From positions 558,001 to 622,000 of the forward strand of contig NZ_MWZD01000017.1 of assembly GCF_002982315.1 (NCBI RefSeq): a stretch of DNA of 64,000 nt, written 5' to 3'. The translations under genes and the position numbers were made by a program. This stretch comes from Leucobacter massiliensis (lineage in GTDB: Bacteria; Actinomycetota; Actinomycetes; Actinomycetales; Microbacteriaceae). Below are positions 1-64,000 of this stretch, in pieces; within the stretch, counting starts at the first letter, position 1, and the number at the start of each line of letters is the position of its first letter. The notes under the pieces were generated by a model. It searched no databases and had not been told where the DNA came from. It saw only the letters and a program-made list of their open reading frames with translations.

Positions 1-462
1 GGCTTCCTCTACACGGAGCCGATCCCCGCCGGCACGCTGCCCGCGCGGCAGCGTCGCGTGCCCTTCGACGAACTGCTCGGCGTGCAGGCCTCCCGCGTGG
101 TCGTCGTCTCGCCCGACCACCACTTCGAGGAATTCGTGAGCGTCGTCGAGAACCTCGGCCTCACCCACGTCTCCTACGCGGTCGGCAGCACCTCCTGGCT
201 CGACATCGCACCCGACGGCGTCACGAAGGCCAGCGCGCTCGAGGTCATCGCCGAGAAGACCGGCGTCGACCGCTCCCGCGTCTTCGCCGCCGGCGACGGC
301 CGCAACGACATCGACATGCTGCGCTGGGCCGCGCGACGCGGTGACGCCGTGGCCATGGGCCAGGCCACCCCCGATGTGCAGGCCGTCGCGAGCCGCGTCA
401 CCGGCACCATCGAGGAGGTCGGCCTGCTCACCGCGCTGCGCGAGCGCTTCGACTGGCTGTAG
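1..462 (+). CDS. HAD-family hydrolase, C-terminal part (5' end outside window)
   Basis: The reading frame is open from the first base and ends at 462, giving the last 153 residues. The segment AAGDGRNDIDML is HAD motif IV (GDxxND), whose aspartates bind Mg2+. The lysine of the upstream VTKASAL segment fits motif III. This arrangement is typical of Cof-type HAD phosphatases, which dephosphorylate sugar phosphates or similar small molecules in the cytoplasm. The substrate cannot be inferred. The gene is followed by tRNA-Ser on the same strand. The N-terminal nucleophile motif (DxDGT) is not in the window, so activity cannot be judged. Confidence 0.85.
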   Translation, partial: GFLYTEPIPAGTLPARQRRVPFDELLGVQASRVVVVSPDHHFEEFVSVVENLGLTHVSYAVGSTSWLDIAPDGVTKASALEVIAEKTGVDRSRVFAAGDGRNDIDMLRWAARRGDAVAMGQATPDVQAVASRVTGTIEEVGLLTALRERFDWL

Positions 463-530
463 CTCCGCTGGGGGGGCTGGCGAGCCCCGGACGGCCCGCG
501 ACGAACCGCGGCTTTGCTAAGCTCGACGGC

Positions 531-621
531 GGAGGGTTGTCCGAGCGGCCGAAGGAACTTGTCTTGAAAACAAGCAGGCGGTAACCCCGTCTCAGGGGTT
601 CAAATCCCCTACCCTCCGCCA
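531..621 (+). tRNA. tRNA-Ser(UGA), 3' end supplied by the integrated element
   Basis: Acceptor strands GGAGGGT (531-537) and ACCCTCC (611-617) pair, and 618 is the discriminator G. The anticodon stem CTTGT/ACAAG (558-562, 570-574) encloses loop CTTGAAA with anticodon TGA at 565-567. A long variable arm (GTAACCCCGTCTC region) and T-arm GGGGTTCAAATCCCC mark a class II serine tRNA. The sequence encodes CCA at 619-621. The displaced chromosomal copy of this 3' end at 11,557-11,616 is followed by TCC instead of CA, so the encoded CCA came with the integrated element. Confidence 0.95.
560..619 (+). repeat. attL: 60-bp direct repeat inside tRNA-Ser
   Basis: This 60-bp stretch runs from the anticodon stem of the tRNA to the first C of its CCA end. 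It is repeated without mismatch at 11,557-11,616. The sequence diverges immediately on both sides (T versus C before, C versus T after). Long identity to a tRNA 3' half at both borders of a region with a tyrosine integrase is the usual signature of site-specific integration. Confidence 0.92.
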
Positions 622-624
622 CGA

Positions 625-657
625 ATGCCCGGTCAGAAGCTATTTCTGGTCGGGCAT
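625..657 (+). terminator. Terminator hairpin after tRNA-Ser, carried by the element
   Basis: A 14-bp stem (625-638 with 644-657) including two G-U wobbles closes a 5-nt loop GCTAT. It is followed by CGTTCTTCC. It starts three bases after the CCA and is unrelated in sequence to the terminator behind the displaced tRNA end at 11,621-11,645. The element therefore brings its own tRNA terminator. Confidence 0.75.
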
Positions 658-1172
658 CGTTCTTCCTGCTCGAGCGCACTGAGTGGTGCCGTGGTACTCA
701 CGTGGTACTCGGGATACTGAATCGGGCTCATTGAGCTCATTGAGTCGCCGCGCTGCTGCCGCGCACTGGTGCATCTCGGATGTGCGCGCGTTTGCCGTCG
801 AACGTCTGCTCTCGTCCTTGTGCGCGTTTGCTGCGCAACGTTGCGCGGTCCAGTGCCGGCGTACACTGGTGGGCGTAGGGCCTCCCCGTGAAAGCGCCGA
901 AATAATGCGCCGGTTGAACTCGCGGGCTAGGGCACCGCACGGCGGGCCATGACAGGCAGTGCTCAGATCGTACAGCCCAGTCGTGGCTCTTGCTGTGTCT
1001 CGGGTCGACATGCGAAGGTGGTTCTAGGGGTCCCGCTGGGAGTGCGGAATAAGGCACCGACAGAAACCGGGGGACAGCCCCTACCGTCGAGGGCCGTTGC
1101 AGCCAGTTCACCATGGTCGAGAGACTGAGGACAGGCCAGCAGCGGCCCCTCGCTTGCGCTCTGTGCCCGTTT
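658..1172. other. Left-end region of the element without a convincing gene
   Basis: Beyond the tRNA terminator and the repeat pair at 692-711, no frame here shows a credible start, ribosome site or recognisable protein. The open frames on both strands are Arg- and Ala-rich and overlap one another. Two imperfect copies of TGTGCGCG-type sequence followed by GTTTGC lie near 780 and 820, followed by AACGTTGCGC, a partly palindromic stretch. This could hold the 3' end of the minus-strand transcript or a regulatory or origin site, but nothing proves it. Confidence 0.4.
692..711 (+). repeat. Left pair of 9-bp repeats, probable integrase arm-type sites
   Basis: GTGGTACTC occurs at 692-700 and again at 703-711, an 11-bp period. 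The same 9-mer, in pairs with the same period and orientation, occurs at the opposite end of the element upstream of the integrase (11,379-11,437). Position inside both att cores and the fixed spacing match arm-type binding sites of tyrosine integrases. Function is inferred. Confidence 0.6.
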
Positions 1173-1835
1173 TCAGGCCAGACGCCGGTTGTGTTCGGCG
1201 GCGAGCGCGGCCATATTCTCAGACGTTGGCCAGAACCCGCCCGTGGGGTTCGCGTCTCGCGCGTAATCAGCGCATGCGTCGAGTAGTGGGCAGCCTGAAC
1301 AGATCCGGGCGAGATGCCATGCCTCACCGGGCACGAGGGCGTCGAGGGTGAAGCGTCCGTCCTCGGCGCACTCTGGCACACTCGAGGCGAGCGCGGCGCG
1401 GAGGCGAGCCCACGGTGACCCATCACGAGAACGCGACGGTGGACGGCTTGGTGCGCTCGCCGCAGGGGTTGCCCCGACCACGGGCGACGCTCTACGAGAC
1501 TTCGTACTTACGGAGAGCAGATTGACGGTCCGCGGCTCGGCGGTGGCTTCTCCGACTAGCTCAGGGTCGTGCCCACTTTCGAACCAGGCAAGCGGGTCGG
1601 CCTCGAACTCGGCTCTTGCCGCCCGACCCTCTGGGGTCTGATTGCGGTTGTCTTGCTCGCAGCGACGACGAAACTCGGCGAGCAAGATCTCGTGCGCGAC
1701 AACACGCTCACCTTGCTGATTCCAGGTCATCGGCATGCCGGCCATGCGCCACTTGCGGATCGTCTGCGGGTGACGGTGCACGCGTTCTGCTTCTTGGTCG
1801 TAGGTGTAGAACTTCCGATTGGTGATCTGCCTCAC
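1173..1835 (-). CDS. Fusion of N-terminal HTH and C-terminal WhiB-like Fe-S domain
   Basis: The protein has 220 residues from a GTG start at 1835, which is preceded by an AAAGGG ribosome site. Residues 8-55 resemble the winged-helix DNA-binding domain of phage small terminases or excisionases (HPQTIRKWRMAGMP). A Ser/Pro/Ala-rich linker spans about 105-140. The C-terminus carries C156, C179-x2-C182 and C188 followed by YARDANPTGGFW. That is the four-cysteine plus G-[VIF]-W layout of WhiB-like [4Fe-4S] regulators. Known WhiB proteins are usually short single-domain regulators, and phage-encoded versions occur in actinophages. I infer a DNA-binding regulator of the element or its helper. It is the last gene of the minus-strand block. 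A TTG at 1880 would add 15 residues but has no ribosome site. Confidence 0.65.
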   Translation of the reverse strand: MRQITNRKFYTYDQEAERVHRHPQTIRKWRMAGMPMTWNQQGERVVAHEILLAEFRRRCEQDNRNQTPEGRAARAEFEADPLAWFESGHDPELVGEATAEPRTVNLLSVSTKSRRASPVVGATPAASAPSRPPSRSRDGSPWARLRAALASSVPECAEDGRFTLDALVPGEAWHLARICSGCPLLDACADYARDANPTGGFWPTSENMAALAAEHNRRLA

Positions 1836-1942
1836 GATCAGCCCTTTCCGCTCGCCCAGGATCGAGTGTAGACGCAGCAAAGCCCCGGCAGGCAGTAGTG
1901 CTCCACCAGGGCCTCGTGCGGTCAGAGAGAAGGCGATCCTCG

Positions 1943-2458
1943 TTAGCTCTGCTCCTCACCTCCGCCTACAGGCTGTGCGCGCAGTACGTCAGCGGCAGCG
2001 AGTAAGCCGGCTTCGAGGGACTGGATTAACGACACCGCGCCCTCTGTGTTCGGCTCGCGCTCAACAATTCGGGTGAGCTTATCGAACACGATCCCCGCCA
2101 TCGTGATCACGTGCCGCGCTACCTCGATCGGTGGACGCTCGAGAGTGTGCTCCGAATAGGTGTTGTCGCGGCCACCGAACGAGTACACCGTGTATGGCTC
2201 GTCGAGCTTGTCGAACATCGCCTCAACCGCGAGCAGCATCCGCTCAGCGAGCTCCTGCCGTTTCGCGGCAAGATCGATCTGACGAGCAGCTACAGCCTTC
2301 GCGACCTGCGTCCGGTCGAAGGTGAGTCCGTCCTGCTTCGCCCACTTCGACACCGTCGACTGATGTACCCCGAGCGCGGACGCGATAGCCCGCGTAGACA
2401 GCCCTCGAGCATGCAGTTCGCGCAGGCGTGCGCGTTTGTTCGTCATCGTCTCCGTCAT
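1943..2458 (-). CDS. HTH DNA-binding protein, small-terminase-like
   Basis: The protein has 171 residues. The ATG at 2458 overlaps the stop of the upstream gene (ATGA), and an AGAGGG ribosome site lies inside that gene, so the two are translationally coupled. Residues about 6-45 form a homeodomain-like HTH (LHARGLSTRAIASALGVHQS). The remainder is mostly helical with charged segments. Proteins of this kind occur in actinophages and related islands as terminase-small-subunit-like or regulatory DNA-binding proteins. The sequence does not tell which. A role in packaging or copy control of the element is speculation. Confidence 0.55.
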   Translation of the reverse strand: MTETMTNKRARLRELHARGLSTRAIASALGVHQSTVSKWAKQDGLTFDRTQVAKAVAARQIDLAAKRQELAERMLLAVEAMFDKLDEPYTVYSFGGRDNTYSEHTLERPPIEVARHVITMAGIVFDKLTRIVEREPNTEGAVSLIQSLEAGLLAAADVLRAQPVGGGEEQS

Positions 2459-3246
2459 CCGAACCATCCCTCTCGTGCGGCTAGCTCTTCTGTCCAGTTG
2501 GGGATCATCCCGAGGTCGGCTGCGACTTGTCCTGCATCTGACAGCGCCTCGTATTCCGGTGTTCCTTGCTCGGGGCCTTCGTAGCAGCCATGTCGGTTGA
2601 CTGAGCGGTAGAGGTTGGTGATGAGCGCAGAAGCCTGGCTCACGGTGAGGCGTGACCACTGCTCTATCTCGTGGAAGCTCGGCAGCTGGTTGTTGTTGTG
2701 AAGGTAGAGATCTTGGATGAGGTTCTGCTGTGCCTGCGTAGCTGCAATCTGTCGATTGGTTATCTCTGACGCGCGCGATCGGCTTGCCGGTTGCGCCTCA
2801 TACTGGTTGTTCCTATTGGTAGTTTCACTGGTAGTTTCTACAGTCCCTGCAGCATCTGCCTCTAACCCTGCAGTTTCCTGCAGGGGGTTAGCGGCAGTAT
2901 CTGCCTCTAACCCTGCGCTCACATTTCCGGTAGATGCGGCGCTGGTGGGCGTCAGCGTGTAGACGTTCGAGCGTCGCCCGCCTGCACCTTCACCGCCTCG
3001 ATAGCGGCTACTCCGCAGAATGAGGCCCGCGGCCTCGAGGCTCTTCGTTGCATCGCGCGCTGCCCGCTCGCTCAGGCTTGCCTCTTGCGCCAGCAGCTTG
3101 ATCCCTGGGTAGCATTCGCCGTTCTTGTCAGCGCGGGTCGCTAGCACGAGCAGCACCGCCTTCTCGGCGACCCGGAGGCCTGAGCGGCTGCGTGCCCACT
3201 CGACCCAGTAGAGCAGCGAGCCAGGCTTGCGTTCATGCTTCGTCAC
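2455..3246 (-). CDS. Winged-helix replication-initiator-like protein
   Basis: The protein has 263 residues from a GTG at 3246, which lies inside the 3' end of the upstream gene (14-bp overlap). Residues about 5-95 show the winged-helix pattern of phage or plasmid replication proteins: a helical region, then DKNGECYPGIKLLAQEASLS and SLEAAGLILRSSR as recognition helix and wing. The middle is low complexity and contains two imperfect copies of a GLEADxAA/AAG segment (DNA repeat near 2850-2925). The C-terminal part about 160-263 is helical and may contact a helicase. The middle repeats show a linker that tolerates length change. Function as replication initiator is inferred from the fold and its neighbours. 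Confidence 0.55.
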   Translation of the reverse strand: MTKHERKPGSLLYWVEWARSRSGLRVAEKAVLLVLATRADKNGECYPGIKLLAQEASLSERAARDATKSLEAAGLILRSSRYRGGEGAGGRRSNVYTLTPTSAASTGNVSAGLEADTAANPLQETAGLEADAAGTVETTSETTNRNNQYEAQPASRSRASEITNRQIAATQAQQNLIQDLYLHNNNQLPSFHEIEQWSRLTVSQASALITNLYRSVNRHGCYEGPEQGTPEYEALSDAGQVAADLGMIPNWTEELAAREGWFG

Positions 3247-3535
3247 CGCCTGATCCTTCCTTGGCCTCGTGCAGTTCGATCTCTGCGGTGACCATGCGAT
3301 CACGCATGAGCTCGCGGGCGGCGTCGAGATCGACCTCGCGCACGCTCATGAATACAGCGAACTGTGCGCGCGTGAGCGGGCTGCCGTCGGCCATGCGCAC
3401 ATGGTCGATCCCGCGCCCCTCGAGCGCCTCACGGACAGTGCGCATGTCGATGCGGGTGAGCAGCTCGACGGCTTTGGGGTTAGGCTGGTTGTGGATCTCG
3501 GAGGCCCCGCCATTGTGCGGGGTCTTCGCGTTCAT
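3233..3535 (-). CDS. Hypothetical protein of the element
   Basis: This is a 100-residue acidic-to-neutral protein without a recognised domain. Its ATG at 3535 overlaps the stop of the excisionase-like gene (ATGA), and its own 3' end overlaps the start of the replication-like gene. The three are clearly one operon. The C-terminal half is predicted to be helical and charged (VREVDLDAARELMRDRM). No membrane segment, signal peptide or metal site is visible. I do not recognise a family. Confidence 0.6.
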   Translation of the reverse strand: MNAKTPHNGGASEIHNQPNPKAVELLTRIDMRTVREALEGRGIDHVRMADGSPLTRAQFAVFMSVREVDLDAARELMRDRMVTAEIELHEAKEGSGGDEA

Positions 3536-3768
3536 CGGGCACCTGCCACAGCGAGCGGGGTGCCGACGGTTGCGAGACTCTCGGCGGTGACGCGAACACT
3601 CTTGCCGATCTTGCGTGCGTCGAGGTCGCCGCGACGGATCATTCGACGGATGGTGTCACGCGATACGGCGAGCGCCTGCGCGGCCTCGTCCATCGTCACA
3701 TAGGACGGTACGGTACCGAGCGAGTGCGGTGCGATTGGGGTGGTCTGGGGAGACATGAAAAACGCCAT
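3532..3768 (-). CDS. Excisionase-like HTH protein
   Basis: The protein has 78 residues. The segment YVTMDEAAQALAVSRDTIRR continuing to MIRRGDLDARKIGKSVRV is the winged-helix excisionase/AlpA (HTH_17) fold, covering almost the whole chain. Such proteins bend DNA at att sites to favour excision, or act as small transcription factors. It is first in the operon with the hypothetical and replication-like genes. The start is either ATG 3768 or ATG 3756. It is the intact counterpart of the broken excisionase-like gene at 4609-4801. Confidence 0.7.
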   Translation of the reverse strand: MAFFMSPQTTPIAPHSLGTVPSYVTMDEAAQALAVSRDTIRRMIRRGDLDARKIGKSVRVTAESLATVGTPLAVAGAR

Positions 3769-3881
3769 TCTGTGGGTACGTCAAAATCGACCGCCACAGA
3801 TTGGCGTCTGGATCCCCTGTCGGGGAACGCTGCCCATGATAGCAGAATGATGCAAGATCGGGCAGTGTATGCGCATTCTGG

Positions 3882-4541
3882 TTAGGCGCTGGGCGCCTCA
3901 ACGATCCGAACCGGAGCGCTTGTCACCATGCTGATATCTTCCTGGCGCTCTGTCTCCGTGCCACTGCGAAGCGCGTTCGCTTCGATCGCGGCCTGCCAGT
4001 AGCGCTCAAGTGCAGCGTCCACGCGTTCGCCTTCTCTGCCTCGCCGCTTTGCCGTACATCGTGGGCAAGCGAACGTGGCGGTCACGTGTCGCGTGGGGTC
4101 GGGTGCTACTGTTGGCGGTGTCCCATTGCCGCTCAGGTAGTCGGGATCGCCGAACAGTTCGTTGCTGCGTTTCCGTTGCTGCTTTTCTGCCGTAGCCGCG
4201 GCCCGCTCGGCTGCCAGTCGAGCCTTCACGTCGTCTTGGTTCACGGGGCGTCCGGTCTGGCCATCGATGCCCACTATTTGGCCGCCCACACTCTCGTCGG
4301 GGAACAGCACCCATGTGCGCCAGGCCCCCAACTGATACAAGTCGGCATGGCCTACCGTCGCAGCGGGGTGAGGATGCCGTGAGGATCCTTCGCATGAGAG
4401 GTAGATCCTGCTGCCCCTTGGCCGGCCGTTCTCGCGCGCTCCTGCGGTGACTGGTGCGGTGCCATAGACGCCGTCTTCCCGCCATCGGCCTGCATCTCGA
4501 GCTTCCGCCTCTCGGAGCCATTCTTCGAAGTGGTTCTGCAT
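3882..4541 (-). CDS. Hypothetical protein of the element
   Basis: The protein has 219 residues from ATG 4541. The N-terminal part contains aromatic residues and a stretch ending LGAWRTWVLFPDESVGGQIVG. The middle (about 100-130) is a Lys/Arg/Ala-rich helix. A single CPRC pair at about 160 could be half of a zinc ribbon, but I see no second pair. The family is not recognised. It lies between two excisionase-like loci on the same strand. The 113-bp gap downstream probably holds the promoter of the next operon. Confidence 0.5.
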   Translation of the reverse strand: MQNHFEEWLREAEARDAGRWREDGVYGTAPVTAGARENGRPRGSRIYLSCEGSSRHPHPAATVGHADLYQLGAWRTWVLFPDESVGGQIVGIDGQTGRPVNQDDVKARLAAERAAATAEKQQRKRSNELFGDPDYLSGNGTPPTVAPDPTRHVTATFACPRCTAKRRGREGERVDAALERYWQAAIEANALRSGTETERQEDISMVTSAPVRIVEAPSA

Positions 4542-4608
4542 GCCTCGCCTCCCGCATCTCTCTTCTCGAGGCGAACGCGACAGCGAATGTGTCGCGCTCG
4601 CCGCAGAG

Positions 4609-4801
4609 TCACTGCTGCTCGTCTCGTGTGGTCACTACCGTAGACCGAACCCACCGATCGACGTCGCCCTGCTCGTAGATAACGACCTTCGGAGTGGGCT
4701 TGTGATATCTCGGCCCCCGACCTTACGCGCGAAGCTCCTCAACGTTCCGCCACCTGAACAGGTGACAGCCAGACTGGTTCGGGGGTGTGTTTCTCGTTCA
4801 T
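4609..4801 (-). pseudogene. Broken excisionase-like HTH gene
   Basis: From an ATG at 4801 the frame reads MNEKHTPEPVWLSPVQVAER and then hits TGA. Shifting by one base restores VEELRA, which then meets TAA. The same frame then continues with GRGPRYHKPTPKVVIYEQGD and DRWVRSTVVTTRDEQQ to a TGA at 4609. The joined pieces match the AlpA/excisionase winged helix (LTPxEVAER ... GxGPRY ... Y...DVDRW). At least two lesions, a frameshift and a stop or small deletion around the turn of the HTH, break it. The intact excisionase-like gene at 3532-3768 may have made it dispensable. Confidence 0.6.
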
Positions 4802-4814
4802 GCCACGTGTTCGC

Positions 4815-5504
4815 TCATGCGGCGCTGACGGCGTGGGGCGCGTTGTTGAGGCGGTCGCATTCGGCTTGCATCCACGCGTAGTCGTTCGCGAGATCCTGGA
4901 TCATGCGCAGCCCCGCAGGCCCCTCGGGAACATCAGCCCTCATGGACGCGCCGGCAGCCCACTTGCCGTCGTAGCGGTAACCGGTGACGAGGTAATCGCC
5001 GGTGTCGATACCCTCGAGCTCACACCCGAGGAACTGCTCACCGCCGACCCACTCGTGCCACAGTTTTACACAGCCGGACTCGTGGCACTCGCGCAACTCG
5101 TTGCAGTGGTCGCCGTCGCGCACTTCCCACCACTTCCGACAGATCCAGTTGCCGTCCTCGCGGAGCCGCCACATATCGCCATTGAACAGCCCTGCCTTCG
5201 CCTCTTGGATCAGCCGGTGCGCCTTCTTGAGGTCGTCCGAGGACGCGCCGGAGTGCAGGTGCACGTTGAAATGGCGCTTCTCTGATGGGCTGGCAACGAT
5301 CGCGAACGCCAGCCGGAACACGGTACCGGTAGTATCCGCTTCCTGCCTCACCGGCCTCTCGGGATGGAACGTGTAGACGATCGGGAGATCTGCGAGGTTC
5401 GCAGCCGCCCAGGTCGCCGATTCGGGAGTGATTTCGCGGGACGGCGTGAACTGCAGGAGATCCACGTCGGGCACGGCACTGGTGGTTGCGAGGGTGCTAC
5501 TCAT
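4815..5504 (-). CDS. Hypothetical protein of the element
   Basis: The protein has 229 residues from ATG 5504, which overlaps the stop of the upstream gene (ATGA). It is rich in Trp and Cys in the middle (about 118-165, including CRKWWEVRDGDHCNELRECH and a further Cys). This suggests a compact, possibly metal-binding domain. No membrane segment is visible. The family is not recognised. Its position at the head of the minus-strand operon, divergent from a small HTH gene, resembles early genes of phage-like elements. Confidence 0.55.
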   Translation of the reverse strand: MSSTLATTSAVPDVDLLQFTPSREITPESATWAAANLADLPIVYTFHPERPVRQEADTTGTVFRLAFAIVASPSEKRHFNVHLHSGASSDDLKKAHRLIQEAKAGLFNGDMWRLREDGNWICRKWWEVRDGDHCNELRECHESGCVKLWHEWVGGEQFLGCELEGIDTGDYLVTGYRYDGKWAAGASMRADVPEGPAGLRMIQDLANDYAWMQAECDRLNNAPHAVSAA

Positions 5505-5806
5505 CGAGCCACCTCCTCGCGCGCTGAACGGCGCTCTGCGGCCATTTCACGGGTGTGGGTGTCGAGCAGTGCCGTTCCCGCGGTTGCGGCCGCCGTGGGG
5601 GCTGCGGCGAGCGCTCGCGCCTCTCTCAGGAAGAGTGGCGTGGGGTTCAGGCCGGGCATCTCGAGCGTGACGCAGTCCACGAACAGATCGTCGACGGTGG
5701 CGCCTTCCCAGAACGTGGCGCTCGACTCGACACAGACGGTTCCCTGCTCAGTGTCGAGTTGGTGCGACGTGTCGAACTCCGCGGTCGGGTGGGTAGGGTT
5801 GTGCAT
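5501..5806 (-). CDS. Hypothetical protein, first gene of the minus-strand operon
   Basis: The protein has 101 residues from ATG 5806, chosen because AGGAGG lies eight bases upstream. The N-terminal half is acidic and contains a WEGATVDDLFVDCVTLEMPG segment. The C-terminal half is Ala/Arg-rich and probably helical. No known domain is recognised. It overlaps the next gene by four bases. The 150-bp gap to the divergent HTH gene contains an interrupted hairpin (about 5834-5872) and AT-rich sequence near 5930 that probably holds both promoters. Confidence 0.55.
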   Translation of the reverse strand: MHNPTHPTAEFDTSHQLDTEQGTVCVESSATFWEGATVDDLFVDCVTLEMPGLNPTPLFLREARALAAAPTAAATAGTALLDTHTREMAAERRSAREEVAR

Positions 5807-5956
5807 GATGCGATCCTCCTGTGATCGTGTCCACGCCCCCGGCCTGCTCCAACAGGCGCGGGGGTCTCGCCTTCTTCGGCGTGAGTCGAGCATGCCACAG
5901 ATCAGTCATGATGTCGAGCGCTCGCATAATAATGGTATGTCTTGTAGCCTGATCGA

Positions 5957-6160
5957 GTGGCGAAACAGACAGCACTAGAACGACTCGAGCAACTCGGTAA
6001 ACAGCGTCGCGAACATCAGGCGGCACTCGATGCGCTCGCCCTACCGCTCAAGGTCGCGATCCTTGATGCGCTCGCCGCAGGTGCCAGCGCTACCGAGGTC
6101 GCGGAGATCACTGGCCTGCATCGGTCGAGGGTCTATCAAATCCGCGACGGGAAGCGTTGA
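5957..6160 (+). CDS. Small HTH protein, probable element regulator
   Basis: The protein has 67 residues from GTG 5957. After a charged helix (about 5-25), residues about 35-65 form a helix-turn-helix: LDALAAGASATEVAEITGLH then RSRVYQIRDGKR. It is transcribed divergently from the minus-strand replication-type operon, the usual place for a repressor or Cro-like switch protein. It ends just before the membrane-protein gene and shares its strand, so it may also drive the cargo transcript. The regulator role is inferred from size, fold and position. Confidence 0.6.
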   Translation: MAKQTALERLEQLGKQRREHQAALDALALPLKVAILDALAAGASATEVAEITGLHRSRVYQIRDGKR

Positions 6161-6165
6161 GGCAG

Positions 6166-7494
6166 ATGACTGCAGTAGGCGAAGCGCTGGCGGCCAATGC
6201 ATTGGACAGCCGCGAGCTAGCGACGCTGACCATTCTTGGCTTGATAGCTTTTCTCGCTTTGCGGAAACCGGCAACCAGGCGGACGCTCAAGAGAGAACTT
6301 AAGAATCTTGCAATTCAGCTTGCCAGCCCAAAGCTCTGGATCCCTTTCGCGATCTACTTTCTATGGGTATTCGGATGTATTTATTTTGCGAGTCGAATTG
6401 GGCTCTGGGGATGGGCTCTCACAAAGGACACGATCCTAGTTGTCTTTGGTGTAGGTCTGGTCCTGTTTGCAAAAGCGACAGAGCAAAAGAACGGCCGCGA
6501 ACTCTTCAAGAGTGTTTACCGTGAAGCCATTGGAGTTTCGGCGCTACTCGTCTTCTACCTGAACCTCGCACCGCTTCCCTATCTAGCGGAGCTACCTCTA
6601 CAGGTTGTGATAATCGTGCTCGTGTTCGCAGATGCCCAGGATGACGGACGGAAGTGGCCTCGGGGCATGTTGGTGCTGGCAGGGTTGGGGCTTCTGGCGT
6701 GGACCTCGTTCCAAGTCGTTGAAAGCTGGGCAACCCTGAACCACGTCGAACTGCTCATGAGATTTGCTCTCTCGATCTGGCTTCCTCTGGCACTATTTCC
6801 GCTGCTGTATCCATTCGCATTCTTCGCCGCGATGGAGAGCGCAGCGGTACGCACAAGCTTCGGTGGAGAACCCTGGACGAGGCGCTCCCGACTGGCGTTC
6901 TTTCTCGGGCTAAGGGGTTCTCTTCACCTGGCCGCCTCGTTTAACGGGCGCTATCGAGCAATTCGTGACGCCAAGACTTTTCGAGAAGGCCGCGCCTACA
7001 TGAAATACTTCCGGTCGGATGTCGAGGAGCGTGAAACCCTGCGCGAAAGACAGCGGCACACTCTTGATGTCTGGACCAACAAGGGCGGTACCGATAAGTG
7101 GGGTGCTCAACTTGATCGTAGAGAATTTGATGGCACCAAACGGGCACTTCGCTTTATTCAGGCTTCCCAGATGGGGTGGTTTGAACGGCAAGCGAATCAG
7201 TTTTGGGGTCCGGAGAAGGCAGAGCTAATTATCCAGCCCACCGCGCGCTTTGAGCTTCCTCCAAACCATGGAATTCATGTGGAGGTCACGGACGACCGCA
7301 AGGTCTGGCGCGCTTGGCGCAGGCTGCCAAGTGGCTGGATACTTGGCATAGGCGGTCAGCACAGAACTGACACCCAGTACTACTCTGCATCAGCTTCTCC
7401 GAACACGTGGCCCGGAGCGGACGACTGGATAAGCGAATTGGAGCTAGACCTGCCGCCAGATTGGGCTCAGGATGATAGCGTCTACCCGGCCTGA
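6166..7494 (+). CDS. Multi-pass membrane protein with soluble C-terminal domain (element cargo)
   Basis: The protein has 442 residues from ATG 6166, preceded by GAGG. Hydrophobic segments lie at about 20-34, 58-78, 88-104, 120-137, 143-156, 167-184 and 199-222. A cytoplasmic-looking C-terminal domain of about 215 residues follows, rich in Arg, Trp and aromatic residues. No family is recognised. The coding region has visibly lower GC and more A/T-ending codons than the host genes, which is a sign of a separate origin. A membrane-anchored protein in the cargo slot of an integrative element is a common layout for anti-phage systems, but nothing here proves that. A TTG at 6157 is an alternative start. 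Confidence 0.7.
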   Translation: MTAVGEALAANALDSRELATLTILGLIAFLALRKPATRRTLKRELKNLAIQLASPKLWIPFAIYFLWVFGCIYFASRIGLWGWALTKDTILVVFGVGLVLFAKATEQKNGRELFKSVYREAIGVSALLVFYLNLAPLPYLAELPLQVVIIVLVFADAQDDGRKWPRGMLVLAGLGLLAWTSFQVVESWATLNHVELLMRFALSIWLPLALFPLLYPFAFFAAMESAAVRTSFGGEPWTRRSRLAFFLGLRGSLHLAASFNGRYRAIRDAKTFREGRAYMKYFRSDVEERETLRERQRHTLDVWTNKGGTDKWGAQLDRREFDGTKRALRFIQASQMGWFERQANQFWGPEKAELIIQPTARFELPPNHGIHVEVTDDRKVWRAWRRLPSGWILGIGGQHRTDTQYYSASASPNTWPGADDWISELELDLPPDWAQDDSVYPA

Positions 7495-7791
7495 CTTGTG
7501 CAGAGTAAACTGTGCTTGCCAACAAACGAGAGAAGCGGCTGGGCTGCCCGGACTTTCGTCTAGTGAACCGCCTGCCGCTTCTGACTACAGGGTGCCGCCT
7601 CAGATTCATCGCTTTGGTTTGGGGCCTGCTTCTCGATATGCCTCGGTCGCCCGCTAGTTGCGCTTAGCTCTTGGCACACCGTGGGGGAGCAGTATCCTGC
7701 GCAAGGGCGTCTATGAGGCATTTGCGGTAGGTGTCGGCATTCTGATGACTTCCCGGTAGGTTGTGAGCATTGATCAGTCAGAGAGGTTCTC
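7495..7791. other. Intergenic region with a long-loop hairpin
   Basis: No credible gene is seen in these 297 bases. AGAAGCGGC (7531-7539) pairs perfectly with GCCGCTTCT (7574-7582) around a 34-nt loop. It may be a terminator-like structure behind the membrane protein gene or part of a small RNA. The end of the region carries the ribosome site AGAGAGG for the gene at 7792. A promoter should lie here if that gene is transcribed alone. Confidence 0.4.
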
Positions 7792-8586
7792 ATGCTCAAA
7801 GATTTTGTCTATTTCGACGAAGAGATGGTGTTGAAGTTTGCTTCTCAGCTTGATGGAGGGCAGCGCACACGCTCGACTGAACGGCAATCTAAAGGGCGTC
7901 GAGGCAGGCTTTCGGCCTCGCTTAAGGGTGTGGGAGTAGAGGGGTCGAGAGAGTCTTCCGAGGGCGTTGAGGTGGAGTTTTCCGACGATCCTTATGCGGC
8001 ATTCGACCGTCTCGTCGCAGCAGGTTCAGATCGTGCAGATGAACTTTCTTGGGTCGAAGTGAACGACCCTGCAGTTGACCTCAAAGGTGTAGGCCGCGGA
8101 TTCACAGTGCTTGGCGAGGCTGATTTTGCTGTTACCCCTTTCAGTAGGGTTCTAGGTAGCAAGGAGCAGTTGCGCGGGCTTGCTCAGCTGTCGACGTTGA
8201 TGTCTAGTTTCGGGCCACTAATGGGCCAGGAACTAACCTCATCGTCTATAGACCCAGTGCAGGTGGAGGGCGTCAGCAGACTCGCTGATTCGATGGGCGA
8301 TCAAATCAGTGTTACTGGTTTTTTCGCTGACAGTGATTGGTCAGTAGCTGGGACTTTGAGTAGTGACGTAAATATCGAGGATGTTGATGGCCCACTCGAG
8401 TTCGTAGGGAAGATCGTCGAAGTAATCCCTGAAGGCACCCACAAATCGCTGATGGCCTTGCCAGGGCTCTCTCTTCTTAGCCGTGAACAGCGGCGAAAAA
8501 TGCAGAACGCTCCCAAAGAGGGCGACGAAGAGAACTGGATCAGTGGCCCTGCAATAGTTCTCAAGTTCCTCGCCATCTATCGTTAG
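7792..8586 (+). CDS. Cytoplasmic protein of unknown function, DUF6414-like N-terminus (element cargo)
   Basis: The protein has 264 residues from ATG 7792 with ribosome site AGAGAGG. The opening MLKDFVYFDEEMVLKFASQL with the following DGG resembles proteins annotated as DUF6414 (an xFxYLDExxLxSLxSQLxGG start), but I am recalling this pattern, not measuring it. The rest alternates acidic segments with two predicted beta-rich stretches. The C-terminus is basic and then hydrophobic (SGPAIVLKFLAIYR). Lower GC than host genes groups it with the preceding membrane protein. Possible partner of that protein in a defence or exclusion function; this is inference. Confidence 0.6.
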   Translation: MLKDFVYFDEEMVLKFASQLDGGQRTRSTERQSKGRRGRLSASLKGVGVEGSRESSEGVEVEFSDDPYAAFDRLVAAGSDRADELSWVEVNDPAVDLKGVGRGFTVLGEADFAVTPFSRVLGSKEQLRGLAQLSTLMSSFGPLMGQELTSSSIDPVQVEGVSRLADSMGDQISVTGFFADSDWSVAGTLSSDVNIEDVDGPLEFVGKIVEVIPEGTHKSLMALPGLSLLSREQRRKMQNAPKEGDEENWISGPAIVLKFLAIYR

Positions 8587-8700
8587 AATGCCAGCGAATA
8601 GAGCTCGTGCAGCCATTGCGCGATCGTTAATCGCCTAGCGCGGAATCCCTCGAGCCTCGCGATAGTCAAAGTTGCCTCTTCCCAGATATCGTCATGTTTC

Positions 8701-9249
8701 ATGAACGCTGGTGAAATCGTGATCGCGGCTGTCGGTGCACTAGGCGGCGTCGGAGGAGCACTCTTCGCGTGGGTGCAAGCCAAGGCAGCAGTCGGTAGTC
8801 GCGATGACGCTAAGGCAGCGCAGGAAGATGCCGAGCTTGCACAGCGACGGGCAGAGGCGGCTCGCGACGAAGCTCTCGAGCTTGCGCGGAAAGCCACGGC
8901 AGCAGCCGAACGTCAGGCGGCAGCTCAAGAGGAAGCGAACCGCCTCGAGATCGAAGCCCGCACCCCTCCAGCGTGGAGCGGCCCCGAATACGTGAGCGAG
9001 AAAGTGCGTGCGATGGTCAATACCTCCGGCGCGTCCATCGAAGTCATTTCCATCGAGGTCGTCCCTGAAACAGTGGGAGGATTCGTGCAGGTTCAGGACG
9101 GACAAGCCCCTCCCTACGAAGTGCCCGAAGGTGGATCGCTACGGTACTACCAGATTCGAGCGTACGGACCTGGGGCCGATCTAATCGCCGTGCAGTGGCG
9201 TAACGTAGGCACCACCGAGTCCCGGGAACTGCGAATCCCTTTGATCTAG
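8701..9249 (+). CDS. Single-TM coiled-coil protein (element cargo)
   Basis: The protein has 182 residues from ATG 8701. Residues 4-24 are one hydrophobic helix (EIVIAAVGALGGVGGALFAW). Residues about 30-90 are an Ala/Glu/Arg heptad coiled coil. Residues about 92-182 look like a small all-beta domain. The layout resembles proteins with an N-terminal anchor and an exposed sensor domain, but no family is recognised. No clear ribosome site precedes the ATG. It lies between the DUF6414-like gene and the convergent DUF3800-like gene. Confidence 0.6.
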   Translation: MNAGEIVIAAVGALGGVGGALFAWVQAKAAVGSRDDAKAAQEDAELAQRRAEAARDEALELARKATAAAERQAAAQEEANRLEIEARTPPAWSGPEYVSEKVRAMVNTSGASIEVISIEVVPETVGGFVQVQDGQAPPYEVPEGGSLRYYQIRAYGPGADLIAVQWRNVGTTESRELRIPLI

Positions 9250-9290
9250 TCGCTGGCGAATTGCTAGAGGCACCTTGCGCTCGCCGCAGT

Positions 9291-9911
9291 TCAGCCGAGT
9301 TCGTGCACCCGCGCTGCGTTCTCGAACGGTGTGAACCACGACCTGTCCCGGCCCATAAGCCGCTGACGGTACGCCCACGCCAACAAATCCGGCAGCCCCA
9401 GCAGAGGCTCCGCAGACGGGCGAGCATGATGCTCCGTTACGTCACGAGGCAGCCGGCCCGCACGCCGCAGATCGCCGAACGTGAACCGGTCACGCCGGTT
9501 GTACTCCGCCTCACGGTGCTGGTCGAACACGAACAAGCCCACGCCATCCTCAGCATGCAGCAGCGGGGCGATGTGCTCGATGCAGCGACGCCGCGCAGCA
9601 TGCCCAAGCGAATCACCCGGCGCGATCGGTGCGGACACCACGAGATCCAGACCGTCGTTCTCCCTTGCGGCGAGCGCGATCCCACCTCGCAGCGTCACCA
9701 CCTCGCGACTATGGAACATCGGGGCAGCATGCATCGGCTCGCCGTCGTAGTGCGCAGTGAGAGCCTCACGAGTCTCCACGAGCCTGTCGCGCGACACAAC
9801 GGCGGTAGCGAGCACGTAGAACGTCCGGTCACCCTCGACCTCGTAAGACTCGTCCAGGAACGCCACAGGGGCGCTGGTGGCGCGGTAGAGGCGCTGTAGC
9901 TCCGGGCCCAT
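9291..9911 (-). CDS. DUF3800-like protein (RNase H-like fold)
   Basis: The protein has 206 residues from ATG 9911, chosen because AGGAGAAG lies directly upstream. An ATG at 9926 would add five residues but has no ribosome site. Near the N-terminus VAFLDESYEVEGDRTFYVLA matches the DUF3800 pattern (Y/F-hydrophobic-DES, then a beta strand). Near the C-terminus LLGLPDLLAWAYRQRL matches its xxxxDLxAxxxR ending. DUF3800 proteins are common in mobile elements and defence islands and have a predicted RNase H-like nuclease fold. The role here is unknown. It points toward the cargo genes. Confidence 0.6.
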   Translation of the reverse strand: MGPELQRLYRATSAPVAFLDESYEVEGDRTFYVLATAVVSRDRLVETREALTAHYDGEPMHAAPMFHSREVVTLRGGIALAARENDGLDLVVSAPIAPGDSLGHAARRRCIEHIAPLLHAEDGVGLFVFDQHREAEYNRRDRFTFGDLRRAGRLPRDVTEHHARPSAEPLLGLPDLLAWAYRQRLMGRDRSWFTPFENAARVHELG

Positions 9912-9931
9912 TCTTCTCCTGAACATAGTGC

Positions 9932-9967
9932 GACCCCCAGGACGCTCTAGGCGATTTCCTGGGGGTC
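9932..9967 (-). promoter_or_regulatory. Perfect hairpin in the leader of the DUF3800-like gene
   Basis: GACCCCCAGGA (9932-9942) pairs perfectly with TCCTGGGGGTC (9957-9967), an 11-bp stem with a 14-nt loop. It lies 20 bases upstream of the ATG at 9911. It could be an operator, an attenuator or a transcription stop protecting the gene from upstream reading. I cannot distinguish these. Confidence 0.45.
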
Positions 9968-10108
9968 ATGGCTCCTCACCGGCGGGGCCTTACGGCCTGG
10001 CGGGCTACCCGAGCTGCACCAACAGCATAACACCGCTGAGAGTCAGAGGGAACCGTTGGGAGTCTGAGGATGACGAGCCCGCAGCGCCCGCCGCAAAGCC
10101 TCGCCTGT

Positions 10109-10163
10109 CATAGGTGACATGTACGTGACCATAGGTGCCGTGTACGAGAATGCATCACCTATG
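10109..10163. repeat. Direct and inverted repeats at the 3' end of the integrase gene
   Basis: CATAGGTGnCnTGTACG occurs at 10,109-10,125 and 10,130-10,146, a 21-bp period or two helical turns. CACCTATG, the inverse of its first eight bases, occurs at 10,156-10,163 across the integrase stop codon. The spacing suggests a protein-binding site cluster, such as excisionase sites or an operator, but its partner is unknown. Confidence 0.45.
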
Positions 10164-11361
10164 ATGCGTCGCGCTTCGCCCGCTGCTCGTCGAGCGACAC
10201 CGGCAGTGGGGGAGCCGTAGGCGGCTTCGGAAGCTGCGCAGCGAGCGCAGCATCACGCCCCGTCGTGTGCTGGTAGAGCGCGGCCGCGGCCTGCGTCGAG
10301 TGCCCTCCTCGAGCCTGCAGCTCACGCACTGTCGCGCCGGTCTGCCCGTACATGGTGAGAGCAAGCCCCCGAAGGTCGTGCAGGCGCACCACAACGTCCT
10401 TCCCGATGCCGGCGTACTCGCGAGCCTTGCGCCACGGATGATCAATCGCAGCGTTCGTAAGATACTCATCCTGCTCAGCAGAGAACAGCAGTGACGTGGG
10501 GAACTTCCCCACGTGCGACTCGAGGTGCGCGTCGATCGTTGGCGTCATCCATGCAGGCAGGGGAGTCGTCCGATTCCCGGCCTCCGACTTCGGCGGGACG
10601 ACATGCCACTCGCCCTTGACTCGCACCGCCTGCCGGGCCACCGACACCACGTAGTAGTCCCGCGCCCGATCGTCAGCGTCAGGCGTGATCTTCGTAAGGT
10701 CGCAGCGTCGGAGCGCACGCACCTCACTCTTACGAGGGCCACCGTAGGCGGCGAGCCACGGCCACAGGGCGAGCTTCGGCCTGTTCGTGTCGAACCACTG
10801 CACGATCAGAGCGAACTCCTCGAGCGTAGGGATCCGAGTCTTCCGTCCAGTCTTCGAACGCGTGAGCTCAGCCGCTACCGGGTTCTTCTCCACCAGATCA
10901 TCCCGCTTGGCCTGCTCGAACACCGCATGCATGAAGGATGCCTCACGAGCAGCCGACGTCGCAGTGACTTCCGCTCGCTTCGAGTGCCACGCCCGAACCA
11001 TGGCAGGGGTGATCGCATCGAGGCGCTCGCCGCAGAACTCAGCAAGGGACTTCTCGAGATACCACTCGTTCAGCGACTTCGTGGTGGCGGCTCGAGCCTT
11101 GCCGTGCCTGTCGCGTTTCTGCTCGATGTAGGTGCGAGCGTACGGGCCAAACGTCTCGTGCTGCACGTGCTTCGGGTTCTTCCACTTGCCGCGCTGAATG
11201 TCGGCGCGCGTGCCCGCGAGGAATGCGCGGGCATCTCCCTTGGCGTCGAACGTCGTCGGTGCATTGAACCGCTCGCCCTGATGGGTGTAGCGGGCACGGT
11301 AGCGGCCTGAGGGGAGCTCGTCGATGATTCCCCAGCTTTCACGGGATGCTTTGCGCGCCAT
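10159..11361 (-). CDS. int: Tyrosine recombinase / integrase
   Basis: The protein has 400 residues from ATG 11361. An N-terminal arm-binding segment (about 8-65) is followed by a SAM-like core-binding domain (about 70-165). The catalytic domain has R210 (GGPRKSEV), H328-x-x-R331 (LHDLRG), H354 (GGHST) and nucleophile Y363 (ALYQH). All five conserved catalytic positions are therefore present. It should cut and rejoin the 60-bp tRNA-Ser att cores. The gene lies 195 bp inside attR, and paired 9-bp repeats lie immediately upstream of its start, so the integrase may repress its own promoter. The open frame extends upstream to 11,484, but that part overlaps these repeats and has no ribosome site. 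Confidence 0.93.
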   Translation of the reverse strand: MARKASRESWGIIDELPSGRYRARYTHQGERFNAPTTFDAKGDARAFLAGTRADIQRGKWKNPKHVQHETFGPYARTYIEQKRDRHGKARAATTKSLNEWYLEKSLAEFCGERLDAITPAMVRAWHSKRAEVTATSAAREASFMHAVFEQAKRDDLVEKNPVAAELTRSKTGRKTRIPTLEEFALIVQWFDTNRPKLALWPWLAAYGGPRKSEVRALRRCDLTKITPDADDRARDYYVVSVARQAVRVKGEWHVVPPKSEAGNRTTPLPAWMTPTIDAHLESHVGKFPTSLLFSAEQDEYLTNAAIDHPWRKAREYAGIGKDVVVRLHDLRGLALTMYGQTGATVRELQARGGHSTQAAAALYQHTTGRDAALAAQLPKPPTAPPLPVSLDEQRAKRDAS

Positions 11362-11378
11362 GTTCGGGGCCTCCGGTT

Positions 11379-11437
11379 GTGGTACTCGCGTGGTACTCAG
11401 ACACCCGAGACGGGGTCGTGGTACTTCCGTGGTACTC
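11379..11437 (+). repeat. Right pairs of 9-bp repeats, probable integrase arm-type sites
   Basis: GTGGTACTC is found at 11,379-11,387, 11,390-11,398 and 11,429-11,437, and GTGGTACTT at 11,418-11,426. They form two pairs, each with an 11-bp period, all in the same orientation as the pair at 692-711. They sit between the integrase start and attR and overlap the expected integrase promoter. Confidence 0.6.
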
Positions 11438-11556
11438 AGTATGCCACCTCGTGCATGCTCGCGCCATGTACTGCAGATCCGCATGATTACAACGGCAATG
11501 AGCCAAGTGGCCTCGATCCCATACGATGCAAGGGGAGTCGAATGGATGCTGAAATC

Positions 11557-11616
11557 TGTCTTGAAAACAAGCAGGCGGTAACCCCGTCTCAGGGGTTCAA
11601 ATCCCCTACCCTCCGC
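11557..11616 (+). repeat. attR: displaced 3' half of tRNA-Ser
   Basis: This is a perfect copy of 560-619. Its continuation TCC, then a chromosomal-type terminator hairpin, shows that this is the original end of the tRNA gene pushed aside by integration. The original gene therefore lacked an encoded CCA. It has no 5' half and cannot form a tRNA. Confidence 0.9.
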
Positions 11617-11836
11617 TCCAGACCCCGCTGCATGGCAGCGGGGTCTTCCGCTACGGGCAGGGGCTCATCGAGAACCCCTCACTGGCGCCGAGGGCGGCGC
11701 CAGCGGCGTGCGCGCGCAACGCGATGCGTTGCCCCAAGCGCGCGGCCGGGGTTCAAATCCCCTACCCTCCGCTCCAGACCCCGCTGCATGGCAGCGGGGT
11801 CTTCCGCCACGGGCGGGGGCTCATCGAGAACCCCTC
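11592..11836 (+). repeat. Tandem duplication of the tRNA-Ser T-arm/acceptor end plus terminator
   Basis: An 89-bp unit at 11,592-11,680 returns at 11,748-11,836 (156-bp offset) with two mismatches. Each copy holds the T-arm, the 3' acceptor strand, TCC and the terminator hairpin. The second copy begins exactly at the T-arm. The 67 bases between contain a GGCGCC-rich inverted repeat. The second copy is not a functional tRNA. It may be a duplication of the chromosomal flank or a scar of earlier insertion and loss at this att site. Confidence 0.75.
11621..11645 (+). terminator. Original tRNA-Ser terminator hairpin
   Basis: GACCCCGCTGC pairs perfectly with GCAGCGGGGTC around the loop ATG, followed by TTCCGC. 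It starts five bases after attR. It is duplicated at 11,777-11,801. Confidence 0.75.
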
Positions 11837-11863
11837 GACCGGGCGCGAGGGCGCCTTCGCGCA

Positions 11864-12031
11864 CTACTCGTCGAGGATGATCTCGCTGGCGCGGAGCGCG
11901 CGACGCTCCGCCTCTTCGAGCTCGAGCACGGTGCCGTCCGTGCCGAGCCAGTACCAGGCACTCAGATCCGGTCCCGGCGCGTCGCGGCGGGTCAGCGTGT
12001 AGAGGACCCCGTCCACGTCTTTGGTGTTCAT
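11864..12031 (-). CDS. Small conserved-looking hypothetical protein
   Basis: The protein has 55 residues from ATG 12031, with a weak GGAG close upstream. A WYWLGTDGTVLELEEAERRA core suggests a small beta-hairpin plus helix. It is acidic and has no signal or membrane segment. Host-like GC and its place just outside attR make it a chromosomal gene and not element cargo. Longer versions of this frame have no support. Confidence 0.5.
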   Translation of the reverse strand: MNTKDVDGVLYTLTRRDAPGPDLSAWYWLGTDGTVLELEEAERRALRASEIILDE

Positions 12032-12090
12032 GCTCCGAATCCTAGACGCTTCTCCGGCCCCGCGAGAAACACGGACCCGGCATCGTCCGG

Positions 12091-13434
12091 TCAGACGCTC
12101 GCGGGCTCGGGATCCCGGACCGCTTCCGCCACCGCCGTCGCCACGGCGCCGCGACCAGATCCTCGCGGCACCGAATTCCCCCGGTACGCAAGGTAGCTGC
12201 GCTGGATCTCGATCTTGTCGGCGATGAACTTCGCATCGTGCCAGACGCCCCAGATGAAGGAGGACCCCCGGTGCGACTGCCACGGCAGCCCCAGGAAGTA
12301 GACGCCGGGCTCGGCGGAGACGCCGCGCTCGTGCCGGGGCAGGCCGCGCTCGTCGAGCGCCCCCGCCGGCAGCCAGCCATAGTCGGCGCGGAAGCCGGTG
12401 GCCCACACGATCGAGGTGACTCCCGCGGCGGCGAGGTCGAGCTCCAGCAGCGGCTCGGTGGCGCACTCCGGGAGCGGGCCGAGCTCCCGGGCGGCGGGCT
12501 CCTCGGGAAGGTCGATGCCGGTGCGCGCCACGTAGGCGTCGGCCTCATCGAGGATCGACAGGTAGTTCGCATCCCCGCGACGGATGTTGTCGGCCAAGTC
12601 GGCGCCGAAGCGCATGACGCCGTTCTCGCAGGAACTGGCGCGCCCCACGAGCGTGATGCCGGCTGCGGCGAGCTCGCGGAAGTCGATGGTGCGTCCCCCA
12701 TTCGCCCCGCTCACCGCAATGGTGACGTGTTCCGCGCCCGCCGCGGGCGTCGACTTCTCCCACAGCCCGAGCGTGCCCAGCCACCACACGAAGCTCCGGT
12801 TCCGGTAGCGCTGCGGCGGGCGGTCGTGCGGGCCGACGGCGAGGAAGACCTCGCGGCCGGAGGCGCGCAGTTCCTGCGCGATCTGGACGCCGGAGGAGCC
12901 GGCGCCGACCACGAGCACCGCGCCGGCCGGCAGCTGCCGCGGATTGCGGTACTCGCTCGAGTGGATCTGCACGACGCCCGCGCCCTCGGCGACCAGGGGA
13001 GGGATCGACGGCAGCTGGAAGGCGCCGGTCGCGGCGATCACGTAGCGCGCTTCGAAGGTGCCTGCGGTGGTCTCCGCGGTGAAGCCGCCGCGGCCCTCGG
13101 TGCGGCGCACGGAGAGCACCTCGACGCCCGTGCGGATGGGCAGCCCGAACTTCTCCGCGTAGGCCTCGAAGTATGCGGCGACCCGCTCCTTCGGGGCGAA
13201 CTCGTCGGGATCGACGTCGTCGAAGGTGAGGCCGGGGAAGCGGTCGTGCCAGGCGGGCCCGTTGGCGACGAGCGAGTCCCAGCGGGCGGTGCGCCAGCGC
13301 TCCGCGATGCGGTCGCGTTCGAGGACGACGTGGGGGATCCCGCGGGCGCTCAAATGCTCGCTCGCGGCGATACCGGCCTGACCGCCGCCGACGACGAGGA
13401 CCTCGGTGACCTCGGCAGGTGCTCGCTCCGACAT
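12091..13434 (-). CDS. Flavin-containing monooxygenase (FMO/BVMO-like)
   Basis: The protein has 447 residues from ATG 13434, which has GGAGAAG upstream. GGGQAGIAASEHL at about 14-27 is the FAD Rossmann GxGxxG. ATGAFQLPSIP is the ATG-containing second FAD motif, and VVGAGSSGVQIAQEL near 170-185 is the NADPH Rossmann motif. This is the layout of class B flavoprotein monooxygenases, which oxygenate a nitrogen, sulfur or carbonyl group. The neighbours (LysR, RidA, DUF1028, M20 amidohydrolase, MFS) suggest it opens a catabolic route for a nitrogen-containing compound. A 15-bp LysR-type palindrome lies upstream at 13,586-13,600. Confidence 0.85.
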   Translation of the reverse strand: MSERAPAEVTEVLVVGGGQAGIAASEHLSARGIPHVVLERDRIAERWRTARWDSLVANGPAWHDRFPGLTFDDVDPDEFAPKERVAAYFEAYAEKFGLPIRTGVEVLSVRRTEGRGGFTAETTAGTFEARYVIAATGAFQLPSIPPLVAEGAGVVQIHSSEYRNPRQLPAGAVLVVGAGSSGVQIAQELRASGREVFLAVGPHDRPPQRYRNRSFVWWLGTLGLWEKSTPAAGAEHVTIAVSGANGGRTIDFRELAAAGITLVGRASSCENGVMRFGADLADNIRRGDANYLSILDEADAYVARTGIDLPEEPAARELGPLPECATEPLLELDLAAAGVTSIVWATGFRADYGWLPAGALDERGLPRHERGVSAEPGVYFLGLPWQSHRGSSFIWGVWHDAKFIADKIEIQRSYLAYRGNSVPRGSGRGAVATAVAEAVRDPEPASV

Positions 13435-13585
13435 GTTCTTCTCCGCTCGTATCGCTGGTCGCAGTCCCGGGAACGACCCTGTGCGCGCCGAGGATGCGTG
13501 CGGCGGGCGGTGAGTGATCGACCGGGCAGGACCAGCCAAGCGCAGCGGGTCCCGAGAGCACCAATAGTGATTCGAGGTCCCCTGA

Positions 13586-13600
13586 ATCTGATTTTCAGAT
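13586..13600. promoter_or_regulatory. LysR-type operator upstream of the monooxygenase gene
   Basis: ATCTGATTTTCAGAT has arms ATCTGA and TCAGAT. It differs at one position from the palindrome beside the lysR start (14,587-14,601). Both have the T-N11-A character expected of LysR-family sites. A weaker CTGAT-N5-ATCAG repeat follows at 13,613-13,627. Confidence 0.6.
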
Positions 13601-13631
13601 GGAGGTGCGTGGCTGATATCTGATCAGCGTA

Positions 13632-14582
13632 TTATGGTGCGGTCTGGGCCTCCGCGATCAGCTCCCGCAGCTCACGCTCGACGGCGCTCGCACGCGCGGT
13701 GGGGTGCGCCTGTCGTAACCGTGAGACCGCGATCCGCAGGCTCGGCACCGGGTCGGTGATCTCGAGCGCGACGGCTTGCTCCCCGGTGTAGGTGTCCTCG
13801 ATGCGCGGCCGCTGATTCAGCAGCGAGTACCCGAGCCCCGTGGCCACCATCGATCGCACCGTCTCGTAGCTCGAACTGCGATACCTCAGCCGCGGAGTCA
13901 CGCCGAGCTGGCGGAGGATCCCGAGGAAGTAGTCCCGGCTGCTCGGCAGATCGAGCAGCACGAAGGAGTCGTCGGCGAGTTCGAGCAGTGAGGCGCGCCC
14001 CCGTCCGGCGAGGGGGTGATCCGCGTGAACGAGCGCGTGCGGAGGGAACTCGCCGACCACGCGGTGCTCGATTCCCTCCTCTTCCGTGAAGACGTAGTTG
14101 ATCGCGACCTCCGCTCGGCCTCCGCGCAGCGCCGCGACCGTGCCCTCGTGGTCACTCTCGATCGTCGCCACCTCGAGCTCCGGGTGACGCCGCTGCAGTC
14201 GCCCGAGCAGCAGCGGCAGCACGAAGGGGGCGAGGGTGCTGAAGCAGGCCACGGTGATCGTGCCCCGCACCTCCTCCTGATCCGCGCGGATCGACTCGAC
14301 CGTGTCGTTGAGGGCGTCGAAGATCCCGCGGGCGTCCCGCAGCAGCGTCTCCCCGGCGCTCGTGAGGATGAGCCCCTTCGAGTGCTGGCGGATGAACAGC
14401 GCCGATCCGAGCGCGCGCTCGAGGTGCGTGATCGCCGTCGACACGGCGGACTGGGCGACGTGCAGCTCCTGGCTCGCCGCGGTCATGTTGAGCGTCCGGG
14501 CGCACTCGACGAAGTAGCTCAGCTGCGTGAGCGTGAACGGGAATCGGTCGGCCACGTCTCCCTCTCGCGCGCTGCTCTCCAT
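13632..14582 (-). CDS. LysR-family transcriptional regulator
   Basis: The protein has 316 residues from ATG 14582. A GTG at 14555 with GAGGGAG upstream is a good alternative and would start nearer the usual family N-terminus. The winged-helix domain lies at about 15-75 (NMTAASQELHVAQSAVSTAI) and the linker helix follows. The effector domain runs from about 100 to 310. It is placed between the monooxygenase gene and the divergent RidA operon. Near-identical operators at 13,586 and 14,587 suggest it controls both the monooxygenase and itself with the divergent operon. Confidence 0.88.
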   Translation of the reverse strand: MESSAREGDVADRFPFTLTQLSYFVECARTLNMTAASQELHVAQSAVSTAITHLERALGSALFIRQHSKGLILTSAGETLLRDARGIFDALNDTVESIRADQEEVRGTITVACFSTLAPFVLPLLLGRLQRRHPELEVATIESDHEGTVAALRGGRAEVAINYVFTEEEGIEHRVVGEFPPHALVHADHPLAGRGRASLLELADDSFVLLDLPSSRDYFLGILRQLGVTPRLRYRSSSYETVRSMVATGLGYSLLNQRPRIEDTYTGEQAVALEITDPVPSLRIAVSRLRQAHPTARASAVERELRELIAEAQTAP

Positions 14583-14586
14583 GTCT

Positions 14587-14601
14587 ATCTGAATTTCAGA
14601 T
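14587..14601. promoter_or_regulatory. LysR-type operator between lysR and the RidA operon
   Basis: ATCTGAATTTCAGAT has 7-bp perfect arms around one T. It lies four bases upstream of the lysR ATG at 14582 and about 97 bases upstream of the RidA GTG. The position fits autoregulation. A half-like site CAGATAATTTCTG follows at about 14,628. Confidence 0.65.
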
Positions 14602-14697
14602 TGACTGCGTAACTTTTGTCTATTTTACAGATAATTTCTGGTTCTCGACAATGGCTGAGAAGCACCCGCCACCGCCCCACTCGACGAGGAGGACCCC

Positions 14698-15120
14698 GTG
14701 ACTGAGACCACCCACGTGCGGCTGAGGAAGTTCAACACCCGGGAGACCTACCCCGAGCAGAACCTCGACAACGACCTCTGCCAGGCGGTCGTGGCGGGCG
14801 GTGTCGTCTACCTCAGGGGTCAGATCGGCCAAGACCTCGACACGCGCGAATCCGTGGGCATCGGCGACGTCACCGCGCAGACCGAACAGGCGATGGCGAA
14901 CATCAAGATGCTGCTCGAAGAGGCCGGCAGCGGCCTCGAGGACATCGTGAAGGTGACCATCTACATCGTCGACCCCCGGTACCGCGAAGACGTGTACCGC
15001 ACGGTCGGTACATGGCTGAAAGGCGTCTACCCGGTCTCCACCGGGATCGTGGTACAGGCGCTCGCCCGGCCCGAATGGCTCGTCGAGATCGACGCCACGG
15101 CCGTGATCAGCGAGCGCTGA
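14698..15120 (+). CDS. RidA/YjgF/UK114-family protein
   Basis: The protein has 140 residues from GTG 14698, preceded by GAGGAGGA. The single RidA domain spans about 20-138, and the end LARPEWLVEIDATAVI is typical. Archetypal RidA proteins hydrolyse reactive imine or enamine intermediates. Members outside the RidA archetype often sit in catabolic operons and may act on pathway-specific intermediates. It is the first gene of the RidA-DUF1028-M20-MFS operon. The archetypal active site arginine near residue 105 is not obvious in this protein, so its chemistry may differ. Confidence 0.88.
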   Translation: MTETTHVRLRKFNTRETYPEQNLDNDLCQAVVAGGVVYLRGQIGQDLDTRESVGIGDVTAQTEQAMANIKMLLEEAGSGLEDIVKVTIYIVDPRYREDVYRTVGTWLKGVYPVSTGIVVQALARPEWLVEIDATAVISER

Positions 15121-15130
15121 GGCGGCGGGC

Positions 15131-15811
15131 GTGACCTTCTCACTGATCCTGCGCGATCCGGAGACCGGCGAGTTCGGATCCGCAATTTCATCCTCCTCGC
15201 CAGCCGTCGCCGCGCGCTGCGTCAACCTTGCCGATGGCGTCGGCGGGGCCCACTCGCAGAACGTGACCGATCCGCGCCTCGGCGTCCAGCTGCTCGACGA
15301 GCTGCGGCGTAGGCGCAGCTCCCAGGAGGCGCTCGACGCGGTCGTCGCCGCCGCGGACCCCGAGACGATCGGCTACCGGCAGCTGCTCGTGCTCGACACG
15401 TCCGGGCGCGCCGCAGCATACTCGGGTGAACGGGCACTCGGCACCTTCGGAGCGTGCAGCCGCGAGAACGCGGTGGCGGGCGGCAACATGCTCGCCGGCC
15501 TGGACGTGCTCGACGCGCTCGTCGACACGGCCCTGACCGCGACCGGACGCATCGAGGAGCGGCTGATCGCCGCCCTCCGAGCCGCGATGGCGGCCGGCGG
15601 AGAAGCCGGCCCGGTGCACTCCGCCGGTATCGCGGTCGTCTCGGACGCCGGCTGGCGCGTCACCGATCTGCGCGTCGACTGGGACGAGGACGATCCGATC
15701 GGGCGCCTCGGGGCAGCATTGCGCCAGTGGCTGCCGCAGCGCGACGACTACGTCCGCCGCGGGCACACACCCTCCGCCGCGCCCTCCTACGGGGTGCCGG
15801 GCGATGAGTGA
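15131..15811 (+). CDS. DUF1028 family protein
   Basis: The protein has 226 residues from GTG 15131. The start FSLILRDPETGEFGSAISSS followed by SPAVAARC is diagnostic of DUF1028, an Ntn-hydrolase-like fold family with an internal catalytic-looking Ser. DUF1028 genes are often found with RidA proteins, amidohydrolases and transporters in degradation clusters. The biochemical role is not established to my knowledge. It overlaps the next gene by 8 bp (ATGAGTGA), so translation of the two is coupled. Confidence 0.88.
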   Translation: MTFSLILRDPETGEFGSAISSSSPAVAARCVNLADGVGGAHSQNVTDPRLGVQLLDELRRRRSSQEALDAVVAAADPETIGYRQLLVLDTSGRAAAYSGERALGTFGACSRENAVAGGNMLAGLDVLDALVDTALTATGRIEERLIAALRAAMAAGGEAGPVHSAGIAVVSDAGWRVTDLRVDWDEDDPIGRLGAALRQWLPQRDDYVRRGHTPSAAPSYGVPGDE

Positions 15812-16961
15812 CGAGCTGAAGCTGCGCATCGCCGCCCGGCGGGAGTCGATCGACGCCGAGCTCATCGGCCTCTCCGAAGCGCTGCACGCCGACCCCGAAC
15901 TGGGCTGGGAAGAGCACCGCTCCTCCGCGCGCGTGGCCGGTCTGCTCGCGCGGCACGGCTTCGCCGTCGAGCAGCCCTACCTCGGCCTCGCCACCGCCTT
16001 CCGCGCGGTCTTCGGCGGCGGCCTCGCAGCACCGGAGCCGCGGTTCACCGTCGGCTTCCTCGCCGAGTACGACGCGCTGCCCGGGCTCGGCCACGCCTGC
16101 GGGCACAACCTCATCGCCGCCATGAGCGCGGGGGCGGCGATCGCGCTCGCAACCGTCGCCGCGGACCTCGGGATCGTCGTCGAAGTGATCGGCACACCCG
16201 CCGAGGAGGGCTACGGGGGCAAGATCGAGCTGCTGGAGCGCGGCGCCTTCGCCGAATTGGACTTCGCGCTGATGGCGCACCCAGCCCCGGTCGACGTCGC
16301 AGAGGCGGAGCCCTTCGCCGTGGCGCACTGGCACATCCGCTACGACGGCCGCGCCGCCCACGCCGCCGCGTACCCCGAGCGCGGCGTCAACGCCAACGAC
16401 GCGTTCCTCATCGCGCAGACCGCGATCGCGCTCCTGCGGCAGCAGCTCCCGCCCAGCGCGCGCGTGCACGGCGTGCAGACGCGCGGCGGTGAGGCCCCCA
16501 ACGCGATCCCCGAACGCACCGAGGGCCGCTGGTACGTGCGCGCCGAAACCACCCTGGAGCTGCTCGCCCTCGAGAAGCGGGTGCTCGCCTGCTTCGAGGC
16601 GGGGGCACTCGCCAGCGGCGCCCGGCTCACGGTCACCCCCGAGGGTGGTCGCTACGCCGAGATGCGCAGCGACCGCGAAGCGCAGGAGCTGTACCGCAGC
16701 AATGCGCTCGCACTCGGCCGCGACTTCACCGCGGACCCTGGCGCGGCCGCCATGAACCGTGCCTCGACCGATATGGGCAACGTCTCCCAGCTCGTCGACG
16801 CCATTCACCCCTACATCGGGGTCGGCGGCGAGGCGAGCAACCACCAGCCCGGCTTCGCCCAGGCCTGCGTCGGCCCCGCGGCCGAGCAAGCCCTCCGCGA
16901 TGGCGCGACCGCCCTGGCCTGGACCGCGCTCGACGTGGCCATCCGCCGCTCCAGAACCTGA
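15804..16961 (+). CDS. M20-family amidohydrolase (PM20D2/ACY1L2-like)
   Basis: The protein has 385 residues. GLGHACGHN at about 93-101 gives the first metal ligand motif. GTPAEEGYGGK near 131-141 supplies the catalytic and metal glutamates. A dimerisation (lid) domain lies at about 175-285. The family hydrolyses amide bonds of N-acyl amino acids, dipeptides or aminobenzoyl conjugates using divalent metal. Here it probably releases an amine or an acid in the pathway opened by the monooxygenase. The stop is directly followed by the poly-C tract. Confidence 0.87.
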   Translation: MSDELKLRIAARRESIDAELIGLSEALHADPELGWEEHRSSARVAGLLARHGFAVEQPYLGLATAFRAVFGGGLAAPEPRFTVGFLAEYDALPGLGHACGHNLIAAMSAGAAIALATVAADLGIVVEVIGTPAEEGYGGKIELLERGAFAELDFALMAHPAPVDVAEAEPFAVAHWHIRYDGRAAHAAAYPERGVNANDAFLIAQTAIALLRQQLPPSARVHGVQTRGGEAPNAIPERTEGRWYVRAETTLELLALEKRVLACFEAGALASGARLTVTPEGGRYAEMRSDREAQELYRSNALALGRDFTADPGAAAMNRASTDMGNVSQLVDAIHPYIGVGGEASNHQPGFAQACVGPAAEQALRDGATALAWTALDVAIRRSRT

Positions 16962-17050
<89 letters not shown>

Positions 17051-17059
17051 TCACCCCCA

Positions 17060-18433
17060 ATGTCGACCACCCCGCCCGTCCGCGAGATCGCCGATCTCGT
17101 CGACAAGAAGAGCTTGCGCAAAAGCGTCGTCGCCGGATCGATCGGTGTCCTGGTGCACTGGTTCGACTGGGCTGTGTACGCCTACCTCGCGGGCACTCTT
17201 GCCTCCGTGTTCTTCCCGGAGGAGAATGCGACCGCCGGGCTCCTCGCCACCTTCGCCGTCTTCGCGGTGTCGTTCCTGGTGCGTCCTCTGGGCGCGGTCA
17301 TCTTCGGCCGCCTCGGAGACCGGCTGGGGCGCAAGCAGACCCTCTCCCTCGTGATCCTCGCGATGGCACTGGCGACGCTGGTGCTCGGACTGCTGCCCGG
17401 CTACGACACGATCGGCCTCCTCGCGCCCATCCTGCTGATCCTCACGCGCATCGTCCAGGGGCTCGCCGCGGGAGGCGAGTTCGGCAGCGCCGCCGCGTTC
17501 CTCGGCGAGTTCTCACCGGCGAAGCGCCGGGGCTTTGGCGTCAGCTGGCTCGAGTTCGGCAGTCTCCTCGGCTTCCTGCTCGCCTCCTTCGTCGTGTTCC
17601 TGCTCAACGTCGCCTTCGACGAGCAGCAGATCGTCGACTGGGCGTGGCGCATCCCCTTCCTCATCACCGTCCCGCTCGGATTCATCGGGCTCTACATCCG
17701 CAGGAAGATCGAGGACACACCGGAGTTCGAGCAGCTCCAGAAGCTTGAGACCGTGTCGCACGCGCCCGTCAAGGAGGTCTTCCAGCGCAACCGGCGGGAG
17801 TTCATCCAGACCTGCGGCATGGAGATCTTCATGAACGTCACCTTCTACGTCGTACTGGTGTACCTGCTGACCTACCAGGAGGTGTACATCGGCTTCGATG
17901 CGGGACGTGCGGCGTTGCTGTCGACGCTCGCCTCCGCGCTCGGCCTGATCGTCGTACCGCTCGCGGGCATCGCCTCGGATCGCTTCGGGCGGAAGCCGGT
18001 GCTGCTCACCGCCGCGATCGGCCAGACGCTGCTGTCGGTGCCGCTCTTCATGCTGATGGGCCGCGGCGATGACGTCTCGGCGTTCGTCTCGACGCTCGGC
18101 CTCGCCCTGATCCTCGCGATCGTGCTCGGCACCCACGCCGTCACCGTCGTCGAGCTGTTCCCGACGCGGACCCGGCAGACCGGGCTCTCCATCGCCTACG
18201 CGGTCACGGCGGCCCTGTTCGCCGGGACCGCGCCCTATGTGCTGACCTGGCTGCTCGACGCGACCGGCAACATGCTGGTGCCCGGCTGGTTCCTGCTCGG
18301 CGTCGGCGTGGTCGGGATCGTGACCGTGGTGAGCCTGCCCGAGACCCGGGGCATCCCGCTCATCAAGGCCCAGGACCTCGAGACCGCGACGGTGGAGATC
18401 CCCGAGGATCTGCGCGCGGCCGGCCGGCCGTGA
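17060..18433 (+). CDS. MFS transporter, metabolite:H+ symporter type
   Basis: The protein has 457 residues and 12 predicted membrane helices. The loop motif GRLGDRLGRKQTL near 85-97 is the MFS signature, and the segment VQGLAAGGEFGSAAAFLGEF matches the MHS (ProP/KgtP-like) subfamily. It probably imports the substrate or a product of the RidA-DUF1028-M20 operon. The start ATG 17060 has no ribosome site because poly-C precedes it. A TTG about 17 codons in is the only nearby alternative. Expression may depend on coupling or may vary with tract length. Confidence 0.85.
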   Translation: MSTTPPVREIADLVDKKSLRKSVVAGSIGVLVHWFDWAVYAYLAGTLASVFFPEENATAGLLATFAVFAVSFLVRPLGAVIFGRLGDRLGRKQTLSLVILAMALATLVLGLLPGYDTIGLLAPILLILTRIVQGLAAGGEFGSAAAFLGEFSPAKRRGFGVSWLEFGSLLGFLLASFVVFLLNVAFDEQQIVDWAWRIPFLITVPLGFIGLYIRRKIEDTPEFEQLQKLETVSHAPVKEVFQRNRREFIQTCGMEIFMNVTFYVVLVYLLTYQEVYIGFDAGRAALLSTLASALGLIVVPLAGIASDRFGRKPVLLTAAIGQTLLSVPLFMLMGRGDDVSAFVSTLGLALILAIVLGTHAVTVVELFPTRTRQTGLSIAYAVTAALFAGTAPYVLTWLLDATGNMLVPGWFLLGVGVVGIVTVVSLPETRGIPLIKAQDLETATVEIPEDLRAAGRP

Positions 18434-18437
18434 CGCC

Positions 18438-19247
18438 CTACTTCGCGTCCCCGGCGGCCGAGGCCCGCTGCGAGAAGTAGACGGGGATCAGCGAGAGCAG
18501 GATCATCACCGTCGCGACGACGTTGACCTGGTTCACCTCGTTGGGGCGCGCCATCTGGTTCATGATCCACAGCGGCAGCGTCTCGACCCCGGGCGGGGCC
18601 GTGAAGATCGTCACCACGATCTCGTCGAAGGAGAGCGCGAAGGCGAGCAGCCCGCCGGCGATGAAGGCACTGCGGAACTGCGGGAAGGTGACGAGCCGGA
18701 ACGTTTGCGCGATCCCGGCGCCCAGGTCCATCGACGCCTCCTCGAGGTTCGGGTTCATGCGCCGCAATCGCGCGATGACGTTGTTGAACACCATCACCAC
18801 GCAGAAGGTGGCGTGCGCGATGATCATGCCCCAGTAGCCGACGCTGATCCCCATCGGCTTCAGCACCTGCGTGAAGGTGTTCGAGAGCGCCACGCCGGTG
18901 ACGATGCCCGGCAGCGTGATCGGCAGCACGATGAGCAGGTTCACGGTGTGCTGGCCGAAGAAGCGGAACCGCTGGAGTGCGAAGGCGGCGAGCGTGCCGA
19001 GGATCAGCGCGAAGACGGTGGCGACCGAGGCCACGACGACCGAGTTGAGCAGCGCGGCGTGCACGGCGGGGTTCACGAGCGCCTTGCCCCACCACTCCAG
19101 CGAGAAGCCGGGGATCGGCCAGCCCGCCACCCGGCCGGCGTTGAAGGAGTTCATGACGATCACGAACAGCGGGATGTACATGAAGGCGAGCACCACGACG
19201 GTGATGAGGGCCAGCGCGATCTTGGTGCCGCGGGTCAGGCGAAGCAT
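18438..19247 (-). CDS. Polyamine-type ABC transporter permease (PotC-like), system A
   Basis: The protein has 269 residues from ATG 19247, with GGAG upstream. Six membrane helices are predicted. The EAA-loop segment is EEASMDLGAGIAQTFRLVTF, near residue 170. It resembles PotC/YdcV permeases for putrescine, spermidine or related amines. It is last in the minus-strand operon ATPase - binding protein - permease - permease. Its end lies four bases from the end of the convergent MFS gene, so the transcripts collide or share a terminator. Confidence 0.87.
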   Translation of the reverse strand: MLRLTRGTKIALALITVVVLAFMYIPLFVIVMNSFNAGRVAGWPIPGFSLEWWGKALVNPAVHAALLNSVVVASVATVFALILGTLAAFALQRFRFFGQHTVNLLIVLPITLPGIVTGVALSNTFTQVLKPMGISVGYWGMIIAHATFCVVMVFNNVIARLRRMNPNLEEASMDLGAGIAQTFRLVTFPQFRSAFIAGGLLAFALSFDEIVVTIFTAPPGVETLPLWIMNQMARPNEVNQVNVVATVMILLSLIPVYFSQRASAAGDAK

Positions 19248-19277
19248 GTCGGTTCTCCTCGGATCCGGGTGCGGGGG

Positions 19278-20165
19278 CTAGAGGTTGTTGAGCGCGCCGG
19301 TGCGGCGGACCGCGGCGAGGTAGATCACCACGAGCACGATCGGGACCACGGAGAACGCGGCGGCCAGCGGCGGGTTCAGGTTGATGTTCTGGGAGATGAT
19401 GCTGCCGATCATCTGCGTGTTCGAGCCGCCGACGTACATCGCCGCGATGAAGTCGCCGAGGCTGAGCGAGAAGGTGAACACGGAGCCGGCGATCAGCGAG
19501 GGCAGCAGCAGCGGCGCGACCACCGTGCGAATGGTGCGGGCGCCGCCGGCACCGAGGTCGGAGGAGGCGTCGAAGAGGTTGTCGGGGATCTGCGCGACGG
19601 CGGCGTAGACCGGGATCGCCATGTAGGGGAACCACAGGTAGACGAGCGTCAGGATCGTCGCCAGCACACCGAAGCCGGGGCCGCTGATCCCGAACATCGA
19701 GAGCGACCAGTTGAAGAAGCCCTCCTCGGTCCAGACCAGGCGCATGCCGATGATCTTGACGAGGTAGCCGGCCCATAGCGGCAGGGTGACGAGCACGGCG
19801 AGCACGGCGCGCAGGCCGGGGCGGGCGACCTTCGCCATGAAGACGGCGAGCGGGATCGAGAAGACCGCGCAGATCGCCGTCACGGCGAGCGCGATGCCGA
19901 GGGTGCGCAGCGCCGTGCCCGCGAAGGCCGGCACGGTGAGGATCTGCTCGAAGTTGTCGAGCGTGAAGCCGGGCTTCACCCGCGAGGTGAAGGGGTCGGT
20001 CGTCCAGAACGCCGTGATCAGCATGAGGGCGAGCGAGAAGATGTAGACGCCGATCAGCCACGCCATCGGGAGGGTGAGCAGGGCGGCGAGACGCCCGCGC
20101 GGGTGGCGGTAGAGCGCGGTCGAGATCGGCTTCGGCCGGCGTTCGAGAACGGTCTGGGTGCTCAC
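19278..20165 (-). CDS. Polyamine-type ABC transporter permease (PotB-like), system A
   Basis: The protein has 295 residues from GTG 20165 with AAGGAAG upstream. Six hydrophobic helices are predicted, starting at about 33, and the EAA-type loop is ASSDLGAGGARTIRTVVAPL. It pairs with the PotC-like permease to form the membrane channel. Compared with systems B and C in this window, its N-terminus begins directly with the conserved cytoplasmic stretch. It is separated from the binding-protein gene by a strong hairpin. Confidence 0.87.
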   Translation of the reverse strand: MSTQTVLERRPKPISTALYRHPRGRLAALLTLPMAWLIGVYIFSLALMLITAFWTTDPFTSRVKPGFTLDNFEQILTVPAFAGTALRTLGIALAVTAICAVFSIPLAVFMAKVARPGLRAVLAVLVTLPLWAGYLVKIIGMRLVWTEEGFFNWSLSMFGISGPGFGVLATILTLVYLWFPYMAIPVYAAVAQIPDNLFDASSDLGAGGARTIRTVVAPLLLPSLIAGSVFTFSLSLGDFIAAMYVGGSNTQMIGSIISQNINLNPPLAAAFSVVPIVLVVIYLAAVRRTGALNNL

Positions 20166-20212
20166 GGTGCTTCCTTGCTGCTGCGGGCGCCGGTGGAGCG
20201 GGCGCCGGGGGC

Positions 20213-20253
20213 GCTGCGCCGGCCGCGCGGGGATCGCGGACGGCCGGCGCAGC
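20213..20253 (-). terminator. Intercistronic hairpin between binding protein and permease genes
   Basis: GCTGCGCCGGCCG (20,213-20,225) pairs perfectly with CGGCCGGCGCAGC (20,241-20,253), a 13-bp stem with a 15-nt loop. There is no U tract. Behind a binding-protein gene, such a hairpin commonly protects the upstream mRNA and lowers permease expression. Confidence 0.6.
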
Positions 20254-20268
20254 GGGCCGAGGGGGCTC

Positions 20269-21450
20269 TCAGCCCTTCACGGTCGCCCAGGCTGCGGTCC
20301 AGTCCTGGTAGTTGGTGCACTGCACATCGGTGCGGCCGTCGAGGCACTGGTCGATGGGCGTGGTCCAGAACCACACCTGCTTGTAGTAGTCCTCGTCGGT
20401 GGCGTTGTAGTAGTCGCAGTGCTCCTTCGCCTCGTCGCTCATCTCGCAGAACGCGCCGTTGGCGGGCGCCATGCCGAAGCCCATGGCGATCTGGCCGTTC
20501 ACCTCGGGCGAGCTGGTGTAGTCCATCCAGGCGTAGGCGCAGTTGGGGTGCTCGGCATCGGCCGCGAGCATCCAGGCGTCGGACCAGCCGGTCGAGCCCT
20601 CCTCGGGCAGCACGCTCTTGAACTTCTCGTCGCCGGTGGCCTTGCGCAGCACCTCCCAGGAGGTGCCGACCACCGAGTTGCCGCCCGTGAAGGAGCTGAT
20701 GTTGGTGGTCGGGTTCCAGTACTCCGAGACCATGCCGTTCTGCTGCTTCAGCAGATCGACGGCCGCCTGCAGCTGGGTCTCGTCGAGGGCGTAGGGGTTC
20801 TCGATCCCGAGATCGGGCTGGGTCGCCATCAGGTAGATGGCGGCGTCCGCGATGTAGATCGGGCTGTCGTAGGCGGCGATCTTCCCGGCGTAGGGGCTGT
20901 CGGCCTCCCACACCACGTCCCAGCTGGTGGGGTCCTCGGTGACGACGTCGCTGTTGTACTGCAGGATGTTCGCGCCGCGGCCGATCGGGATGCCGTAGAC
21001 GTTGCCGTTGAGCGTGTCGTAGAGCTGGCCCTTCATGCCCTCGACGATGTCATCGCCGAAGTTGGGGATCAGCTCCGTGTTGAGCGGCTGCACATTGCCG
21101 TCGACGATGAGCCGCAGGCTCGCGTCGCCGGAGGCGGAGACGAGGTCGTATTCGCCGGTGCGCATGAGCTGCACCGCCTCGTCGCTCGTTGCGAAGATCT
21201 TGCGGTTCACGGTGCAGCCGGTCTCGGCGGTGAACTGCTCGGCCCAGGCGGGCTCGACGAAGCCCGACCAGGCGAGGATGTTGACCTCGTTCTCGTTCTC
21301 GCCGAGCTCTTCCATCATGGGGATCTCGGGCACGTCGATCTGCAGGCCGCCGGCTGCCTCGCCGTCGCCGCCGTCGCTGCTCGCGCAGCCGGAGAGGGCC
21401 AGCCCGAGCGCGGCGAGCGCCGCTGCGGGGGCGAGTAGGTGCTTCTTCAT
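20269..21450 (-). CDS. Polyamine-type ABC transporter substrate-binding lipoprotein, system A
   Basis: The protein has 393 residues from ATG 21450 with GAAGGAG upstream. The signal peptide ends in lipobox LSGC with Cys about 22. The mature protein has the two-lobe PotD-like fold (NILAWSGFVEPAWAEQFTAE at the first strand). It captures the amine substrate outside the membrane. It differs from the binding proteins of systems B and C in sequence and is 18 residues longer, so it probably has another ligand. The ligand cannot be read from sequence. Confidence 0.88.
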   Translation of the reverse strand: MKKHLLAPAAALAALGLALSGCASSDGGDGEAAGGLQIDVPEIPMMEELGENENEVNILAWSGFVEPAWAEQFTAETGCTVNRKIFATSDEAVQLMRTGEYDLVSASGDASLRLIVDGNVQPLNTELIPNFGDDIVEGMKGQLYDTLNGNVYGIPIGRGANILQYNSDVVTEDPTSWDVVWEADSPYAGKIAAYDSPIYIADAAIYLMATQPDLGIENPYALDETQLQAAVDLLKQQNGMVSEYWNPTTNISSFTGGNSVVGTSWEVLRKATGDEKFKSVLPEEGSTGWSDAWMLAADAEHPNCAYAWMDYTSSPEVNGQIAMGFGMAPANGAFCEMSDEAKEHCDYYNATDEDYYKQVWFWTTPIDQCLDGRTDVQCTNYQDWTAAWATVKG

Positions 21451-21491
21451 CAGTACTCCTTCGTAGTGCGGGTGTGGACTGGTGTCGGGGT

Positions 21492-22556
21492 TCAGCCCCG
21501 CTCGCCGCCGACGGCGATGGCGTGGTCGCGCGCGAATCGGACGCTCACCGCGTCGCCGCGGCGCACGCTCGGCTCGGTGCGCGGCGTCTGCGTGTTCTGC
21601 TTCTCGGAGATGAAGCGGGTGCCGCCCTCGGTCTCGATGAGGTAGCGGGTGCGCGCACCGGCGTAGACGGCCTCGATGACGCTGCCGGCGATGGCGACGG
21701 TGCCGCCGTCGAGCGGTGCGCTCGGATCGGCGAGGTGCACCCGCTCGGGGCGGACGCTGTGGGGCTCGGAACTGCCGAGCAGGCGGCCGGCCGCTTCGCC
21801 GCTGAGCAGATTGGTGATGCCGAGGAAGCGTGCGACGAACTCGGTGTCGGGGAACTCGTACACCTCGCGCGGGGTGCCCACCTGCTCGATCTTCCCGTCG
21901 TTGAACACGGCGACGCGGTCGGAGAGGGTGAGCGCCTCCTCCTGGTCGTGCGTGACGAAGACGAAGGTGATGCCGACCTCGCGCTGGATCTGCTTCAGCT
22001 CGAACTGCATCTGCTCGCGCAGCTGCTTGTCGAGGGCGCCGAGCGGCTCGTCGAGCAGCAGCACCTTCGGCCGGAGGATCAGGGCGCGGGCGAGGGCGAT
22101 GCGCTGCCGCTGGCCACCGGAGAGCTGCGAGGGGCGCCGCTCGGCCGCGTGCGCGAGCTGCACCTGCTCCAGGGCCTCGGCGACGAGCCTGGCGCGTTCC
22201 GCCTTGCCCACGCCGCGCACCTTGAGGCCGTAGGCGACGTTCTCGGCGATGCTCAGGTGGGGGAAGAGCGCGTAGTCCTGGAACACGGTGTTGACCTGGC
22301 GGTCGAAGGGGGCGGCGCGGGTGACGTCCTGGCCGTGGAGGAGGATCCGGCCGGCGGTCGGCTCCTCGAAGCCGGCGATCATGCGGAGCACCGTGGTCTT
22401 GCCCGAGCCGGAGGGTCCGAGCATCGAGAAGAACTCGCCGGCCCGGATGTCGATGTCGAGATCCTTCACCGCGACGAGATCGCCGAACTGCTTGTGGACC
22501 CCCTGCACCGAGACGGCGATGTCGCCCGGTGCGGAGGGGGGAGTGGTGTCGTGCAT
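21492..22556 (-). CDS. Polyamine-type ABC transporter ATPase (PotA-like), system A
   Basis: The protein has 354 residues from ATG 22556, with GAGGAG upstream. Walker A is GPSGSGKTT near 44-52, the signature is LSGGQRQR, and Walker B is LLLDEP with the D-loop GALD. A C-terminal TOBE domain follows at about 260-350. It energises the two permeases. It is the first gene of the operon, and its promoter region faces the GntR regulator gene. Confidence 0.9.
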   Translation of the reverse strand: MHDTTPPSAPGDIAVSVQGVHKQFGDLVAVKDLDIDIRAGEFFSMLGPSGSGKTTVLRMIAGFEEPTAGRILLHGQDVTRAAPFDRQVNTVFQDYALFPHLSIAENVAYGLKVRGVGKAERARLVAEALEQVQLAHAAERRPSQLSGGQRQRIALARALILRPKVLLLDEPLGALDKQLREQMQFELKQIQREVGITFVFVTHDQEEALTLSDRVAVFNDGKIEQVGTPREVYEFPDTEFVARFLGITNLLSGEAAGRLLGSSEPHSVRPERVHLADPSAPLDGGTVAIAGSVIEAVYAGARTRYLIETEGGTRFISEKQNTQTPRTEPSVRRGDAVSVRFARDHAIAVGGERG

Positions 22557-22600
22557 GGTGCGGATGCTCCTCAACGTCGTTGTCGGACCGATGGCAAGAA

Positions 22601-22613
22601 CCATAACATATGG
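22601..22613. promoter_or_regulatory. Inverted repeat between ABC system A and the GntR gene
   Basis: CCATA-ACA-TATGG is a perfect inverted repeat in the 139-bp gap between the divergent starts (22,556 and 22,696). It is the only AT-rich stretch there. It is a candidate operator for the adjacent GntR/FCD regulator, but does not clearly match a published FCD consensus that I know. Confidence 0.4.
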
Positions 22614-22695
22614 GTTTATAGGTTAATGCGCCGCTTGCGTCACTCCGGCGTTACGATTCGGTCACGGCGGGTTCCCGGGCTTCTCCCGCTCACCC

Positions 22696-23568
22696 GTGCC
22701 AGACTCGACGAGCAGGCAGGGAACGGAGGCGCTGGTGGGCACGATCGCTGAGCACTCGGCGCCGAGTCGCCTGCGCACCGCCGCCTTCGCCCCGATCGGG
22801 GAGGAGGGGCGCACCGAGCAGGTCGCGTCGCGCATCGTGCAGGCCATCTCGGCCGGCGCCTTCATCGAGGGGGAGCGGCTGCCCAGCGAGACCGAGCTCT
22901 CGGCGCTGCTCGGGGTCGCCGTGGTGACGGTGCGCGAGGCGCTCGGCGCGCTGCGCCACCGCGGGCTCATCGAGACCCGTCGCGGCCGCAACGGCGGCAG
23001 CTTCGTCTCCACCTCCCGCGGCTCAGTCGAGGAGGTCAACGCGCGGGCGCTCATGGGGATGCCGCGCGTCGCGCTCGCCGACCTCGGCGTCCACTACGAG
23101 GTGATCGCGAGCGCCTGCGCGGAGTACGCCTGCAAGCGCGCGACGTCCGATGAGCTCTCGGTGGTCCTCGGGCTCATCGGCGAGGCGCGCGAGCTGCCCC
23201 CCGAGGCCTGGCGGCGGCGGATCACCGAGGTGCAGCTCGAACTGGCGGCCCTCAGCCAGTCCGTGCGCCTGACCAACGAGCACGTCCAGGTGCAGACCGA
23301 GTTCACCCCGCTGCTCGCGCTCCAGGATCCCGACCGTGAGGCGCGCATGGCGACGCACGATGCGCTGCTCGCGCAGACGGAGGCGACCCGGGCGGGGGAC
23401 GTCCCTGCGGCCCGGGCGGCGGTGCGCGAGAGCATCCGTGCCTCGGTGCGCTGGCTGGTGCGGTTCCGGGGGGAGCTGCTCGCCGATCCTCGCGAGCCCG
23501 CGATCCGTGCCACACTTGATGCACGCGGGGCGGCCGATCGGGGCCGCGCCGCTCTCGAGGAGGAGTGA
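22696..23568 (+). CDS. GntR-family regulator with FCD domain
   Basis: The protein has 290 residues from GTG 22696. The winged-helix lies at about 40-105 (GERLPSETELSALLGVAVVT, then VREALGALRHRGLIETRRGR) and the helical FCD ligand domain at about 130-260. FCD regulators usually bind small carboxylates or amino-acid-like ligands with a metal. Divergent placement suggests it controls ABC system A. The stop overlaps the GTG of the cache protein, so the two are made together. That pairing suggests a shared ligand. Confidence 0.87.
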   Translation: MPDSTSRQGTEALVGTIAEHSAPSRLRTAAFAPIGEEGRTEQVASRIVQAISAGAFIEGERLPSETELSALLGVAVVTVREALGALRHRGLIETRRGRNGGSFVSTSRGSVEEVNARALMGMPRVALADLGVHYEVIASACAEYACKRATSDELSVVLGLIGEARELPPEAWRRRITEVQLELAALSQSVRLTNEHVQVQTEFTPLLALQDPDREARMATHDALLAQTEATRAGDVPAARAAVRESIRASVRWLVRFRGELLADPREPAIRATLDARGAADRGRAALEEE

Positions 23569-24266
23569 GCCACGTGGGTGCCCGGACCGTGCAGGAGCTC
23601 GACGAGGCGGTAGAGCTGGTCGACGAGTTCTTCGACGGCGTGTTCGCGCCCCTGGACGCCTGGCTGCCCGCCCTCATCGACGCACTGCGCTCGCACACCC
23701 GCGACGGCAGGCTGACGGGCTCCCAGCTCGCCGATCTCGTGCGCGGCGACGCCCACCGCATCCTCGACGCCGCCGACCGCCCCGTGTACGGCGCGGGGTA
23801 CTGCGCAAGCGAGCTGGTGGTCTCGGAGGGCAACCCGCTCGCCTGGTGGCAGGGGCCGGATCGCAGCCTGCTCGCCTCCTCGACCTTCGGCCCGGGCCAG
23901 GCTGCGATCGACCTGGTGCGGCTCGAGTGGTATCGCGTCCCTCAGACCACGGGCGAGCGGCACGTCGCGGGGCCGTTCGTGGACTACCTCTGCTCGAACG
24001 AGATCACCATCACCTCCTCCGTTCCGGTGATCCACGAGGACCGGTTCCTCGGCGTCATCTGCGCCGATGTGCTCGTCGCCTCGCTCGAGAACGCCCTGCT
24101 CCCGAGCCTCAGCCGCGGCACCGCCGTGACGCTGATCAATGCGAACGGGCGGGTGGTGATCTCCAGCGACCCCGACGTCGAGACCGGCGACCGCCTCGCC
24201 GCGGCCACCGCCGCGGGCACGGCCGTGAGCTCGGAACGCTACCCCTTCACCCTGCTCGGCGCCTGA
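23565..24266 (+). CDS. Cache (PDC-like) domain protein
   Basis: The protein has 233 residues from GTG 23565, overlapping the GntR stop by four bases. The segment VYGAGYCASELVVSEGNPLAWW with the later FLGVICADVLVASLENALLP is typical of a cache/PAS-like ligand-binding domain: conserved Gly-Tyr turn and a final helix after GVxxADV. There is no membrane helix or signal peptide, so it is a free cytoplasmic sensor domain. Similar genes accompany GntR regulators and amine transporters in actinobacteria. I infer it binds the transported amine or a product. Confidence 0.7.
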   Translation: MSHVGARTVQELDEAVELVDEFFDGVFAPLDAWLPALIDALRSHTRDGRLTGSQLADLVRGDAHRILDAADRPVYGAGYCASELVVSEGNPLAWWQGPDRSLLASSTFGPGQAAIDLVRLEWYRVPQTTGERHVAGPFVDYLCSNEITITSSVPVIHEDRFLGVICADVLVASLENALLPSLSRGTAVTLINANGRVVISSDPDVETGDRLAAATAAGTAVSSERYPFTLLGA

Positions 24267-24270
24267 GCCC

Positions 24271-25398
24271 TCAGAGCAGGTGCCCGCCCCCGGTCACCCG
24301 CATCCGCGAGACGAGGTTCTTGACGTCCTGGGCGCGGCTCTTCGAGGTGACGAGGAGCACATCGGCGGTGTCGACCACCACCACGTCCTCGACGCCGACG
24401 AGCGCCACGAGCCGGTCGCTCTCCGAGACGACGATCCCGCTCGACGCGTCAGACAGCACCTGCGCCCCGTCGCCGAGCACCGCGAGGTCGCTGCCGCGCC
24501 CCCGCGTCAGCAGATTCGCGACCGAGGCGAAATCGCCCACGTCGTCCCAGTCGAAGTGCGCCGCGACGCACACCATCTTCCCGGCCGCCGCGGCCGGCTC
24601 GGCGACCGTGTAGTCGATCGCGATCTTCGGCAGCGTGGACCACAGCCGCTCCCGCACCTCCGCGCCCCGTTCCGTGTCCCACGCCGCCGCGATCTCGCGC
24701 AGCGCCGCGACGAGAGCGGGCTCGGCGAGCGCCATCTGCTCCAGCAGCACCCCCGCGCGCGCGATGAACATGCCGGCGTTCCAGAGATAGCCGCCGTGCG
24801 CGAGATACCCGGCCGCCTGATCCGCGTCCGGCTTCTCCACGAACTCCGTCACCTCGTAGACGTCGAAGGGCGCGAGGTCGCCGCGCGCCCGGCCGCAGGC
24901 GATGTAGCCGAAACCGGTCGCCGGGTGCGAGGGGTGGATGCCGATCGTCGCGATGTAGCCCTGGTCCGCCGCCTGCACCGCGGTGGTGACCGCGCGCTGG
25001 AAGAGCACTTCGCCACGGATCACGTGATCCGCCGCGAAGGACCCCAGGATGGCGTCGGGATCGCGGCGCTCCAGCAGCGCGGCCGCGAGGCCGATCGCGG
25101 CGGAGGAGTCCTTCGGCTCGCTCTCGGTGATGAGGTTGTCGAGCAGCAGCTCGGGCAGCTGGGCGACGACGGAGTCGCGATGGGAGACGCCGGTGACGAC
25201 CATCACCCGCTCCGCGGGCGCGACCGGCGCGAGGCGATCCCAGGTGGCCCGCAGCAGGGAGTCGCCCGAGCCGGTCAGGTCGAGCAGGAACTTCGGCGCG
25301 TTCGCCCGCGAGAGGGGCCAGAGGCGCGAGCCGACGCCGCCGGCCGGGATCACGCAGGTGAAGCGCTCGAGGGCGGGGGAGGGCTGCGACTCGCTCAT
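24271..25398 (-). CDS. manC: Mannose-1-phosphate guanylyltransferase
   Basis: The protein has 375 residues from ATG 25398. The nucleotidyltransferase signature GGVGSRLWPLSRANAPKFLL lies near 18-37, and the sugar-binding FVEKP is present. It makes GDP-mannose from mannose 1-phosphate and GTP. GDP-mannose feeds cell-wall glycans, phosphatidylinositol mannosides and glycoproteins in actinobacteria. The isomerase domain of bifunctional ManC is absent. The phosphohexomutase at 31,256 may supply its substrate. An upstream extension to 25,437 has no ribosome site. Confidence 0.88.
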   Translation of the reverse strand: MSESQPSPALERFTCVIPAGGVGSRLWPLSRANAPKFLLDLTGSGDSLLRATWDRLAPVAPAERVMVVTGVSHRDSVVAQLPELLLDNLITESEPKDSSAAIGLAAALLERRDPDAILGSFAADHVIRGEVLFQRAVTTAVQAADQGYIATIGIHPSHPATGFGYIACGRARGDLAPFDVYEVTEFVEKPDADQAAGYLAHGGYLWNAGMFIARAGVLLEQMALAEPALVAALREIAAAWDTERGAEVRERLWSTLPKIAIDYTVAEPAAAAGKMVCVAAHFDWDDVGDFASVANLLTRGRGSDLAVLGDGAQVLSDASSGIVVSESDRLVALVGVEDVVVVDTADVLLVTSKSRAQDVKNLVSRMRVTGGGHLL

Positions 25399-25636
25399 GG
25401 CTACGAGTGTATCCAGCGTGCGCTGTGCGACCCCCACGGGCCGATGCCAGCGGCGTCTTCATCGGATGATCCGCGCTCGTGCGGGGGCCGATGCCGGTGC
25501 CGGGGCCCCTCCTGAAAGGTGCCATAATGGAACACGGCGAAAACTCAGCCGTGCCCGCGCGAGGCGCGTGTCCTGGCTGAGACGCGATGTCGGCCGGCGA
25601 GCGATGCTCGCCGAAGCAGGACCAAGGAGGAAGCCC

Positions 25637-26053
25637 GTGTCAGCCCAAACGGCAGAGGTCGCACCCGCGGCGAAGCAGAGGAGCCGCCCGGCGGGGACGC
25701 TCTATCGCGGCAACGAGGGCATGTGGTCGTGGGTGCTGCACCGCATCACCGGCGTGGCCATCTTCTTCTTCCTGCTCGTGCACGTCCTCGACACGGCGCT
25801 CGTGCGTGTCAGCCCCGAGGCGTACAACGCGGTCATGAGCGTCTACAAGACGCCCATCATGGGCCTGGGTGAGGCCGCCCTCGTCGGTGCGATCGTCTTC
25901 CACGCCTACAACGGCATCCGCATCATCCTGGTCGACTACTGGAACAAGGGCGCGCGCTACCAGCGGGCGATGTTCTGGATCGTGATCGCGGCGTGGGTCA
26001 TCACCATGGCCGGCTTCCTGCCGCGCCACCTGATGAACGTGTTCGGGCACTGA
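25637..26053 (+). CDS. sdhC: Succinate dehydrogenase cytochrome b556 subunit
   Basis: The protein has 138 residues from GTG 25637, with AAGGAGGA upstream. Three membrane helices are predicted. The heme-proximal motif is HRITGVAIFFFLLVHVLDTAL: His near 35 and His near 46 belong to the family pattern. It anchors the SdhAB dimer and helps bind quinone. It is the first gene of sdhCDAB. The 230-bp upstream region contains a CATAAT hexamer near 25,523 that could be a -10 element. Confidence 0.92.
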   Translation: MSAQTAEVAPAAKQRSRPAGTLYRGNEGMWSWVLHRITGVAIFFFLLVHVLDTALVRVSPEAYNAVMSVYKTPIMGLGEAALVGAIVFHAYNGIRIILVDYWNKGARYQRAMFWIVIAAWVITMAGFLPRHLMNVFGH

Positions 26054-26069
26054 GCGAGGGAACGCAGAC

Positions 26070-26516
26070 ATGGCTATGACGATTGACACCCCGCGCTCGC
26101 AGGCGGCGGCGAAGAAGAGCACCAACTGGGAGAAGTGGGGCTGGATCTACATGCGCGTCTCGGGCGTGCTGCTCCTGGTGCTCGTCTTCGGGCACCTGGC
26201 CTCGAATCTGCTGCTCACCGAGGGCGGCGTCCACGCGATCAACTTCGGCTTCGTCGCCGGGAAGCTCGCGAGCCCCTTCTGGCAGATCTGGGACACGCTG
26301 CTGCTCTGGCTCGCGCTCATCCACGGCGCCAACGGCATGCGCACCATCGTGAACGACTATGTCGAGCGCCCCGTCCTCGCGAAGACGTTCAAGACGCTGC
26401 TGTTCCTCTCGGCCGCGCTCCTGATCCTGCTCGGCACCTTCGTGATCTACACCCTCGATCCGTGCCCCGCCGGCGCCGACCCTTCGCTCGTCGCCTCCTT
26501 CTGCACGGGCTCGTAA
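26070..26516 (+). CDS. sdhD: Succinate dehydrogenase membrane anchor subunit
   Basis: The protein has 148 residues and three predicted helices. RVSGVLLLVLVFGHLASNLL (about 29-48) carries the conserved Arg and His. HGANGMRTIVNDYV is the conserved segment after the second helix. It lies 16 bp downstream of sdhC. Together with SdhC it holds the quinone site at the cytoplasmic membrane. A Cys pair near the C-terminus (CPAGADPSLVASFC) is an uncommon tail detail. Confidence 0.9.
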   Translation: MAMTIDTPRSQAAAKKSTNWEKWGWIYMRVSGVLLLVLVFGHLASNLLLTEGGVHAINFGFVAGKLASPFWQIWDTLLLWLALIHGANGMRTIVNDYVERPVLAKTFKTLLFLSAALLILLGTFVIYTLDPCPAGADPSLVASFCTGS

Positions 26517-26567
26517 GCGGCGAGCCGGGCGCAGCGCAGACTTTCAGAACCGAAGAATAGGACTCCC

Positions 26568-28400
<1,833 letters not shown>

Positions 28401-28403
28401 GTC

Positions 28404-29171
28404 ATGAGCACCGCCACCGCTGAGGCCGCGACGACTGACGCACCGGAGGCTCCCAAGCCGTTCACGGTCACGCTGCTCGTGCGCCGCTACAACCCCGAGT
28501 CTGGCCGCGAGGCCTACTGGGAGGACTTCGACGTCGAGATGTACCCGACGGATCGCATCCTCGATGCCCTGCATCGCATCAAGTGGGATCAGGACGGATC
28601 GCTCGCGTTCCGGCGCTCCTGCGCGCACGGCATCTGCGGTTCCGACGCCATGCGCATCAACGGCCGCAACCGTCTCGCCTGCAAGACGCTCATCAAGGAC
28701 CTCGACATATCGAAGCCGATCTACGTCGAGGCGATCAAGGGGCTGCCCCTGGAGAAGGACCTGATCGTCGACATGGAGCCGTTCTTCGCGGCCTACCGCG
28801 AGGTGCAGCCGTTCCTCGTGTCGAGCTCGCACCCGGAGCCCGGCAAGGAGCGCATCCAGTCGATCGACGATCGCGAGCGCTTCGACGACACCACGAAGTG
28901 CATCCTGTGCGCGGCATGCACCACCTCCTGCCCGGTCTTCTGGACGGATGGCCAGTACTTCGGCCCGGCGGCCATCGTCAACGCGCACCGCTTCATCTTC
29001 GACTCGCGCGACGACAACGCGCAGGTGCGTCTCGACATCCTCAACGACACCGAGGGCGTGTGGCGCTGCCGTACGACCTTCAACTGCACCGACGCCTGCC
29101 CGCGCGGCATCCAGGTGACGAAGGCCATCGCCGAGGTGAAGGCCGCGATCCGCAGCGGCAAGACCTCCTGA
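28404..29171 (+). CDS. sdhB: Succinate dehydrogenase iron-sulfur subunit
   Basis: The protein has 255 residues. CAHGICGSDAMRINGRNRLAC gives the [2Fe-2S] site (its first Cys pair is at about 73 and 78). CILCAACTTSCP supplies the [4Fe-4S] site, and CTDACPRGI with the preceding Cys the [3Fe-4S] site. It transfers electrons from FAD to quinone. It starts three bases after the sdhA stop, which closes the operon. Confidence 0.95.
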   Translation: MSTATAEAATTDAPEAPKPFTVTLLVRRYNPESGREAYWEDFDVEMYPTDRILDALHRIKWDQDGSLAFRRSCAHGICGSDAMRINGRNRLACKTLIKDLDISKPIYVEAIKGLPLEKDLIVDMEPFFAAYREVQPFLVSSSHPEPGKERIQSIDDRERFDDTTKCILCAACTTSCPVFWTDGQYFGPAAIVNAHRFIFDSRDDNAQVRLDILNDTEGVWRCRTTFNCTDACPRGIQVTKAIAEVKAAIRSGKTS

Positions 29172-29208
29172 GCGGCCGGCGGGTCACCGCAGGCGCCCGC
29201 CCGAGCAC

Positions 29209-30198
29209 ATGACGACGCCCCGAGACGCCTCGCCCCCCGATGGGAGGGGCGCGTCCGGGGCGTCGTCGTCTTCGGGCTTCGCGGCGGTGTGGAGCCGGTT
29301 GCGGGACCGCGCCCTGCGCAGCCGCCCGTGGCGCACCTTCTCCCACTTCATCGACGTGGGCGGGAATGTGCTGTCCGGGGGGATGAGCTATCAGGCGCTC
29401 TTCGCGGTGTTCGCGGGGCTCTGGATCGGGTTCGGCGTCTTCGGGATCGTGCTGCGTGGCAGGCCCGAACTGCTCGACACCCTCGTCGAGCAGATCAACA
29501 CCTTCGTGCCCGGCCTGCTCGGGACGAACGGGGACGAAGGGGCGGTGCAGCTCGGCACGCTGCTGGAGGCCCGCGCGCTCGACTGGACGAGCGTCGTGGC
29601 CGGCGCGGTGCTGCTGTGGGTGGCGCTGAACTGGTTCACCGGCACGCGCCGGTCGATCCGGATCATCTTCGGCCTCGACGTGAAGCAGTACCGCAATCCG
29701 GTGCTGCTGAAGCTGCGCGACCTCCTGCTCGCCATCGGCTTCTTCTCCGCCCTGCTCGTCTCGGCCGGCCTCACGGTGCTGAGCTCGAAGCTGAGCGACC
29801 AGTTCTTCGCCTGGGCGGGCGCCGACCCGGGCCACTGGTTCTTCGGCGGTCTCGGCGCGACCGTGCGCTACGGTGCGCTGCTCGTGTTCGATGTGGTCGT
29901 GCTCATCGCCATGCACCGCCTGCTGGCGGAGGTGCGGGTGCCTGTCTGGCGTCTGGTGCGCGGCTGCCTGCTGGGCGGCACCGTGATGCTGGCGCTGAAG
30001 ATGCTCGGCGGCACGCTGCTCGGGGGCGCGTCGAGCAATCCGCTGCTGGCCACCTTCACCGTGTTCGTGGGCTTGCTGGTGTGGTTCAACCTGATCTGCC
30101 GCACCCTGCTGCTCACCTCGGCGTGGATCGCCACCGGCCTGGACCGCAGCCTCGGCCTCCCCGACACGAGCGCTGGGCCCGCCCAGAGGGCCGGCTAG
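29209..30198 (+). CDS. YihY/BrkB-family membrane protein
   Basis: The protein has 329 residues. After a Ser/Gly-rich N-terminus, the segment GGNVLSGGMSYQALFAVFAGL is the family signature. Six membrane helices are predicted between about 60 and 310. The family was once called ribonuclease BN, but its members are integral membrane proteins, probably transporters or envelope factors, of unsettled function. The end overlaps the convergent dehydratase gene by four bases. Confidence 0.85.
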   Translation: MTTPRDASPPDGRGASGASSSSGFAAVWSRLRDRALRSRPWRTFSHFIDVGGNVLSGGMSYQALFAVFAGLWIGFGVFGIVLRGRPELLDTLVEQINTFVPGLLGTNGDEGAVQLGTLLEARALDWTSVVAGAVLLWVALNWFTGTRRSIRIIFGLDVKQYRNPVLLKLRDLLLAIGFFSALLVSAGLTVLSSKLSDQFFAWAGADPGHWFFGGLGATVRYGALLVFDVVVLIAMHRLLAEVRVPVWRLVRGCLLGGTVMLALKMLGGTLLGGASSNPLLATFTVFVGLLVWFNLICRTLLLTSAWIATGLDRSLGLPDTSAGPAQRAG

Positions 30199-31259
30199 GG
30201 TTTCCCGGCTGCGCGGGCGGCGGGATCCGTCTCAGCCGTGCCAGCGAGCGCTGCGCAGGCGTGCGGGATCGCCTCGGCGACGTCGAGGGCGGTGACGGGC
30301 CGTCCGGCGGTGGTTCCCTCCGCTGCGGAGCCGTCTTCCGGGCAACCGGACGCGCGGCGCGCGGCGGCGTCGTGCAGCAGCGCGGCGGTGGCGCCGATGG
30401 GGGCGAGGAGCTCGGGGTCCTCGCGCACGGCGTCCGCGTGCGCGGCGAGCAGGGCGCCGAGGATCCCGGCGAGCACGTCACCGGTTCCCGCCGTCGCGAG
30501 CCAGGGCGTGGCCGGGCCGCAGGCGAGGAGCGTGCCGCCGGGCGAGGCGAGCAGGGTGCGGGACCCCTTGAGCAGCACCGTGGCGCCGATGCGGGCGGCG
30601 AGCCGGAGCGCCGCCTCGGCCCGCGCCGTCTCGGCTTCCGCCTCGCGCGCTGAACCGGGTTCGGCGGCCGGAGCGTCGCGGCCGGGCCAGGCCTCGGGCA
30701 GCGGGGAGCCGAACGTCGTGTCCCACATCCGCGCGAACTCTCCCGCGTGGGGTGTCACGATCGCGGGGCCGCGGAGCGCGCCGCCGGCGCCGAGGCTCCC
30801 GTCCCTCGCGGCGTCCGCGCCCCGCTCAGCGCCGGGGGCGACGAGGTCGAGCGCGCCGGCGTCGACCACGATGGGCGACCCGCTGCCCAGCAGTTCGACG
30901 AGCGCCGCGCGCTCGGCCTCGCCCCGCTCGGCCGGGTCGGTGCCGGAGCCGATCACCCACGCCGCGCAGCCGTCCGTGCCCGCGCCGATGACGGTCTCCG
31001 GCCGTGCGGCGAGCACGGCGGCCGCGGGCGAGGGCAGGCCGTGCGGGGGCAGCCGCTCCTCCCGCGGCGGCGCGTAGCGCAGCAGGCCAACCCCGGTGCG
31101 CCAGGCCGCGGTCACCCCCAGCACGGCCGCGCCCGGATAGCGCGCCGACCCGGTCCGCATGCCGAGAACGCCGCGGCGGTACTTGTCGTCACGGGGGCCC
31201 GGCACGCGCAGCCAGCCGCGCGCCCGCTCGGAGGACCACGTCACCGGGACGCCGCTCAT
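30195..31259 (-). CDS. nnrD: ADP-dependent (S)-NAD(P)H-hydrate dehydratase
   Basis: The protein has 354 residues from ATG 31259, which overlaps the stop of the mutase gene (ATGA). GTRTGSARYPGAAVLGVTAA type sequence at the start and VITPHAGEFARM match the YjeF C-terminal (ribokinase-like) family. LATAGTGDVLAGILGALLA is the phosphate-binding and catalytic-Asp motif. It repairs hydrated NAD(P)H damage. The epimerase domain (NnrE) is absent and must be encoded elsewhere. A Glu/Ala/Arg insert at about 190-215 is longer than usual. Confidence 0.85.
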   Translation of the reverse strand: MSGVPVTWSSERARGWLRVPGPRDDKYRRGVLGMRTGSARYPGAAVLGVTAAWRTGVGLLRYAPPREERLPPHGLPSPAAAVLAARPETVIGAGTDGCAAWVIGSGTDPAERGEAERAALVELLGSGSPIVVDAGALDLVAPGAERGADAARDGSLGAGGALRGPAIVTPHAGEFARMWDTTFGSPLPEAWPGRDAPAAEPGSAREAEAETARAEAALRLAARIGATVLLKGSRTLLASPGGTLLACGPATPWLATAGTGDVLAGILGALLAAHADAVREDPELLAPIGATAALLHDAAARRASGCPEDGSAAEGTTAGRPVTALDVAEAIPHACAALAGTAETDPAARAAGKP

Positions 31260-33076
31260 GCGCCCCGCTGCAGCCCGTCGAGGGTCTCCCGCACGGCCGC
31301 TTCGAGCCGCCCGAGCGCCGTCTCGGCGAGGGCGCGGCGCTCAGCGGCGGATCCCCGGTCACTGAAGGTGTCGAGGTAGACCTTCAGCTTCGGCTCCGTG
31401 CCGCTCGGCCGGATCATCACGCGCGAGCCATCGGTGAGGTCGTAGCGCAGCACGTCCGCCGGCACCTCGGCTGCGCCGGGCACGAGCAGGTCGAGCGCGC
31501 GGGCGACCGGGGCGCCGCCCAGGCTCCGCGGGGCGCGGGATCGCATCCGGGCGGAGAGCGCCGATGCCGCTGCCATCGAGTCGAGCCGGATCGTGATCTG
31601 CGAGCTGGCGAAGTGCCCGAAGCGGGCGCTCGCCTCCTCGAGCCGATCCCACACGGTGCGGCCCTCCGCGGCCAGCTCGCGCACCATGGCGATCGCGTCG
31701 GCCGCGGCGGAGATGCCGTCCTTGTCGCGCACGATGTCGGGGTGCGTGAGGTATCCCAGGGCTTCCTCGAAGCCGAAGACGAGCCCGGGGACCCGCGAGA
31801 CCCACTTGAAGCCCGAGAGGGTCTCGGCGTAGCCGAGGCCGTAGGCGGCGGCGACGGCGCGCAGGGCGGGGGAGGAGACGATCGTGCAGGCGAGCGTGCC
31901 GCGGGCGGGCCGGTCGAGGAACTCGGCGGTGGCGGCGGCGCGCTCGGCGGCCCGCCAGCCGAGCAGCAGTCCGAGCTCGTTGCCGCTCAGCCGCCGGAAG
32001 CCCGAGGGTTCGTCGGGGTGGGGCGCCGCGATCGCGAGCCGGTCGGCGTCTGGGTCGTGGGCGACCACGAGGTCGGCGCGGACGCCCCGCGCGGTGTGCA
32101 GGGCGAGGTCGAGTGCGCCGGGCTCCTCCGGGTTGGGGAAGGCCACCGTGGGGAAGGAGCCGTCGGGGCGGTCCTGCTGGGGGACGGGGACGACGCGCGG
32201 CAGCAGGCAGGCGCGGAAGACGCGGCGCGCGAGCCGGGCGCCGACCCCGTGGAGCGCCGTGTACACGACGGTGAGGGGCGTGTCGTGACCGGCGACCACG
32301 CCGGGCTTCCCCGGGAGCTGCGGGAGGCCGGCGATCACGGCAGCTGCGGTCTCGGCGACGTAGGCGTTCGCGACACCGGGCCCGAGCACGGTGTAGGCGA
32401 GCGAGCGGGGGATGCGGGTGAGGGGGATCGCGGTCGCCTCGTCGATGAGGGCCGCGATCTCGCCGTCGGCCGGGGGGATGATCTGCGATCCGGCGTCGTC
32501 GTCGCCGAGATAGACCTTGTAGCCGTTGTCGCGGGGCGGGTTGTGGCTGGCGGTGATCATGACGCCCGCCGAGACCCCCAGGTGCCGCACGGCGAAGGCG
32601 GTGAGCGGGGTGGGCCCCGGCTCCGGCAGCAGGAAGACCCGGATCCCCGCGCCGGCCATGACCTCTGCGGTGTCCCTCGCGAACACCCGGGAGTTCACGC
32701 GGCCGTCGTAGCCGATCACGATGGACGGCGGATCGTCGCGGCCGTCCCGGCCGGCCCGCTGCAGCAGGTAGGCGGCGAAACCTGCGCTCGTCTGCGTGAC
32801 GACGACCCGGTTCATGCGCCGTGGCCCCGGGCCGAGACGGCCGCGCAGGCCGGCGGTGCCGAAGGCGAGGCGCCCCTCGAAGGCGTCGGCGAGCTCCTCG
32901 GCGGCGCGGGCGTTCCCCGAGCGCGCCGCGGTGAGGAGATGCCGGGCCTCGGAGACGGTCTCCACGTCGACGTCCTGCGCGATCCAGGCCTCGACGGCCT
33001 CGAAGAGGCGCGTCCGGTCCGCGGGCTTCGGGTCCGGTTCGCCCGCGGGCGAAGTTCCACTCGCGGGCAGTGTCAT
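31256..33076 (-). CDS. Phosphohexomutase (phosphoglucomutase/phosphomannomutase)
   Basis: The protein has 606 residues from ATG 33076, which has GGGAGGAG seven bases upstream. The phosphoserine loop is GVMITASHNPPRDNGYKVYL near 165-184. The metal loop is DPDADR, and the C-terminal phosphate-binding segment is RPSGTEPKLKVY. It interconverts hexose 1- and 6-phosphates. The length and FGTAGLRG start match the long actinobacterial PmmB/Pgm type. It may provide mannose 1-phosphate for the guanylyltransferase. Substrate preference cannot be read. Confidence 0.88.
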   Translation of the reverse strand: MTLPASGTSPAGEPDPKPADRTRLFEAVEAWIAQDVDVETVSEARHLLTAARSGNARAAEELADAFEGRLAFGTAGLRGRLGPGPRRMNRVVVTQTSAGFAAYLLQRAGRDGRDDPPSIVIGYDGRVNSRVFARDTAEVMAGAGIRVFLLPEPGPTPLTAFAVRHLGVSAGVMITASHNPPRDNGYKVYLGDDDAGSQIIPPADGEIAALIDEATAIPLTRIPRSLAYTVLGPGVANAYVAETAAAVIAGLPQLPGKPGVVAGHDTPLTVVYTALHGVGARLARRVFRACLLPRVVPVPQQDRPDGSFPTVAFPNPEEPGALDLALHTARGVRADLVVAHDPDADRLAIAAPHPDEPSGFRRLSGNELGLLLGWRAAERAAATAEFLDRPARGTLACTIVSSPALRAVAAAYGLGYAETLSGFKWVSRVPGLVFGFEEALGYLTHPDIVRDKDGISAAADAIAMVRELAAEGRTVWDRLEEASARFGHFASSQITIRLDSMAAASALSARMRSRAPRSLGGAPVARALDLLVPGAAEVPADVLRYDLTDGSRVMIRPSGTEPKLKVYLDTFSDRGSAAERRALAETALGRLEAAVRETLDGLQRGA

Positions 33077-33226
33077 CCCCGCTCCTCCCTTCATCGGCTC
33101 GCGCCGCTGTCTTCTCAAGCTACCACCCGCCGGGCTGGTTCCCGGGCTGGGGGCGCTAGGCTGCTGCCATCTCGTGCGAGCGGTCTCGCGACCGGCTCGC
33201 CACTCCGAAACGTCGAGAGGAATCCC

Positions 33227-33346
33227 ATGTGCGCTCCCGTCCGCTGCGCCAGCTGCAAGAAGATGACCTGGGAGGGCTGCGGCATGCACGTCGAGGAGGC
33301 GCTCGCCGGCGTGCCCGCCGAGCAGCGCTGCAGCTGCGCCCGCTGA
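33227..33346 (+). CDS. Small Cys-rich actinobacterial protein
   Basis: The protein has 39 residues from ATG 33227, with GAGAGG upstream. It has the order C-x4-C-x2-C, CGMHV, and RCSC near the end. Very similar 38-40 residue proteins with CxxC, WxGCGxHVxxALAGVPxxxRC are widespread in Actinobacteria and unassigned in function. Cys and His together suggest a zinc knuckle. It stands alone between the mutase gene and the PucR regulator. Confidence 0.75.
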   Translation: MCAPVRCASCKKMTWEGCGMHVEEALAGVPAEQRCSCAR

Positions 33347-33449
33347 TCCGAGCCGGGGCTTCGTTGCACTCGCGTGCTCAGCGCGCGAGATCGGAAGCGA
33401 GTTCCTGACGCGGGAAGCGAGCGCTCCGTCGGCTCGGGAGAGGCAGAGT

Positions 33450-34616
33450 TCAGGCGCCGCCGGTGCCGGGGGCGCTCGCGGGCGTCGCGGTGTCGCTCGG
33501 TTCCAGCTCCCCGCATCCGATTGCGGCCTGCACCGCGAGCCAGCACTCGGCGGTGTCCTCGATGGACGAGAGGTCGCGGTCGATGATCTTCTCGATCCTG
33601 GAGACGCGCGCAATGAGGGTCTGCCGGTGCACGAAGAGCCGCTCGGCGGCCCGCACCCAGCTGCGGTTCTCCTCCAGGAAGACCCGCAGCGTCTGCGTCA
33701 GCGAGGTGCCGCGCTGCTCGTCGTAGGTGCGCAGCGGGCCGAGCACTTGGCGCGCGATGCCGCGGAGCTGCTCCGGGTCGCCGGGTAGGAAGAGCGATGC
33801 GGCGGTGTTCTCCTCGAAACGGAGCACCCGGCCCGTCTGGTGGTTGCGGATCAGCGCGCTGCGGGCCTGGCGCAGAGCCGTCTGCAGGTCTTCGAGGCGG
33901 CTGAAGCCCGCGCTGACGCCGATGCGTCCCACGGCGTCGGTCAGTGACTCGAGCGCCTCGTCGACGCGCTGACCGGCCTCGCTCAGGATGAGGAGCTGAC
34001 GGTCCCGGATCGTGGCGAGCACCGGGACGGCGCGTTCCGAGAAGCCCGCGTGCACCGCGTCGAGGGCCGTGCGTGCGTCACCGGCATCCGCCACGGCGAG
34101 GGCATACGGGGGCTCCACCTCGTAGCTCGCGACGAGGCGCGCGGCGGGATCCGAGGGCATCGCGCCCCCGCACAGCTCGGAGAGCAGCAGCGACCCGTGC
34201 AGCTGCTCGGCCTGCGCCAGGCGGCGCACCCGCTCGTCCAGTCCGGCCTCGGCGACCGCCTGGGCGAGGGTCACGAAGGGCACCTCGTGGGCGGTCTGCA
34301 GCACCGGGAAGCCGATCGCCGCCGCATACCCGAGCACCTGGGGTGAGAACGGATGCTCGATCGTCTCGGAGTCGATCGCGAGCGCGGCGATCTCGGCGCC
34401 GTGCAGGCCCGCGAGGTAGGCGCGCTGCGCTTCCGGGCTGGCAGGCACCCCGATGCCGGTCGTCATGACGAGGGCTCCGCGTCCCAGCCAGAGCCACGGC
34501 TCGGGGAGCTCGCACACGTGCGCCCAGGCGATGGGGCGATCCTCGCCCACCCCCGGGGTGAGCGAGCTGGTGCGCAGCTCCGGGAGCTCGAGGAGCGAGC
34601 CGACGGTGAGCGTCAT
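33450..34616 (-). CDS. PucR-family transcriptional regulator
   Basis: The protein has 388 residues from ATG 34616. The N-terminal PucR domain covers about 5-125 (TVGSLLELPELRTSSLTPG). A middle GGDEF-like region follows. The C-terminal HTH_30 domain is at about 320-375 (VRAAERLFVHRQTLIARVSR). PucR proteins control purine, amine and amino-acid catabolism. It lies directly beside the amine oxidase gene, which is 28 bp upstream on the same strand, and probably regulates it and ABC system B. Longer N-terminal extension runs into the oxidase gene and is not supported. Confidence 0.87.
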   Translation of the reverse strand: MTLTVGSLLELPELRTSSLTPGVGEDRPIAWAHVCELPEPWLWLGRGALVMTTGIGVPASPEAQRAYLAGLHGAEIAALAIDSETIEHPFSPQVLGYAAAIGFPVLQTAHEVPFVTLAQAVAEAGLDERVRRLAQAEQLHGSLLLSELCGGAMPSDPAARLVASYEVEPPYALAVADAGDARTALDAVHAGFSERAVPVLATIRDRQLLILSEAGQRVDEALESLTDAVGRIGVSAGFSRLEDLQTALRQARSALIRNHQTGRVLRFEENTAASLFLPGDPEQLRGIARQVLGPLRTYDEQRGTSLTQTLRVFLEENRSWVRAAERLFVHRQTLIARVSRIEKIIDRDLSSIEDTAECWLAVQAAIGCGELEPSDTATPASAPGTGGA

Positions 34617-34644
34617 GTGCCCTGCGCGGCCCGGCGGATCCGGC

Positions 34645-35874
34645 TCACGACGGGACCCCTGAGGCGATGGCCGTCGCGGCCCGATATCCGGAGGCGACGG
34701 CGCCCGACAGGGATTGCGCGAGCCCGGTGTGCTCGCCGGCGATCGCCACCCTGCCGGCGGGGCGCTCGAAGGCGCGCGCGTCATCCGCCCCCCAATCGAG
34801 TCCGGCGGCGGAGTAGGCGCCGCGACTCCACAGCTCGTCCCGCCAGTCGGTGAGCAGCACTTCGCCGTCGAACTCCAGCTCGGGCCGCATGTGCGAGAGC
34901 GCCGCGGTCCATCCGGCCGGGCCATCGGCGACGCGGAGCGCGTCGAGGGCGAAGGGCCCGCCCGCGAAGGAGGAGAGCGCGTTGATGCGGTGCTCGCCGT
35001 CGATCGACATGGACCTCCAGGACCACCACGTGTGCTCGGGATGCTGCAGCGCGACGTCGTCGTCGACGCGGCTGAGCGGCACGCCGAGTTTCGCGGCAAC
35101 GCCCATGAAACGGTGGTCGAGGGCGCGCTGCTGTGCCTCGGGCAACGCGAAGCCGAGCTCCATCTCCCGCAGCAGCGGCAGCGGCACGGCGAGGACCGCG
35201 GCGTCGGCGTCGATCCTGGACCCGTCCGCCAGGATCGCCTGCACGCCGCCAGCCGACTGGTCGAGCGCCGCGACGGGGTGCTCGAGCCGCACCCCTTCGG
35301 GAAGGCGGTGCGCCAGCTCGATGGAGAGCGCCTGATTGCCGCCGACGAACCGGCCGCCATCCTCCACGTATCCGTCCACGGTCGAGGACTCGTGCAGCAG
35401 CACCGCCTCGGCGCTGACGCGGGCGGGATCCGCCGCCGCCGAGGTCGTGGTGCGCCGGTAGACGGGGTCCAGGCGGTACCCCGCCCCGAGCGCTTCGGCG
35501 AAGGCCCGCTCCAGTGAGACGCGGGTCTCGCCGTCGGCGATCATCTCCGCGAGCGTGGCGCGCACCCGCTCCGAGGTGGCGCTGAGCTCCGCGAAGGAGA
35601 TCACCCGGCCGTTCACGGTGCGGCGGCCGTAGCGGACGCCGTGCGACATGATCGGCACGCCGAGCTCGGCGGCGAGCCGGCGGATCGCATGCTCGGTGGG
35701 GAAGACGTACTCGCCGCCGCGCTCGGTCACCTCGCCGTTGCCGAGACGCTGCGACCAGGTCCGGCCGCCGACCCGGTCGCGCGCCTCGAGCACGGTGCAG
35801 CGATGGCCGGCCTTGCTCAGCTCCCAGGCGGAGGTGAGACCCGCCAGCCCCGCCCCGACGACGACGATGTCCAT
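34645..35874 (-). CDS. Flavin monoamine oxidase (putrescine-oxidase-like)
   Basis: The protein has 409 residues from ATG 35874 with GAGGAGG upstream. The N-terminal FAD motif is VVVGAGLAGLTSAWELSKAG with Glu in LEARDRVGGRTW. The C-terminal FAD motif is VAIAGEHTGLAQSLSGAVAS. This is the monoamine oxidase fold that oxidises primary or secondary amines to aldehydes with O2. It is divergent from the ABC system B operon, so the imported amine is the likely substrate. No signal peptide is seen, so it is cytoplasmic. It is somewhat shorter than typical putrescine oxidases (about 450-480). Confidence 0.82.
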   Translation of the reverse strand: MDIVVVGAGLAGLTSAWELSKAGHRCTVLEARDRVGGRTWSQRLGNGEVTERGGEYVFPTEHAIRRLAAELGVPIMSHGVRYGRRTVNGRVISFAELSATSERVRATLAEMIADGETRVSLERAFAEALGAGYRLDPVYRRTTTSAAADPARVSAEAVLLHESSTVDGYVEDGGRFVGGNQALSIELAHRLPEGVRLEHPVAALDQSAGGVQAILADGSRIDADAAVLAVPLPLLREMELGFALPEAQQRALDHRFMGVAAKLGVPLSRVDDDVALQHPEHTWWSWRSMSIDGEHRINALSSFAGGPFALDALRVADGPAGWTAALSHMRPELEFDGEVLLTDWRDELWSRGAYSAAGLDWGADDARAFERPAGRVAIAGEHTGLAQSLSGAVASGYRAATAIASGVPS

Positions 35875-36199
35875 GCGCGTTCCTCCTCGAACTGCTTGCG
35901 AACCCCGTCCCATCGTAAAGATCGACGGGCTCCAGGAAGGTGTTCGCCGCCGATTACTTATGTTCGTACCACCGGCGGCTCGTCGCACATACGAAGCTAT
36001 GAAAGATGGGGATTGCGGTAACGAAGGCGTAACGGGAGCCCGCTGCGGTAGGAGACTCGCTGTTAGCTTCGGTGGAACCCGCCGCTCGGCCGGGCCCGTT
36101 CGAGCACCGATCGCTCGGCGCGACCCGGCGGCGGGCATCATGCTCGCGGGCATCCGGCTGCGAGCGAGTATCGACGATCACGATGAGGTGAGAGAGAAC
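35875..36199. promoter_or_regulatory. Divergent promoter region, amine oxidase and ABC system B
   Basis: The 325-bp gap has no gene. An AT-richer stretch at about 35,953-36,010 contains TTCGTA and its inverse TACGAA about 20 bp apart, which may be a regulator site. Translation signals at its two ends (GAGGAGG for the oxidase, GAGGTGAGAGAG for the binding protein) support divergent transcripts. Confidence 0.4.
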
Positions 36200-37327
36200 A
36201 TGTCCACTGTGAATCACGGCAGATCCCGTCGGGGGTCCGCGCTTCTCGCGGGAGCGGCGGCACTGATGCTGACGCTCGCCGGCTGCAGCGGAGGCGGCGA
36301 CGACGAGCCGCAGCCGGAACGCGAACTCGGCACTCCGGTCGCCGGTGAGGTGAAGGCGGGTGCCCTCGACGGCGTCACCCTGACCTTTGCCGGATCGGGC
36401 GGCGTCTTCCAGGACGGCCAGACCGAGGCGCTGTGGGATCCCTTCGCGGAGGCGTCCGGCGCGACCTTCAACCAGGACGCCTTCGACGCGGGCAAGCTGA
36501 AGGCGATGGTCGACAGCGGCAACGTGAGCTGGGACATCGTCAACACCACCCAGTTCGACACGGCGCGCGGCTGCGGGACCCTCTACGAGGAGTACGACTA
36601 CTCGCAGATCGACACCTCGAAGATCCCCGAGGGCACGATCACCGACAAGTGCATGGTGCCGCAGATCCTCTACGGCCTCGTGGTCGTCTACAACACCGAC
36701 AAGTTCGGCGGCGATCCGCCCACCAGCGCGGCCGACTTCTTCGACACCGAGAAGTACCCCGGTAAGCGGACCGTCAGCCAGTCGACCTACGTCGATCCCC
36801 AGACCGTTGAGTTCGCGCTCACGGCGCAGGGCAAGGACGTGCAGGACATCTCCGCCGGCGACATCGAGGGCGCCTTCGACATGTACCGCGATCTCGGCGA
36901 CGACGTGATCGGGTGGACGACCGGGGCTCAGGCGCAGCAGCAGCTGGAATCGGGAGAGGCGGTCATGGGCCTCGTCTGGTCGGGACGCGGCTACGGGGCC
37001 GCGGCGGCGGGCGCCCCGGTCGCCCCCATGTGGGACGAGTGGATGATCATGGTCGACTCGAACGGCATCCCCAAGGGCGTGAAGGACAAGCAGGCCGCCT
37101 TCGCCGCCGTGAACTACTCGATCGGCGCCGAGCAGCAGGCCAGGATGACCGAGCTGACCTCCTACGGCGGGGTCAACGTCGACGCGAAGCCCGAGATGGA
37201 CGAGCTGCTCACCGAGTGGATGACCACCGAGCACCTCGACACGGGCATCTCGCCCAATGTCGACTTCTGGGTCGAGAACTACGACGCGCTCGCCGCCGCG
37301 TGGGCCGGCTGGGCGACGGGCAACTGA
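36200..37327 (+). CDS. Polyamine-type ABC transporter substrate-binding lipoprotein, system B
   Basis: The protein has 375 residues from ATG 36200. The signal peptide ends in lipobox LAGC (Cys about 30). The mature fold is PotD/YdcS-like, with GVTLTFAGSGGVFQDGQTEA at the first strand and SGEAVMGLVWSGRGYG in the binding cleft. It is the same length as the system C binding protein (42,722) and shares many segments with it, so the two are likely paralogues. Upstream frame extension overlaps the promoter region and is not supported. Confidence 0.88.
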   Translation: MSTVNHGRSRRGSALLAGAAALMLTLAGCSGGGDDEPQPERELGTPVAGEVKAGALDGVTLTFAGSGGVFQDGQTEALWDPFAEASGATFNQDAFDAGKLKAMVDSGNVSWDIVNTTQFDTARGCGTLYEEYDYSQIDTSKIPEGTITDKCMVPQILYGLVVVYNTDKFGGDPPTSAADFFDTEKYPGKRTVSQSTYVDPQTVEFALTAQGKDVQDISAGDIEGAFDMYRDLGDDVIGWTTGAQAQQQLESGEAVMGLVWSGRGYGAAAAGAPVAPMWDEWMIMVDSNGIPKGVKDKQAAFAAVNYSIGAEQQARMTELTSYGGVNVDAKPEMDELLTEWMTTEHLDTGISPNVDFWVENYDALAAAWAGWATGN

Positions 37328-37332
37328 GGCGC

Positions 37333-38247
37333 ATGACCGAGAGCACCGTCACCGAGGCCGTCGCCGTGCAGAGCGGCGTCCTCGGTGCGGGCGTCCGAGG
37401 GTCGCGGCGGCGGGGGCCGGGGAACTGGCGCCCCCTCCTGCTGCTGATCCCGGCGTTCGTGATCGTCACCCTGTTCTTCCTCGCCCCGCTGATCGACGTG
37501 TTCATCCGCTCGGTCACGGATCCGCAGCCCGGCGCGCAGAACTACGTCTGGCTCTTCACCACGGAAGCCAATCTGAACGTCGTGCTGCGCACCTTCGGCA
37601 CGGCGATCCTCGTGACGGTGGTGTGCCTGCTGCTCGCGTATCCGTACGCATACCTGATGACGGTCGTGTCGGATCGGACCCGGAACCTGATGCAGCTGTT
37701 CATCATGATGCCGCTGTGGACGTCCATCCTGGTGCGCACGCTGGCCTGGATGGTGCTGCTGCAGGACACCGGGCCGATCAACGGCCTGCTGGCGGCCTGG
37801 TTCGGGATCGGCCCGATCCCGCTGATCCGCACGACCTTCGGGGTGGCGCTCGGCATGAGCCAGGTGCTGCTGCCGTTCATGGTGCTGCCGCTGTACTCGT
37901 CGATGGCGAAGATCGACAAGCGCCTGCTGCCGGCGGCCTCGAATCTGGGTGCGAATCCGGTGACCGCGTTCTTCACGGTGTACCTCCCGCTGTCCCGGCC
38001 GGGGATATTCTCCGGAGGGGTGACGGTGTTCATCCTGGGCCTCGGCTTCTACATCATCCCGGCGCTGCTCGGCTCCTCGAAGGAGATCATGATCTCGGCC
38101 CTCATCCAGCAGCAGATCAGCGTCTTCCTGATGTGGGGCCAGGGAACCGCCCTCGGCGTCTTCCTGCTGGCCTGCACGATCCTCATCCTGGTGCTCGTGT
38201 CGCGCTTCAACCGGAACGGCAGCCTGTTCCCGGGGGCGAACCGATGA
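37333..38247 (+). CDS. Polyamine-type ABC transporter permease (PotB-like), system B
   Basis: The protein has 304 residues from ATG 37333, five bases after the binding-protein stop. Six membrane helices are predicted. The EAA-loop segment is LPAASNLGANPVTAFFTVYL. It forms the channel with the PotC-like permease downstream, whose ATG overlaps its stop (ATGA). The cytoplasmic N-terminal leader of about 35 residues is Gly/Arg-rich. Confidence 0.87.
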   Translation: MTESTVTEAVAVQSGVLGAGVRGSRRRGPGNWRPLLLLIPAFVIVTLFFLAPLIDVFIRSVTDPQPGAQNYVWLFTTEANLNVVLRTFGTAILVTVVCLLLAYPYAYLMTVVSDRTRNLMQLFIMMPLWTSILVRTLAWMVLLQDTGPINGLLAAWFGIGPIPLIRTTFGVALGMSQVLLPFMVLPLYSSMAKIDKRLLPAASNLGANPVTAFFTVYLPLSRPGIFSGGVTVFILGLGFYIIPALLGSSKEIMISALIQQQISVFLMWGQGTALGVFLLACTILILVLVSRFNRNGSLFPGANR

Positions 38248-39029
38248 CGACGAAGCGCCTGCTCGGCGCCTTCTCGGTCCTGATCGTGCTGTGGCTGATC
38301 GTGCCGACCCTCGTGATCGTGCCGATGTCGTTCAACGAGGCGTCCTCCTTCAACTTCCCGCCGAAGGGGTTCTCGACCCGCTGGTACGAGAACTTCGTGA
38401 CGGATGCGAGCTGGCTGCGGGCGCTGTTCTCCTCGCTGCAGGTCGCGCTGCTCACGATGCTCGTCGCGACCACGGTCGGAGTGCTCGCCGCGCTGGGCCT
38501 CTCGAAGCTGCGTTTTCGCGGCAAGGGGATGCTGGAGGGATACTTCCTCCTGCCGCTGATCGTCCCGGGCATCGTGCTCGCCGTCGGCCTGTACTCGCTG
38601 TTCCTGCGCATGGACCTGCTCGGCACGCTGCCGGGATTCGTGCTGGCGCACACGATCGTGTCCATGCCGCTGGTGATCACGAACGTGATGGCGTCGCTGC
38701 AGGGGCTCGATCCGCGGCTCGAACAGGCCTCCGCCACGCTCGGCGCCGGACGCATGCGCACCTTCTTCAGCATCACCCTGCCGCTGATCGCGCCGGGGGT
38801 CACGGCGGGCGCCCTGTTCGCCTTCGTCACCTCCTTCGACGAGGTGATCCTGTCCCTGTTCATCCAGTCCCCGTCCCTGCAGACGCTGCCCGTGAAGATC
38901 TTCAACAGCGTCACCCAGACCAACGACCCCACGGTGGCGGCGGTCGCGGTCATCACGATGCTCACCTCCGTGATCGTGATGCTCATCGCCCAGTCGGCCA
39001 CGCGGAAGAGAAAGCGACCGATAGCGTGA
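38244..39029 (+). CDS. Polyamine-type ABC transporter permease (PotC-like), system B
   Basis: The protein has 261 residues from ATG 38244. Six membrane helices are predicted. The EAA-loop segment is EQASATLGAGRMRTFFSITL, and FAFVTSFDEVILSLF is typical of PotC. The stop overlaps the GTG proposed for the ATPase. The cytoplasmic C-terminus is short and basic (ATRKRKRPIA). Confidence 0.88.
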   Translation: MTTKRLLGAFSVLIVLWLIVPTLVIVPMSFNEASSFNFPPKGFSTRWYENFVTDASWLRALFSSLQVALLTMLVATTVGVLAALGLSKLRFRGKGMLEGYFLLPLIVPGIVLAVGLYSLFLRMDLLGTLPGFVLAHTIVSMPLVITNVMASLQGLDPRLEQASATLGAGRMRTFFSITLPLIAPGVTAGALFAFVTSFDEVILSLFIQSPSLQTLPVKIFNSVTQTNDPTVAAVAVITMLTSVIVMLIAQSATRKRKRPIA

Positions 39030-40216
39030 ACGCTATGACCCACGACGACATCCCGGTCCCCGCCGGGCACGAGCAGGAGCTGCGCGCGGACGGCCTGAAC
39101 ACGCACGCGATCCACACGATCGGCGAGGCGGGCATCAGCCTGCAGGGCGTCACGAAGCGGTACGGCGAGAAGGCCGTGGGCGACGGGATCGACCTGGTGA
39201 TCGAGCCGGGAGAGGTCATGACCTTCCTCGGGCCGTCCGGCTCGGGCAAGACGACCACGCTGAACATGATCGCGGGGTTCACGCAGGTCTCCGAGGGGCA
39301 GCTGCACATCTACGGCAAGCCGGTGGCGAAGCTCCCGCCGCACAAGCGCGACATCGGGATGGTCTTCCAGAACTACGCGCTGTTCCCGCACAAGACGGTC
39401 GCCGAGAACATCGCCTACCCGCTGCAGCGCCGCAAGCTGAGCAAGGCGCAGCAGCGGGAGCGAGTCGCCCAGGCCCTCGGCATGGTGCGCATGAGCGAGT
39501 ACGGGGAGCGCTACCCCTCGGAGCTCTCGGGCGGGCAGCAGCAGCGCGTGGCGCTCGCCCGCGCGCTCGTGTACCAGCCGCGGGTGCTGCTCATGGACGA
39601 GCCGCTCGGCGCGCTCGACAAGAAGCTCCGCGAGTGGCTGCAGGGCGAGATCAAGCGCATCCACCGCGAGGTCGGCTCGACCTTCGTGTACGTCACGCAC
39701 GATCAGGAGGAGGCGCTGTCGATGTCGGACCGGATCGCGGTCTTCAACAACGGCAGGATCGAGCAGCTCGGCACGGCGGAAGACCTGTACGAGGCCCCGC
39801 AGACGCTGTTCGTGGGGCGCTTCCTCGGCGAGTCGACGGTGCTCCTCGGCAAGGGCTCGGCGCACGGCGAGCGGCAGACCGTCATCGAGCTCGCCGGACA
39901 CCGCATCGTCGCCGACGGCCAGAGTGCGCACGAGGATCTCGCGATCCTCATCCGGCCCGAGAACCTCAGGCTGGAGGCGGCCGGGACCGCTCCCCGGAGC
40001 GAGCAGAACGCGATCCCCGTGACCATCACCGACGTCACCTACCTGGGCGCCTCCCGGCGGTACACGGTCGAGCTGCCCGACGGCACCGAGGGCGCGGTGC
40101 GGGCGGGCCAGGACGCTCGCATCCACAACCGCGGCGACCGGGTCACGATGATGTGGGACGTCTCCTCCGGGGTGCTGCTCGTGGACACCGGGGAGGCCGG
40201 CGAGTCGACGACCTGA
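39026..40216 (+). CDS. Polyamine-type ABC transporter ATPase (PotA-like), system B
   Basis: The protein has 396 residues from GTG 39026, which overlaps the previous stop. An ATG three codons later is equally possible. Walker A is GPSGSGKTT, the signature LSGGQQQR, Walker B LLMDEPLGALD, and a TOBE domain follows from about 285. An extra N-terminal segment of about 35 residues before the ATPase core is unlike systems A and C. It ends 12 bases before a strong terminator. Confidence 0.9.
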   Translation: MNAMTHDDIPVPAGHEQELRADGLNTHAIHTIGEAGISLQGVTKRYGEKAVGDGIDLVIEPGEVMTFLGPSGSGKTTTLNMIAGFTQVSEGQLHIYGKPVAKLPPHKRDIGMVFQNYALFPHKTVAENIAYPLQRRKLSKAQQRERVAQALGMVRMSEYGERYPSELSGGQQQRVALARALVYQPRVLLMDEPLGALDKKLREWLQGEIKRIHREVGSTFVYVTHDQEEALSMSDRIAVFNNGRIEQLGTAEDLYEAPQTLFVGRFLGESTVLLGKGSAHGERQTVIELAGHRIVADGQSAHEDLAILIRPENLRLEAAGTAPRSEQNAIPVTITDVTYLGASRRYTVELPDGTEGAVRAGQDARIHNRGDRVTMMWDVSSGVLLVDTGEAGESTT

Positions 40217-40228
40217 GCGGGCGGCGCC

Positions 40229-40266
40229 GTCCCGGGGCGGCGAGCGATGCGCTCCCGCCCCGGGAC
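40229..40266. terminator. Bidirectional terminator-like hairpin, ABC system B / MFS
   Basis: GTCCCGGGGCGG (40,229-40,240) pairs perfectly with CCGCCCCGGGAC (40,255-40,266). Further pairing of GGCGCC on both sides extends the stem with a two-base bulge. It lies between convergent genes. A second hairpin (GCACCGG/CCGGTGC) follows near 40,290-40,320. Confidence 0.7.
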
Positions 40267-40333
40267 GCGGCGCCGGACGGAGGGCCGGGCACCGGCGCGC
40301 TCCGGCGGCGATCCGGTGCTGGGCGCCGCCGGG

Positions 40334-41815
40334 CTACTCGGCCAGGTCGACGTGCCGGGTCTCGGGGGTGAGGATCAGCGAGACCAGGGTGAGCACTGCG
40401 GCGCCCGTCAGGTACAGGCCGACGTAGACGGGGCTGCCGTCGGCGAGCCCCCACAGCCACACGGCGACGATGGGCGCGAGCGCCGCCCCCAGGATCGAGG
40501 ACACGTTGTAGGCGATTGCCGAGCCGGTGTAGCGCACGTGCGTGGGGAACATCTCGGGCAGGAACGCGCCCATCGGCCCGAAGGTCAGGCCCATCAGGGT
40601 GAAGCCGAGCGCGAGGAAGAACATCACGGCCGCGGTGGTGCCGCCGAGCAGCGGCACGAAGGTGAAGCCGAACAGCGCGATGGCGGCCGTCACCCAGATG
40701 AGCGTGCGGCGGCGGCCGAAGCGGTCGGCGAGCGGGCCGGACACCAGCGTGAAGACCCCGAAGAACACCACCCCGAAGACGAGCATGAGGATGAACTCGT
40801 TGTAGCTGTAGCCCAAGCCCGGCACGTAGCTCGCCGGGTCGAAGTCCGCGCCCGTCGCGGCGGCGGCGCGCTCGGCGGCGGCGAGGCCGGGGCGGGTGCC
40901 GAAGGTGAGCGTGTACGAGGTCATCAGGTAGAAGAGCACGTAGGTGGCGAGCATCGCGAAGGTGCCGAGGATGAGGGCACGCCAGTGGTGCTTGACGGCC
41001 TCGGCGAGGGGGAGGCGCTTCACGGTGCCGCGTTCCTTCGCCTGTTCGAAGACGCTCGACTCCACGAGCTTGAGGCGCACCCACAGGCCGATGATCACCA
41101 TGACGGCGGAGAACAGGAACGGCACGCGCCAGCCCCAGCTCAGGAAGGCCTCGGAGGCCACGCCGGGCGCGCCCGGGTCGGCGAGGGCGTTGTTGATCGC
41201 GAAGAACAGCATGTTCGCGATGATGAAGCCGAGCGGGGCGCCGAGCTGCGGGAAGGTGCCGTACCAGGCGCGCTTGCCCTCGGGGGCGTTCTCGGTCGCC
41301 ACGAGCGCGGCCCCCGACCACTCGCCGCCGATGGCGAAGCCCTGGGCGAGACGCAGCACGGTGAGCAGCACGGCCGCCCACACGCCGATGTTCTCGTGCG
41401 TGGGCAGCAGGCCGATGAGGAAGGTCGCGATCCCCATCGTGAGCAGCGAGGCCACGAGCGTCGTCTTGCGGCCGAGCCGGTCGCCGAGGTGCCCGAAGAA
41501 CACCGCGCCGACGGGTCGCGCGAGCATCGCGGCGCCGAAGGTCGCGAAGGAGGCGATGAGCGCGGTGGTCTCGTTGCCGGTCGGGAAGAACAGGATCGGG
41601 AAGACGAGCACGGCGGCGGTCGCGTAGACGTAGAAGTCGTAGAACTCGATCGTGGTGCCGATGAGGCTCGCGGTGATGACCCGGGAGCGGGAGTTGCGCG
41701 GGGCGGCGCCGCGGAGGGCAGGCGGGGCGGATGTGGCAGACAAGTCGGTGCAGCTTTCCATCGTGGTGGAGCGCTGGCCACGATCGAGGGTGGGATGTCG
41801 ATGGCTCAGCGCCAT
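40334..41815 (-). CDS. MFS transporter, metabolite:H+ symporter type
   Basis: The protein has 493 residues from ATG 41815, which has AAGGGAG upstream. An internal ATG at 41761 would remove 18 residues but has no ribosome site. Twelve helices are predicted. GHLGDRLGRKTTLV is the MFS loop motif, and GFAIGGEWSGAALVATENAP fits the MHS family (ProP/ShiA-like). An insert of about 30 residues with GLAAAERAAAATGADFDPAS lies in a periplasmic loop. It is divergent from the XRE/cupin regulator, so it may share its control and carry a related amine or acid. Confidence 0.82.
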   Translation of the reverse strand: MALSHRHPTLDRGQRSTTMESCTDLSATSAPPALRGAAPRNSRSRVITASLIGTTIEFYDFYVYATAAVLVFPILFFPTGNETTALIASFATFGAAMLARPVGAVFFGHLGDRLGRKTTLVASLLTMGIATFLIGLLPTHENIGVWAAVLLTVLRLAQGFAIGGEWSGAALVATENAPEGKRAWYGTFPQLGAPLGFIIANMLFFAINNALADPGAPGVASEAFLSWGWRVPFLFSAVMVIIGLWVRLKLVESSVFEQAKERGTVKRLPLAEAVKHHWRALILGTFAMLATYVLFYLMTSYTLTFGTRPGLAAAERAAAATGADFDPASYVPGLGYSYNEFILMLVFGVVFFGVFTLVSGPLADRFGRRRTLIWVTAAIALFGFTFVPLLGGTTAAVMFFLALGFTLMGLTFGPMGAFLPEMFPTHVRYTGSAIAYNVSSILGAALAPIVAVWLWGLADGSPVYVGLYLTGAAVLTLVSLILTPETRHVDLAE

Positions 41816-41922
41816 TGACAGGGCGGCTCCCTTGTGAGGCTCCGTCATCCAGTGTAGGCGGGCGCCGGGGCGGTCTCGGGCGGTCTCGCCGTGGTGGACG
41901 CGGAACTTTCTTGGATGCGGTC

Positions 41923-41951
41923 TTGCGCAGCGAGCGGAGCCACTGTACGGT
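41923..41951 (+). promoter_or_regulatory. Predicted promoter of the XRE/cupin regulator
   Basis: TTGCGC (41,923-41,928) and TACGGT (41,946-41,951) are separated by 17 bases, the ideal spacing for a sigma70-type promoter. The predicted start would be near 41,958. That is just ahead of the perfect palindrome at 41,961-41,985. Confidence 0.55.
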
Positions 41952-41960
41952 GGTGTGCAG

Positions 41961-41985
41961 TTCACTGAACATCGTGTTCAGTGAA
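41961..41985. promoter_or_regulatory. Perfect 25-bp palindromic operator upstream of the XRE/cupin gene
   Basis: The left arm TTCACTGAACA and right arm TGTTCAGTGAA are exact inverse complements around TCG. It lies immediately downstream of a predicted promoter and 35 bp upstream of the regulator ATG. That fits autorepression by the XRE/cupin protein. I did not find another copy in the window. Confidence 0.75.
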
Positions 41986-42020
41986 CCGGTGAGCGGTGTG
42001 TAGTTTCGCGAGGAGGCGGC

Positions 42021-42641
42021 ATGGGACACGAAGAATCGCCCCGCGATCCGGAGAACGCCGAGCTCGGCCGCCGCGTCGCCGCTTTCCGCGAGCTGAGCGG
42101 CATGAGCCTGCGCGCGCTCGCCGCCGCGGCCGGCGTCAGTTCCAGCTTCCTCAGCCAGCTGGAGAACGGCCACACGAACGCCAGTGTGGCCTCGCTCCGG
42201 AAGATCGCGAGTGCCCTCGGCGTGAGCCCCGCGCAGCTGCTCGACTCTCGCGCCGCCCAGACCCGCGGGGTGCTCCGGGCGAAGGACCGCCCGAGCCTGC
42301 CGCTCGAGGGCGCCGAGAAGTACGTCGTCTCGCTCCCGCCGCTGCGGAACCTGGAGGTCTACGCCGGGGTGTTCCAGCCCGGCAGCAGCACGGGCGCAGA
42401 GCCCTACGTGCACGGGCACAGCCAGGAGGTCTTCATCGTCACCTCCGGGACCATCGTGCTCGAGCTCGGCGAAGAGCGGTACACCATGCACAAGGACGAC
42501 TCGATCGAGTTCCTCAGCTCGGTGCCACACCGCGTCGTCAACGAGAGCGCGGCGGCGGCGGAGGTCATCTGGATCTGCAGCCCGCCCACCGTGGAGGAGG
42601 AGAGCGTGGACAGCCGCGCCCACCAGACCACCCCGAACTGA
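42021..42641 (+). CDS. XRE-family regulator with cupin domain (PuuR-like)
   Basis: The protein has 206 residues from ATG 42021 with GAGGAGG upstream. The HTH spans about 15-70 (GMSLRALAAAAGVSSSFLSQ). A cupin domain covers about 110-190, with EPYVHGHSQEVFIVTSGTIV as the core strands. This architecture matches PuuR and related repressors of polyamine or amine catabolism. Neighbours are a polyamine-type ABC cassette and a PuuB-like oxidase, so a role as their repressor is likely. Confidence 0.85.
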   Translation: MGHEESPRDPENAELGRRVAAFRELSGMSLRALAAAAGVSSSFLSQLENGHTNASVASLRKIASALGVSPAQLLDSRAAQTRGVLRAKDRPSLPLEGAEKYVVSLPPLRNLEVYAGVFQPGSSTGAEPYVHGHSQEVFIVTSGTIVLELGEERYTMHKDDSIEFLSSVPHRVVNESAAAAEVIWICSPPTVEEESVDSRAHQTTPN

Positions 42642-42721
42642 CGCTCCGGCTCTCGGCGCCGCGAGCGCCCGGAGCCCGGGCGCCGAGTCCTCGACCCCCC
42701 GTTACATCGTCAAAGGAGAAG

Positions 42722-43849
42722 ATGCACATGAAGACACGGACGACGCGAAGCGCACTCTCCGCGGCGCTCGCCGCCGCGGCGACGGGCGTGCTCATCGTCG
42801 GCTGCAGCGCGGCCGGCCCCGCCGAGATCGACCTGGGCGACGGACCGGCCCAGGCCGGGACGGTCAAGGAGGGTGCGCTCGACGGAGTGCCCCTGACCTT
42901 CGTCTCCTGGGGTGGCTCGTTCCAGGAGGGGCAGATGGAAGCCATCGGCAAGCCCTTCGCAGAGGCCTCCGGCGCGAAGCTGCTCGAAGACGGTCCCACG
43001 GAGTACGCGAAGGTCAAGGCCCAGGTCGACAACAACTCCGTCACCTGGGACGTCGTGGACACCGACGTGATCTGGGCGCAGAAGCAGTGCGACGCCGAAG
43101 ACGGCCTGCTCATGGACATCGACACCTCGATCGTCGACCTCTCGAAGGTCCCCGAGGGGCTCGCGGGCGACTGCTACGTGCCCGCGATGCAGTACGGCTA
43201 CGTGTTCCTCTACAACGCCGACACCTACCCCGAGGGCCCCACCGGCTGGAAGGACTTCTTCGACACCGAGAAGTTCCCGGGGAAGCGCGCGATCGCCGGC
43301 TTCGAGGACGTGGGGCCCGGCGTCTACGAGGGTGCTCTCCTCGCCGACGGCGTCGCCGAGGACGAGCTCTACCCGCTCGACATGGATCGCGCCTACGACA
43401 AGATCGACACGATCCGCGACAGCCTGATCTTCTGGAAGACGGGCGCGGAGTCGACGCAGATGATCGAGTCCGGCGAGGCCGACATGGCGCTCGTCTGGTC
43501 GGGCCGCGGCTACGAGGCCGTGAAGAACGGCGCGAACTACCGGCCGGTCTGGAATCAGGCGCTCGTCATCCACGAGGCGCTCACGGTGCCCAAGAACGCG
43601 AAGAACCCCGACGCGGCCATGGCGTTCCTCAACTACTACCTCGGAGCGGAGCAGCAGGCCCGTCTGACCGAGCTCACCTCCTACTCGCCGGTCAACGTGG
43701 ACGCGCAGCCGCAGCTCGACGAGCTCGGCACCCGCTTCCTCACCACCGATCCCGGGATCGCGGAGCAGATGGTGTCCACCGACTCGGCGTGGTGGGCGGA
43801 GAACTACGACTCCGAGCTCGAGCGCTGGATGAAGTGGCTCCAGGGATAG
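42722..43849 (+). CDS. Polyamine-type ABC transporter substrate-binding lipoprotein, system C
   Basis: The protein has 375 residues from ATG 42722, with AAAGGAG upstream. A second ATG at 42728 is possible. Lipobox is IVGC (Cys about 28). The fold is PotD/YdcS-like, with VPLTFVSWGGSFQEGQMEAI at the first strand and SGEADMALVWSGRGYE in the cleft. It is a likely paralogue of the system B protein, with the same length and clearly related segments. The ligand is unknown but is probably an amine given the regulator and oxidase neighbours. Confidence 0.88.
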   Translation: MHMKTRTTRSALSAALAAAATGVLIVGCSAAGPAEIDLGDGPAQAGTVKEGALDGVPLTFVSWGGSFQEGQMEAIGKPFAEASGAKLLEDGPTEYAKVKAQVDNNSVTWDVVDTDVIWAQKQCDAEDGLLMDIDTSIVDLSKVPEGLAGDCYVPAMQYGYVFLYNADTYPEGPTGWKDFFDTEKFPGKRAIAGFEDVGPGVYEGALLADGVAEDELYPLDMDRAYDKIDTIRDSLIFWKTGAESTQMIESGEADMALVWSGRGYEAVKNGANYRPVWNQALVIHEALTVPKNAKNPDAAMAFLNYYLGAEQQARLTELTSYSPVNVDAQPQLDELGTRFLTTDPGIAEQMVSTDSAWWAENYDSELERWMKWLQG

Positions 43850-43859
43850 TCGAGACCCC

Positions 43860-44741
43860 GTGACGACCACGAATCTCCCGGTGGTGCGCGCCGCGAACAC
43901 CTCGCGTCGCGCACCCCTCCGGGCACTCCTGCTCCTCCTCCCCGCCTACGCGCTGCTGCTCGGCGTCTTCGCATACCCGGTGCTCGAGAGCATGCTCCGC
44001 AGCGTCACCGAGCCGGAGCCGGGCCTCGGCAACTACGTCTGGGCACTCGAGAACTCCGAGAACGTCTCGGTCATCCTGCGCACCTTCGGCAATGCGCTCA
44101 TCGCGACGCTCGTGTGCCTGCTCCTCGCCTACCCCTACGCCTTCCTCATGACGATGGTCGGGCCGCGGGCGCGGGTCGTGCTCGTCGTCATCGCGCTCAT
44201 CCCGTTCTGGACGAGCCTCATGATCCGCACCTTCGCCTGGATCGTGCTGCTGCAGGACTCCGGGGTGGTGAACTCCCTCTTCGAGTTCTTCGGGCTCGGC
44301 CCGTTCAAGCTGCTGCGCACCAATACGGGCGTGCTCATCGGGCTCAGCCAGGTGCTCATGCCGTTCATGGTGCTCCCGCTCTACGCCGTGATGTCCGGCA
44401 TCGACGGGCGGCTGGTGACGGCGGCGCGCTCCCTCGGCGCTCGACCCTCGGTCGCCTTCCTCCGGATCTTCCTGCCGCTCTCGCTCCCCGGGATCGCGGC
44501 CGGCGGGCTGATGGTGTTCATTCAGGCTCTCGGCTTCTACGTGACCCCCGCCCTGCTCGGATCGCCGTCGGACAGCATGCTCGCCCAGCAGATCTACGCG
44601 CAGGTGAGCAGCCTGCTCGAGTGGGGCCGAGGCGGCGCCCTCGGCGTGATCCTGCTCCTCGCCACGTTCCTGCTGCTCGGCGTGGTCGCGCTGATCCTGC
44701 GGGCCGCGCGGCGCAAGGGCCTCTCCGTGGAGGTGTTCTGA
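43860..44741 (+). CDS. Polyamine-type ABC transporter permease (PotB-like), system C
   Basis: The protein has 293 residues from GTG 43860. Six membrane helices are predicted. The EAA-loop segment is VTAARSLGARPSVAFLRIFL. It is the channel partner of the permease at 44,743, whose ATG follows one base after the stop. Confidence 0.87.
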   Translation: MTTTNLPVVRAANTSRRAPLRALLLLLPAYALLLGVFAYPVLESMLRSVTEPEPGLGNYVWALENSENVSVILRTFGNALIATLVCLLLAYPYAFLMTMVGPRARVVLVVIALIPFWTSLMIRTFAWIVLLQDSGVVNSLFEFFGLGPFKLLRTNTGVLIGLSQVLMPFMVLPLYAVMSGIDGRLVTAARSLGARPSVAFLRIFLPLSLPGIAAGGLMVFIQALGFYVTPALLGSPSDSMLAQQIYAQVSSLLEWGRGGALGVILLLATFLLLGVVALILRAARRKGLSVEVF

Positions 44742-44742
44742 C

Positions 44743-45549
44743 ATGAACCGCGTGCACCCCGTCACCCGGGGAATCCTCTGGGCCATCAGCGCGCTCGTCG
44801 CGCTCTGGCTCATCGCGCCCACGCTCGTCGTGATCCCGCTCAGCTTCACCGGCAAGGCGTCGTTCGTGTTCCCGCCCGAGTCGTGGTCGCTGCGATGGTA
44901 CGAGTCGTTCTTCACGAGTGCGGAGTGGACATCCGCGCTCGTGAACTCGCTCCTCATCGGCCTGCTCGTGGCCGTCGTCGCCACCGTCCTCGGCCTGCTC
45001 GCGGTGCTCGGGCTGCGGGCGCTCGCGGCGAAGCGCCTCGGCTCCGCCCTCCGGATCGGCCTGCTCGCGCCGATGGTCGTGCCGGGCATCGTCGTCGCGA
45101 TCGGCATCTACGCCATCTTCCTCAAGCTCGGACTCGTCGGGACCATCCTCGGCTTCGTGCTCGCGCACACGGTGCTGGCGCTGCCGTTCACGGTCATCGC
45201 GATCTCCGCGGGCTTCGCGGGCTTCGACGACCGGCTGGAACTCGCGGCGCTCAGCCTCGGCGCGAGCCGGGTCGCGACCTTCTTCAAGGTGACGCTGCCG
45301 AACATCGTGCCCGGCATGGTGTCTGGCGCGCTCTTCGCCTTCGTCACCTCCTTCGACGAGGTCGTGCTGTCGCTGTTCATCAAGAGCCCGTACCTCAACA
45401 CCCTCCCGGTGCTGATGTACGCGAGCGTGACGCGCGACACGGACCCGACCCTGGCGGCGGCGGCCACCGTCATCCTCGTTCTCACCACGACGCTCGTCAT
45501 CGGCGCGCTCGTGCTCACCGGAAGGAAGAACCGTGCCAGAAAGAGCTGA
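44743..45549 (+). CDS. Polyamine-type ABC transporter permease (PotC-like), system C
   Basis: The protein has 268 residues from ATG 44743. Six membrane helices are predicted. The EAA-loop segment is ELAALSLGASRVATFFKVTL, and FAFVTSFDEVVLSLF matches the system B permease almost exactly. Its end overlaps the ATPase start by 17 bp. Confidence 0.88.
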   Translation: MNRVHPVTRGILWAISALVALWLIAPTLVVIPLSFTGKASFVFPPESWSLRWYESFFTSAEWTSALVNSLLIGLLVAVVATVLGLLAVLGLRALAAKRLGSALRIGLLAPMVVPGIVVAIGIYAIFLKLGLVGTILGFVLAHTVLALPFTVIAISAGFAGFDDRLELAALSLGASRVATFFKVTLPNIVPGMVSGALFAFVTSFDEVVLSLFIKSPYLNTLPVLMYASVTRDTDPTLAAAATVILVLTTTLVIGALVLTGRKNRARKS

Positions 45550-46546
45550 GCGCGCCGGCGCGGAGATCGTGCTCGCAGGCGTCTCGAAGCACTACCCCAA
45601 GTCGATCGCGCTCGACGACGTCTCGCTCGTCGTCGAGCCGGGCGAGTTCATGACGTTCCTCGGCCCGTCCGGGTCGGGCAAGACCACCACGCTGGGCCTC
45701 ATCGCCGGCTTCACGGATCTGACCTCGGGATACATCGAGATCGACGGCCGGCGCATGGACGACGTGCCCGTGCACCAGCGCGGCCTCGGCATCGTGTTCC
45801 AGCACTATGCGCTGTTCCCGCACCTCACCGTGCTCGACAACGTGCTGTTCCCGCTCCGCCAGCGGAAGGTCGCGCGCGCCGAGGCTGATCACCTCGCGCG
45901 CGCCGCGCTCGACACCGCGGGGCTCTCCGGCTTCGAGGGCCGCTACCCGCGAGAGCTGTCGGGCGGCCAGCAGCAGCGCGTCGCGCTCGCCCGCGCGCTC
46001 GTCTTCGAGCCGCAGGTGCTGCTGCTCGACGAGCCGCTCGGCGCCCTCGACAAGCAGCTGCGCGAGCGCCTCCAGCTCGAGCTGCGCCGCATCCACCGCG
46101 AGGTGGGGCGCACCTTCGTCTTCGTCACGCACGACCAGGAGGAGGCGCTCACCCTCTCCGACCGCATCGCGGTCTTCAACGAGGGACGCATCGAGCAGGT
46201 GGGCACCGCCAAGGAGCTGTACGAGCGGCCGGCCTCGCGCTTCGTCGCGGGCTTCATCGGCGAGTCGACCATGATCCACCACGCGCAGGGCGGGGTCACG
46301 GTCGTGCGACCCGAGCACGGCCTGCTGCTGCCCGACGAGACGGCAGTGGGCGCCGGCCGGCCGGCCGTCCCCGTGACGGTGCGACAGACCATCTACCTCG
46401 GATCCGGCTGGAAGTACGAGATCGTCCTCCCAGACGGCTCCACGGGCGTGGTGCGCAGCGCGGATGCGCTCGGCTGGATGAGCGGCGAGAACGTGCCCGC
46501 CGTGCTCAGCTGGGATCCCGCCCTCGCGTCGGCCTTCGACGCGTGA
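45533..46546 (+). CDS. Polyamine-type ABC transporter ATPase (PotA-like), system C
   Basis: The protein has 337 residues from GTG 45533, inside the permease 3' end, with GGAAGGAAG upstream. Walker A is GPSGSGKTT near 44, signature LSGGQQQR, Walker B LLLDEPLGALD. The C-terminal TOBE region is shorter than in systems A and B. It completes the system C cassette and is followed after 64 bp by the oxidase gene. Confidence 0.9.
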   Translation: MPERAERAGAEIVLAGVSKHYPKSIALDDVSLVVEPGEFMTFLGPSGSGKTTTLGLIAGFTDLTSGYIEIDGRRMDDVPVHQRGLGIVFQHYALFPHLTVLDNVLFPLRQRKVARAEADHLARAALDTAGLSGFEGRYPRELSGGQQQRVALARALVFEPQVLLLDEPLGALDKQLRERLQLELRRIHREVGRTFVFVTHDQEEALTLSDRIAVFNEGRIEQVGTAKELYERPASRFVAGFIGESTMIHHAQGGVTVVRPEHGLLLPDETAVGAGRPAVPVTVRQTIYLGSGWKYEIVLPDGSTGVVRSADALGWMSGENVPAVLSWDPALASAFDA

Positions 46547-46610
46547 CCCCCGCACCGATCCCGCCACCGACACCGATCCCGACCCCCAGATCCGAGAAGG
46601 AACAGCGAAG

Positions 46611-48062
46611 ATGATCAACGGCAATGTCTCCCACTGGTGGCAGCAGCTCGGCGCGCCCAAGCGCCGTGCCGAGCTGCCCGGCAGCCTCTCCGCCGACGTC
46701 GCCATCGTCGGCGCGGGATACACGGGCCTGTGGACGGCCTACTATCTCAAGCGCGCGCGCCCCGAGCTGAGGGTCGTGATCGTGGAGCAGCGCCACGCGG
46801 GCTACGGCGCCTCGGGCCGCAACGGCGGCTGGCTCACCAACTCGGTGACGGGCGGCCGCGAGCAGTACGTGAAGACGCACGGCCGCGCCGCCGCCGAGCG
46901 CTTCCAGCAGGCGATGAACGAGACCGTCGACGAGGTGATCCGGGTCGCGGAGGCCGAGGGCATCGACGCCGACATCCAGCGCGGAGGCGAGTTCAACGTC
47001 GCCTACACGCCCGCCCAGGAAGCGCGCATCCGCGCCTTCGCCGCCGCCGAGCAGAGCTGGCAGCACACCGATCTGCAGCTGCTCGAAGCGGAGGAGGCAC
47101 GCGCGAAGATCAATGTGGCCGGCACGCGCGCCGCCGTGTGGCACCCCCACGCGGCCCGGATCCAGCCGGCCAAGCTCGCCGCAGGCCTCGCCGATGCCGT
47201 GGAGCGCCTCGGCGTCGAGATCTACGAGCGCACCCGCGTCACCGAGATCGCTCCGCACCGCGTGCACACCACCCACGGCACCGTCTCCGCGGAGTACGTG
47301 GTGCGCGCCACCGAGGGCTTCACCGCGAACCTCAAGGGGCTGCACCGCCTGTGGCTTCCGATGAACTCCTCGCTCATCGCCACCGAGCCGCTCCCGGCCG
47401 AGGTGTGGGACGAGCTCGGCTGGAACCAGGGCGAGGTGCTCGGCGACTTCGCACACGTCTACATGTACGCGCAGCGCACCGCCGACGACCGCATCGCCAT
47501 CGGCGGCCGCGGCGTGCCCTACCGCTTCGGCTCGAAGACCGACACCGACGGCCAGACCCCCGCCGTGACCGTCGAGACGCTCAGCGAGATCCTGCACCGC
47601 TTCTTCCCGGCGACGCGCGGCGCGGCCGTCGACCACGTGTGGTCGGGCGTGCTCGGGGTGCCCCGCGACTGGGCGGCGACCGTGGGCCTCGACCGCGCCA
47701 CCGGGCTGGCCTGGGGCGGCGGCTACGTGGGCACCGGGGTCACGGCGACCAACCTCGCGGGCCGCACCATCACGGATCTGATCCTCGGAGAGACGAGCGA
47801 GATCACCTCCCTGCCCTGGGTGAACCATCGCGTGCGCAAGTGGGAGCCGGAGCCGCTGCGCTGGATCGCCACGAAGGGCCTCTACGCGGCCTACGGCATC
47901 GCCGACCGCACGGAGCTCGCCGGCCGCGCGACCACCTCGCCGATCGCCCACATCGCCGACGTCGTCACCGTCACGTGCGCCGAGAACGCCGGAACCCCCG
48001 AGGTGATGGTCCAGGCGTGCACGTCGTGGACCTCGGCGACCCCCGGCACGGTCCGCATGTGA
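46611..48062 (+). CDS. FAD-dependent amine oxidoreductase, PuuB-like
   Basis: The protein has 483 residues from ATG 46611 with GAAGGAACAGCGAAG upstream. The DAO-family FAD motif is VAIVGAGYTGLWTAYYL near 26-42, and YGASGRNGGWL follows, as in gamma-glutamylputrescine oxidase PuuB. It probably oxidises the amine brought in by system C or its gamma-glutamyl derivative. The normal family sequence fades near IAHIADVV. The last about 30 residues are read from the antisense strand of the CDF gene (172-bp overlap), so the tail seems replaced by a rearrangement. Loss of activity is not implied, because the catalytic core is complete. Confidence 0.85.
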   Translation: MINGNVSHWWQQLGAPKRRAELPGSLSADVAIVGAGYTGLWTAYYLKRARPELRVVIVEQRHAGYGASGRNGGWLTNSVTGGREQYVKTHGRAAAERFQQAMNETVDEVIRVAEAEGIDADIQRGGEFNVAYTPAQEARIRAFAAAEQSWQHTDLQLLEAEEARAKINVAGTRAAVWHPHAARIQPAKLAAGLADAVERLGVEIYERTRVTEIAPHRVHTTHGTVSAEYVVRATEGFTANLKGLHRLWLPMNSSLIATEPLPAEVWDELGWNQGEVLGDFAHVYMYAQRTADDRIAIGGRGVPYRFGSKTDTDGQTPAVTVETLSEILHRFFPATRGAAVDHVWSGVLGVPRDWAATVGLDRATGLAWGGGYVGTGVTATNLAGRTITDLILGETSEITSLPWVNHRVRKWEPEPLRWIATKGLYAAYGIADRTELAGRATTSPIAHIADVVTVTCAENAGTPEVMVQACTSWTSATPGTVRM

Positions 48063-48838
48063 TCCCGAACCGCGTCCACGTCGAGGTTCCTCGGGGAGGC
48101 TTCGAGCAGCACGTCGACCACCTCGCGGAGCAGGCTCACGGCGCGTGGGACGATCATGAGCGCGATCGCGATCGAGGCGAGCTGGTCGGCCGCGTTCCAC
48201 CCGGTGAGCAGGATGACCAGCCCTGCCGCGATCACCGCCAGGGAGCCGAGCAGATCGCCGAGCACCTCCAGATACGCGCCGCGCACGTTCAGGCTCTCGC
48301 GCTGGCCTGAGCGCAGGATCAGCAGCGAGACGAGGTTCGCCACGGCGCCGATCACGGCCGCGATGAGCATCGGACCCGAGAGGACCTCGACCTCGGAGCC
48401 GAAGCGGGCGATCGCCTGCACGAGGATCACGACCGCGATCACGCCGAGCACGATGCCGTTCGCCAGCGCGGCGAGCACCTCGACCCGGAGGTAGCCGAAG
48501 GTCCGCTTCGAACTGGCGGGAAGCCCCGCGATGAGGCTCGCGATGAGCGCGATGGCGACGCCCGTGGCGTCCGTGAGCATGTGGCCGGCGTCGGCGAGCA
48601 GGGAGAGCGAGCCAGAGACGAGGGCGCCCACCACCTGCACGACGAACACGGCGAGCGTGATGGCGAGCACGATGACCAGCCGTCTGCGGTGCCGGGCGGT
48701 GCCGGTCGCCCCGGCCTTCGCGCCCGAGGCGCCGTGGTCGTGCCCGTGGTCGTGGCCCCGGCGTTCCGCGGCCCGCGGGCGCTCCGGGTGGCCCTCGCTG
48801 AAATCGGGTCCGCAGTCGTGCTCCACGTGATCCTCCAT
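47891..48838 (-). CDS. CDF-family metal cation efflux protein, altered C-terminus
   Basis: The protein has 315 residues from ATG 48838. The N-terminus is His-rich (HDHGHDHG near 29-36). Six membrane helices follow. HMLTDATG supplies the metal HxxxD of helix 2. In helix 5, LEVLGD has Glu where many zinc exporters have His. The C-terminal cytoplasmic domain begins normally (VPGVAEVHDVHAWTITSG) but stops resembling the family after FSAHVTV. The remaining 24 or so residues are antisense to the oxidase gene. About 30 usual residues seem missing. It probably exports Zn2+, Co2+ or a similar ion if still active. Confidence 0.8.
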   Translation of the reverse strand: MEDHVEHDCGPDFSEGHPERPRAAERRGHDHGHDHGASGAKAGATGTARHRRRLVIVLAITLAVFVVQVVGALVSGSLSLLADAGHMLTDATGVAIALIASLIAGLPASSKRTFGYLRVEVLAALANGIVLGVIAVVILVQAIARFGSEVEVLSGPMLIAAVIGAVANLVSLLILRSGQRESLNVRGAYLEVLGDLLGSLAVIAAGLVILLTGWNAADQLASIAIALMIVPRAVSLLREVVDVLLEASPRNLDVDAVRDHMRTVPGVAEVHDVHAWTITSGVPAFSAHVTVTTSAMWAIGEVVARPASSVRSAMP

Positions 48839-48863
48839 TCCTCGCACCGGCTCGCTCCTGTGC

Positions 48864-51122
48864 TCAGGCGAAGCGCCGCAGGCGGAGGCTGTTCCCCACC
48901 ACGAAGACGCTCGAGAGGGCCATCGCCGCGCCCGCGAGCATCGGGTTGAGCAGGCCGAGGGCGGCCAGCGGGATCGCCGCCACATTGTAGGCGAAGGCCC
49001 AGAACAGATTGCCCTTGATCGTGCCCAGGGTGCGGCGCGCGAGGCGGATCGCGTCGGCCGCGCTGCGCAGATCCCCGCGCACGAGCGTGATGTCGGCCGC
49101 CTCGATCGCGGCGTCGGTGCCGGTGCCCATTGCCAGGCCGAGATCGGCCTGGGCGAGCGCCGCGGCGTCGTTCACGCCGTCACCGACCATCGCGACGACC
49201 CGGCCCTCCGCTTGCAGGCCCGAGACGAGCTCGGCCTTGTCGTGCGGGAGCACCTCGGCGATCACCCGATCGATCCCCACTTCGGCCGCGATCTGCTCGG
49301 CGACGGCGCTGTTGTCGCCGGTGAGCAGGATCGGGGTGAGCCCGAGCGCACGGAACTGCCGGATCGCCTCGGCGCTCGTCGGCTTCACCGTGTCGGCGAC
49401 GACGAGCACGCCGCGCGCCGCGCCGTCCCAGGCGACGAGCACCGCGGTGCGCCCGCGGCTCCCGGCGTCCTCGAGGGCGGCCTGCAGCGCGGGCACCGCA
49501 GCGATCGACCAGTCCTCCAGCAGCGAGGGGCGGCCCACGAGCACGGTGCGCCCCTCGACGATGCCCGAGACGCCCTTGCCCTCCGAGTTGCGGAAGCTCT
49601 CGGCCTCGGGGAGGCTCGTGCCGAGCTCCTCGACCGCGCCCTTCGCGATCGCCTGGGCGATCGGATGCTCGGAGGCGTCCTCGAGCGCCCCTGCCAGGCG
49701 CAGCAGCTCGGTCCGCTCGACGCCGGGAGCCGGGATCGCCTCGAGCAGGGTCATCCTGCCGGTGGTCACCGTGCCCGTCTTGTCGAGCACGACGGTGTCG
49801 ACGCGCCGAGTCGACTCCAGGACCTCGGGCCCCTTGATCAGGATCCCGAGCTGGGCGCCCCGGCCGGTGCCCACGAGCAGCGCCGTGGGCGTGGCGAGCC
49901 CGAGCGCGCACGGGCAGGCGATGATGAGCACCGCGACCGCGGCCGTGAAGGCGCTCGACGCCGGGAAACCGAGGGCGAGCCAGGCCGCGAGCGTGCCGAG
50001 CGCGATCAGGATGACGATCGGCACGAAGACGCCCGAGATGCGGTCGGCCAGTCGCTGGACCGCGGCTTTCCCGGACTGCGCCTCTTCGACGAGCCTGGCC
50101 ATCTGCGCGAGCTGCGTGTCGCCGCCGACCCGCGTGGCGCGGACGCGCAGCCGTCCGCTGGTGTTCACGGTCGCGCCGGTGACGGTGTCTCCGGGCCCGG
50201 CCTCGACGGGCACCGACTCGCCGGTGAGGGCCGAGGCGTCGATGGCGGACGTCCCCGCGACGATCACGCCGTCGCTCGCGATCTTCTCGCCGGGCCGCAC
50301 CACGAACTCGTCGCCGACGGCGAGCTCCCCGACCGGGATCCGCTGCTCGGCCCCGTCGCGCAGGACCGTCACCTCCTGTGCGCCGAGCTCGAGCAGCGCG
50401 CGCAGGGCGGATCCCGCCCGCCGCTTGGAGCGCAGCTCGAAGTACCGGCCGGCCAGGACGAACAGGGTGACGCCGGCCGCGACCTCCAGGTAGATGTTGC
50501 AGCCGCCGTCGTGGGGGTGCGTCGAGAACTCGAAGGCGTGGGTGAGGCCGCTCGCGCCGGCGCCGCCGAGGAAGAGCGCGTACAGCGACCACAGGAATGC
50601 GGCGGCGGTGCCGACCGAGATCAGCGTGTCCATCGTTGCCGCGCCGTGGCGCAGATTCGTCCATGCGGCACGGTGGAACGGCCATCCGGCCCAGACGACG
50701 ACCGGCGCGGTCAGGCAGAGGGCGGCCCACTGCCAGTAGTCGAACTGCAGGGGCGGAATCATGGAGAGCGCGATCACCGGGATCGTGAGCCAGGCGGACG
50801 CGATGACCCGCCGGCGCAGCGCGCGCAGCTCGGGGTCCTCGGCGCCCGGGGCGTCCTCGGGCTGGGAGGCGCTCCGGCTCGGCTCCGGGGCGGGCAGCTC
50901 CGCGGAGTAGCCGGTCTTCTCGACCTCTGCGACGAGCAGTTCCGGGTCGAAGCCTGCGGGCACGCGCACCCGGGCCTTCTCGGTCGCGTAGTTGACGTTC
51001 GCCTCGACCCCGTCGATCCGGTTCAGCTTCTTCTCGATCCGCACCGCGCAGGAGGCGCAGCTCATGCCTCCGATGCTGAGCTCGACGGTGGAGGCTGCGG
51101 CGTCGGCGGGCGCGGCGCTCAT
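48864..51122 (-). CDS. copA: Copper-translocating P1B-type ATPase
   Basis: The protein has 752 residues from ATG 51122. A heavy-metal domain with GMSCASC lies near 19-25. The membrane copper site is CPC near 402. DKTGT with the phosphorylated Asp is near 446. SEHPIAQAI carries the P1B His-Pro, and GDGVND is near 646. It exports Cu+ from the cytoplasm. Its ATG overlaps the copZ stop (ATGA), and a CsoR-type operator controls the operon. Confidence 0.94.
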
Positions 51123-51340
51123 CGTGATCCGGCCGGGCTCGCCGTGTAGCCCGCCTCCTCGACGGCGGCGAGCACGGCCTCGTCCTCGACGGCGCCGCCG
51201 TCCACCGTGACGGAGAGCCGGCCGCTGTCGGAGCTGACCGAGACGCCGGTGACGCCGGGGATCTGCTCGACCTCGGCGCGGATCGCGTTCTCGCAGTGGC
51301 CGCAGCTCATCCCCGTGACCTGGTATTCACTCGTCGGCAT
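51119..51340 (-). CDS. copZ: Copper chaperone / heavy-metal-associated domain protein
   Basis: The protein has 73 residues from ATG 51340, with AAGGAG upstream. Its single HMA domain has GMSCGHC near 10-16, the Cu+-binding CxxC. It delivers Cu+ to the ATPase or buffers it. It is the first gene of the copZ-copA operon. Confidence 0.93.
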
Positions 51341-51396
51341 GGTGACTCCTTCCGGTCGGATGCGCGCACGGTCGGCCGTGCGGATGTGCCCAGAAT

Positions 51397-51413
51397 ATAC
51401 CCCCTAGGGGTAT
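51397..51413. promoter_or_regulatory. CsoR-type copper operator
   Basis: ATACCCCCTAGGGGTAT matches the pseudo-palindromic TACCCC...GGGGTA box bound by CsoR repressors. It lies 57 bp upstream of the copZ ATG. CsoR releases this site when it binds Cu+. No csoR gene is in the window. Confidence 0.8.
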
Positions 51414-51522
51414 CTTTCAAGGGTGCGGGACGGGAAATCCCGGAGATCCCGCAGGACTCGGCCCCACGGCGCCCTGCCCTCGCGGTGAGCGGTTTCGGCA
51501 CACACCCCGATACGCTCGATGC

Positions 51523-52806
51523 ATGCACTCCCAGCGGCTCCGCATCGGCTTCGTGATGCTGCACACCTCACCCCTCGACGTGCCGGGCACGAAGGACGCG
51601 GGCGGCATGAACGTCGTGGTGCGGGCCCAGGCCGAAGCCCTGGCGCGCGCCGGTCACGAGGTGACGATCTTCACGCGCCGCAGCGACCCGGCACCGGCGC
51701 CGCGCACCGTGCTCGCCTCCGGCCTGACGGTCGTGCAGATCGACGCCGGTCCGCCGCGGCTCCTCGCCAAGGGGGAGCACGAGGGCGTGATGGACCGCTT
51801 CGGCGAGCTCCTCGACGCCGAGCTGCGGGCGGCGCCCGTCGAGCTGCTGCACGCCGAGCACTGGTTCTCGGGCATCGCGGCGCTGCCGGTCGCCCGCGCC
51901 CACGGCGTCCCCCTCGTGCAGAGCTACCACTCCATCGCCGCGCCGCCGGAGTCGCCGCTGGGCGCCGGGGAGCGGCCCGAGTCGCCGGGGAGGCTCGCGG
52001 GGGAACGCCGGCTCGCGCACGAGGTCGATCTGGTGATCGCGGTGAGCGAGGCGGAGCGGCGCACGGTGATCGAGCGGCTCGACGGCGACGAAGACCGGGT
52101 GCGCGTCGTGCCGCTGGGCGTCGACACCGAGCTGTTTCACCCCTGTGACTCCCCGGAGTGTGAGGAGGACCGGGACTGGTTCGGCAGCGGTGGCCGTCCC
52201 GAGGCGATCGTCGTGGGCCGGCTGCATCCGCTGAAGGGTTTCGATCTCGTGATCGACGCGATCGCCGTGATGGATCCGGCGCGTCGCCCGATGCTGCGCG
52301 TGGTGGGCTCCCCGCCGCCCGACGGCGACGACTACGCGCGCTCGCTGCACGAGGCGGTCGCGCGGCACGGGCTGCTGGCTACCACGGCCTTCGACGGGGC
52401 GCTGCGCCGCCGCGACCTCGCGGAGCGGATCCGCCGCGCCAGCATCATGCTCGTGCCCTCCCACTCCGAGACCTTCGGCCTCGTCGCGCTGGAGGCCGCC
52501 GCCTCCGGCGTGCCGGTCATCGCCCGCGACGCGGGCGGGCTGCGCGAGGCCGTGATCGACGGCGAGACGGGTGTCCTGATCCCCGTCGATCCCGCCGGCG
52601 ACGATCCGCGGGTCTGGGCCGAGGCCATCGATCGCCTCCTCGCCGACGCCCCTCGCCGCGAGCGCATGGGCGCCGCGGCCCGCGCGTACGCCCTGCGCCG
52701 CAGCTGGGACGCCTCCGCCGCCCGCCTGCTCGAGGTCTATCGCGAGTTGCTCGCCCGCGTGAGTGCTCCGGCTCAGCGCGAGACGAGCGTGGTCTCGAAG
52801 GAGTAG
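51523..52806 (+). CDS. GT4-family glycosyltransferase, MshA-like
   Basis: The protein has 427 residues from ATG 51523. The start of the fold, SPLDVPGTKDAGGMNVVVRA, closely follows the glycine-rich donor or acceptor loop of MshA (PGTGDAGGMNVYV). A GT-B donor domain follows, with GRLHPLKGFDLVIDA and HSETFGLVALEAAASGVPVI containing the E-x7-E-type motif. MshA joins N-acetylglucosamine to inositol 3-phosphate in mycothiol synthesis. Substrate identity is uncertain because many GT4 enzymes share these motifs. Its 3' end overlaps the convergent iolR-like gene by 34 bp. Confidence 0.75.
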   Translation: MHSQRLRIGFVMLHTSPLDVPGTKDAGGMNVVVRAQAEALARAGHEVTIFTRRSDPAPAPRTVLASGLTVVQIDAGPPRLLAKGEHEGVMDRFGELLDAELRAAPVELLHAEHWFSGIAALPVARAHGVPLVQSYHSIAAPPESPLGAGERPESPGRLAGERRLAHEVDLVIAVSEAERRTVIERLDGDEDRVRVVPLGVDTELFHPCDSPECEEDRDWFGSGGRPEAIVVGRLHPLKGFDLVIDAIAVMDPARRPMLRVVGSPPPDGDDYARSLHEAVARHGLLATTAFDGALRRRDLAERIRRASIMLVPSHSETFGLVALEAAASGVPVIARDAGGLREAVIDGETGVLIPVDPAGDDPRVWAEAIDRLLADAPRRERMGAAARAYALRRSWDASAARLLEVYRELLARVSAPAQRETSVVSKE

Positions 52807-53531
52807 AGGTCCGGCCGGTAGCAGTGGTGGCCCGCCTCGATGACGCGGCCCCCGTGGTCGAAGGCGACGCGGTCCATGGTGAGCAGCGGGCTGCCCTTCG
52901 GGATGTCCAGCAGCTCGTGCTCGTCCCCGTGGGTGCGGCGCGCCCCGATCACCTGATTGGCGATCTTGATGGTGACGCCCCGTTTCCGCAGCAGCTCGTA
53001 GAGCCCGTGCGCTTCGAGCGTCTCCGCGGTGATGTCGGTGAACTCCGGCGGGAGCAGGTTCTCGAGGACCGCCATCGGCGTGCCGTCGGTGCTGCGCAGG
53101 CGGCGCAGTCGCGTGATCTCGGTGCCGGGCTCCACCTGCAGGCGCTGCGCCTCGTGCTCGTCCGCGGCGATCCGCTCGAGCGAGAGCACGCGCGTCGAGG
53201 GCCGGTGTCCCGCCCGCGTCAGATCCTCGTGCAGGCTGGTCAGCTCCACGGGGCGGCTCACCCTCGCCTGCACCACCTGGGTCCCGATCCCGCGTCGCCG
53301 CACCAGCAGGCCCTTGTTGACGAGCTCCTGGATCGCGCGTCGCACCGTGGGCCGTGAGAGACCCAGGCGCTCGCCGATGGAGATCTCGTTCTCGAGGCGA
53401 GCGCCGGCGGGGATGACGCCCTCGCGGATCGCGCGTTCGAGGCGGCTGGAGATCTGGAAGTAGAGCGGGACCGGGCCTGAACGATCGAGATCGGTGAAGA
53501 TCTCCTCCGGCCACACGGGATCGGTGCTCAT
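52773..53531 (-). CDS. iolR: GntR-family regulator with UTRA domain, IolR-like
   Basis: The protein has 252 residues from ATG 53531 with GGAGG upstream. The winged helix covers about 20-85 (ISIGERLGLSRPTVRRAIQE), and the UTRA effector domain about 95-240. It is divergent from iolC at the head of the inositol cluster, as IolR is in Corynebacterium. Two sites resembling the published IolR motif KGWCHTRACA lie between them (53,583 and 53,708). It probably represses the iol genes until inositol or an intermediate is present. Confidence 0.82.
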   Translation of the reverse strand: MSTDPVWPEEIFTDLDRSGPVPLYFQISSRLERAIREGVIPAGARLENEISIGERLGLSRPTVRRAIQELVNKGLLVRRRGIGTQVVQARVSRPVELTSLHEDLTRAGHRPSTRVLSLERIAADEHEAQRLQVEPGTEITRLRRLRSTDGTPMAVLENLLPPEFTDITAETLEAHGLYELLRKRGVTIKIANQVIGARRTHGDEHELLDIPKGSPLLTMDRVAFDHGGRVIEAGHHCYRPDLYSFETTLVSR

Positions 53532-53576
53532 CGTTCCTCCTGTGGAGCATGGAGCGACTGTGATCGGGATGCCGGC

Positions 53577-53592
53577 CACATATGTGATGACA
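53577..53592. promoter_or_regulatory. Candidate IolR site near iolR, with overlapping palindrome
   Basis: TGTGATGACA at 53,583-53,592 matches the recalled motif KGWCHTRACA at nine of ten positions, on either strand. A perfect 10-bp palindrome CACATATGTG (53,577-53,586) overlaps it. The site is about 50 bp upstream of iolR, which fits autoregulation. Confidence 0.45.
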
Positions 53593-53707
53593 ACCTTACC
53601 TCTATGGGCCCCTGCCGCGGGCGCCCTCTCGCGCCTCCGCCGGATCGCGGAGGGATCCCGCCGCAGGCCGGGCACCGTCCGGACGAGCCGCGGGGCATTC
53701 GTGCTAT

Positions 53708-53717
53708 TGTTAGGACA
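53708..53717. promoter_or_regulatory. Candidate IolR site upstream of iolC
   Basis: TGTTAGGACA, read on the minus strand as TGTCCTAACA, matches KGWCHTRACA at all ten positions. TTGT-TAGG-ACAA gives it dyad symmetry. It lies 54 bp upstream of the iolC ATG, where it could cover the promoter. Confidence 0.6.
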
Positions 53718-53771
53718 AATGCAGCGGCGCAGGCCGTGCCGCTGCGCGTCACCTCGAAAGGCGGGTAGCGA

Positions 53772-54725
53772 ATGTCGGAGCAACGGCGTCACGATGACGT
53801 GCTGGCGATGGGCAGGCTCGGAGTCGATGTCTACCCGCTGCAGCAGGGCCCGCTCGAAGACGTCGACACCTTCGGCAAGTTCCTCGGGGGCAGCGCCGCG
53901 AACGTTGCCGTCGCCGCCGCCAAGTACGGACACCGGACCGCCCTCGTCTCACGGGTGGGCGACGACCCCTTCGGCCGCTACCTGCTCCGCGAGCTCGACC
54001 GCCTCGGCGTCGACCCCCGCGAGGTGCGCACCGACCCCGACTATCCGACCCCGGTCACCTTCTGCGAGATCTTCCCGCCCGACGACTTCCCGCTCTACTT
54101 CTACCGGAAGCCCCACGCGCCCGATCTGCAGATCGCGGAGGCCGAGCTGGACCTCGACGCCGTGCGCGAGGCGGGCATCCTCTGGTTCACCCTCACCGGG
54201 CTCAGCGAAGAACCCAGCCGGGCGGCCCACCACGCCGCGCTCGCCGCGCGCCACGGCCGCAGGCACACCATCTTCGACCTCGACTACCGGCCGATGTTCT
54301 GGGCCGAGCCCGCAGAAGCCTCCGCGCAGGCGGCGCGCGCCCTCGAACAGGTCACCGTGGCGGTCGGCAACCGCGATGAGTGCGAGGTCGCCGTCGGCGA
54401 GACGGAGCCCGATCGCGCCGCCGACGCGCTGCTGGAGCGCGGCGTCGAGCTCGCCATCGTGAAGCAGGGGCCGAAGGGCGTGCTCGCGAAGACCCGCGAG
54501 GAGCGCGTCGAGGTGCCGCCCCACTTCGTCGAGGTGGTCAACGGACTCGGCTCGGGCGACGCCTTCGGCGGGGCCCTCTGCCACGGCCTGCTGCAGGGCT
54601 GGGAGCTCGAGCGCATCCTGCGTTTCGCCAACGTCGCCGGTGCCATCGTGGCGACCCGGCTGGAGTGCTCCACCGCCATGCCCGACGCCGCAGAGGTCGA
54701 GGCCGTACTCGCGAAGGGGGCCTGA
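53772..54725 (+). CDS. iolC: 5-dehydro-2-deoxygluconokinase
   Basis: The protein has 317 residues from ATG 53772. It is a PfkB-family kinase: GGSAANVAVAAAKYG near 38-52 is the substrate-binding motif, and NGLGSGDAFGGAL near 258-270 contains the catalytic Asp. It phosphorylates 5-dehydro-2-deoxygluconate in inositol degradation. It is the first gene of the operon, under a likely IolR site. The next gene starts one base after its stop. Confidence 0.9.
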   Translation: MSEQRRHDDVLAMGRLGVDVYPLQQGPLEDVDTFGKFLGGSAANVAVAAAKYGHRTALVSRVGDDPFGRYLLRELDRLGVDPREVRTDPDYPTPVTFCEIFPPDDFPLYFYRKPHAPDLQIAEAELDLDAVREAGILWFTLTGLSEEPSRAAHHAALAARHGRRHTIFDLDYRPMFWAEPAEASAQAARALEQVTVAVGNRDECEVAVGETEPDRAADALLERGVELAIVKQGPKGVLAKTREERVEVPPHFVEVVNGLGSGDAFGGALCHGLLQGWELERILRFANVAGAIVATRLECSTAMPDAAEVEAVLAKGA

Positions 54726-54726
54726 G

Positions 54727-55611
54727 ATGGCACTGGATTTCGACGCGCTGCGCGAGCTGCGCGCCGCCGACCCCGCCGGCGTGGGCCGCGCGCTCGCGGC
54801 ACGCCGGCGCCGCGAGGTGATCCGCGGAGACGGGCGGCTCTTCATCGTCGCGGCGGATCACCCCGCGCGCGGGGCGCTCGCGGTGAACGGCGACGCGACG
54901 GCGATGGCCGACCGCTACGAGCTGCTCGAGCGCATGGCGCTCGCCGTCTCGCGGCCCGGCGTCGACGGCGTGCTCGGCACCCCCGACATCATCGACGACC
55001 TCGCGGCGCTGGGGCTCCTCGAGGACAAGATCGTGGTCGGCTCCATGAACCGCGGTGGCCTGCGCGGCGCCTCCTTCGAGATGGACGACCGCTACACCGC
55101 CTACGACGTCGGCGCGATGGTGCGCCAGGGAATCGACTTCGCCAAGACGCTCATCCGCATCGACCTCGACGACGCGGGCACCGCGGCCACCCTGGAGGCG
55201 ACCGCGCGCGCCGTCGACGCCGCAGCCGCGGCCGGCCTGCCCATCATGCTCGAACCCTTCATGAGCAGCCGGATCGGCGGCAGGGTGGTCAACGAGCTCA
55301 CGGCCGACGCGGTGGTCCTCTCCACCGCCATCGCCGCGGGCCTCGGCAACTCCAGCGCCTACACCTGGATGAAGCTGCCGGTGGTGCCCGAGATGGAGCG
55401 GGTCATGGCCGCCACCACGATGCCGACGCTGCTGCTCGGCGGCGAGGGCGGTGGCGACCCCGACGCGACCTTCGCCTCCTGGGAGCGGGCGCTCTCGCTG
55501 CCCGGCGTGCGCGGCCTCACCGTCGGCCGCACCCTGCTCTATCCGCCCGACGGGGACGTGGCCGCCGCGGTCGACACGGCGGCGCGTCTCGTGCACCGCG
55601 ATCTCGAGTGA
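54727..55611 (+). CDS. Cgl0159-family (beta/alpha)8-barrel protein, probable aldolase
   Basis: The protein has 294 residues from ATG 54727. FIVAADHPARGALAVNGDAT near 42-61 and TLIRIDLDD are typical of the class I aldolase-like (DeoC/FbaB) barrel family that lies after iolC in Corynebacterium iol clusters. The pathway needs an aldolase that cleaves 2-deoxy-5-keto-6-phosphogluconate (IolJ). No classical IolJ is in this cluster, so this protein is a good candidate for that step. The link is inference from context. Confidence 0.75.
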   Translation: MALDFDALRELRAADPAGVGRALAARRRREVIRGDGRLFIVAADHPARGALAVNGDATAMADRYELLERMALAVSRPGVDGVLGTPDIIDDLAALGLLEDKIVVGSMNRGGLRGASFEMDDRYTAYDVGAMVRQGIDFAKTLIRIDLDDAGTAATLEATARAVDAAAAAGLPIMLEPFMSSRIGGRVVNELTADAVVLSTAIAAGLGNSSAYTWMKLPVVPEMERVMAATTMPTLLLGGEGGGDPDATFASWERALSLPGVRGLTVGRTLLYPPDGDVAAAVDTAARLVHRDLE

Positions 55612-55676
55612 GGCATCCCGCAGAACGACTGAGCGCGACCGCGCATCGCACAACCGAGCAGGAGAGGGGCACGACA

Positions 55677-56684
55677 GTGACGCAGCAGAGTGAAGGCTGG
55701 TTCCACCGCCGCGGCGAACTGGCCGAGGACGGGTGGGAGACCGTGGTCGACGAGCGGATCCCGGGCTGGGAGCACACCGGCCTGCGCGTGGGCAGGCTCG
55801 CGCAGGGGTCCTCGCTGGCGCTCGGGGAGCCGGGCGTCGAACGGCTGATCGTCCCCCTCTCCGGCTCGTTCTCCGTCGCCCACCGCGAGGCCGGGCCCTC
55901 CCGCGCGGAGGCCGGATCCCGCGCCGGGGGCGAGTCCGTCACCCGCCTCTCCGGCCGGTCATCCGTCTTCGACGGCCCCACCGACGTGCTCTACCTCTCG
56001 GCCGCCTCCACCGGCACGGTGACGGCGCTGTCGCCGGGGGAGAGCCGCTTCCTGGTGGCCACCTCGCCGGTGCCGCTCGACCGCCCGGAGCTGCTGCGCC
56101 CGAGCCGCCGCATCCCCGCGGAGGAGGTGCCCGTCGAGCTGCGCGGCGCCGGCGCGTCGAGTCGCCAGGTGCACAACTTCGGCCGGAAGGAATCCCTGGA
56201 CGCGGCCCGCTTCATCGTCGTCGAGGTCATCACCCCCGCCGAGAACTGGTCCTCGTATCCGCCCCACAAGCATGACGAGCATCGGCCCGGGCACGAGTCC
56301 GAACTCGAGGAGATCTACTACTTCGAGCTCGCCCCGGCGAAGGACGCCCCCGCCGGCGTCAGCGCGGAGCACGCCTTCGGGATGTTCAGCACCTACTCCT
56401 CGCCCGCCGGGCAGATCGAGATCGACGTGCAGGTGCGGACCGGAGACGTCGCGCTCGTGCCCTACGGCTACCACGGCCCGGCGGTCGCCGCCCCCGGCTA
56501 CGACATGTACTACCTCAACGTGATGGCCGGCCCCGACCCGGAGCGGAGCTGGCTGATCAGCGATGATCCGGCCCACGGCTGGGTCCGCGACACCTGGGAC
56601 GGGCAGGAGCTCGACCCCCGGCTCCCCTTCACGCCGCAGGCCGGCGCCGCCGACCCCGAGACGAACACGGAGAACGCACGATGA
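55677..56684 (+). CDS. iolB: 5-deoxy-glucuronate isomerase
   Basis: The protein has 335 residues from GTG 55677 with GGAGAGG upstream. An earlier start at 55,608 is possible but has no ribosome site. The double cupin shows HNFGRKESLDAARFIVVEVI, then PPHKHDEHRPGHESELEEIY with metal-binding His and Glu. It converts 5-deoxyglucuronate to 5-dehydro-2-deoxygluconate. It is longer than usual for IolB (about 270-300). The extra residues lie in the N-terminal cupin (Ala/Gly/Ser-rich, about 70-100). Its end overlaps iolD by four bases. Confidence 0.87.
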   Translation: MTQQSEGWFHRRGELAEDGWETVVDERIPGWEHTGLRVGRLAQGSSLALGEPGVERLIVPLSGSFSVAHREAGPSRAEAGSRAGGESVTRLSGRSSVFDGPTDVLYLSAASTGTVTALSPGESRFLVATSPVPLDRPELLRPSRRIPAEEVPVELRGAGASSRQVHNFGRKESLDAARFIVVEVITPAENWSSYPPHKHDEHRPGHESELEEIYYFELAPAKDAPAGVSAEHAFGMFSTYSSPAGQIEIDVQVRTGDVALVPYGYHGPAVAAPGYDMYYLNVMAGPDPERSWLISDDPAHGWVRDTWDGQELDPRLPFTPQAGAADPETNTENAR

Positions 56685-58621
56685 CCACCCGACGCATGAC
56701 CGTCAGCCAGGCGCTCGTCGAGTTCCTGGCGCGGCAGTGGACCGTCGACCGCAGCGGCGACGGCAGCGAGATCCGAGAGCGCACCATCCCCGGCATGTTC
56801 GGCATCTTCGGGCACGGCAACGTCGCCGGCATCGGCCAGGCGCTCAAGCAGGCCAACGTGGACGACCCCGAGCTGATGCCCTACCACCAGGCGCGCAACG
56901 AGCAGGCGATGGTCCACCAGGCCGTCGGCTACGCGAGGATGCACCGCCGCCGCGGCACCTACGCCTCCGCGGCCTCCGTGGGCCCGGGGGCGACGAACCT
57001 CCTGACGGGCGCCGCGCTCGCCACCACGAACCGCCTGCCCGCCCTGCTGCTGCCCAGCGACACCTTCGCCACGCGGGTCGCGGACCCCGTGCTCCAGCAG
57101 CTGGAGCAGCCGCACGACATCGGTCTCACCGTCAACGACGCCTTCCGGCCCGTCTCGCGGTTCTTCGACCGCGTGCAGCGCCCCGAGCAGCTCTTCTCGA
57201 TCGCGCTGAGCGCCATGCGCGTGCTCACCGATCCCGCGGAGACCGGGGCGGTGACGATCGCCCTCCCCGAGGACGTGCAGGCCGAGGCGCTCGACGTTCC
57301 GGAGGAGTTCCTGCAGCCGCGCGAGTGGCGGATCCGCCGTCCGCGTCCCGAGCGCGACGCGCTCGCCGCCGCGCTCGCGGCGATCCGCGGCGCGCAGCGG
57401 CCGTTCATCGTCGCGGGCGGCGGCGTGCTCTACTCCGAGGCCGAGACGCAGCTGCGCGCCTTCGCCGAGGCGACCGGCATCCCCGTCGGCAGCTCCCAGG
57501 CCGGCGGCGGCGTGCTGGACTGGGACCACCCGCAGTACCTCGGCGGCGTCGGCGCCACCGGCACCCTCGCCGCGAACCGGATCGCCGCAGAGGCCGATGT
57601 GATCATCGGCATCGGCACCCGCTACAGCGACTTCACCACGGCCTCGCGCACCGCCTTCCAGCATCCGGGCGCGACCTTCGTGAACATCAACGTGGCGTCC
57701 TTCGACGCCTACAAGCACGGCACGCAGATCCCCGTGATCGCCGACGCCCGCGAGACGCTCAGCGAGCTGCTCGACGCCCACGGGCGCGGGGCGGCCGGGG
57801 ATCTGCGCGTCGACCCCTCCTACGCGGAGCGCATCGCGCGCGAGAAAGCGGAGTGGGATGCGACCGTCGACGCGGCCTTCGCCCCCTCGGGCCTCGCGCT
57901 CCCCGGGCAGCCGGAGATCATCGGCGCCGTGCAGCGGGCTTCGGCCCCGGAGGACGTGATCGTGCAGGCCGCCGGATCGCTTCCCGGCGACCTGCACAAG
58001 CTCTGGCGGGTGCGCGATCCGCTCGGGTACCACGTCGAGTACGCCTACTCCTGCATGGGCTACGAGATCGCGGGCGGGCTCGGCGCGAAGCGCGGCCTGG
58101 AGGCCGCGGGGGACGAGCGCGACGTCATCGTCATGGTGGGCGACGGCTCGTACCTCATGCTCAACACCGAGCTCGTCACCGCGGTCGCCGAGGGCATCAA
58201 GATCATCGTGGTCCTGATCCAGAACCACGGCTACGCCTCGATCGGGCACCTCTCCGAGACCGTCGGCTCGGAGCGCTTCGGCACCTGGTACCGCAGCTAC
58301 GACCCCGAGGCGCGCAACTTCCAGGGCGAGCAGATCCTGCCCGTCGACCTGGCCATGAATGCCCGCAGCTACGGCATGGACGTCATCGAGATCACGCCCG
58401 GCGAGGGCGCGATCCCCGATCTGGAGGCCGCCATCGCGCAGGCGAAGGCCTCGGATCGCGCCACCTTCATCCACATCAACAGCGATCCGCTGATCTACGC
58501 GCCCGATGGCGCCGGATGGTGGGACGTCCCCGTGCCGCAGGTGTCGACCCTCGAGTCCACGCGGCGCGCCCGCGCAGAGTACGAGGAGCAGCAGGCGGCC
58601 CAGAAGCCCCTGCTCGGCTGA
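56681..58621 (+). CDS. iolD: 3D-(3,5/4)-trihydroxycyclohexane-1,2-dione acylhydrolase
   Basis: The protein has 646 residues from ATG 56681. It is a ThDP-dependent enzyme: the catalytic Glu is in ARNEQAMVHQAVGYA (about 74). GDGSYLMLNTELVTAVAEGI with the later Asn (from about 487) is the ThDP-Mg motif. It cleaves the ring to give 5-deoxyglucuronate. Length is normal for the family. Two alternative frames covering it are shadows. Confidence 0.93.
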   Translation: MTTRRMTVSQALVEFLARQWTVDRSGDGSEIRERTIPGMFGIFGHGNVAGIGQALKQANVDDPELMPYHQARNEQAMVHQAVGYARMHRRRGTYASAASVGPGATNLLTGAALATTNRLPALLLPSDTFATRVADPVLQQLEQPHDIGLTVNDAFRPVSRFFDRVQRPEQLFSIALSAMRVLTDPAETGAVTIALPEDVQAEALDVPEEFLQPREWRIRRPRPERDALAAALAAIRGAQRPFIVAGGGVLYSEAETQLRAFAEATGIPVGSSQAGGGVLDWDHPQYLGGVGATGTLAANRIAAEADVIIGIGTRYSDFTTASRTAFQHPGATFVNINVASFDAYKHGTQIPVIADARETLSELLDAHGRGAAGDLRVDPSYAERIAREKAEWDATVDAAFAPSGLALPGQPEIIGAVQRASAPEDVIVQAAGSLPGDLHKLWRVRDPLGYHVEYAYSCMGYEIAGGLGAKRGLEAAGDERDVIVMVGDGSYLMLNTELVTAVAEGIKIIVVLIQNHGYASIGHLSETVGSERFGTWYRSYDPEARNFQGEQILPVDLAMNARSYGMDVIEITPGEGAIPDLEAAIAQAKASDRATFIHINSDPLIYAPDGAGWWDVPVPQVSTLESTRRARAEYEEQQAAQKPLLG

Positions 58622-58632
58622 GCAGCGACGAA

Positions 58633-59571
58633 ATGAGCAACGAGATGCACCTGAACACCAGTGACAACCCCGGCCTGCGCATCGGCACGGCTCCCGACTC
58701 CTGGGGGGTGTGGTTCCCGGACGATCCGCGGCAGATCCCGTGGTCGCGCTTCCTCGACGAGGTGGTGGCGGCCGGATACGAGTGGATCGAGCTGGGCCCG
58801 TACGGCTATCTGCCCACCGATCCGCACCAGCTGGAGGACGAGCTCGGCTCGCGCGGGCTGAAGCTGTCGGCCGGCACCGTCTTCACCGGCTTCCACAAGG
58901 GCGAGGAGCAGTGGCAGCGCGCCTGGGATCAGGCGCTCGCCGTCGCCGGGCTCGCCTCGCAGCTCGGCGCCGAGCACCTCGTGGTCATCCCCGATCTCTG
59001 GCGCAGCGACGCCACGAGCGAGGTGCTCGAACCGCGCACCCTCAGCGATGAGCAGTGGCGCAAGCTGGGCGCCGGGCACGACCGACTCGGCAAGGCGCTG
59101 CTCGAGGAGTTCGGCATGCAGCAGCAGTTCCACTCGCACGCCGACAGCCACATCGGCACCACCCGCGAGGTGCTCCGCTTCCTCGACGAGACCGATCCGC
59201 GCTACACGAACCTCTGCCTCGACACCGGGCACTTCGCCTACTACGGCGGCGACAGCGTGCAGCTCATCGAGGAGCGGCCCGAGCGCATCGGCTACCTGCA
59301 CCTCAAGCAGGTCGACCCCGCGCTGCTCTTCGACGTCCTGAAGAACGACGTCCCCTTCGCCCAGGCGGTCGCCGAGGGCATCATGATCGAGCCACCGCAC
59401 GGCGTGCCCGATCTGGCGCCCGTGATCGAGGCCGTCGCGCAGATCGACCCCGAGATCTTCGCCATCGTCGAACAGGACATGTACGGCTGCGAGACCGACC
59501 GTCCCCTGCCCATCGCCCGGCGCACGCGCGAGCACATCTTCGGCTGCACCCACCTGGCGCGCATCCGCTGA
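58633..59571 (+). CDS. iolE: Inosose dehydratase
   Basis: The protein has 312 residues from ATG 58633; an ATG at 58645 is also possible. Start motif RIGTAPDSWGVWFPDDPRQI is typical of IolE. The xylose-isomerase-like barrel has metal ligands in HSHADSHIGT, LCLDTGHFAYYGGD and VEQDMYG. It dehydrates 2-keto-myo-inositol (inosose). It follows iolD after 11 bp. Confidence 0.92.
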   Translation: MSNEMHLNTSDNPGLRIGTAPDSWGVWFPDDPRQIPWSRFLDEVVAAGYEWIELGPYGYLPTDPHQLEDELGSRGLKLSAGTVFTGFHKGEEQWQRAWDQALAVAGLASQLGAEHLVVIPDLWRSDATSEVLEPRTLSDEQWRKLGAGHDRLGKALLEEFGMQQQFHSHADSHIGTTREVLRFLDETDPRYTNLCLDTGHFAYYGGDSVQLIEERPERIGYLHLKQVDPALLFDVLKNDVPFAQAVAEGIMIEPPHGVPDLAPVIEAVAQIDPEIFAIVEQDMYGCETDRPLPIARRTREHIFGCTHLARIR

Positions 59572-59602
59572 TCCCCGTCCCGAGAGGAAAGAAGACCCCA
59601 GC

Positions 59603-60619
59603 ATGACCGCAGAACTCCGCATCGCCGTCGTGGGCGCCGGCAAGATGGGCGCCGACCACATCAAGCGCATCACCGAGCGCGTCGCGGGCGCGCGCGTCTC
59701 GGCCATCGTCGAACCCGATGCCGGCCGCGCCGAGGACGCGGCGCGGCTCGCGCCCGGCGCCCGGCGGTTCGGCGGACTCGCCGAGGCGATCGAGGCGGAC
59801 GCCCTGGATGCCGTGCTCATCGCGACTCCGGGGCAGTTCCACGCCCCCGTGCTGAAGCCGGCCCTGGAGGCCCGGCTGCCGATCCTCTGCGAGAAGCCGC
59901 TCACGCAGGACTCCGCCTCCTCGCTGGAGATCCTGGAGCTCGAGCAGCGGCTCGATCGTCCGCACATCCAGCTCGGCTTCATGCGCCGCTTCGACGCCGA
60001 GTACGCCGCGCTGCGCGAGCTCGTCGCCTCCGGTGAGAGCGGGGAGCTGCTCATGGTCCGCGCGCTGCACCGCAACCCGAGCGTGCCCGAGAGCTACACG
60101 AACGACATGCTCATCACCGATTCGGTGGTGCACGAGTTCGACGTGGTGCCCTGGCTGGCGGGGTCGCCCGTCGTGAGCGTCGAGGTGAAGCACCCGCGGC
60201 GGAACTCGCTCGCACCCGAGCGCCTGAGCGAGCCGATCCTCGTGATCATGGAGCTGGAGAACGGCGTGCTCGTCGACGTCGAGATGAACGTCAGCGTCCA
60301 ATTCGGCTATCAGGTGGCCACCGAGGCCGTCTTCGAGCGCGGCATCGCCCGCATCGGCCAGCCCTCCGGGCTGCAGCGCTGGGACGCCGGGTACTTCCGG
60401 GTGAAGGACCACGAGAGCTTCACGACTCGCTTCGCAGCCGCCTACGACGCGCAGATCCAGCGCTGGGTGGACGCGGTGCGCCGCGGCGAGCTCATCGACG
60501 GACCCAACGCCTGGGACGGCTACCTCGTCGCGCTCGCCTGCGAAGCGGGGGTGACCGCCCTCGGCGAGGGCGGCGTCGTGCCCGTCGCCCGGCCGGAGCG
60601 GCCCGCCTTCTACGCGTGA
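59603..60619 (+). CDS. iolG: Inositol 2-dehydrogenase
   Basis: The protein has 338 residues from ATG 59603 with GAGAGGAAAG upstream. Gfo/Idh/MocA fold: the NAD motif is VVGAGKMGADHIKRI, and EKPL carries the catalytic Lys. A conserved Asp and His pair lies in TDSVVHEFDVVPWL near 172-185. It oxidises myo-inositol to inosose with NAD+. This is the first step of the pathway encoded here. Confidence 0.9.
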   Translation: MTAELRIAVVGAGKMGADHIKRITERVAGARVSAIVEPDAGRAEDAARLAPGARRFGGLAEAIEADALDAVLIATPGQFHAPVLKPALEARLPILCEKPLTQDSASSLEILELEQRLDRPHIQLGFMRRFDAEYAALRELVASGESGELLMVRALHRNPSVPESYTNDMLITDSVVHEFDVVPWLAGSPVVSVEVKHPRRNSLAPERLSEPILVIMELENGVLVDVEMNVSVQFGYQVATEAVFERGIARIGQPSGLQRWDAGYFRVKDHESFTTRFAAAYDAQIQRWVDAVRRGELIDGPNAWDGYLVALACEAGVTALGEGGVVPVARPERPAFYA

Positions 60620-60701
60620 GCCGGTGGCGCGGCCGCAGCCCGCACCGTGCCGCGCCCTGCCGCTCACACCCCCGTCCCCCGGCCCGCGCACAAGGAGCAT
60701 C

Positions 60702-61574
60702 ATGGTCCGCATCGCACTCGATCCCACGCCCTACAACGACTCGGTGCATCTGCTCGAGTTCCCGGATCTCGCCGCCCGGCTCGGCTACGAGCATCTGCAG
60801 CTCACCCCGAACCCCGACTTCGGCCGGCACTTCCACCATCCGAAGCTGGACAGCGGGATGCTCGCGACGCTGAAGAAGCGGGCGCGGGATGCCGGGGTGG
60901 GGATCACCTCGGTGCTGCCGGTGCAGCGACTCGGCGGCCCGGAGGAGCATCAGCTGCAGGCCGCGATCTTCAACATGACCCGCTACATCCGGATCGCGGC
61001 GGAGCTGGAGGCGCCGATCGTGAACACGGAGTTCTCGGGGCGCCCCGAGCGCGCGGAGGAGTCGGAGCACTGCTTCTACCGGGCCATGGAGGCGCTGATC
61101 CCGGTGCTCGAGCGTGAGGGCGTGAGCCTCAACCTCGACCCCCACCCCGACGACTTCGTCGAGGACGGCCTCGAAGCGTGGCGCATCGTCCGCGGCCTGA
61201 ACACGGAGCGGGTCGGTTTCGTCTACGTCGCGGCGCACACCTTCCACATGGGCGACCGCGCCGCCTCGCTGCTGCCGGAGATCGGCGATCGCCTGGGCGC
61301 GGTCTACACCGCCGACACCTTCGACCATCGCCGCTCGCACGCCCTGCGCTACATCACCAACCCACCGGGCAATGCGGTGCGCGTGCACCAGCACCTCGCG
61401 ATCGGCGACGGGGATGTCGACTGGGCCGAGCTGTTCGGCGCGCTGCGGCGGACCGGCTACCTCGGCCGCGAGGACGCCCTGATCGTCTCCAATGTGTTCG
61501 CCGAGGACGAGCGGGCCGACGAGGTCTCCCGCTTCCAGCTCGCCCGGATCCGGGAGCTGATCGCGGCGGCGTGA
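60702..61574 (+). CDS. iolH: Sugar phosphate isomerase/epimerase, IolH-like
   Basis: The protein has 290 residues from ATG 60702, chosen for AAGGAG at the right spacing. It is a xylose-isomerase-like TIM barrel (ALDPTPYNDSVHLLEFPDLA start; VNTEFSGRPERAEESEHCFY; NLDPHPDDFVEDG with metal-binding residues). IolH proteins accompany iol clusters but their exact reaction is not settled. It ends 9 bp before the convergent TSUP gene. Confidence 0.82.
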   Translation: MVRIALDPTPYNDSVHLLEFPDLAARLGYEHLQLTPNPDFGRHFHHPKLDSGMLATLKKRARDAGVGITSVLPVQRLGGPEEHQLQAAIFNMTRYIRIAAELEAPIVNTEFSGRPERAEESEHCFYRAMEALIPVLEREGVSLNLDPHPDDFVEDGLEAWRIVRGLNTERVGFVYVAAHTFHMGDRAASLLPEIGDRLGAVYTADTFDHRRSHALRYITNPPGNAVRVHQHLAIGDGDVDWAELFGALRRTGYLGREDALIVSNVFAEDERADEVSRFQLARIRELIAAA

Positions 61575-61583
61575 GGCGCCGGC

Positions 61584-62411
61584 TCAGCCGAGGAGCAGGT
61601 AGAGGGCGCCGAGGATCGTGCAGGCGACCACGGCCCGCTCGAAGCTGCGCTGCGGGATGCGCACGGCGACCCAGCGGCCGAGCAGTGCCCCGGCGACCAC
61701 TCCGGGCACGAGCAGCAGATCGAGCAGCAGGGTGTGCGCGGTGATCAGGCCGAGCCCCAGCGACACGGGCACCTTCGCGAGGTTGATGACCGCGAAGAAC
61801 CAGGCCGCGGTGCCGAGGAAGGCCCGCACGGGGAAGCGCGCCGCGAGGAAGTACATCGACATGACCGGGCCTCCCGCGTTCGCGACCATCGTGGTGAAGC
61901 CGCCGAGCGCGCCGTAGCCGATGCGGGACCAGCGGCCGGAGCGCGCGTCGGCCCCCGGTACGGTGGTGTCCCTCGCTTCCGCGGCGGGCTCCGACTGGCG
62001 CGCCGCCCCCGGCCGCGCTCCCCGGCCCGCGGCCGAGCGCCACCGCTGCCACAGCGAGAAGGCGATCACGAGCAGCAGGATGACGCCGATCGCCCGTCGC
62101 ACCTCGCCGTCTCCCGCGATGGCGAGGAAGGCCGCGCCGAGCGCGAGTCCGCACGCCACCGCGGGGATCAGCCGCACGAGCGTCGTCCAGTCGGCGTGAC
62201 GCCGGTAGCTGAGCAGGGCGAAGACGTCGCCGACGATGAGCAGCAGCAGGAGCGCCCCCGTCGACGCCCTGGCTGGCAGGATCGCGGCGAAGATCGCGAT
62301 CGAGACGGTGTTGATCCCCGGCAAGGCCGTCTTCGAGAAGCCGACGAGGCTCGCCGCGAGGGCCAGCAGCGCCCAGCCCAGGGGGGCGATCTCCGGCAGC
62401 AGCGATGTCAC
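61584..62411 (-). CDS. TSUP (TauE/SafE)-family membrane transporter
   Basis: The protein has 275 residues from ATG 62411. Eight hydrophobic segments are arranged in two repeated halves. GFSKTALPGINTVSIAIFA near 24-42 and the later YGALGGFTTMVANAGGPVMS are the two conserved copies of the family motif. Members export sulfite, sulfoacetate or organic anions. The substrate here is not apparent, and it need not belong to inositol use. A Gly/Ala/Arg-rich loop lies at about 125-155. Confidence 0.85.
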   Translation of the reverse strand: MTSLLPEIAPLGWALLALAASLVGFSKTALPGINTVSIAIFAAILPARASTGALLLLLIVGDVFALLSYRRHADWTTLVRLIPAVACGLALGAAFLAIAGDGEVRRAIGVILLLVIAFSLWQRWRSAAGRGARPGAARQSEPAAEARDTTVPGADARSGRWSRIGYGALGGFTTMVANAGGPVMSMYFLAARFPVRAFLGTAAWFFAVINLAKVPVSLGLGLITAHTLLLDLLLVPGVVAGALLGRWVAVRIPQRSFERAVVACTILGALYLLLG

Positions 62412-62463
62412 GCGCTCACCCTACTCTCCGGGCGGACGCGGCTCCCGCGCGGCCGCGCGGGTT

Positions 62464-62481
62464 TGTTGTTATGTAACAACA
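62464..62481. promoter_or_regulatory. Perfect palindrome upstream of the sugar porter gene
   Basis: TGTTGTTA-TG-TAACAACA has exact 8-bp arms around two bases. It lies 63 bp upstream of the GTG of the porter gene. It does not match the IolR motif well, so a second regulator, for example of LacI type, may act here. Confidence 0.65.
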
Positions 62482-62543
62482 TTGTTAAGCTGCGAGGTGC
62501 GGCCGACCGTCGGCCGGATCGCTCGTTCGACGAAGGAGTCCTC

Positions 62544-63977
62544 GTGCCCCCAGCAGCACCCGATCGCACCGCACCGGCGCTCCCTGCGCTCACCGCAGGC
62601 CCGCACCGGAGGCGGCTGGGCCTCGTCGCGCTGATCGCCACCTTCGGAGGCCTCCTCTTCGGCTACGACACCGGGGTGATCAACGGCGCGCTCAGGCCGA
62701 TGGCGGCCGAGCTCGGCCTGAACCCCTTCACCGAGGGCGTCGTGACCAGCTCGCTGATCTTCGCTGCGGCGATCGGCGCGATGAGCTGCGGCCGGCTCGC
62801 CGACGGCTGGGGGCGCCGCACGACCATCATCCTGCTCGCCGTGCTGTTCTTCGCCGGCACGCTCCTCGTGGTGGTGGCGCCGGGCCTCGGCGTCCTCGTC
62901 CTGGGCCGCGTCATGCTCGGCCTCGCGGTCGGCGGGGCCTCGACGGTGGTCCCCGTCTTCCTCGCCGAGATGGCGCCCTACGAGATCCGCGGCTCCCTGG
63001 CCGGCCGCAACGAGCTGATGATCGTCGTCGGCCAGCTCGCGGCCTTCGTGGTGAACGCGATCATCGGCAACGTCTGGGGCCACCTCGACGGGGTCTGGCG
63101 CATCATGTTCGCCATCTGCGCCCTGCCCGCGATCGCCCTGTTCTTCGGGATGCTGCGCATGCCCGAGTCGCCCCGCTGGCTCATGAAGCAGGGCCGGGAG
63201 GACGAGGCGCTCGCGGTGCTGCGGACGGTGCGCTCGGAAGCGCGCGCAGAGGCCGAGATGAGCGATCTGGTGCGCCTGGCCGCGGAGGAACTCGCGCAGC
63301 CGCGACTCGGCTGGCGCGCGATCTTCGCCAACCGCAACCTCGTCCGGATCCTGCTCATCGGCGCCGGCGTCGGCATCGCGCAGCAGCTCACCGGAATCAA
63401 CTCGATCATGTACTTCGGCCAGACGGTGCTCGTCGAGTCCGGCTTCGACGAGCGTGCCGCGCTCATCGCCAACATCGCCCCCGGCGTCATCGCCGTGATC
63501 GGCGCGGTCATCGCGCTCGCGATGATGGACCGCTTCGATCGCCGCAAGACCTTCATCACCGGGCTCAGCCTCACGACCGCGAGCCACCTGCTCATCGGCG
63601 TGGCGTCGATGGCGCTTCCCGTCGGCAATCCGCTGCGCCCGTGGGTGATCCTCGCGCTGGTGGTGGTCTTCGTGGGATCGATGCAGACCTTCCTCAACGT
63701 GGCCGTGTGGGTGTACCTCTCGGAGATCTTCCCGCTGCACATGCGGGGCTTCGGCATGGGCTTCGCGGTGTTCATGCTCTGGATCACGAACGGGTTTCTC
63801 TCGCTGTACTTCCTCTCCCTGGTCGACGCGGTCGGGATCACCGGCACCTTCTACCTCTTCGCCGCGGTGGGGGTGATGGCGCTGTTCTTCGTCGTGAAGT
63901 TCGTGCCCGAGACCCGCGGCCGCACCCTCGAGGAGCTCGAGGAGGACGTGACGACCGGTTCGATCTACCTGCGATAG
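62544..63977 (+). CDS. MFS sugar porter, inositol-transporter-like
   Basis: The protein has 477 residues from GTG 62544 with GAAGGAG upstream. Twelve helices are predicted. The sugar-porter signatures are present: GRLADGWGRRTTI in loop 2-3, MPESPRWLMKQGR before the central loop, QQLTGINSIMYFG in helix 7, and VPETRGRTLEELE at the end. IolT1-type porters of Corynebacterium have the same architecture. Position beside the iol genes makes myo-inositol the likely substrate. Longer upstream frames are not supported. Confidence 0.85.
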   Translation: MPPAAPDRTAPALPALTAGPHRRRLGLVALIATFGGLLFGYDTGVINGALRPMAAELGLNPFTEGVVTSSLIFAAAIGAMSCGRLADGWGRRTTIILLAVLFFAGTLLVVVAPGLGVLVLGRVMLGLAVGGASTVVPVFLAEMAPYEIRGSLAGRNELMIVVGQLAAFVVNAIIGNVWGHLDGVWRIMFAICALPAIALFFGMLRMPESPRWLMKQGREDEALAVLRTVRSEARAEAEMSDLVRLAAEELAQPRLGWRAIFANRNLVRILLIGAGVGIAQQLTGINSIMYFGQTVLVESGFDERAALIANIAPGVIAVIGAVIALAMMDRFDRRKTFITGLSLTTASHLLIGVASMALPVGNPLRPWVILALVVVFVGSMQTFLNVAVWVYLSEIFPLHMRGFGMGFAVFMLWITNGFLSLYFLSLVDAVGITGTFYLFAAVGVMALFFVVKFVPETRGRTLEELEEDVTTGSIYLR

Positions 63978-64000
63978 CTCGGAGCGCAGCACGGGGCGCC

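Follow-up and report, generated by a model that had tools for sequence, protein, structure and literature searches.

Small elements that enter tRNA genes by means of a tyrosine integrase share a simple anatomy, in which the integrase gene adjoins an attachment site (att) consisting of the 3' part of the tRNA gene, and replication-like and transfer genes are carried alongside. Another sequence associated with tRNA genes is the rtT repeat (rttR, RF00391) of the Escherichia coli tyrV/tyrT locus, where each of the tandem units behind the tRNA repeats the tRNA tail and adds an inverted arm and hairpins. REP sequences and the CGTC- and GTAG-tagged palindromes are likewise short palindromes at gene 3' ends, mycobacterial MIRU are small repeats that lie in tandem at the ends of actinobacterial genes, and casposons, which carry Cas1, insert at tRNA 3' ends with duplication of the target; to our knowledge, neither MIRU nor casposons possess an inverted arm derived from a gene. 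The templating of CCA by tRNA genes is patchy in Actinobacteria (PMC5143459), and a word search of the paper describing this pattern gave no match for integrat-, mobile or phage.

In the window analysed here, a 64,000-nucleotide stretch of Leucobacter massiliensis, an 11-kb tyrosine-integrase element appears, with a probability of about 0.8, to have entered the 3' half of a tRNA gene and swapped its end, the displaced end being an insertion-type unit resembling rtT. The element itself is ordinary; the repeat, which copies the tails of many tRNAs and is built like the E. coli repeat, is little studied.

The integrated element

The tRNA gene and the element comprise the following features:

531-621, + strand: intact tRNA-Ser(UGA), 5' part from the host, 3' end from the element, ending in an encoded CCA
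560-619, + strand: left att repeat, 60 bp, 100% identical to 11557-11616
622-660 (about 625-657), + strand: terminator-like hairpin 3' of the intact tRNA, of a type common to 9 of 50 relatives
691-710, + strand: two GTGGTACTY sites, putative integrase arm sites, left end (motif count)
1173-1880, - strand: ORF with a weak WhiB-like C-terminus (profile match)
1943-2590, - strand: HTH protein, phrog_5536, a family of unknown function (Pfam/PHROG)
2455-3246, - strand: replication-initiation-like protein (HTH_36, phrog_1032; Pfam/PHROG)
3532-3768, - strand: HTH_17 protein, excisionase-like (Pfam/PHROG)
6157-7494, + strand: 445-aa ORF without a family match in Pfam, PHROG, PADLOC or NCBIfam
7792-8586, + strand: DUF6414 protein (Pfam)
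10159-11361, - strand: tyrosine integrase (PF00589, phrog_1; Pfam, PHROG), 196 bp from the right repeat, with the start codon set at 11361 (a longer ORF would begin at 11484)
11379-11437, + strand: four GTGGTACTY sites, putative integrase arm sites, right end (motif count)
11557-11616, + strand: right att repeat, the displaced host tRNA 3' end without CCA (repeat identity)

This is a tyrosine-integrase element in a tRNA gene: the integrase lies beside att, and direct repeats of the tRNA 3' part flank the element with the gene left whole. Two of the observations from which the original prediction set out were borne out, as a repeat search recovered the identical 60-bp repeats 10,997 bp apart, and ARAGORN called tRNA-Ser(UGA), its sole tRNA in the window, with an end that reads G-CCA. 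Behind the left copy stands the hairpin at about 625-657, and the right copy runs on into CTCC and a different terminator; the crossover point lies somewhere in 560-619. GTGGTACTY occurs six times in the 64 kb, every time at the element's ends, against 0.53 expected from single-base composition, the only property kept in that estimate. To the right of the element lies a run of host genes (FAD oxidoreductase, LysR) that in three relatives (G005, G033 and G050) starts 0.4-1.8 kb behind tRNA-Ser; no second tRNA tail was found there in the 14.7-16.2 kb searched, a span beyond which longer elements would escape detection, and the integrase search covered the tyrosine type.

Like other tRNA-gene elements of its kind, this one is small, with an integrase adjoining an att made of the tRNA 3' part and a replication-like gene, but it differs from them in that no transfer gene was recognised. 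The earlier claim that capsid and transfer genes are lacking agrees with comparisons of 14 element ORFs with Pfam and PHROG, and of 9 of these with NCBIfam, in which none was clearly recognised apart from weak matches that are not trusted: a PHROG 'tail' family at 8701-9249 (E 0.0013), a sub-threshold Replic_Relax match in the ORF at 2455-3246 (E 0.0048), and terminase families that 1943-2590 matches by way of its HTH domain (E 3e-4 to 1e-3). The same searches yielded no DNA translocase or relaxase above cut-off, and the element, unrecognised families being possible, does not fall among AICEs or conjugative or mobilisable elements, which are defined by such a protein. As regards the satellite-like lifestyle that the original prediction proposed, packaging or capsid-hijack genes of phage satellites were also not clearly recognised, the phrog_5536 protein matching terminases weakly and only through its HTH. 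PADLOC found no defence system among 9 element proteins, giving a single weak Csa3 match (E 0.0041), and Rfam returned zero matches at gathering score over positions 1-14000.

Relatives of the integrase are few. At E<=1e-30 they occur in 2 of 54 genomes of the genus, namely the host itself and G043, and at E<=1e-60 in 4 of 299 genomes of a family sample, the host included; the best relatives found within Leucobacter and the family share 42-49% identity with it. Among plasmids and phages identity was always below 60% (for NC_006910 of Micromonospora rosaria, an 11,188-bp sequence that we take to be pMR2, it is 30.6%), and a pattern search of genome contigs for close relatives gave nine matches, none of which was confirmed.

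Exchange of CCA and terminator in Leucobacter

The anatomy of the two ends shows how the exchange came about. The attP bears the last 60 bp of tRNA-Ser(UGA), the CCA and a terminator of a type native behind that tRNA in several Leucobacter, an end probably captured from a host; crossover within these 60 bp has restored the gene with borrowed parts, leaving the old CCA-less end at the far side. The hairpin had been held to be exclusive to the element, a claim that did not survive comparison: a pattern search found a hairpin of the GCCCGGTCAGAA..TTCTGGCCGGGC type behind tRNA-Ser(UGA) in 9 of 50 Leucobacter relatives (a tenth candidate, L024/G042, is alike by eye, was missed by the pattern and is labelled together with the nine), and none of the nine loci has a long second tail copy nearby, as in the 2.5-16 kb covered by the repeat search four were blank and the other five gave no more than T-arm matches of 13-15 nt at a distance of about 1.6 kb. 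The search for related empty tRNA-Ser loci likewise went against the original prediction, as G014 has the CCA and a near-identical hairpin with no second tail in 15.6 kb; its tRNA-Ser contig (C9) has no PF00589 match, the three in that genome all lying on other contigs, in a search that covered tyrosine integrases. G014 is not the closest relative of the window. On a single-gene tree the sister of the window is G050 (SH-aLRT 97), which encodes the CCA and has a different terminator.

An origin of the element in improvement of the tRNA, by adding CCA and a better terminator and changing tRNA-Ser maturation, is improbable. The CCA and terminator do differ between the left and right copies, but the CCA, encoded in 30 of 50 relatives and absent in 20, changes often: parsimony gives 13 changes at tRNA-Ser(UGA), at least 6 of them on well-supported branches, on a single-gene tree of 46 rows (an alignment of 407 columns in which one row is very long, with 17 of 43 inner branches weak) that omits 5 of 51 loci, G014 among them. 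Other elements at this gene also argue against improvement. In G009 a different element removed the CCA, the opposite of what the window's element did: the tRNA next to its tyrosine integrase is intact but CCA-less, and the displaced end bears both the CCA and the flank seen in the sister, G010. The element of G030 left the CCA unchanged. Nor is the CCA encoded in the host's Ser-CGA, Ser-GGA, Leu-UAA and Arg-CCU genes, and it must presumably be added anyway. The 3'-end swap is thus a by-product of tRNA integration that works in both directions; of the claim that the element changed the tRNA 3' end, the exchange of CCA and terminator stands, but the idea that it is peculiar to this element or brings the host anything new is not supported. 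Still harder to credit is the alternative that the tRNA end was merely duplicated without a mobile element. A partial duplication of the tRNA tail is indeed present at the locus, as the 156-bp unit described below, yet the integrase, the excisionase-like and replication-like genes, the arm-like sites at both ends and the host synteny past the right repeat speak against mere duplication. The element shows how a tRNA gene can gain or lose its templated CCA through integration, one simple source of the patchiness of CCA templating in Actinobacteria.

The repeat unit at the displaced end

The right end had been described as continuing past the tRNA into other sequence with its own terminator. This is correct as far as it goes, but the displaced end is more than a terminator, as it begins a tandem repeat unit:

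11592-11616, + strand: tail copy 1, the last 25 bases of the right att repeat (repeat search)
11620-11646, + strand: host terminator hairpin 1 (sequence and fold)
11655-11678, + strand: inverted arm, an imperfect reverse complement of the tRNA tail (fold; predicted pairing with tail copy 2)
11681-11748, + strand: repeat core, two hairpins with strong covariation (repeat-model match, 90.5 bits)
11748-11772, + strand: tail copy 2, T-arm and acceptor 3' strand (repeat search)
11776-11836, + strand: terminator copy 2 and second inverted arm, followed by at most the start of another core

The last 25 tRNA bases, the terminator and its flank (11592-11680) recur at 11748-11836 over 89 nt with 98% identity and a period of 156, so that the stretch 11592-11836 runs from a tail copy through the terminator, the tail in reverse complement and two covarying hairpins to a further tail copy. 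At the RNA level, pairing is predicted between the arm and tail copy 2, which would close the hairpins on a long stem. Because the unit sits at the displaced end, integration also split the tRNA from its unit.

The locus shares with E. coli rtT all the elements of its architecture, namely tail copy, inverted arm, hairpins and a tandem arrangement behind a tRNA; the E. coli arm is complementary to the tRNA tail at 19 of 22 bases (shuffles of this arm kept single-base composition only). The RtT RNA covariance model (RF00391) found no match at E<=1 in 11500-11950, with three control matches in E. coli. Unlike rtT, the Leucobacter family is found scattered at many tRNAs and at protein genes, and it occurs in 28 of 54 genomes of the genus. 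In the host genome, 8 of 10 matches at E<1e-5 lie at the tails of known tRNA genes and one lies between T-arm-like tails without a called gene. Across the genus 95 matches are listed at E<=1e-5, tandem copies counting separately, of which 90 were taken up (5 left aside) and 89 analysed (1 skipped for its orientation). Thirty-one of the 89 lie behind called tRNA genes of 12 anticodons and 9 more have a T-arm motif flush at the 3' edge, a tRNA share that may be somewhat inflated, since many of the 25 units that trained the model, found from a tRNA-linked query, are themselves linked to tRNAs. The other 49 lie away from tRNAs, and some duplicate the 3' ends of protein genes. Beyond the genus the model was matched in 2 of 150 family genomes (E<=1e-4) and 1 of 297 order genomes (E<=1e-3), the host counting in both, under stricter filters that may have missed weak members. 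Units also follow tRNA-Leu in the MAG of a gammaproteobacterium and in a further genus of the family.

The copies obey a clear structural rule. Direct repeats of 15-97 bp flank 62 of the 89, flush at the 3' edge in 49 of the 62, and 27 have no flanking repeat of score >=15; at non-tRNA copies such repeats occur in 28 of 49, against 1 of 290 random pairings, and in 17 of the 28 include a stop codon. The core stem is bipartite in most of the 25 units, with 12 pairs, a bulge and a loop of about 3 nt. In 27 other units the inverted arm matches the local tRNA (mean 10.5 vs 7.0, sd 0.34; 0 of 20,000 permutations), and likewise with one unit per anticodon (12 units, 0 of 20,000). This strong result, which used the whole tail and softer gap costs, was obtained after a stricter test of the acceptor side alone, in which the unit's own tRNA ranked top in just 8 of 27, so that the fit is uneven.

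Among the literature matches listed by title and opening of the abstract, mostly from outside subscription journals, no paper on such repeats behind many tRNA genes was noticed. The short archaeal palindrome behind tRNA genes reported in PMC5217627 differs from the Leucobacter units, and the match in PMC2717098 comprised primer letters only.

Origin of the repeat units

The flanking repeats, together with relatives that lack units, support a reading of the units as small insertions that enter tRNA and protein genes at the 3' end and duplicate that end. At an htpX-like 3' end (a presumptive name) a unit or remnant was seen in 6 of the 19 loci that could be read, and to the eye an arm past the stop is confined to those six; 11 of the 30 loci lacked the search motif and went unread, and 21 further matches had no locus. 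By a tentative but possible route, a DNA end in the 3' part of the gene would be extended onto the core, fold back on the tail and be filled in, yielding both arm and duplication. We know of no enzyme that moves the units.

That the units are instead an old, vertically inherited 3'-end module, such as a terminator or regulatory RNA, lost many times and not moving, is rather unlikely, though some way from negligible. Their structural conservation is strong, they are almost limited to one genus in the searches made, and different species share units at the same gene, as at the purF-like and htpX-like ends (names that we assign to those proteins presumptively). Against vertical inheritance, one and the same core is found beside many genes that are unrelated, its arms matching the tRNA in each case, and the gene-end duplication is flush with the core. 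The Ser-CGA unit, moreover, was seen in the host but not in 28 of the 29 other loci, the 29th having an arm-like remnant; the comparison covered the first 130 nt at these 30 loci, except for one with 32 nt. Their 3' flanks are dissimilar in every case, so no site is empty to the exact base. Movement as REP/REPIN-type repeats by a RAYT (Y1) transposase is very improbable. GC-rich palindromes at gene 3' ends and the unpaired CGTG/CGTC ahead of hairpin 2 in many copies recall such repeats, but Y1_Tnp was found in 0 of 54 genomes at E<=1e-5 (a control was positive in 5 of 14), and the two-part stem, the variable-length gene-end duplications and the gene-fitted arm are unlike REP. The CGTC-tagged families, defined in PMC3733652 by an 8-9 bp stem, a 4-5 nt loop and a CCA-like tail, differ in stem, loop and tail, and that identity was rejected.

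Insertion at gene 3' ends remains the preferred reading of the units, and the displaced repeats weigh more than the element, as they open the single-locus rtT of E. coli to comparative study: dozens of copies, many tRNAs, relatives with and without a unit, and a structural rule make its origin and function testable. It is conceivable, if doubtful, that the Leucobacter units, E. coli rtT and the tRNA-Leu units are one minimal type of mobile element targeting RNA 3' ends, tRNAs foremost, in whose insertion a free end would be extended onto the hairpin core, with fold-back on the gene's tail and duplication of the end, the arms being made from the host gene and the gene staying intact. The units can also mislead tRNA finders into false tRNA gene calls.

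The integrated element and the exchange of tRNA ends

The only tRNA gene that ARAGORN calls in the window, tRNA-Ser(UGA), lies at 531-621, and the 60 bp ahead of its final CA (560-619) are repeated exactly at 11557-11616. The intact gene ends in G-CCA followed by a hairpin, and the displaced end continues CTCC and runs into a terminator unlike that of the intact gene. The DNA between the two 60-bp repeats encodes the following proteins:

Start 196 bp inside the right repeat: tyrosine integrase
Between the repeats: excisionase-like HTH protein
Between the repeats: replication-initiation-like protein
7792-8586, in the element's middle, downstream of a 445-aa ORF: DUF6414 protein

Several further ORFs of the element came out of profile searches as unknowns, the 445-aa ORF found no family match, and the DUF6414 protein region, for which PADLOC returned no match, is cargo. 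The motif GTGGTACTY occurs six times on both strands of the 64 kb (0.53 expected from base composition), twice at the element's left end and four times at its right. Judged on its sequence, the 560-11616 feature is an integrated tyrosine-recombinase element, ordinary in kind. FAD oxidoreductase and LysR genes, found to its right, also lie behind tRNA-Ser in three relatives (G005, G033 and G050), and this synteny marks the DNA on that side as the host's. A second, smaller element sits at host tRNA-Val(GAC) (stretch L070, 7165-13849; host contig C5, about 272,164-278,849), with repeat copies 6,651 bp apart, an exact att repeat shorter than the window's and an integrase that shares 33-38% identity with that of the window.

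The original prediction held that the hairpin behind the intact tRNA is found only with the element. The 3' flank of tRNA-Ser(UGA) was read in 50 other genomes of the genus (three more yielded no such gene, G038 giving no match and G041 and G043 no call), and the same hairpin type stands behind it in nine, three with CCA and six without. None of the nine has a long second tail copy in the 2.5-16 kb stretches, where a T-arm match of 13-15 nt was the most found. In relative G014, tRNA-Ser(UGA) has CCA and a near-identical hairpin, and all three integrase matches of that genome lie on other contigs. Thus, the hairpin belongs to a terminator type native to Leucobacter and is carried by the element without being peculiar to it. 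The CCA itself is encoded in 30 and absent in 20 of the 50 relatives, not counting the window. A tree of the gene beside tRNA-Ser(UGA), which we take to be HAD-type (46 rows), gives 13 changes of state by parsimony, at least six of them on well-supported branches.

Apart from the window, a tail copy of 22-27 nt lying 8-11 kb off with an altered flank was seen in two of the 50 relatives (G009 and G030), a count that covers elements no larger than the stretches fetched. A tyrosine integrase (PF00589) adjoins tRNA-Ser in both, and these integrase-bearing elements differ from that of the window. In G009 (stretch L028) the intact tRNA-Ser is without CCA and the copy 10.8 kb off has both CCA and the flank of the sister genome G010, so this element removed a CCA. 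In G030 (stretch L041) CCA stands at both sides, 8 kb apart, and the displaced flank resembles that of G019. From comparison of the three elements, therefore, the terminator was changed in all three and CCA in two, in opposite directions. The predicted swap of CCA and terminator is borne out; the special new effect once attached to it is not, the CCA swap probably being a neutral, two-way by-product.

A structured repeat at the displaced host end

The host's own tRNA-Ser(UGA) end is unusual. Tail, terminator and flank from 11592 are repeated at 11748-11836 (98%), and between the two tail copies lie an inverted arm and a 68-nt core. Core and second tail fold into one closed structure (11617-11778; z -5.7, with 0 of 200 shuffles as stable), and the unit folded without its terminator gives z -3.5. 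Units of the same kind stand behind tRNA-Ser(UGA) in G027, G045, G047 and G052, and searching the DNA with this unit brought up host Ser-GGA, Ser-CGA, Tyr (a partial unit), Thr-CGU, Leu-UAA and Leu-CAA, and to Gly and Ser tRNA genes in relatives.

A covariance model and alignment were built from 25 cores. In the alignment 94.2% of cells pair, versus 76.2% in shuffles, double changes occur at 13 of 18 core pairs, and the covariation score is 0.441, versus 0.138 in shuffles (0/500), with slid versions reaching no more than 0.113; a measure of further pair types is weaker (5/500). The host has 18 model matches at E≤0.1, ten of them below 1e-5, of which eight lie at known tRNA gene tails (including a tandem pair behind Arg-CCU), one between T-arm-like tails without a called gene and one elsewhere. 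Genus-wide, the model matches 28 of 54 genomes at E≤1e-3. The displaced host end is part of a structured, dispersed, tRNA-tail-copying repeat family, and no description of such repeats was noticed among the literature matches listed, in the portions available.

Of 95 listed matches at E≤1e-5, 90 were taken up and 89 analysed. For 31 of the 89 copies, representing 12 anticodons, a called tRNA gene on the same strand lies no more than 330 nt upstream; a further nine carry a T-arm motif that abuts the 3' edge. Of the 89, 62 copies lie between direct repeats scoring at least 15 (15-97 bp, median 43.5), and the other 27 show none; in 49 of the 62 the downstream repeat copy starts within 2 nt of the core. 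Such repeats flank 28 of the 49 non-tRNA copies, versus 1 of 290 random pairings, and in 17 of those 28 the repeat region contains the stop codon that ends an open frame 50 or more codons long. Because of these flanking repeats and the stop codons inside them, the unit is seen to lie often at a gene's 3' end, with that end in two copies.

The inverted arm also fits its local gene. Among 27 first units behind called tRNAs, the arm before the core was compared with the reverse complement of its own tRNA tail. With the acceptor side alone the fit was modest (own mean 6.0 versus 4.4, ranking first in 8 of 27) and best at Leu-UAA, Thr-CGU, Arg-CCU and some Ser and Gly genes. A second comparison, which used the full tail and penalised gaps less, gave a strong fit (10.5 versus 7.0, sd 0.34; 0/20,000 permutations), also when one unit was taken for each of the 12 anticodons (10.3 versus 6.4; 0/20,000). 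As RNA, the arm is predicted to hold the second tail paired, so that a free tRNA-tail fragment would be prevented.

Origin and relatives of the unit

Species differ in which genes carry a unit. At an htpX-like gene, a unit or remnant is present in 6 of 19 readable loci, and only there, as judged by eye, does an arm directly follow the stop codon. At Ser-CGA the unit was seen in the host alone among 30 loci, in the stretch read, and Ser-CGA of G040 has the host's terminator and an arm-like stretch without a core.

Beyond the anatomy, the covariation, the gene-end duplication in many copies, the gene-fitted arm and the between-species polymorphism, which are matters of observation, arm and duplication may arise in one event. 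In this event a DNA end lying within the 3' part of the gene would be extended across a copy of the core, and the extended end would then fold back on itself and be filled in. Alternatively, the structure could stem from template switching that recurs at these hairpins, or from slow homogenisation of an old module.

Among known repeats, the E. coli rtT repeat comes nearest to the window's unit. In MG1655, the tyrV-rttR region has tail copies at 178-bp intervals, and each of its three units contains GGGGAAGGATGAGAAGCTTCGA, complementary to the tRNA tail at 19 of 22 positions (0/1000 shuffles). The E. coli fold closes like the window's, but its z-score is no better than -2.0, and 6 of 200 shuffles are as stable. 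Since folds and arms are similar and the Rfam RtT model, which matches all three E. coli units, has no match in the window, the window's unit is rtT-like in architecture and outside the rtT sequence family. The form of the stem speaks against REP-type repeats, as does the Y1 transposase search, which had no match in any of 54 genomes. Further likenesses include tandem cores directly behind tRNA-Leu(UAG) in G114, which belongs to a different genus of the family (stretches L146 and L147), and two tandem units behind tRNA-Leu(CAG) in a gammaproteobacterial MAG, whose second hairpin resembles that of the window family (34-36 bits):

Stretch L252, around 6062-6280, minus strand: gammaproteobacterial MAG units, period about 150 bp

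In the host, tandem core pairs also occur away from tRNA genes (stretches L139, L140, L142 and L143; contigs C5 and C15). Repeat units can yield false tRNA calls, and a tRNA-Ser(act) called by ARAGORN consists of a repeat core and a T-arm-like tail copy (L136, 1501-1597, and L114, 788-893; host contig C9 near 103,300).
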